The notes beneath the pieces are model-generated. The model saw only the letters and a program-made list of their open reading frames with translations, was not told the DNA's origin and searched no databases. Shown piece by piece: positions 1-20,072 of a DNA stretch of 20,072 bases (positions within the stretch are counted from its first letter, which is position 1; every line of letters starts with the position of its first letter). The stretch is from the IMG/VR virus record IMGVR_UViG_3300032073_000354, positions 1 to 20,072 of that record; one strand, written 5' to 3'. Made by a program: the position numbers and the translations under genes. The stretch is from a virus.

Positions 1-1433
1 GCTCTACTTCAAGAAATGTTTTAGCTTTAGCTCAGTGGACACCTATTGGATCTGACTCTTTTAATTTAGCTTATCTTTGGAAAAATCCATCAAATAATGT
101 AATAACTTTTCAAGTTAGTAATGATGTAACTTCTGCTTTACAATCAGGCTCTGGTTATTTTGCTACTACTGATTTAGTTGAAAATACTAGATTTGGTTTT
201 GACTTTTTTGCTTTTAACGGAGTGTTAATAGTTAATGACGGAATTAATCAACCTATAAGAGTATCAAACAATGGCACTGAAGCTTCTCCTAATTACCAAG
301 CTTTATATCTTGCTAATTGGTATTCTGGAGCTGCCGATGGATCTTCCCAGGCGGGGGCCTCCACAAGAGTTACGGCTCAGAGAATGGCCACATTTAATAA
401 CAGACTAGTTGCTTTAAATCTTAGTGGACAATATTTATCTAATGAAAACCTAGGCAACTCTACTTTAGCATGGTCTACTCCTATTACAGACATTAATACA
501 ATTAGTGGAATAACATGGCGTTATGCTGCAACCAATACTGCAGGAGATGACATTCTTACTGAAACCTCTGGTCAGTTACTTGATGCAGCGCAGCTAGGAC
601 CTTACCTTATTGCATATAAGGATGATTCTGTCTACAGGTATCAAGACACAGGCGACCCCTTATATTTGACCAGTGAAATGTTATTTGATGATGATGGGTT
701 ATATAGTCCTAGTTGTTTTGAAGATATAGGCGATGGTCGTCATTTTGTACTTGGTAACTATGGTATTTACATACATGATGGTGGGCCTAATAAGCTAGAC
801 ATATCAAAGGGACGTATACAAAAAGATATTTTTAGTACAGTAAATCCTGCTCACAAACAAAGAACGTTTACTTTTCTTAACACACGAGACAAAGAAGTTT
901 GGGTGTGCTACAGTGCAGTGGGCAACTCTGGCGTTGGAACTAATTTTGCCTATGTTTATAATTATCAAGATGATACCTGGCATAAACGTAGTTTACCTAA
1001 CTTAACAGGTATGACAGAAGGAGAAATTAATGGCCAGATTTACATCTACGGATTTAATAATACAGGTATATACCTTCTTGGAAATACTTTTGAATCAGAT
1101 GGCTTTGCTCGGTTCTTAAAACAAGACCTTGGTAATCCTCACCTTACAAAAAATATTACTGCAGTTTATCCCATGAGTAGTGGTAGCTTTAATACTACTG
1201 CAATTACATCAGGAAGTCTTAACAGCACTGTAGTTGATGCAGAGTTAGTAAAAACCTTTGCTAACAGAGAAGCTAGATATAAGAGGACTTTTGATCCTAC
1301 TGTAGGATCGGGATATAAAAGAGATTACAGGCTTAACGGTAGATACTTTAATTTAGAAGTAGCTATGAATGGTACTGTAAACCCAAAGATAACAGGATTA
1401 GACATAGAGGTTAAACCTTCAGGTCAAAGATGA
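1..1433 (+). CDS. Tail tubular/nozzle-like protein (5' end cut by window edge)
   Basis: The reading frame is open from the left edge (first full codon at position 3) to the TGA at 1431-1433, so the GTG at 222 is only an internal codon and the real start lies outside. The visible 477 residues are rich in beta-strand-type sequence with aromatic and Asn/Gly/Thr turns, for example NFAYVYNYQDDTWHKRSLPN and repeated Y-I-Y/G-I-Y segments. This is the style of the beta-propeller tail tube B/nozzle proteins of podoviruses (T7 gp12-like or P22 gp10-like). In such phages this protein forms the distal tail through which DNA leaves. The location directly before a tail fibre gene supports a tail role. The assignment rests on style and context, not on a diagnostic motif. 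Another tail hub or stabilisation protein is possible. Confidence 0.55.
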   Translation, partial: STSRNVLALAQWTPIGSDSFNLAYLWKNPSNNVITFQVSNDVTSALQSGSGYFATTDLVENTRFGFDFFAFNGVLIVNDGINQPIRVSNNGTEASPNYQALYLANWYSGAADGSSQAGASTRVTAQRMATFNNRLVALNLSGQYLSNENLGNSTLAWSTPITDINTISGITWRYAATNTAGDDILTETSGQLLDAAQLGPYLIAYKDDSVYRYQDTGDPLYLTSEMLFDDDGLYSPSCFEDIGDGRHFVLGNYGIYIHDGGPNKLDISKGRIQKDIFSTVNPAHKQRTFTFLNTRDKEVWVCYSAVGNSGVGTNFAYVYNYQDDTWHKRSLPNLTGMTEGEINGQIYIYGFNNTGIYLLGNTFESDGFARFLKQDLGNPHLTKNITAVYPMSSGSFNTTAITSGSLNSTVVDAELVKTFANREARYKRTFDPTVGSGYKRDYRLNGRYFNLEVAMNGTVNPKITGLDIEVKPSGQR

Positions 1434-1462
1434 TACTGCTACTCGCAGGATAGGAGTGAACT

Positions 1463-3712
1463 ATGAGTACTAATGTATTTATACCCGCAGGAATTAAAGA
1501 TAAATCAATAAGAGACACGTTTCTTGCAATAGTTAAAGAACTAGGAACAGTAGCTTATAAACCTACTATTTCTGCTTCGGACCCAACAGCTTCTACTCTT
1601 GGAACAGAAGGTCAGTTAATTTATGCTGAATCAACAAATAGCATATGGTTATTTAAAGAAAACGGTTGGGTTAAAATACTGGGCGCTACGGGAGCCACAG
1701 GAGCTACAGGAGCCACAGGAGCTGCAGGCGCTACAGGTGCAGCAGGCAGCAATGGAAGCGATGGCGCTGATGGCGATAGAAGTATAATTGTATATCTTTA
1801 TGATTCAAGTGTTAATGAACCAACAAATCCTGCTAGTAATGCAGGTTTTACTTCAGGTGGAGGAGCTGCTGCTACAGGTAGTTGGACTACCACTGTTCCT
1901 ACTATTGGTTCTGGAGAAGCTCTTTGGATTGCTCAGAATGTTCTTACTCAAAGCAATTCTACAGGAAATTATAATAGTGGCGGCTGGACAGTTTATAGAG
2001 CACAAGGATATGATGGTGCAACAGGAGCTACAGGACCAACAGGTTTACCTGCTCCTAGATTTGAAAGCAGAAGAGTTTATTTAGCATATACTCCTACATC
2101 AAGCACTCCTTTACCTGCTGCTCCTACTGGTACTTTAACTTGGTCAACAGGTAATTTAGTTTCTAATCCAAATACTTGGAGTGAAGTGCCTCCTACTAAA
2201 GTAATTAATTCTACAGTTAATGTATACTTTTCTGATTTTTTATTTATAGATACTTCAGGAACATCTACAACTTCTTCTGATACAGGAACTACTCCAAAAG
2301 AAGGAACAAAGTTTACTGGTGTAGTCTCATTTGTAGATGGGGACTTTGCGTTAGATGGTGCTACAGTAACTAACATTGATGGCGGTAACATAACAACTAA
2401 TACTATTAAAACTGAACAGATAGATATTGATGGCAGTCTTAGATTGTCTGGTAGTGATTCTGGTTTTATCGCAGGTAGAGTCAGTTCTTCTGCATATAAC
2501 ACAGATGGATTTTTTGTAGGCCGAGAAGTAAGACCTGCAATAATTTCTGCTGGAGCAATGTCAGTTGGTACAGAATATAGAATATTAACTGTTGGTACTT
2601 CACAATTTGTAAGTGTAGGAGCTTCAAGCAATGCTGCTGGAGTATCATTTAGAAACACTCAAGGCGCACTTGCAGGAACTGGTACAGTGCAAGAAGTTGG
2701 CTTTGAAGTAAGTCATACTTCAGTCGATAGTCAAATACATGGTATTATCCATACAGATGCTACGGGTCTTCAAATAATAAATCCAACTTTAATTTCGGGA
2801 GGATCATCATCAGGAGGAACGTCCACTATTTCTACTGTTACTTCAGTTAATACTGGAGATGCTGGTGCTAATATTACTTTAACCCTTTATGGTGGAGGTG
2901 GTGCTGGTGGTTTTGGATTAGATGATGGGTATTTAAATTCATCAGTTAGTCTTAATAACAGTGGTGGCACTACAGCGGCTCAAGTGTGGGCAGGAGTCCC
3001 TGACGCCAGTGGGTCTGTTCAGGTTGGTTCTTCGATTAGTGCGGCTGGTGGACTTGGTGGCAGAAATGCAATACTAGGAACACCTTGGTCTGGTGGAGCA
3101 GGACAGTCTTCAGATTTTGGACCAGGCGGTGCTGGAGCTGCTAGCGAAAGAACAAGTGGTAATGATGCTACAAATTTTTCTTCTGGAGGAGGAGGTGCTG
3201 GAGGTGATCAAAATCAAACTTTTGATAGTTCCGGTGGAGCTGGAATGGGGGGATTCATAGGTCAAAAAGTTACACAAACTTTTGATACCTCTGCCTACAT
3301 TGGGCTTAAACAAATTTATGTTAGAGTAACTGCAATAGGTGCAGGAGGAGTAGCCTCTTCGTCTGGTGGTAATTTTATTGGAGGCGATGGAGGCAATGGT
3401 GCTGTTCAGTTTTCTTCTATTTTAGGAGGAACTCAACAATTTACTTCTAGTGATTTAGCTCTTAATAAATGGAATACTATTGGATCTTACGCATGGTTAA
3501 CTACAGGACAAAATAGCACAACTAAGCTAGTCCCTAATACAGTCCTTGCTGGAACAGGTTTGTACCCAGCTGGATTTAGAACTGGTGGTCAAGGATCTCA
3601 TAGCAGCATACTCGCTAGTTATGACCCTACTGCGCTATCTGGAACTTGGAGAGTAATGTGTGGAACTAACTACAGTAGTTATCAAGCTGGATTATTTGTG
3701 AGGGTTACATAA
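1463..3712 (+). CDS. Tail fibre/adhesin with collagen-like and glycine-rich domains
   Basis: A 749-aa protein starting at ATG 1463, six bases after AGGAG (1452-1456). Order of parts: a short N-terminal region (1-73) that may attach to the tail; a collagen-like Gly-X-Y run (74-105); a domain starting near 106 (RSIIVYLYD); a second short Gly-X-Y run (185-194); a domain starting near 203 with similar VYL, P..P and TWSTG/SWTTT features; a region near 287-360 (FTGVVSFVDGDFALDG, later NTDGFFVGRE) resembling central segments of other phage fibres; a very glycine-rich section (about 477-647) with GGGGAGG patches; and a C-terminal tip (650-749). Collagen repeats form trimeric shafts, and poly-glycine sections occur in some phage tip adhesins. 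The role in receptor binding is inferred from this architecture and from the chaperone-like gene that follows with a one-base overlap. Confidence 0.8.
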   Translation: MSTNVFIPAGIKDKSIRDTFLAIVKELGTVAYKPTISASDPTASTLGTEGQLIYAESTNSIWLFKENGWVKILGATGATGATGATGAAGATGAAGSNGSDGADGDRSIIVYLYDSSVNEPTNPASNAGFTSGGGAAATGSWTTTVPTIGSGEALWIAQNVLTQSNSTGNYNSGGWTVYRAQGYDGATGATGPTGLPAPRFESRRVYLAYTPTSSTPLPAAPTGTLTWSTGNLVSNPNTWSEVPPTKVINSTVNVYFSDFLFIDTSGTSTTSSDTGTTPKEGTKFTGVVSFVDGDFALDGATVTNIDGGNITTNTIKTEQIDIDGSLRLSGSDSGFIAGRVSSSAYNTDGFFVGREVRPAIISAGAMSVGTEYRILTVGTSQFVSVGASSNAAGVSFRNTQGALAGTGTVQEVGFEVSHTSVDSQIHGIIHTDATGLQIINPTLISGGSSSGGTSTISTVTSVNTGDAGANITLTLYGGGGAGGFGLDDGYLNSSVSLNNSGGTTAAQVWAGVPDASGSVQVGSSISAAGGLGGRNAILGTPWSGGAGQSSDFGPGGAGAASERTSGNDATNFSSGGGGAGGDQNQTFDSSGGAGMGGFIGQKVTQTFDTSAYIGLKQIYVRVTAIGAGGVASSSGGNFIGGDGGNGAVQFSSILGGTQQFTSSDLALNKWNTIGSYAWLTTGQNSTTKLVPNTVLAGTGLYPAGFRTGGQGSHSSILASYDPTALSGTWRVMCGTNYSSYQAGLFVRVT
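1682..1777 (+). repeat. Collagen-like Gly-X-Y coding repeat, first block
   Basis: In-frame 9-base units of the form GGN-GCN-ACN encode four GAT triplets, then GAA, GAT, GAA, GSN, GSD, GAD and GD. The DNA units vary at third positions, so the repeat is probably kept by protein selection as well as by slippage. It lies at residues 74-105 of the tail fibre. Confidence 0.9.
2015..2044 (+). repeat. Collagen-like coding repeat, second short block
   Basis: Residues 185-194 of the tail fibre read GATGATGPTG, three Gly-X-Y triplets and one glycine. Together with the first block this brackets a globular domain of about 80 residues. Confidence 0.75.
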
Positions 3713-4107
3713 TGGAATATAGAAATGCAAAGTATGTAACAGAAACATCTATTGAGTGTGAAATTAATCATCCTACTTTAGGTTGGATACCCTACGGTAT
3801 TGCTGATTATGAAGCCGAGCCTTACGCAATCTCTTTAAATACAATTTTAAAAGGTTCTATGGAAGCTAATGATAATGTTGAGGCTTACTCTGCACCCAGT
3901 GATGAAGTGTTAAGTTTAAATATTAGAGCACAAAGGGACAGCATACTAGGAACTATAGTAGATCCTGTAGTAAGTAACCCATTAAGATGGGCAGATATGT
4001 CTTCTGAAAAACAAGAAGAGTGGAGAGTTTATAGACAAGCTTTATTAAACATACCAGAGTCTTTTGGTTTTCCAAGTAATGTAACTTGGCCTACTCAACC
4101 AACATAA
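3712..4107 (+). CDS. Tail fibre assembly chaperone-like protein (Phage_TAC family)
   Basis: A 131-aa protein whose ATG overlaps the fibre stop codon by one base (TAATG), which suggests translational coupling. The C-terminal third has the typical pattern of the phage tail assembly chaperone family usually listed as Phage_TAC_13: an R-x-x-R-D-x-x-L segment, a W, then EEWRVYRQALLNIPESFGFP and a final WP-x-x-P. The N-terminal half (GWIPYGIADYEAEPYA) resembles the start of tail-fibre-linked proteins that carry a short fibre-end sequence. In that family the protein helps to fold or attach the neighbouring fibre and is often not kept in the virion. The position right after the fibre gene fits. Confidence is good for the family and moderate for the exact role. 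Confidence 0.72.
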   Translation: MEYRNAKYVTETSIECEINHPTLGWIPYGIADYEAEPYAISLNTILKGSMEANDNVEAYSAPSDEVLSLNIRAQRDSILGTIVDPVVSNPLRWADMSSEKQEEWRVYRQALLNIPESFGFPSNVTWPTQPT

Positions 4108-4117
4108 GGAAAACACA

Positions 4118-4567
4118 GTGAGAGTAATACAGTTATCACCAGACTCTATAATGCAGCATTGGGAAATAATAGAAAAAGCTATTACTTCTGCTTTAACTTG
4201 TTCTGCAGGAGAGTCTAATGCTTATCAGTATCTAAAACATTTTAGTAATAACTACTATCAATGTTGGGCAGTTATAAGTAACACAGAAGAAATCATAAAT
4301 ATTACTGTAACTAAAGTAAATCATTATGATACACATAAATCGTTACACTTGTTAATTACTACCTCAGTAGGCCATAACAAGTGGGAAGACTATAAAGAAG
4401 CGCATCATACAATTGAACAGTATGCTAGAGATCAAGGTTGTAAAAGAATTGAAATGTATGGTAGACGAGGATGGTCTAGAGTTTTAAATAAACTTTCAGG
4501 ATCAAAGAAAGAAAAATACAAAGAAGTGTACGTTGTGCACTCAATGGAGTTAAAAAATGAGCTATAG
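4118..4567 (+). CDS. Small GNAT-like phage protein
   Basis: A 149-aa protein with a GTG start at 4118, preceded by AAGGA (4106-4110). The central and C-terminal parts resemble GNAT-fold proteins common in phage late regions: WAVISNTEEIINITVTK looks like paired beta strands, followed by a helix (EDYKEAHHTIEQYARDQGCK), then RIEMYGRRGWSRVLNKLSG and a last strand ending VVHSMELKNEL. No clear acetyl-CoA pyrophosphate loop (Q/R-x-x-G-x-G/A) is seen, so acetyltransferase activity is unproven. The gene sits between the fibre chaperone and the ejection-protein genes and overlaps the next gene by 11 bases. Such proteins are often encoded next to virion genes, but their role is mostly unknown. Confidence 0.5.
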   Translation: MRVIQLSPDSIMQHWEIIEKAITSALTCSAGESNAYQYLKHFSNNYYQCWAVISNTEEIINITVTKVNHYDTHKSLHLLITTSVGHNKWEDYKEAHHTIEQYARDQGCKRIEMYGRRGWSRVLNKLSGSKKEKYKEVYVVHSMELKNEL

Positions 4568-5291
4568 TATATATAATAACCCATTTATGCCTACGCGTCA
4601 CATACATCCTAGAGCATCTGGCATGATGACATTTAAAGGTGGAGGGGATACAATAGAGTCTATACCTGATTGGTATAAACCTTTTGTTGAAACTGCCGCC
4701 AGTGGTGCTCAAGCAGCCTTTGATAAAGGAGACTTAAGCAAAGTAGAAGGTTTTAATGAAATGCAAAAGCAAGGTATACAAGGCCTTGCAGATGCAGCTG
4801 GAGAAGCAGATAAACAATACGATATGGCTAAAGGAGCAACAGGTGTTCTTCAACAAGCTTCTCAAGGTGAAGGAATTTATGGAGCAGGCGCAACTGAAGC
4901 TTTAAGAAATAAAGCAATACGAGATTCACAAAAAGCCTATGCTCCAGTAGGAACTCAAATGGCTACTCAAGGTGCTATCGGTGGTGCTAGATCTCAAATA
5001 ATACAAGGAGATAGAGATGCTGCTCTTGCAGGTGCTTTAGCCGAGGTAGACTATAATGATTTAGATAAGCGCAGGACTCTGTCCACAAATGCTGCACAAG
5101 GTATTATTGGTAACACTGCAGGCATGCAAGATGCAGCAGGCTCTGGTGCTAATTACTTAGGAGAAGCAGGCGGCTTTCAACAAGAGCAATCTCAAAGAGA
5201 AGGAGATGCTGTATATCAAGGATTACAAAGACTAGGTGGACTTTTAAGCGGAGCACCTGTGCCTCAACAAGGCCCTTCAGGAGGAAAATAA
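4557..5291 (+). CDS. Putative small internal virion/ejection protein
   Basis: A 244-aa protein with ATG at 4557 inside the end of the previous gene and GGAG at 4546-4549. After a short polar N-terminus (to about 30) it has IPDWYKPFVETAASGAQAAF and then a long helix-prone stretch rich in Ala, Gly, Gln and Asp. A motif-like segment, GGARSQIIQGDRDAALAGAL, is followed by VDYNDLDKRR. The C-terminus is Gly/Pro/Gln rich. This composition and the general pattern match small virion proteins of marine phages and recall T7 gp14, the smallest ejection protein that enters the outer membrane. There is no signal peptide or strong membrane helix. Function is inferred from composition and from its place as first of five similar genes of increasing size. 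Confidence 0.5.
   Translation: MSYSIYNNPFMPTRHIHPRASGMMTFKGGGDTIESIPDWYKPFVETAASGAQAAFDKGDLSKVEGFNEMQKQGIQGLADAAGEADKQYDMAKGATGVLQQASQGEGIYGAGATEALRNKAIRDSQKAYAPVGTQMATQGAIGGARSQIIQGDRDAALAGALAEVDYNDLDKRRTLSTNAAQGIIGNTAGMQDAAGSGANYLGEAGGFQQEQSQREGDAVYQGLQRLGGLLSGAPVPQQGPSGGK
5279..5284 (+). promoter_or_regulatory. Consensus Shine-Dalgarno AGGAGG
   Basis: A full AGGAGG lies eight bases before ATG 5293 and inside the last codons of the previous gene. It fixes the start of the 359-aa gene and suggests strong translation. Confidence 0.8.
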
Positions 5292-5292
5292 C

Positions 5293-6372
5293 ATGCCTGG
5301 ATTTAAAATGGCTAATAACCCTTTAGCAGACCCTAATAAAATGGGGCAACAAAATAACGTAGTACAGTCATTGCCTCCGGGACAGGATGGACCGTTAACA
5401 GGAATTGCAGAAAGTGCTGCCCTTCCTTTAGCAGAAGCAGCAATAGGAGCAGCAAAACCAGCGTTAGCAGCAGCAAATACTGCAGGAGGATTGGCAACTG
5501 GTGCTGGCCTAAGTGCTGGACTAGGCTCTGCTGGTGCAGCTTTAGCAGCAGCCGCAGGCCCCTTTGCTTTAATGGCTTTACCTTTTTTACTTAACTATGG
5601 TACAAACAAAGTACCTGGATATGCTGATGGCTCAAGTAAAGTAAAACCTTTTGGAGATGATCCTCTTGACGCTGTTAATGAATTTTATGCTCCTTCAGGT
5701 TCAAGCTTTGTAGAGTCTCAACCATCAGGAAGTATGTTGCCAAAATTTTTTAACTACATACCCAATGCTTTTCAAGTAAGTAATTATTTAACAAGTCGTT
5801 TTAAAAAGCCTATTCCACAAGAAGGCATTGAACCTCTTCAAGGTAAGGTTAACAGAGTACAAAGAGGCGTTATAGGTGAATCGCAACTGCCAATACCCCA
5901 ACAACCTGTAATGACAACACCTCCTTCTTTAATGTCAATGCCTACAGTAACTACAGATAACATGATAGATGTAGGTAACTATGAACAACAGTTAGCAGAC
6001 TATAGAGCAGCAGGATTTAACTATGGTACTCCTTCAGTTAAGAAAAATACTAACATGTCCTATGCAAATGGGGTAGATAGTGTTCCAAGTATGTTGACTC
6101 CTGGAGAAGCAGTAATTCCTGCGCCAGCAGCTCAAAATCCTGATAATAAACCTATGATTAATGCAATGATAAACGAAGGTCGAGCTGCTAATGACATGGC
6201 AGAAATGGCAGGTCCACTTTCTGGACCAGCTCAAAGAGCACAAATGGAAGCCTTACAAACTATGGCTATGAAAAAGAAAGCTTTTGAAGCTCAAGAACTT
6301 CGTAAGCAACAAGCCTTCAATCAAAAATTAGCACTAGATAAACAGAAAGCTCTGATGTCTATGCAGACTTAA
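5293..6372 (+). CDS. Putative internal virion protein with Ala/Gly-rich hydrophobic segment and tape-measure-like motif
   Basis: A 359-aa protein. Residues 37-104 form a long Ala/Gly/Leu segment ending AAAGPFALMALPFLLNYG, which could be membrane active. Two related short motifs follow: NYGTNKVPGYADGSSKV (from about 105) and, at 257-276, YANGVDSVPSMLTPGEAVIP. The second matches the D-x-VPAMLTPGE-x-V signature common near the ends of phage tail tape-measure and some internal virion proteins. The C-terminus (about 295-359) is a Met/Gln/Lys-rich, probably coiled helix. Function in DNA ejection is inferred from context and composition, by analogy with the hydrophobic middle components of podovirus ejectosomes. 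It is too large and too central in the late operon to call a holin. Confidence 0.5.
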   Translation: MPGFKMANNPLADPNKMGQQNNVVQSLPPGQDGPLTGIAESAALPLAEAAIGAAKPALAAANTAGGLATGAGLSAGLGSAGAALAAAAGPFALMALPFLLNYGTNKVPGYADGSSKVKPFGDDPLDAVNEFYAPSGSSFVESQPSGSMLPKFFNYIPNAFQVSNYLTSRFKKPIPQEGIEPLQGKVNRVQRGVIGESQLPIPQQPVMTTPPSLMSMPTVTTDNMIDVGNYEQQLADYRAAGFNYGTPSVKKNTNMSYANGVDSVPSMLTPGEAVIPAPAAQNPDNKPMINAMINEGRAANDMAEMAGPLSGPAQRAQMEALQTMAMKKKAFEAQELRKQQAFNQKLALDKQKALMSMQT

Positions 6373-6383
6373 AGGAGTGAGTT

Positions 6384-9300
6384 ATGAGTGTAGATAGTAA
6401 AGATCCATTTGACGGTTACTTTCAAAAACTTTTAAAAACAGAAGGCGGTTATGTAAACAATAAAAATGACAGAGGCGGTAAAACAAAATTTGGAATTACT
6501 TTAAATACATTAAAAAGTGTAAATCCCAAAGCTACTGAAAAAGATCTTAGAGGTTTATCAAAAGAACAAGCTAAAAAAATATATAAAGATGAATTTTATT
6601 TAAGATATAGAATTAATGAATTACCCGCTTACATTAGAGAACAAGTTTTTGATATTGCGGTAAATTCAGGGCCAGGAACGGCAATTAAACTTATTCAAGA
6701 ATTGGCAGGGGTTAAACAAGATGGAGTAATTGGACCCAACACAATTAAAGCAGCTAGTCTTGTTACTAATAATAAACTGGCAGATAGACGACAACAATTA
6801 TATAACGCAATAGTTGAGAAAGATCCTACTCAAGAAGAATTTATAGATGGTTGGACTAATCGTGCAAATTCCTTTAGAGATAAAGAAATGACGCAAGAAG
6901 GACCTACTTCTGAAAGTACTACCTCAACTGAAACTTCTTTATCAGATGCAGATTTAGCTTCTATGAATTTAGATTCTGATCTTTTAGGCCAATATTATGA
7001 TATGGGAAATTCAAGAACAGAATCACGAGTATCAAATTTAATAGAGCAACAAAAAGTAAGAGATAAACTTAAACAAAATCAATTAGACTTAGCTGTTGCT
7101 GGAGGCGAAGGAAAAACTTTTAGACAACAAGAAAGAGAAAGTCTTCTTCAAGATTTAAAAAGGTTACAAAAAGATCCTTTAACTGCTCCAGACTATAATA
7201 AAAATATTTTGTATAGTGGATTTGATTACGGACCAGCAGTACCTCCTGTTATTTCAACAGAAATACCTGGTGAACAACTAACTGTTCCTTTAGAAAATAC
7301 AGTACAACCACTTTCAACTCCACCTCCCTCTTTAGAACCATCTAAAGAAGATTTACTATACAAAAGAAATTCTCTTTTACAGGCTCCTCCTGAATTTAAT
7401 GATGGTACTAATAAAGTTAAATACTATGAAGATGGTATAAACTTTGCTGGACTTGATTATGATTCTCCTGTGTTAATTAAACAGTATGATAACTATCTTA
7501 ACTCTTTAAATAGAGGAGTTGCACCCACTGATGTACAAAAAGCTGCAAATGATAGAGTATTGCTTTTAGCTAAACAACAAGAAAATCAAGAAGAAATAGA
7601 CTTGCTTAACAAACGAATGGCTATACAAGCAGGGGATTCTGTTGGCGCTGAATTTAATGCTGCACAACTTGCACAATTAACTCATCAAGCTAACGTACTT
7701 AATTCTCCTGAGTTTGCAAACCTACCACCTCCTCCTGAAGAGGCTCTTGGTTTTGATTTTGTACCCAGAATAATAGACAATAACAAACCTAGAGAAGTAG
7801 TTCAAGCTGGGCTAGTTCCTCCTGCACTAGAAGAAGCAGTTAGTAAAGTAAGTAGTGTACCTTCTGCTTTACCAACTACAACTTCACAATTAATAATGAG
7901 TCAACCTCCCGTAATAGAAACTGAATTTGATGTTGCAAATCAAGAAAATTCTTCTTTTGATATTAATGATACCATGAGAGGAGTATTTGAGCCTATAGGA
8001 GAAATTATACAAAATAACCCTCTTAAAGATGCTATTCGCGCAGGTAGAAAAACTATGCAACAAGAGAAACAATTAGATAACTTCTTTAATCAACAGATTG
8101 TTAATCAATCTAAAGGTGTTCCTGGAGGTAATCTTCCAGTACCAAAAGAAATACCAGGATTTGATCCAAATAATTTATTTAATAAAAAACCACCACCCTC
8201 AGATCTCTTAGAAAATGAAATACCTCCTATAACAGAAACAGAGTCTGAAGTTACTTCGGCAGGAAGTCCTCCTGTTCTACCAGAAGGTAATTTTGATCCT
8301 GGGATTTCAGGAGATACAGGATTTGATAATGGCAGAGGGTTAGCTGTTACTTCAACAGGAATTCAATTTAATGGAAAACTAGTTGCAACACCAACTCTTC
8401 CAGAAGAAAGGCAACAAATAGCAAAGCAGCTAGGTCAAGATGAAAAGTCTATTGGTAAAAAAATAACTCCTTTCTTAAAAAAGTGGTTTGGAATAGAAGG
8501 AGAAGACTTGTCTAGAGCTTTAGGATTATACCTTATGTCTAGATTAACAGGTGCTTCTCATGAAGGTTCAATGCGTTGGGCAGGTAAAACTGCTCTTGAT
8601 ACTTCTGCTAAAAGGCAAGCTTTAGAAGCTAAAACTACCTTAGCTAATGCCGAAAAGGATAAAACTATTGAAGCACTAGTAGATGCAGGTTATACAGAAG
8701 CTTCTGCTAGATCTTATGTTCAAACAAAATTAGACGATGTTTTAGTAAGATCAGGTAGTAGATCAGGTGCTCTTAAAGAAACAGGTAATTCTGTACAGGT
8801 AGGAATTAGAGGACTACCAGGATTTACTTATGCTAATGGTTATGAAGTAGAAGATCCAAGTGGTAACAAGTATAATGTATTTAGAGTACCAAATAGCGTA
8901 TTTAGAGATCCTAAACCTGGTTTTAAAACAGTTAATGAAAGTCAGTTAGCTCAATTAATTGCTAATGCTACTGGAGGTAACGGTAGAATAGTTCCTTATG
9001 ACAAAAGTATGGATACTCAAGAAGGACGCACTAAAGCAGCTATTGATTTTACTGATGGTGTATATAAAACCTATGTAAAAGAACTTTTTACTGGAGCTGA
9101 TGACAAGGTTAGACGACAAATACCAACAGCATATTCGAGTGTTGCAAGATGGATGCAGGATACTATGGAATATAAATTCTATGAGCCTGGAATTCAACAA
9201 GAAGCTCAAGTAGTATTGCTTACTGCAATGAAAGATATGAGGAATGATTTAGATTCTGGTCGTATTAGTAACGTAGATGATGCTACACCTTACGTTAAAC

Positions 9301-9599
9301 GCTCGATACTTACTTCTGCCGCTTTACCTACAGGTCAATTATGGATAACTGCAGATGGTAAAAATACTGTTAGTGCTACTAAAACAAATGAAATTTGGAG
9401 TAAGTTAAAAAGTCATAATAGCTCTCCTGCAGCCATTAAAACTAACTTTAAAAAGCTTCATCAAACTTTTGTAAGACAAAAGAAAAATGGCGACTTACCG
9501 TCTATGAGTTTAAAAAAGTCTAAAGAAAATGAGTTTTCTGTTTGGGTAATGAAAACATTAAACGATAAAGAAGCATTAGAAGTAATTTTATCAGAATAA
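6384..9599 (+). CDS. Large internal virion protein with N-terminal GH108 peptidoglycan hydrolase
   Basis: A 1071-aa protein with ATG six bases after AGGAG (6373-6377). Residues 10-160 match glycoside hydrolase family 108 followed by its peptidoglycan-binding partner (PG_binding_3): LLKTEGGYVNN with probable catalytic Glu20, then DRGGKTKFGIT, and later QVFDIAVNSGPGTAIKLIQ and KQDGVIGPNTIKAA. Residues about 170-700 are low-complexity, rich in Gln, Pro and acidic residues, with PPP runs, and look mostly unfolded or extended. The C-terminal part (about 740-1071) is more globular and unrecognised. Such an enzyme on a huge virion protein would open the peptidoglycan layer locally during DNA entry, as the lytic transglycosylase of T7 gp16 does. 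The size and neighbours argue against a free endolysin. The hydrolase call is strong; the virion location is inferred. Confidence 0.75.
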   Translation: MSVDSKDPFDGYFQKLLKTEGGYVNNKNDRGGKTKFGITLNTLKSVNPKATEKDLRGLSKEQAKKIYKDEFYLRYRINELPAYIREQVFDIAVNSGPGTAIKLIQELAGVKQDGVIGPNTIKAASLVTNNKLADRRQQLYNAIVEKDPTQEEFIDGWTNRANSFRDKEMTQEGPTSESTTSTETSLSDADLASMNLDSDLLGQYYDMGNSRTESRVSNLIEQQKVRDKLKQNQLDLAVAGGEGKTFRQQERESLLQDLKRLQKDPLTAPDYNKNILYSGFDYGPAVPPVISTEIPGEQLTVPLENTVQPLSTPPPSLEPSKEDLLYKRNSLLQAPPEFNDGTNKVKYYEDGINFAGLDYDSPVLIKQYDNYLNSLNRGVAPTDVQKAANDRVLLLAKQQENQEEIDLLNKRMAIQAGDSVGAEFNAAQLAQLTHQANVLNSPEFANLPPPPEEALGFDFVPRIIDNNKPREVVQAGLVPPALEEAVSKVSSVPSALPTTTSQLIMSQPPVIETEFDVANQENSSFDINDTMRGVFEPIGEIIQNNPLKDAIRAGRKTMQQEKQLDNFFNQQIVNQSKGVPGGNLPVPKEIPGFDPNNLFNKKPPPSDLLENEIPPITETESEVTSAGSPPVLPEGNFDPGISGDTGFDNGRGLAVTSTGIQFNGKLVATPTLPEERQQIAKQLGQDEKSIGKKITPFLKKWFGIEGEDLSRALGLYLMSRLTGASHEGSMRWAGKTALDTSAKRQALEAKTTLANAEKDKTIEALVDAGYTEASARSYVQTKLDDVLVRSGSRSGALKETGNSVQVGIRGLPGFTYANGYEVEDPSGNKYNVFRVPNSVFRDPKPGFKTVNESQLAQLIANATGGNGRIVPYDKSMDTQEGRTKAAIDFTDGVYKTYVKELFTGADDKVRRQIPTAYSSVARWMQDTMEYKFYEPGIQQEAQVVLLTAMKDMRNDLDSGRISNVDDATPYVKRSILTSAALPTGQLWITADGKNTVSATKTNEIWSKLKSHNSSPAAIKTNFKKLHQTFVRQKKNGDLPSMSLKKSKENEFSVWVMKTLNDKEALEVILSE

Positions 9600-9606
9600 G
9601 ATAAAT

Positions 9607-9611
9607 AGGAG
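9607..9611 (+). promoter_or_regulatory. Shine-Dalgarno AGGAG for the 1365-aa gene
   Basis: AGGAG lies in the 18-base gap after the previous stop codon and six bases before ATG 9618. It supports this start, which places the nuclease-like domain at the very N-terminus. Confidence 0.75.
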
Positions 9612-9617
9612 AGTAAA

Positions 9618-12600
9618 ATGTCAAACATTGATTCACTTAAAGCTGCTGTTGCAGAATTAAAAGCAGAAGGTGGTTTTGGAGAAGAAGGCATATACAAGGA
9701 TGGTATTCAAGTAATAGATGGGGATACTATTAAGGATGAAGAAGGAACTATTAGACTATCAGGTATTGATACTTCTGAAACACCTCACCTAAATCCTTAT
9801 ACTTTAGATTATGCTCCTGGCGGTGAAATCAAAGGCATACTTCAAACAGGAGAAACTGCTAACTTGATTGGTCAAGGCTTCAACCAGCCTTACCGATCAG
9901 GCGAGCAGGGTTATTTTGGTAGAGATCTTGGAGACCTTAGTAAAGAAGATGGTACTAGTTTAACTAAGACTTTACTTTCTCAAGGGTTAGCAGATCCTTC
10001 TTTGTATGCTACTCAAGATGAGTTGGCAATAAATAATATAGGGGCATTAGATAGAGCACAAAGAAAAGCTACTAGTCAAATGAACGAAGCAGACAAAAGA
10101 CGTTCTGTATTATTAGAAGCAGCTAGTTTAACTATAGGAGGAAATCCTTTTCTTCTTAAAGACACGGCTGCAACAGAAGCATACTATGCTGCTGCTCCAA
10201 ATATGTTTAGGGGCGTAGCAATGCAACGCTCTGATCGTACTATAATGAACGAAACTAAAGGTTGGCAAATTGACGATGCCTTTGCTATGGGTAAAACTAA
10301 TGGTAAAATTGGCGGCTATGCTTTTACACAACTAGTAGGAGACTTAGTAGGGTTAGATGGTTTATCTGATTTTGGAGAAGCCAACGCCGCTAGGCTCAAA
10401 AGAGAAATGCAAGACTTACCTCAACTTAGAGATATGGAAGCCTTTGATGAAAATGGAGAATGGACTTTAGATGGTATTAGTGAGTTTAGTAACTATGTAT
10501 TTAGTAATGCAGCTGCTAGTGCGCCCTTAATGGGAGTAACTATTGCTTCTCTCTATGCAGCACCCTTTACTTGGGGAACATCTTTAGCTATACCTGCAGC
10601 AATGTATTCAGGAATGACTTATGATGCACAAAACACAAAAGACGTAGGAAAAGCTTTAACTTCAGGAACTTTCCAAGCAGCCTTAGATATAATAGGAGTC
10701 AGGGGTGTAAACCCAATGAAGCTATTTACTTCTGCAGGACGCAAAAGTGCAATAACAAAAATAGCTGCTCAGAAAAAGATATCTGAAGAAGCAGCAGAGG
10801 CTTTATTATCGCAGGCAATTAAAGATCAGACAGGTAACTTTTTATCTACTACAGGTAGAGCACTATCTAAGTCAGCAAAAGTTGGTAAAAACATAGGTAA
10901 AGGTGCTTTGTATGAAGGCATTACTGAAACCACTCAGGAAGCAATTGCTCTCTGGGGAGAAGGTAATTTAGTCACACCTCAAGAAGTTAAGAATAGAATG
11001 CTTAATGCAATTGTTGCAGGTGGTACTCTTGGTGCAGGTTTTACTAGTGTTGCAGAACTTTCTTCCGGTATAAAATCTTCTAATATTACTAAAGGTAATC
11101 AGCTAGCAGACAAAACTGCTGCTCAATTAACTAACTCTCAAGATATGGAAGACTTTGGTAAAGTATTAGATGTTAATGAAGCTATAGATAAAATTAAAAC
11201 TACAAAAATTTCAGTAGAAGAAGTTAAGGATGAACCAGTAGTTAAAAAAGTTAAACCTTATAGAAACCCTAATGATGGCTTTGATGAATTTAGAATAAAA
11301 GCAGAAGAGCAAGTAATTTCTACTAACGGAGTAATTAGTCACCGTGTTGATGCTCGAGTTAAAGCACTAAAAGAAAACGTAGGTCCTGAAGCAGCAACAG
11401 CATACGCTATGGCTGCTCAAGCTAAATCGGATGAAATGATTGCAGATAGAGCGAATAAAAATAAAGCAGCTGCAAAAAAATTAAAAGTAAAACGTAGTAC
11501 AGTAGTAACCAATGAAAATGACGCAACAGAAGGAATGTCACTAAAAGAACAGGCAGCAGCTAGGTCTAAAGAAAAAGAAGATAAAGCTCTTTTAGATAAC
11601 GTAGGAGATGCAGTACCGTATTTATGGCAAGCTTCCTTAGAAAATAAATTAAAAGCTTATAAGACAGGTAAGTACGGATCAATGTTATGGAGTCTTTTAG
11701 TTGGAAAAAATGGTCGTGCTGGTCGTAATTTTGAAGAGGCACGTAGACAAAATAGTGCAGACATTGTTAGTAATAAGTATTTAGATCCTGTAGAGGGTCC
11801 GAGTAATCTTGGTTTTCAAAATACTAGAGAACTTTCAAACTCAGTAGAAGCTAGTAAAGAGGCTATTACAAGAATACTTAGACAAGCAAGAACTGTAGAA
11901 GATGTTAGAGTTATAGCAGCTAAAGAAAATATAGATTCTAGATTACTTCCTTTTATTACTGCAATATTTGAAAAGAACTTGGCAATAAGAGCAGACACAG
12001 GAATAAAAGAAGCTAACTTGTTAGAAAAAACTTTTAACAAAAGTTATATTTATAGAAATCAAAAGAAATTTATTGCTATGCTACAAACAGAATTAGGTGT
12101 TAGTGCTGAAGTTGCTATAGATATTACTCAGGCAATAATAAAAAATGAAGACTATACAAATCCAGATGATGCTTTAAGTGGTCTTTTAAACTTATCTTCT
12201 GCTCCAGATAAAGGCGCAGTGAAAAAATATGCTCAGTATAAAGATGTATTTAATGAATATCTTATGTCAAATATAATGGACAATGTACAGGCTAATGCAG
12301 TAAAATTTGGTAATGTCAAAGCTAATATAGATTATATTGGAGAAAATGGAAGTATAATTTCAAAAGGTTTAGATTTAATGAAGGCTAACAATGAAGTTGA
12401 TAGCGAAGAAAAAGCAAAATTAGCTTATGAATTAGATAAATTTTTACAACAAATTTCTGGAGAATATCATAGAGTAGACAACAGAATGTATAATACTGCA
12501 GTAAATAATGTTTCTCTATTATCTATGGTATCTATGTTACCTATGGCAGCAATTTCTTCTCTTACAGAATCAGCTTTAGTTATTTTTAGTAGTCCAAGAC

Positions 12601-13715
12601 CTTTATATGCTGCCTGGAAAATGAGTCAGTTTACTGCTAAAGAGTTTGTAGCTATTGCCAACGAAGGATTAACCGCGCTTTCTAATGGTAGAATTCCTAT
12701 GAAAGATTATTTTCACAGAGAAATGTTAAGAAAGTCAGGGTATCTATTAGAAACACAGGGTGCTGCGGCAAGACTAGGCGTTGACTCTAGTCCTTCTCAA
12801 GCTAGATTTGTACAAAGCTTTTTTAAAGTTAATGGACTTACATCCTTAACAAACATACAACGTGTTACTGCATTAGTTATGGCTGAAGACGCAGTTAATC
12901 ACTGGGTAGATCAAGCAGTGTTACAAAAAGGTGTTAATAATAGACTATATACAGAGGCATATGATAATTTAAGTTTCTTAGGAGTAAATCCTGAAATAAT
13001 GATAGAACACAAAGAAAGTTATCATGGTCTAAATGATTCTCTTAACTCTGTTATAGGTTCTTTATCTATGGCAGATAGAGAAAAATTATATTTAGAACAA
13101 ATGGAAGTTGCTAAAACAAGATTTGTAGATCAAAGAGTAATACAGCCCTTTAAAGGAAATAGACCTGAATTTTATTCAGATCCTAGATTTCGTTTATTTA
13201 CTATGTTTCAAGGTTTTATTAGTACTTTCACTGCTAATGTTTTACCTATGCTTTATGGACAAGCTTTTTCAAAAAATAGTCTTCCAGAAGCAAGAGTAAA
13301 AGCTATAACTACAATGGCAGCAATGATTGCCTTTACTTATTTTGCTCAAAATTTAAAAGATGCGTTAAAGGGTAAAGATGAAGATGACGACTTACCTCCG
13401 TTTAAAGAATTTTTAAGAACTCTTTATGGATCAGGACTAGTAGGCACAGTAGAAAGGCCACTTACAGCAATAATGCCTTTGTATGGAAATAATTCTGATA
13501 CAGGAAAATTAATAGAAGCTATGTTAGGTCCTACTGCAGGTGCTGTAACTGACTCAGTAATAGGAGAATCACCACAATTATCTTATGTAGATAATTTTGT
13601 AGGCATTTTTTCAGATGCTATGGGAGACGATCAATCAAGAATACCTCGTGATCTCTTAAAAGCAACCCCAGCAAACGTATTTAAAAATTGGTTGGCACCA
13701 ATGGAAAAGGAGTAA
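9618..13715 (+). CDS. Giant ejection protein with N-terminal staphylococcal-nuclease-like domain
   Basis: A 1365-aa protein. Residues about 26-130 read as an SNase/thermonuclease domain: VIDGDTI with Asp36, IRLSGIDTSET with Arg46, Asp51, Thr52 and Glu54, and YFGRDLGDL with Arg102. These align with D21, R35, D40, T41, E43 and R87 of staphylococcal nuclease, so all catalytic and metal-binding positions are kept. A following LLSQGLADP also matches the family. The rest resembles a T7 gp16-type channel protein: hydrophobic stretches near 298-330, 965-990, 1190-1216 and 1230-1247, separated by long helical, charged regions, with a YEGITETTQEA segment near 435. No signal peptide is present. Likely role: packed in the capsid and ejected through the envelope. 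Whether the nuclease acts on host DNA, on RNA or not at all cannot be seen. Confidence 0.68.
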   Translation: MSNIDSLKAAVAELKAEGGFGEEGIYKDGIQVIDGDTIKDEEGTIRLSGIDTSETPHLNPYTLDYAPGGEIKGILQTGETANLIGQGFNQPYRSGEQGYFGRDLGDLSKEDGTSLTKTLLSQGLADPSLYATQDELAINNIGALDRAQRKATSQMNEADKRRSVLLEAASLTIGGNPFLLKDTAATEAYYAAAPNMFRGVAMQRSDRTIMNETKGWQIDDAFAMGKTNGKIGGYAFTQLVGDLVGLDGLSDFGEANAARLKREMQDLPQLRDMEAFDENGEWTLDGISEFSNYVFSNAAASAPLMGVTIASLYAAPFTWGTSLAIPAAMYSGMTYDAQNTKDVGKALTSGTFQAALDIIGVRGVNPMKLFTSAGRKSAITKIAAQKKISEEAAEALLSQAIKDQTGNFLSTTGRALSKSAKVGKNIGKGALYEGITETTQEAIALWGEGNLVTPQEVKNRMLNAIVAGGTLGAGFTSVAELSSGIKSSNITKGNQLADKTAAQLTNSQDMEDFGKVLDVNEAIDKIKTTKISVEEVKDEPVVKKVKPYRNPNDGFDEFRIKAEEQVISTNGVISHRVDARVKALKENVGPEAATAYAMAAQAKSDEMIADRANKNKAAAKKLKVKRSTVVTNENDATEGMSLKEQAAARSKEKEDKALLDNVGDAVPYLWQASLENKLKAYKTGKYGSMLWSLLVGKNGRAGRNFEEARRQNSADIVSNKYLDPVEGPSNLGFQNTRELSNSVEASKEAITRILRQARTVEDVRVIAAKENIDSRLLPFITAIFEKNLAIRADTGIKEANLLEKTFNKSYIYRNQKKFIAMLQTELGVSAEVAIDITQAIIKNEDYTNPDDALSGLLNLSSAPDKGAVKKYAQYKDVFNEYLMSNIMDNVQANAVKFGNVKANIDYIGENGSIISKGLDLMKANNEVDSEEKAKLAYELDKFLQQISGEYHRVDNRMYNTAVNNVSLLSMVSMLPMAAISSLTESALVIFSSPRPLYAAWKMSQFTAKEFVAIANEGLTALSNGRIPMKDYFHREMLRKSGYLLETQGAAARLGVDSSPSQARFVQSFFKVNGLTSLTNIQRVTALVMAEDAVNHWVDQAVLQKGVNNRLYTEAYDNLSFLGVNPEIMIEHKESYHGLNDSLNSVIGSLSMADREKLYLEQMEVAKTRFVDQRVIQPFKGNRPEFYSDPRFRLFTMFQGFISTFTANVLPMLYGQAFSKNSLPEARVKAITTMAAMIAFTYFAQNLKDALKGKDEDDDLPPFKEFLRTLYGSGLVGTVERPLTAIMPLYGNNSDTGKLIEAMLGPTAGAVTDSVIGESPQLSYVDNFVGIFSDAMGDDQSRIPRDLLKATPANVFKNWLAPMEKE
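13708..13712 (+). promoter_or_regulatory. Shine-Dalgarno AGGAG that fixes the 13718 start
   Basis: AGGAG overlaps the last codons of the upstream gene and lies five bases before ATG 13718. An in-frame TTG at 13688 has no such site, so ATG 13718, two bases after the previous stop, is preferred. Confidence 0.8.
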
Positions 13716-13717
13716 CT

Positions 13718-16700
13718 ATGGCTAAATCACTTAATCCAGGAAAATTTTCACCTAGCGTGGAAGTTCCAGACGCAGGTACTCCTGCACCAGTAGAAGGATT
13801 ATCTCCTGAGTTATTACAACAAGTAATGGCAGCAGGAATTTCTCCTGAAATATTAATCCAACAATTACAAGCACAACAACAAGGGGCAACACAAGCGGTT
13901 GCTCCTGTTGTAAATCCTTTGGAAGACTTAGAAAGAGGAGGTGTTGCGCCACAACCAATTAGTCCTTTTTTAGATCCAGCTGGACAACAACCTCCTGCAA
14001 ATGCTCCGCAGCCTGTTGTTCCCGATCTTCAATCAACTCCAGAAGGAGTTAATATTTTAACAGATCAAGGAACAGTAGGAACAACTGCAGACCTTAGACA
14101 AGCACAGATAGATCAATTTAACACAGAAGAAGCTGAAAGAGCAAGAGGTGCAATTGGTTTTAACCAGTCCACTAGGCAACAATTTGATGAAGCTTACTCA
14201 GAAGCTTTAGCTCCTGGAAAAATAGGAGACTTACATAGGCTAGGTCGAGTAGTATCTGATGCCAGTATTGAAGGTAGATATAAAATAAAAGATTCATTAG
14301 GAATTTTACCCGAAAATGCTACTCCAGTAGAGTTAGTATCTAAAGGACTTAAAGCTTCTCCTGTAGAGGCAGTTAATGCTACTACCTTTGCTTTTTTAAA
14401 AATGTCAAATGCTTTATCAGCACGACAAAAAATTCTTGATGAAGGAGGAGAAGATCCTGCTGATACTGATGAAATACTTTCTCTTGCAGAAATAGATGCC
14501 TTACTTACTAGATCAGAGGGAGGCAGAGTTGCAATAGAAGCAGACACTTTAGATGGTATACTTGCAGGTTATACTAAAAGTACTCTTGATAGAGTTAGAA
14601 ATGCAGATAGTGGACCAACAAATCAACCAAAATTAGTAGGCAATGCACAAGCTAAAATGTTAATTAATTCTGGTTTATTAGAAGAAACTTTTTTTCAACC
14701 AGAAAATCCTAAAGGTGAAATAATTAACCCAGATAGTGTACCTATAAAAGGTTATCAAGTTACTGAGAGAGGAGCAATGGTTGCTTATGAGTTAAAAGAA
14801 CTTTCAGATTATAATAAAAGAGAGTATTCTGAGGAAGCAGGATACTCTCCTCAATCTGAGTCTAAAGCAATAAACCAACCTTTTCCTAGACGTAATGCAG
14901 TTAAAGTTCATGGTAAAACTCCTGGCACCTCAGTTGGTGCTTATAACTTGAGTAAACCTAAGGCTAAAAAGAAGGCTGCTGGAGAAAAGTCAAATCAAAA
15001 TACAGCGATTTATCAGTATGCAGAGGATTATAGACAAAGTCCAGCTAGAATGAATCCTAGAGTTATAACAGCTGCTGAAAAGTATGTTGAATATTTTAAA
15101 CAAGCTAGATCAATTAAAGAAGCAGGAGGTACTTTAACTCCGCAACAAAATAGATTGCTTGAAAACATTACTAAATTTATGAAGCTAGAAAGAGTTCCTT
15201 CAGATGCACCAGGAAGTCCTTCAAAATTAATGGCAGCAGAAAGAGCTATACAAGGTGCAAAAATGGTTGACGGGTTTATGCTACGTCATGTAGAACAACA
15301 TGGTAACTTGCTTAGATTAACTAATCAAACTGCTAATTTAAATGAACAAGAATATCCTAGAGTACATAAAGGTGCTATGGAAGGTCGTCCTCAAAATTAT
15401 GTTTTTACTGATCTTAAAATAAAATCACCTAAAGAACCAGTAATTTCTCAATCAGATTTTGCAGACTATAAAAGATGGGTAAATTCAAATGGAGATACAC
15501 CTCCCAGTATAAACATAAAGCGTACAGCTATGTTGATAGGATTAGGCTCTTGGATAGTTCCAGGATCAAGAATTAATACTACTGAATTTTTAGTAGAGAA
15601 TTTTACTATGGGTAAGCTAAGAGAATTTGGCGAGAAAGGAGATGTTCTTCAAAGATTTGTTAACGATCCTGCTGCATTAAAAGAAGAAGAGTTTATTTCA
15701 AAATTAAATGACTTTATAGAAACAGATATTTCTATAGACAAAGGAAAAATAAATGGATTTATTGCAAAAGCTTCTTTTGTTGCAGGAGATATTATTAAAG
15801 CTTTAGACAATGCTAGTCTTAGTGAACCTATTAGCTTAAATTTTAGCCCAGTTGCACCTTCAGGAGATATGTCTTCTGCTGGACTTACTCTTATGGCTTT
15901 TGATAAAGGAGACTTTGAAACAATTTCTCATGTAGGATTAATGTATACCCCTGATGGAACTTTAATGTTTGAAAAAGGTAACCCAAGAAAGATGCTTCTT
16001 GGTGAAATTACTTCTGGTTTAAAATTAAATCCAAAAACAATTCTTGGAATAAGTTCTTCTCAACAAGCAGAACTTGCAGAAGCCTTGACACCAAGATTTA
16101 ATAGTGAAGAAGGTGATGCTGGTTTTGCAGATGATTTTGGTAAAGGAGCATTAATGGTTTCTGGCTACGGTAAGTCTAGATTTTTTATGCAACCTCAAGC
16201 TAAATCTTTTTTAGAAAAGTATCCTGCTGTTGCAGAAGTATTTGATAGAGTAGCTGCAGAAAGCGATAACTATGATTCTGGAGTAGCATTAGCGAATGAA
16301 GCTATTGGTTATGGCTTACAAAGAATTAACAAATCATGGTATGCACAAATGTTAAAAAATCAAGCAACAGCAGCCATGCTTCTTGGATTTAACTTGTCAG
16401 GAAATCTATCAGATGGAAGTAAATTAAGAGTAGGAGTTAAAGAGCATACGCCCTTAAAAGATTCAGGTTATGAGTTTAAAAACCCAGAAGGAGAAGTAGT
16501 TACTACAGGAGATTTATTTAATCCTATTCCTTCTGACTCACCTAGAGCAAGATCTCCTTTAAAGTGGGATAAAGATACAGAATCTTATGCTAAGAAAAGA
16601 ATAGGTTCCTCTCAAATAAATACTGTTACTGTGTTACAAGGTATTCCTAGAGAAGTAGAAGTAAATGCAATTGCTCATAAAAGAGTTCAAGCTCGTCTTC

Positions 16701-17338
16701 AAGATCCAAATATTTATTTTGGAAATATTCACGATAATATTATGGGAGACCCAGAGTATATGGCTTTGTTTCAACATGAAGTAAAAGCTGCTTTAAAACA
16801 AGTTACAAAACATGACCTTCAAAAAACTATAATAGATAGTTTTGAAGAGAATGCACAAAAAGTTCTAAGGCGTATAAAAGCAATGGATTCTGAGATAGTA
16901 ATTGGTGCAAGCTCAAAAGATCCTGCTTTATCTGGTTGGATAGAATACTTAGATGAAGTATATGCAGAGTATAAAGAAAATCTATTAAAAGATTCTAACT
17001 ATGAATCCTTTAAATGGAGTAACGCTCGAACAGAAAAGCTATTAAGAAAAGCTTATAGAGGTGGCGAAGGAATTTGGAAACCATTAGGAAAACCAGGAGT
17101 AACTCAATCAATTGGTGGCACTGTTTTAGAAGAAAGACAACCAAGTGAAACAGTAGCTATGGTTGTTTCCAGAGATACTCTTTTAAAGTTTATAAGCTCT
17201 GAACTTATGTTTCCTTTGCAAGAAACTATTAGAAGCAAAAATAAAACTGATTTATATACTAGACCAAAATTATTTAATGAAACATTTGAGTTTTTAGAAA
17301 ATAATGAACAAGGTTGGATGAAAATTGGTAGACCATAA
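13718..17338 (+). CDS. Large virion protein with a divergent single-subunit RNA-polymerase-like C-terminal half
   Basis: A 1206-aa protein, last gene of the late operon. Residues 1-130 are Pro/Gln rich. The middle is helical and unrecognised. From about 600 onward the order of T7/N4-type polymerase motifs appears: PGSR with Arg618 and then ENFTMGKLREF (compare GRVY...NPQGND in T7); LNFSPVAPSG at 707-716, where motif A would be; KGALMVSGYG with Lys809 and Tyr817 (T7 motif B is K-x7-YG); and GNIHDN with His1005-Asp1006 (motif C HD). Spacings R to A 92, A to B 99 and B to C 197 compare with 112, 94 and 181 in T7. Against full activity, the motif-A aspartate appears as Ser710 and the motif-B arginine as Asp805. 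It may be a very divergent virion polymerase of N4 type, a degenerate copy, or a chance match. The virion role is inferred from position. Confidence 0.5.
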   Translation: MAKSLNPGKFSPSVEVPDAGTPAPVEGLSPELLQQVMAAGISPEILIQQLQAQQQGATQAVAPVVNPLEDLERGGVAPQPISPFLDPAGQQPPANAPQPVVPDLQSTPEGVNILTDQGTVGTTADLRQAQIDQFNTEEAERARGAIGFNQSTRQQFDEAYSEALAPGKIGDLHRLGRVVSDASIEGRYKIKDSLGILPENATPVELVSKGLKASPVEAVNATTFAFLKMSNALSARQKILDEGGEDPADTDEILSLAEIDALLTRSEGGRVAIEADTLDGILAGYTKSTLDRVRNADSGPTNQPKLVGNAQAKMLINSGLLEETFFQPENPKGEIINPDSVPIKGYQVTERGAMVAYELKELSDYNKREYSEEAGYSPQSESKAINQPFPRRNAVKVHGKTPGTSVGAYNLSKPKAKKKAAGEKSNQNTAIYQYAEDYRQSPARMNPRVITAAEKYVEYFKQARSIKEAGGTLTPQQNRLLENITKFMKLERVPSDAPGSPSKLMAAERAIQGAKMVDGFMLRHVEQHGNLLRLTNQTANLNEQEYPRVHKGAMEGRPQNYVFTDLKIKSPKEPVISQSDFADYKRWVNSNGDTPPSINIKRTAMLIGLGSWIVPGSRINTTEFLVENFTMGKLREFGEKGDVLQRFVNDPAALKEEEFISKLNDFIETDISIDKGKINGFIAKASFVAGDIIKALDNASLSEPISLNFSPVAPSGDMSSAGLTLMAFDKGDFETISHVGLMYTPDGTLMFEKGNPRKMLLGEITSGLKLNPKTILGISSSQQAELAEALTPRFNSEEGDAGFADDFGKGALMVSGYGKSRFFMQPQAKSFLEKYPAVAEVFDRVAAESDNYDSGVALANEAIGYGLQRINKSWYAQMLKNQATAAMLLGFNLSGNLSDGSKLRVGVKEHTPLKDSGYEFKNPEGEVVTTGDLFNPIPSDSPRARSPLKWDKDTESYAKKRIGSSQINTVTVLQGIPREVEVNAIAHKRVQARLQDPNIYFGNIHDNIMGDPEYMALFQHEVKAALKQVTKHDLQKTIIDSFEENAQKVLRRIKAMDSEIVIGASSKDPALSGWIEYLDEVYAEYKENLLKDSNYESFKWSNARTEKLLRKAYRGGEGIWKPLGKPGVTQSIGGTVLEERQPSETVAMVVSRDTLLKFISSELMFPLQETIRSKNKTDLYTRPKLFNETFEFLENNEQGWMKIGRP

Positions 17339-17340
17339 AT

Positions 17341-17390
17341 AAAAAACCCCTACAGAATTTAAATTAAATTTTCTGTAGGGGTATTTTTTT
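17341..17390. terminator. Bidirectional intrinsic terminator between convergent operons
   Basis: An 11-bp perfect stem pairs CCCCTACAGAA (17347-17357) with TTCTGTAGGGG (17371-17381) around a 13-base AT loop. On the + strand it is followed by seven T (17384-17390). On the - strand the six A at 17341-17346 give a T run after the same hairpin. It starts two bases after the last late gene's stop codon and so ends both transcripts. Confidence 0.92.
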
Positions 17391-17661
17391 ATATTAATCT
17401 TTCAAAACCTTTTAAAGCTTCTTTTTTAAGAGCATCTGCATGGCTATGTGCTGTTTTTTCATCATAACCTTTTATTAGCATATAATCTCTTTTATTTTGT
17501 TCATACAACATATCAATAGCGTATCTAGGTCCTTTCTCAGTAAATAAATATTTATCTGGGATAACTATTCCTGTTGACTCAGCAAAATCTTTTTGCCACT
17601 GAAGGTCATCATAATTTTGTCCTTCTAGTGCTGCTTTATTAAACGATTTACGTTTATCCAT
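17389..17661 (-). CDS. Small phage protein of unknown function (90 aa)
   Basis: A 90-aa, charged, soluble-looking protein. Its ATG (17661-17659) has AGGAA at 17673-17669 seven bases upstream, and it begins one base after the stop of the previous gene, so it is co-translated with the 82-aa gene. Visible parts are a basic start (MDKRKSFNKAAL), a central EKGPRYAIDMLYEQNKRDYM and a helical C-terminus with AHSHADALKKEALKGFERLI. No membrane segment, cysteine cluster or known motif is seen. Its stop codon overlaps the T run of the terminator, so it is the last gene of the polymerase operon. I do not recognise the family. Clean ribosome-binding site and packing make it a real gene. Confidence 0.65.
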   Translation of the reverse strand: MDKRKSFNKAALEGQNYDDLQWQKDFAESTGIVIPDKYLFTEKGPRYAIDMLYEQNKRDYMLIKGYDEKTAHSHADALKKEALKGFERLI

Positions 17662-17662
17662 T

Positions 17663-17911
17663 TTAATGTTCCTTTTTATTTAAGATTCCGTTATGAGCTA
17701 AAAACAAATCATATTGCTTTGCACCTTCCTTGGAGTCTTCTTGTTTAGAGATAAAGTAATCTCTCATTTTACTTTTACTGTATGCATAAACAGAAGGGTC
17801 TATTCCTTCTATTTCACAATATCGTTCATCGGTCATTAGTGGTTCTTTCTTTCTACTAAGTAAATACCGATCACGTAGAGCAAACCAATTATAATGGGTT
17901 TTTTCTGTCAT
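17663..17911 (-). CDS. Small phage protein of unknown function (82 aa)
   Basis: An 82-aa charged protein whose start lies seven bases after the polymerase stop codon. Residues 7-50 (HYNWFALRDRYLLSRKKEP onward, then YCEIEGIDPSVYAYSKSKM) have a W..LR.RYL helix followed by a possible helix-turn-helix with I-D-P-S-V at the turn. This faintly resembles the DNA-binding start of small terminase or regulator proteins. The C-terminal half is a short amphipathic, acidic-basic tail (KQEDSKEGAKQYDLFLAHNG). The HTH idea is weak and no function is claimed. Its close coupling to the polymerase gene suggests an early or middle role in host takeover or transcription control. Confidence 0.65.
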   Translation of the reverse strand: MTEKTHYNWFALRDRYLLSRKKEPLMTDERYCEIEGIDPSVYAYSKSKMRDYFISKQEDSKEGAKQYDLFLAHNGILNKKEH

Positions 17912-17914
17912 GTT

Positions 17915-17920
17915 TCACCT
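17915..17920 (-). promoter_or_regulatory. Shine-Dalgarno AGGTGA overlapping the polymerase stop codon
   Basis: On the - strand TAG-GTGAAAC-ATG joins the polymerase stop to the 82-aa start, so AGGTGA overlaps the stop codon. The short spacer and overlap suggest that ribosomes finishing the polymerase restart on the small gene. Confidence 0.6.
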
Positions 17921-20072
17921 ATGAAAAGAAGTTACGAGAACTAAGAACAGAGATGATATCTAACTCACCTAGCTCTGGAACTTCTATCGTACAGTTATTG
18001 TTAGTAATATAACGTTTAACTGATTCTAGAGGGTTATTATCGTTGTACATTTCAACGAATTTTTCCTGTGTTAATTGTTTTAATTTGTTAACATCAGAGG
18101 CATGACAACTAAAGCTATCATGAACGGCACCAAAGTTAACACCGAATTCATCTATAACAAGTGCCATGTGTGTAGCATCTTGAGAATGGATGTAGTTAGG
18201 AGAGATACCTGCACTGGCTTCTCTTCTGTTAGTAGTTTCTAAATATATTTTAGCTACATGGTTTATACGGCCAGGTTGTTTAGATGCACCGCCTATTACT
18301 CCTCTTAAAGTAGACTTACAAGTATCTTGTCTTGTAGCGTTTACTTTGTAGATAACAGGAAAACCAGACTTAGTCATCCAACGAATGTCTTCGCCTGCAT
18401 GACCTTTAACTAGCACTAAATTACAATCAGAAATCTTAGAGTTTATTTTATCTAAAGCAAGAGTATTTTCTGCAGTGGGATTTGCACGTTGTTCTTTGTT
18501 TGCTTCACGAGCAAGTTTTTTATATTTGTTTATTGTAGTATTAGATACTTTGTTACCTGCTTTATCTTGATATTCAAAGGTACCTAACTCCCACTGAGCT
18601 AAGTCTTGGAGAAACTTCATAGTAGTTTGAGAGCCTGGACATACGTGTTCTATTGCATCAAGTATATGTATAGCAAGAGCATCACAGTCTATTTGAGTAA
18701 TGTTATACTGCTCATCTGCGCCAGCTTGAACACAATCAGAGTACATTGACTCGGCTATTGTTTGAGCACCCGCAGAATAAGCTCTAGTCATAGTAGCTCT
18801 TTTTGAAATGAGCTTTCTTATCTCTGCATAAGACATGGGTCTGTCTTTAAAGAAATCAGGAGCTAGTTCTACTAGCTTTTGAGCTACCTTTACATATAAG
18901 TCATGAGGCACTGCACTATCATTTAATGCAACTAAACTACCTGTCTTATTATCTCTAGAAATAGCTGCAGAATGTTGGTAGCCGTTACAAGTACCATCTA
19001 TAGCAACAGGTATACTTGAAGTAGGAGTGTTTCCTTCTTCTTCCATGTCTGCAATATCACACCATTCAATACAACAAGCTAAAAACACTACTGGTTTTTC
19101 ACACTCATGTAGTATTCCTTGTTCTCCTGTCTTTTCTATAAGCTCCCAGTTATTATTAAACCAGTTTACTCTGTCGTCAAGAGAAAATTTGTCTACACTA
19201 ATAGTGTCTATGCCTTCTTTATGTAGCATAGAGTAATAGTCTTCTTCAACCCAGTCAGGTATTTCATTAACATTATATTTTTGGTTATAAGAGTTAGCAG
19301 TATGTATAGCAAGAGAACTTTTTCCATCGTCATCAATAGGTTTGCTTTCACTAAAGGACATTAGCCCTCTTGCAATATCATTGCCTTGATAGTTCATGTA
19401 AGGTTCTTTATAATATACTCTACCTCTATAGTCTAAGTCTACTAACGAGTAAAAGTGATCCCACTCTGCTAGTTGTTTTGCCTTGCCTAAAGTAGTTTTA
19501 ATTTCAGCTCTTTTAGCTCTTACTTGTAAAGGTCTAAGAGTCTTTTCCCATTCTTTGGCTATGTTATTATAAGAATTTTTATTATGAGAAGAAGGATTCT
19601 TTTGGTACTTTTCATAGGCAGTTTTAAGTAAGCTTTTAGGTATTGCATTAACATACATTGGTATATCTTTAGGCATTATGTTTTGTAAGTTGTTTATTAA
19701 CACAGCTAAAACTTTTGAATTTATTTTCCAAGAAGTTTGTTGCAATTTATTAGCTGCTCGAACAAAAGGAGAATCAATAAAAATATTATTGAAAGCATCT
19801 TTTTGAGCTTGAGGAGCAGAAATACCCCACCGTTTTATTAGAGGGTAATTTTTAGGTTGCATGATATGATGTATGTCTTCAGGCATTTCATCAACAGTAT
19901 AAACTAATAGGCCTTTACTTTCTATTAGTTTAAACTCACCAATTTCTTCCCAACGATCAGTTGGTTCAATCATGTAAGGAGCTTGAGCATTATAAGCACC
20001 AAACCCCTCTGCTCTTTTAACTATAATAAAACCAGATTGGACATAAGCTTCTAATACTAAGTCACCTGTTCT
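17919..20072 (-). CDS. T7-like single-subunit DNA-directed RNA polymerase (N-terminus beyond right edge)
   Basis: The frame continues without a stop from the Met at 19973 to the right edge (visible start RTGDLVLEAYVQSGFIIV), so the gene is cut by the window; 717 codons are visible. Numbering from that internal Met: DYRGRVYY with Arg185 and then NYQGND, matching the T7 DWRGR motif; motif A IDGTCNGYQH with metal-binding Asp326; motif B KRATMTRAYS with Lys391 and Tyr399; SPNYIHSQD; motif C HDSF with His618 and Asp619; and a C-terminus of SSRNFFS, like the FAFA foot of T7. All catalytic metal and nucleotide residues are present, so it should be active. It transcribes phage genes from its own promoters in the host cytoplasm. 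The DGTCNG form is closer to mitochondrial-type sequences than T7's DGSCSG. Two small genes follow in the same operon. Confidence 0.95.
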   Translation of the reverse strand, partial: RTGDLVLEAYVQSGFIIVKRAEGFGAYNAQAPYMIEPTDRWEEIGEFKLIESKGLLVYTVDEMPEDIHHIMQPKNYPLIKRWGISAPQAQKDAFNNIFIDSPFVRAANKLQQTSWKINSKVLAVLINNLQNIMPKDIPMYVNAIPKSLLKTAYEKYQKNPSSHNKNSYNNIAKEWEKTLRPLQVRAKRAEIKTTLGKAKQLAEWDHFYSLVDLDYRGRVYYKEPYMNYQGNDIARGLMSFSESKPIDDDGKSSLAIHTANSYNQKYNVNEIPDWVEEDYYSMLHKEGIDTISVDKFSLDDRVNWFNNNWELIEKTGEQGILHECEKPVVFLACCIEWCDIADMEEEGNTPTSSIPVAIDGTCNGYQHSAAISRDNKTGSLVALNDSAVPHDLYVKVAQKLVELAPDFFKDRPMSYAEIRKLISKRATMTRAYSAGAQTIAESMYSDCVQAGADEQYNITQIDCDALAIHILDAIEHVCPGSQTTMKFLQDLAQWELGTFEYQDKAGNKVSNTTINKYKKLAREANKEQRANPTAENTLALDKINSKISDCNLVLVKGHAGEDIRWMTKSGFPVIYKVNATRQDTCKSTLRGVIGGASKQPGRINHVAKIYLETTNRREASAGISPNYIHSQDATHMALVIDEFGVNFGAVHDSFSCHASDVNKLKQLTQEKFVEMYNDNNPLESVKRYITNNNCTIEVPELGELDIISVLSSRNFFS

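What the first reader, a model, noticed from the sequence alone, without database searches (positions are those of the whole stretch)
9693..10010. Intact staphylococcal-nuclease domain at the front of a giant ejection protein
Residues 26-130 of the 1365-aa protein keep all aligned key residues of staphylococcal nuclease (Asp36, Arg46, Asp51, Thr52, Glu54, Arg102). The rest looks like a T7 gp16-type membrane channel protein. A nuclease in a particle full of DNA must be kept inactive until ejection, perhaps by lack of calcium or by folding state. It could cut host DNA, feed nucleotides or clear a defence at the entry point.
Basis: partly seen in the sequence, partly recalled or inferred. Interest (0 to 1): 0.7.

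Follow-up and report, generated by a model that had tools for sequence, protein, structure and literature searches.

The report
Nuclease-tipped phage DNA-entry protein
A short-tailed phage related to an ocean phage carries, on the front of a giant protein that is probably shot into the host with its DNA, what looks like a working DNA-cutting enzyme of the staphylococcal-nuclease type, which raises the question of how the particle avoids cutting its own genome.

Summary
Residues 28-138 of the 1365-aa protein (window 9618-13715) model as a staphylococcal-nuclease fold (VIA Z about 10, 2.3-3.2 A over 95-102 residues), with SNase residues Asp19/Asp21/Arg35/Asp40/Glu43/Arg87 present as D34/D36/R46/D51/E54/R102. 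The same N-terminal fusion is in all 14 records that reach the N-terminus (10 distinct proteins), including Roseobacter podophage CRP-7 gp34, at down to 20% identity. Five of the six residues are invariant in 14 of 14; R102 is kept in 12 of 14. The domain is under purifying selection. The two distant C-terminal relatives (Pseudomonas phages SCYZ1, BroderSalsa) lack it.

The protein is very probably an ejection protein: giant-gene trio before a convergent RNA polymerase, homology to a SCYZ1 'particle protein', no cysteine, wall-lytic upstream neighbour. Homology to T7 gp16 was not detectable. 'No calcium in the particle' is an unlikely safety catch: SNase packaged in T4 heads is switched on by outside Ca2+ and destroys the genome (PMC9026906). 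Sequestration or an inactive fold until ejection is more likely. Activity, virion presence and target are untested. New variant of a known kind.

The parts
9618..13715 (+). 1365-aa ejection-type protein with N-terminal nuclease domain; no cysteine
   Evidence: (PHROG 6958 E 4.6e-17 at residues 907-1316)
9699..10031 (+). staphylococcal-nuclease-fold domain, residues 28-138
9717..9725 (+). codons 34-36 with D34 and D36 (SNase D19, D21)
   Evidence: both invariant in 14 of 14 records
9753..9755 (+). codon of R46 (SNase R35)
   Evidence: invariant in 14 of 14
9768..9779 (+). codons 51-54: D51, T52, S53, E54 (SNase D40, T41, P42, E43)
   Evidence: D51 and E54 in 14 of 14, T52 only in the window protein
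9921..9923 (+). codon of R102 (SNase R87)
   Evidence: R in 12 of 14, G in L025 and L032
9607..9611 (+). AGGAG ribosome-binding site of the ejection protein
   Evidence: read from sequence
6384..9599 (+). 1071-aa neighbour with N-terminal glycosyl hydrolase 108 and peptidoglycan-binding domain; no cysteine; probable wall-cutting ejection protein
   Evidence: (GH108 E 1.4e-24)
13718..17338 (+). third giant protein (about 1206 aa from the ATG behind AAAGGAG; the listed TTG start at 13688 lies inside the previous gene); no cysteine; no family found
4557..5291 (+). 244-aa protein of the same block, no cysteine
5293..6372 (+). 359-aa protein with an Ala/Gly-rich hydrophobic stretch (seen by eye), no cysteine
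17919..20072 (-). single-subunit phage RNA polymerase (runs off the window), convergent with the late genes
   Evidence: (RNA_pol E 1.3e-57)

Best explanation
The protein is one of three giant ejection proteins of a CRP-7-type podophage. Its N-terminal domain of about 110 residues is a catalytically equipped, probably Ca2+-dependent, SNase-type nuclease carried in the particle and delivered with the DNA-entry channel at the start of infection. In the particle it must be held inactive by its place or fold in the core, not by absence of calcium. After ejection it refolds and cuts nucleic acid at or near the entry point. By position it replaces the N-terminal transglycosylase of T7 gp16, which sits in the periplasm, while wall cutting is done by the neighbouring protein; a calcium-rich periplasm is therefore the likeliest place of action, and host or foreign DNA met there or just inside the likeliest substrate. 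Shown: fold of the model, residues, conservation, purifying selection, gene context. Inferred: virion presence, activity, silencing, compartment, substrate.
For: SNase fold and residue match. The fusion is in 14 of 14 records that cover the N-terminus, in proteins down to 20% identical; five of six catalytic positions are among only 15 invariant columns of 111 (hypergeometric P 1.3e-4). For ten of the records the search was not steered to the active site: four contigs by peptides outside the domain, five contigs by CRP-7 peptides of which one lies just before it, and CRP-7 by its C-terminal match. Nonsynonymous change in the domain is lower than in the rest in 7 of 8 pairs compared. Ejection-protein nature: homology to SCYZ1 'particle protein' (hhalign 99%, E 2.6e-18) and PHROG 6958 'virion structural protein'; the three giant proteins of CRP-7 have 0 Cys in 3826 aa while 24 other CRP-7 genes examined have 53 in 5222; T7 gp15 and gp16 also have none. 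Wall-cutting domains sit in the upstream neighbour: GH108 in the window, Pesticin-type lysozyme in CRP-7, GH19 in L003, SLT in L032. T7 gp16 residues 1-156 contain the periplasmic transglycosylase (PMC8954989 passage).
Against: No activity or proteomics. Pfam score under the curated cut-off. L025 and L032 have lost R102, which SNase needs for full speed (recalled), yet keep the domain. A window-free profile does not find SNase. T7 gp16 homology not detected, so the periplasmic placing is by analogy only. A packaged active SNase would threaten the phage genome (PMC9026906).
Confidence: 0.55

Rival explanations
1. The domain is a retained OB fold that binds DNA or a partner in the core or channel and no longer needs catalysis; the acidic cluster is kept for metal or fold.
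For: R102 is lost in 2 of 14 records with the domain kept; a virion that carries a live Ca2+-dependent nuclease is dangerous to itself (PMC9026906).
Against: The catalytic set is kept more strictly than the rest of the domain (5 of 6 positions among 15 invariant of 111 columns); R102 is kept in 12 of 14, including L033, the nearest relative (54%) of the pair that lost it.
Confidence: 0.2
2. The nuclease acts in the host cytoplasm after entry, cutting the host chromosome, a resident plasmid or prophage, to stop host functions or feed nucleotides.
For: In T7, gp16 reaches the cytoplasm with its C-terminal part (PMC8954989 passages); DNase domains in injected polyvalent proteins have been proposed to degrade host or rival DNA (PMC5512222 passages).
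Against: The domain is N-terminal, the end that is periplasmic in T7; the phage's own DNA would enter beside it; cytosolic Ca2+ is low (recalled).
Confidence: 0.12
3. The nuclease works late, in the producing cell, before it is packaged: for example to break down host DNA, with the particle only a place where it ends up.
For: The gene lies in the late block with virion genes and would be made in quantity.
Against: Cytosolic free Ca2+ is low (recalled) and SNases are Ca2+ enzymes; replicating phage DNA shares the compartment; a fusion to the ejection protein is an odd way to act in the producing cell.
Confidence: 0.1
4. Chance resemblance; no SNase relationship.
For: Weak single-sequence E-values; Pfam under its cut-off; a window-free profile fails.
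Against: Sequence profile, fold match and residue identity agree.
Confidence: 0.03

Closest known systems
Roseobacter phage CRP-7 gp34 (MK613349.1, QBQ72827.1, annotated 'hypothetical protein')
   Same: Same length class (1368 aa), same place in the genome, same N-terminal motif with all six residues, homologous C-terminal region.
   Different: Only 20-23% identical overall to the window clade; upstream protein carries a Pesticin-type lysozyme domain, not GH108.
Staphylococcal nuclease / thermonuclease (PF00565)
   Same: Fold and active-site residues.
   Different: There a small secreted enzyme (recalled); here a domain at the front of a 1365-aa phage protein.
T7 gp16 (internal virion protein with N-terminal transglycosylase)
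   Same: Giant, cysteine-free, in an ejection gene block, enzyme domain at the N-terminus.
   Different: The enzyme here is a nuclease, not a wall cutter; no detectable sequence homology.
Pseudomonas phage SCYZ1 and BroderSalsa particle/structural proteins (PHROG 6958)
   Same: Homologous C-terminal region of about 400 residues.
   Different: No SNase domain in the protein or elsewhere in either genome at the sensitivity used.
Engineered T4 particles with packaged SNase (Mullaney and Black 1998, as told in PMC9026906; the 1998 paper itself was not seen)
   Same: SNase in a phage head.
   Different: Man-made; Ca2+ added outside killed those phages within minutes (passage), which a marine phage could not afford.
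Polyvalent proteins with ParB-like DNases (PMC5512222)
   Same: Large injected proteins with nuclease domains.
   Different: The terms SNase, staphylococcal nuclease and thermonuclease do not occur in that paper's main text.

Membership tests
Staphylococcal nuclease (SNase) superfamily | SNase OB-fold | tested here: met
   Foldseek: all 50 rows shown are SNase, E 3.2e-4 to 1.1e-3; VIA Z 9.9-10.3, 2.3-3.2 A, 95-102 residues; on a model of middling confidence
Staphylococcal nuclease (SNase) superfamily | catalytic and metal residues D19/D21/R35/D40/E43/R87 | tested here: met
   all six in the window protein; 5 in 14 of 14 records, R87 equivalent in 12 of 14
Staphylococcal nuclease (SNase) superfamily | sequence kinship to known SNases | tested here: inconclusive
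   For: E 2e-5 best row with the nine-member profile; PHROG 452 8.6e-5. Against: Pfam 18.9 bits under cut-off 21, and 1 of 9 members hits Pfam SNase at E 0.1; window-free profile fails
Staphylococcal nuclease (SNase) superfamily | Ca2+-dependent cleavage of DNA and RNA | not testable with these tools
   needs the purified domain
T7 gp16-type ejection proteins | sequence homology to T7 gp16 | tested here: inconclusive
   hhalign probability 0.4%; indirect weak link through SCYZ1 to PHROG 342, E 0.0026
T7 gp16-type ejection proteins | N-terminal transglycosylase | tested here: not met
   N-terminal domain is SNase-like; the wall-lytic domain is in the upstream gene
T7 gp16-type ejection proteins | present in the virion and ejected | not testable with these tools
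   only gene context, homology to SCYZ1 'particle protein' and lack of Cys
PHROG 6958 virion structural protein | match to the family profile | tested here: met
   E 4.6e-17, best stretch residues 907-1316

The most novel reading that the evidence does not exclude
A natural phage particle carries its own live, calcium-dependent DNase in the ejection core, in a marine setting where calcium cannot serve as the switch; the enzyme is armed only by passing through the tail and refolding in the envelope, and serves as an entry-site weapon that destroys competing or defending DNA while the phage's own DNA is shielded inside the channel.
Probability: 0.25. Interest if true: 0.8.

Novelty: new variant of a known kind. 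Interest (0 to 1): 0.52.

Why it matters
Enzymes on ejection proteins are known as wall cutters or polymerases; a conserved nuclease there sets up a clean paradox, because an SNase placed artificially in T4 heads destroys the genome when Ca2+ is added (PMC9026906). How a natural phage avoids this bears on what fold and place ejection proteins have in the particle and where their domains go after entry. CRP-7 is cultured, so the question can be tested.

Tried and rejected
Chance resemblance was tested and rejected. Descent from T7 gp16 was tested with hhalign and not found. The C-terminal 506 residues were modelled with nine sequences; pLDDT 38.7, so no fold search was made with that model. A solved-structure search with the whole-protein profile found nothing relevant. 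Relatives were sought in bacterial and archaeal genomes: 156 stretches matched a pattern, none encodes a relative, so no prophage forms were seen. The thought that the pair that lost R102 (L025/L032) evolves faster in the domain was tested: 12 of 104 against 65 of 1220 residues differ (P 0.015), but the difference is not significant once synonymous change is counted (22 and 148 synonymous codons; P 0.56); I make no claim from it. Hydropathy found hydrophobic stretches only behind the nuclease domain; they differ between clades, so I draw no topology from them.

Rows dropped: L029 and L030 begin after the N-terminal domain and were left out of the 14 records. Loci that repeat the same contig (L009-L012, L014, L016-L024, L031, L034-L041, L045) were counted once. 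L002/L003/L004 and L015/L027/L028 are identical in the protein to the nearest percent, so 14 records are 10 distinct proteins. Bias: the scans used a peptide pattern that contains D51, E54 and T55, so they favour relatives with the active site; L025 came, L032 and L033.

Literature searches for SNase or nuclease domains in ejection or internal virion proteins: 0 papers; 4; 6; 0; 7; 0; 10, 8 listed; no title or abstract start in those listings describes such a fusion. The library lacks most subscription journals. Papers read: only passages returned by term searches, of PMC6918029, PMC12629253, PMC5512222, PMC8954989, PMC8402733, PMC9026906 and PMC11440229; the rest were seen in search listings alone. 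BFVD already holds a 1342-aa 'Staphylococcal nuclease (SNase-like), OB-fold' protein of an uncultured phage (A0A6J5NQ80), so the combination of SNase with a giant phage protein has been labelled before.

Full report
What is there. The window is the late region of a CRP-7-type podophage: a head/tail structural gene (3-1433), a fibre-like gene (1463-3712), two small proteins, then a block of five proteins (4557-17338) and, on the other strand, a single-subunit RNA polymerase. The own record is a virus fragment of 20072 bases. The closest cultured phage found is Roseobacter phage CRP-7 (58.1 kb, podovirus, marine RCA roseobacter host; record, passages of PMC6918029). Its gp34, in the same place, is annotated 'hypothetical protein'.

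The nuclease domain. The first 161 residues alone find staphylococcal nuclease in the PDB with E 0.0055, and the alignment puts D34, D36, R46, D51, T52, E54 and R102 on SNase D19, D21, R35, D40, T41, E43 and R87 (SNase numbering follows the chain positions printed there). Profiles of seven and nine homologous domains find SNase with best E 0.0015 and 2e-5. PHROG 452 'endonuclease' is hit at 8.6e-5 and Pfam SNase at 0.0022 with the domain alone, the latter under its curated cut-off. Of nine members scanned, only the window protein hits Pfam SNase at E 0.1, and a profile of six members without the window clade finds no SNase. The AlphaFold model (seven sequences; pLDDT 65.7, core blocks 75-87) gives, for all 50 PDB rows shown by Foldseek, SNase, and VIA-align gives Z 9.9-10.3 with 2.3-3.2 A over 95-102 residues, model residues 28-138. 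Among viral predicted structures the best match is a 1368-aa protein, which has the length of CRP-7 gp34 (the accession was not tied to it), followed by small viral proteins, several of them named nucleases.

Conservation. Scans of viral contigs gave 14 distinct contigs with a relative. Two are cut off before the N-terminus. The other 12, CRP-7 and the window make 14 records and 10 distinct proteins, in three clades that share 20-27% identity between them. All 14 have the domain at the N-terminus. D34, D36, R46, D51 and E54 are in 14 of 14; R102 in 12 of 14 (G in L025 and L032); T52 only in the window protein. Only 15 of 111 columns are invariant, and five of the six catalytic positions are among them (P 1.3e-4). 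Some scans favoured the motif (see Tried and rejected), but the four contigs, the five N-terminus-bearing contigs and CRP-7 were found through other parts of the protein. In 7 of 8 pairs compared the domain has fewer nonsynonymous changes per site than the rest (for example 0.111 against 0.194, window with L003); the exception is L025/L032, where the excess is not significant once synonymous change is considered.

An ejection protein. The C-terminal third matches PHROG 6958 'virion structural protein' and the SCYZ1 'particle protein' (hhalign 99%, E 2.6e-18). SCYZ1 and BroderSalsa do not have the nuclease domain anywhere in their genomes at this sensitivity. The three giant proteins of CRP-7 contain no cysteine in 3826 residues, whereas 24 other CRP-7 genes examined have 53 in 5222; a smaller block member, gp36, has four (29 of the 72 annotated features of the record were used). 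The window's five block proteins have none, and nor do T7 gp15 and gp16; T7 gp14 and L025 have one each. The upstream neighbour bears an exchangeable wall-cutting domain: GH108 in the window, Pesticin-type lysozyme in CRP-7 and L013, GH19 in L003, SLT in L032; none was found in L025 or in the partial genes of L015 and L033. So the wall-cutting domain is swapped while the nuclease stays. T7 gp16 itself is not a detectable homologue.

How it probably works. T7 gp16 carries its transglycosylase in residues 1-156, which lie in the periplasm beside the tunnel, while its C-terminal part goes on to the cytoplasm (PMC8954989 passages). By analogy the nuclease would end up in the periplasm. In T4, SNase fused to an internal protein was packaged, and Ca2+ added from outside then led to destruction of the DNA and of the infectivity within minutes (PMC9026906 passage). 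A marine phage lives in roughly 10 mM Ca2+ (recalled), so calcium starvation is not a credible safety catch; sequestration in the core, or an inactive fold that is completed after passage through the tail, is. After ejection, the domain would find calcium in the periplasm. What it cuts there or beyond is open: incoming DNA of competitors, host DNA near the membrane, or DNA in the cytoplasm. These steps are inference.

Verdict. It is a new variant of a known kind: an ejection protein with an enzyme at its tip, the enzyme being a nuclease. No paper on such a fusion appeared in the listings.

Noticed in passing
L003 15848-18898 against L013 16622-19672: Two contigs are 98% identical over 3051 bases covering the RNA polymerase region (RNAP protein 99%), yet their nuclease-bearing ejection proteins are 23% identical; the match ends just behind the ejection block, as if the ejection cassette had been swapped whole.
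   Followed up: partly
window 6384-9599; L003 4402-7998; L006 8778-12449; L032 5362-8988: The upstream giant protein carries a different wall-cutting domain in different relatives (GH108, GH19, Pesticin-type lysozyme, SLT).
   Followed up: partly
window 4557-17338: Five consecutive proteins (4255 aa as listed) have no cysteine, as with T7 gp15 and gp16; this may be a general mark of ejection proteins that must unfold and cross the envelope.
   Followed up: partly
window 13688-13718: The ORF list starts the third giant gene at a TTG inside the previous gene; an ATG at 13718 behind AAAGGAG is the likelier start.
   Followed up: yes
L025:12904-16728: The third giant protein of one relative gives a sub-threshold Pfam match to an arterivirus nsp7 model (E 0.0006, 20.4 bits, cut-off 27), presumably chance.
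   Followed up: no
outside the window: BFVD entries A0A6J5NQ80, A0A516LXN0_1, A7KUR9_2: Other giant viral proteins whose predicted structures contain a match to the SNase model; whether they are ejection proteins was not examined.
   Followed up: no

Follow-up and report, generated by a model that had tools for sequence, protein, structure and literature searches.

The window, a stretch of 20,072 nucleotides that makes up the entire virus record IMGVR_UViG_3300032073_000354, carries on its + strand the end of a late operon, in which genes for tail and virion proteins lead into genes for proteins of 1071, 1365 and 1206 amino acids (Table 1). The first two of these are putative virion proteins, for which we infer a role in ejection. 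The N-terminal domains of the 1071-aa protein match Pfam at E 1.4e-24 and 5.4e-10, and the 1365-aa protein matches a virion structural protein family (phrog_6958, E 4.6e-17) and an endonuclease family (phrog_452, E 0.0017); its own family is conserved beside the candidate polymerase gene. The 1206-aa gene is the last of the operon. Its ATG lies two bases past the stop codon of the upstream gene, and its coding part without the stop is 13718-17335. Facing it is an early T7-like RNA polymerase gene, truncated at the right edge of the window with its frame open to the contig end. An initial annotation, made from the window alone, had assigned the phage such an enzyme in addition to the 1206-aa protein, and the PF00940 match bears this out; phrog_414 and PF00940 recognize the T7-like enzyme and not the 1206-aa protein.

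The T7-like RNA polymerase of the window shares 89% identity with Roseobacter phage CRP-7 gp30, and CRP-7 gp34 resembles the 1365-aa protein (24.5% identity, in aligned pieces that amount to 42% of the 1365-aa protein). This places the phage among the relatives of the CRP-7 type, podoviruses of marine RCA roseobacters which the CRP-7 authors called non-N4-like and for which they saw no synteny with other known phages (PMC6918029). Unlike N4, the phage of the window is not a schitovirus. Phages of this group also encode a family A DNA polymerase of their own.

Table 1. Positions in the window of the genes discussed and of the polymerase motifs in the 1206-aa protein
Feature	Position	Strand	Evidence
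Large putative virion protein, 1071 aa, N-terminal muramidase domain (GH108 + PG_binding_3)	6384..9599	+	Pfam
Large putative internal virion (ejection) protein, 1365 aa, N-terminal staphylococcal-nuclease-like domain	9618..13715	+	phrog_6958, phrog_452
Candidate virion RNA polymerase, 1206 aa	13718..17338	+	ORF; positional relatives; single-subunit RNA polymerase fold match
R618, counterpart of T7 R425 / N4 R424	15569..15571	+	Invariant in group 1; K or shifted in CRP-7 group
Motif A, D717-MSSA-G722 (T7 D537...G542, N4 D559)	15866..15883	+	D717 invariant; hhalign pairs D717 with N4 D559
Motif B, D805...K809-x7-Y817-G818 (N4 R666/K670/Y678)	16130..16171	+	Y817, G818 invariant; K809 K/R
Motif C, H1005-D1006 (T7 D812, N4 D951)	16730..16735	+	D1006 invariant; hhalign pairs it with N4 FDG and T7 HDS
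T7-like (early) RNA polymerase, convergent with the 1206-aa gene	17919..20072	-	PF00940, E 1.3e-57

Homologues recovered by gene position

Single-sequence searches with the 1206-aa protein gave no match in PDB sequences, Pfam, PHROGs, NCBIfam or 50,697 phage records, and no known polymerase in these collections was matched directly. In Pfam, PF00940 included, there was no match up to E 1, a result to be read with the ability of divergent members to escape an HMM in mind, and PHROGs returned only noise at E about 0.1. A scan of genome contigs found no relative. A direct scan yielded one close relative (L002, 53-55% identity), an alignment-based scan (A1, low-complexity patterns) gained one fragment, and further scans, started from other members of the subgroups, brought few or zero new contigs.

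Further homologues were obtained through the neighbouring gene, by fetching contigs with the T7-like RNA polymerase, which gave 38 loci. In every contig extending more than 1 kb past the polymerase gene, a long ORF converges on it across a gap of 587-693 bp (24 distinct contigs, including the window and CRP-7); the 1206-aa gene is convergent with the early polymerase in every contig that reaches this gene. Between contigs the T7-like RNA polymerase stays 82-89% identical while its convergent partner falls to 14-20%, yet the position facing the polymerase is always filled. Iterative HMM searches sorted these ORFs into two groups. Group 1 comprises three subgroups (s1, which includes the window, s2 and s3), with 15-20% identity between subgroups, and group 2 comprises CRP-7 gp33 and its relatives, with about 14% identity to the window's family. 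The two groups are related, as hhalign aligns them over the stretch between motif B and the C-terminal region (probability 93.7, E 2e-7). By these alignments gp33, a 1235-aa product of a cultured phage annotated as a hypothetical protein, is a divergent member of the 1206-aa family. It has the same position, size and motifs (D, K/R, Y-G and HD), and differs in having R at the K809 site and K at the D805 site.

Catalytic residues of the 1206-aa protein

The initial annotation had read the 1206-aa protein as a shorter N4-like virion polymerase or an inactivated relative of one, from short motifs within 15500-16790 (residues about 595-1024). All of the strings that it quoted are present in the protein: PGSR (Arg618), ENFTMGKLREF at 627-637, LNFSPVAPSG at 707-716, K809-x7-Y817-G818 and GNIHDN (D1006). 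In an alignment of 12 positional homologues from the three subgroups of group 1, 26 of the 1206 residues are invariant, and among them are R618, D717, G722, K809, Y817, G818 and D1006, the counterparts of T7 R425, D537, G542, K631, Y639, G640 and D812. Five of these seven (R618, K809, Y817, G818 and D1006) had been named beforehand; the chance that five named residues would all fall within the 26 is about 3e-9 by a simple hypergeometric count that ignores composition. It would be consistent with the lack of a match in any curated library that an unrelated structural protein resembles polymerase motifs by chance, a reading that we consider exceedingly improbable in view of the invariance of the prenamed residues, the fold search and the in-register profile alignments described below.

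When group 2 is added, D717 (21/21 sequences), Y817, G818 and D1006 are still invariant, and the metal-binding aspartates of motifs A and C, D717 and D1006, are invariant in all sequences covering them. The K809 position is K in group 1 and R in the CRP-7 group. Homologues had been expected to keep K809, Y817 and H1005-D1006 if the polymerase reading were right; the first two and D1006 are kept, with the K/R exchange just mentioned, and H1005 is replaced by F in one subgroup. N4 itself has IFDG at this site.

Two weak points had been named in advance, S710 at the motif-A aspartate and D805 at the motif-B arginine. S710 is conserved only in s1, and the invariant D717 of both groups lies seven residues further on. 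The first weak point is therefore a seven-residue register error, and with D717 as the motif-A aspartate, nothing at motif A points to inactivation; the proposed search of homologues for an aspartate at 710 or 717 is thereby settled in favor of 717. The spacings reported earlier (92/99/8/189, with S710 as motif A) were correct as computed, and those between R, A, K, Y and D become 99/92/8/189 with D717, as compared with 112/94/8/173 in T7 and 135/111/8/273 in N4. The distance from A to B is thus similar to that of T7 RNA polymerase (92 and 94).

The second weak point is genuine. D805 aligns with N4 R666, and the position of the motif-B arginine (N4 R666, T7 R627) is occupied by D in s1 and s2 and by K in s3 and group 2. 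The 1206-aa protein accordingly lacks the arginine four residues before the motif-B lysine by which the superfamily is recognized, and group 2, with K at the 805 site and R at the 809 site, looks as if arginine and lysine had been swapped. In T7 and N4 the arginine at this site contacts the NTP phosphates, and with D805 in its place the triphosphate may be held differently. That the catalytic residues are all kept except this arginine is, from the alignments, nearly established.

The conservation of D805 in the window's subgroup, and of D at this site in a second one, would suit a structural or ejection protein with a fold inherited from a virion RNA polymerase, in which catalysis was lost or changed in this subgroup and which serves ejection in the manner of T7 gp16. 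The place of the gene in the cassette, which is that of the T7 gp16 and N4 gp50 ejection proteins, would suit it as well. We regard this as unlikely, since neutral loss would not leave an invariant catalytic set: both aspartates, K809, Y817, G818 and R618 are invariant while 98% of positions vary, and the subgroups with K at 805 retain a basic residue. The 1206-aa enzyme is probably active because both metal ligands and the K/Y/G residues are kept under extreme divergence.

Profile and fold comparisons

Profiles were built from 16 schitovirus-type virion RNA polymerase (vRNAP) catalytic domains, from T7-like RNA polymerases and from controls. In hhalign, group 1 aligned with the N4 vRNAPs at E 0.0012-0.02 (0.0015 in the first run), with a probability below 20% and the motifs in register, and with the T7 RNA polymerases at E 0.02. 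All controls with the same query scored E 0.24 or worse, comprising reversed profiles (0.42 and 0.75), other virion proteins (0.24-0.56) and the DNA polymerase of the phage group (0.34-0.62). Motif C was placed both on the FDG of N4, where D951 pairs with D1006, and on the HDS of T7. Thinned N4 profiles gave a single alignment running through D717/D559, D805/R666, K809/K670 and Y817/Y678.

In an HMM search of 321 ORFs with the N4 profile, members of s3 were the non-self hits of ranks 1 and 3 (E 0.012 and 0.055), and the 1206-aa protein itself was not reached at useful E-values. The group-1 profile ranked N4-type polymerases above T7-type ones, while a joint profile of both groups scored slightly better against T7 (E 0.0026) than against N4 (E 0.011). 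The 1206-aa protein thus very probably belongs to the single-subunit RNA polymerase superfamily, as judged from profiles and from the predicted fold; a closer kinship with the N4 vRNAP in particular is possible but only weakly supported by the same scores. Of the initial N4-like reading, membership in the superfamily has stood up well and the specific tie to N4 much less so.

The structure of residues 130-1206 was predicted with AlphaFold2 from 13 sequences without templates. Model confidence was low to moderate (pLDDT 59.7, pTM 0.46), and the fold matches therefore need care. In a Foldseek search of the PDB, all 18 chains with E-values of 3.7e-9 to 0.019 were yeast or human mitochondrial or T7 RNA polymerases, with matches spanning about 1000 columns, and the next match was unrelated (E 0.59). 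TM-scores by query were low (0.24-0.29), as is expected where domain placement is uncertain. The N4 mini-vRNAP chain was absent among the best 50 PDB fold matches listed, which, like the scores of the joint profile, speaks against a specific kinship with N4. In BFVD, every named best match down to E 0.005 was an RNA polymerase, with several unnamed and a roseophage vRNAP (E 7e-7) among the matches, and named tape-measure or polyvalent proteins appeared only from E 0.017. A predicted structure had been put forward as a check on the fold reading, and this reading survives it, as the model matches single-subunit RNA polymerases and nothing else. The polymerase fold of palm, fingers and thumb, although predicted, is close to shown. 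The model of the CRP-7 group was poor (pLDDT 48.5), and its fold matches, with RNA polymerases first in 14/14 cases (E 0.14-0.58), are not significant and give no proof.

Family A DNA polymerases also carry R-x3-K-x7-Y-G and HD motifs, and these motifs taken by themselves would fit equally well a DNA polymerase of family A or some other member of the superfamily that is not an RNA polymerase. This identity was rejected on profile and fold scores, and we consider it highly improbable: Klenow matched the model at E 2.8, as compared with 3.7e-9 for the RNA polymerases, the hhalign score with the phage's own DNA polymerase family was among the controls given above, and the phage group already has such an enzyme.

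A candidate virion RNA polymerase outside the N4 family

Reviews and recent structural work describe the single-subunit vRNAP as unique to N4-like phages (PMC12633501; PMC7650795). The N4 vRNAP is one product of a conserved ejection operon of three genes. A few copies of it are packaged and then ejected, and the early genes that it transcribes include those of the T7-like RNAPII (PMC12633501; PMC4496689). Its gene stands at the end of the gp52-gp51-gp50 cassette (PMC12633501). The 1206-aa protein has the same order of catalytic residues as the N4 enzyme (gp50 of a schitovirus, with the mini-vRNAP at residues 998-2103), its gene likewise ends a late operon after two other virion proteins, and both phages encode a T7-like second RNA polymerase. 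The N4 protein has 3500 aa and the present one 1206, which therefore has no room for the full N- and C-terminal domains of N4. R666 of N4 is replaced by D805, overall sequence similarity is barely detectable (E about 1e-3), and the two preceding virion protein families have no detectable relation to N4 gp51/gp52. With the T7 and mitochondrial RNA polymerases of PF00940 the 1206-aa protein shares the fold (E 3.7e-9 to 2e-2) and the catalytic set; it differs from them in lacking a PF00940 match, in the replacement of R627 and in being encoded in the structural operon, separately from the phage's ordinary PF00940 enzyme.

We propose, with a probability of roughly three in four, that the 1206-aa protein is a single-subunit RNA polymerase which has diverged strongly and remains catalytically competent, and that it is made late, packaged, ejected and used to transcribe the first early genes. 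Weighing against this are D805, the lack of a direct sequence match to any known polymerase, the low to moderate confidence of the model and the failure of the CRP-7 scans to reveal a promoter. Its activity, packaging, ejection and early-gene role are inferred, packaging and ejection from gene order and the N4 parallel. In the virion it would be accompanied by the products of the two genes immediately upstream, both large putative ejection proteins; the 1071-aa one has a muramidase domain that may act on the wall, and the 1365-aa one a nuclease-like domain. Together with the DNA, the polymerase would enter the host. The early genes that it transcribes first would include those for replication and that of the T7-like RNA polymerase, which would then take over. 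This would be an N4-like cascade from a virion RNA polymerase to a second phage RNA polymerase, but in a phage that does not belong to the N4 family and with an enzyme only one third of the size of N4's.

An active single-subunit polymerase that stays out of the virion, as a late or middle enzyme whose gene closes the late operon, would account for PDB fold matches to T7 and mitochondrial RNA polymerases rather than to the N4 mini-vRNAP. We think this doubtful, a little more so than the structural protein discussed above. The gene is the final one of a structural operon and follows immediately on those for two large putative virion proteins, transcription after entry is already provided for by the T7-like RNA polymerase, and a polymerase expressed late makes most sense for packaging.

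Beyond this one phage, we would give even odds to a separate lineage outside Schitoviridae of virion-carried single-subunit RNA polymerases, about 1200 aa long and altered at the triphosphate-binding site (D/K for the motif-B arginine), that start infection without the host RNA polymerase in widespread marine CRP-7-type phages. An HMM survey of IMG/VR found contigs in which an N4-vRNAP was the sole N4 hallmark (PMC10654107), and loose homologues outside the N4 family have therefore already been seen. In a paper of 2023, protein size, the absence of cysteine and helix content led to the guess that phage StenR_269 and Zobellviridae have vRNAPs (PMC10747016). According to PMC10770324 and PMC7598289, virion RNA polymerases also transcribe the first genes of Thermus phage P23-45, where the enzyme is fused to the tail tape, and of the jumbo phages phiKZ and AR9. 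The strategy is the same as that proposed here, but those enzymes are relatives of multisubunit cellular RNA polymerases and have a different fold. The CRP-7 paper mentions only the T7-like RNA polymerase (PMC6918029), and no paper found in our search, outside of which lie most subscription journals, names the 1206-aa protein or CRP-7 gp33 a polymerase.

If the proposal is true, there is a second and much shorter lineage of virion single-subunit RNA polymerases, and the strategy is more widespread and either older or repeatedly invented. It would explain how transcription starts in CRP-7-type phages before the T7-like RNA polymerase is made, assign a function to a protein family missed by Pfam, PHROGs and NCBIfam, and offer a small natural enzyme for working out on which parts of the giant N4 protein packaging and ejection depend. 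Both CRP-7 and its host are available in culture, and the claim is directly testable.

The CRP-7 genome was also scanned for promoters. A hairpin scan for vRNAP-type promoters found no recurrent hairpin in the early region, and the frequent 10-mers examined in a repeat scan included no promoter-like family. A separate feature of this genome is a local tandem array of an 11-bp AACCTTG repeat at CRP-7 positions 1443-1486.

Putative ejection proteins

The muramidase-headed product is probably an ejection protein that penetrates the wall. In the 1365-aa putative ejection protein, the staphylococcal-nuclease-like domain (Pfam E 0.033; phrog_452 E 0.0017) comprises the motifs VIDGDTI, IRLSGIDTSET and GYFGRDLGDL, and its acidic and arginine residues are mostly retained in relatives. 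A nuclease would be unusual among ejected proteins, if this protein is one. A staphylococcal-nuclease-like start was also noted for its counterpart in Roseobacter phage CRP-7, gp34.

Features of the window and of CRP-7
Feature	Location	Description
Tail-type protein	window 1463-3712	collagen-like GATGATGATGAAGATGAAGS stretch
Virion-size protein	window 6384-9599	GH108 muramidase and peptidoglycan-binding domain at head
Putative ejection protein, 1365 aa	window 9618-13715	staphylococcal-nuclease-like domain at N-terminal end
T7-like RNA polymerase	window 17919-20072 (-)	
Tandem 11-bp repeats containing AACCTTG	CRP-7 (L080) 1443-1486	early intergenic region

RNA polymerases and the convergent intergenic region

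Across the contigs (the window and loci L009-L047), identity is 82-89% for the T7-like RNA polymerase but only 14-20% for the late-operon proteins facing it; the convergent intergenic region looks like a boundary of module exchange. The top viral fold match of the candidate virion RNA polymerase in BFVD was the unnamed, 1463-aa A0A7S5FRK7 (E 7e-9), which may be another large phage RNA polymerase lacking annotation.

Early-region repeats of CRP-7

Further single copies of the 11-bp repeat occur near 1500 and 2427.
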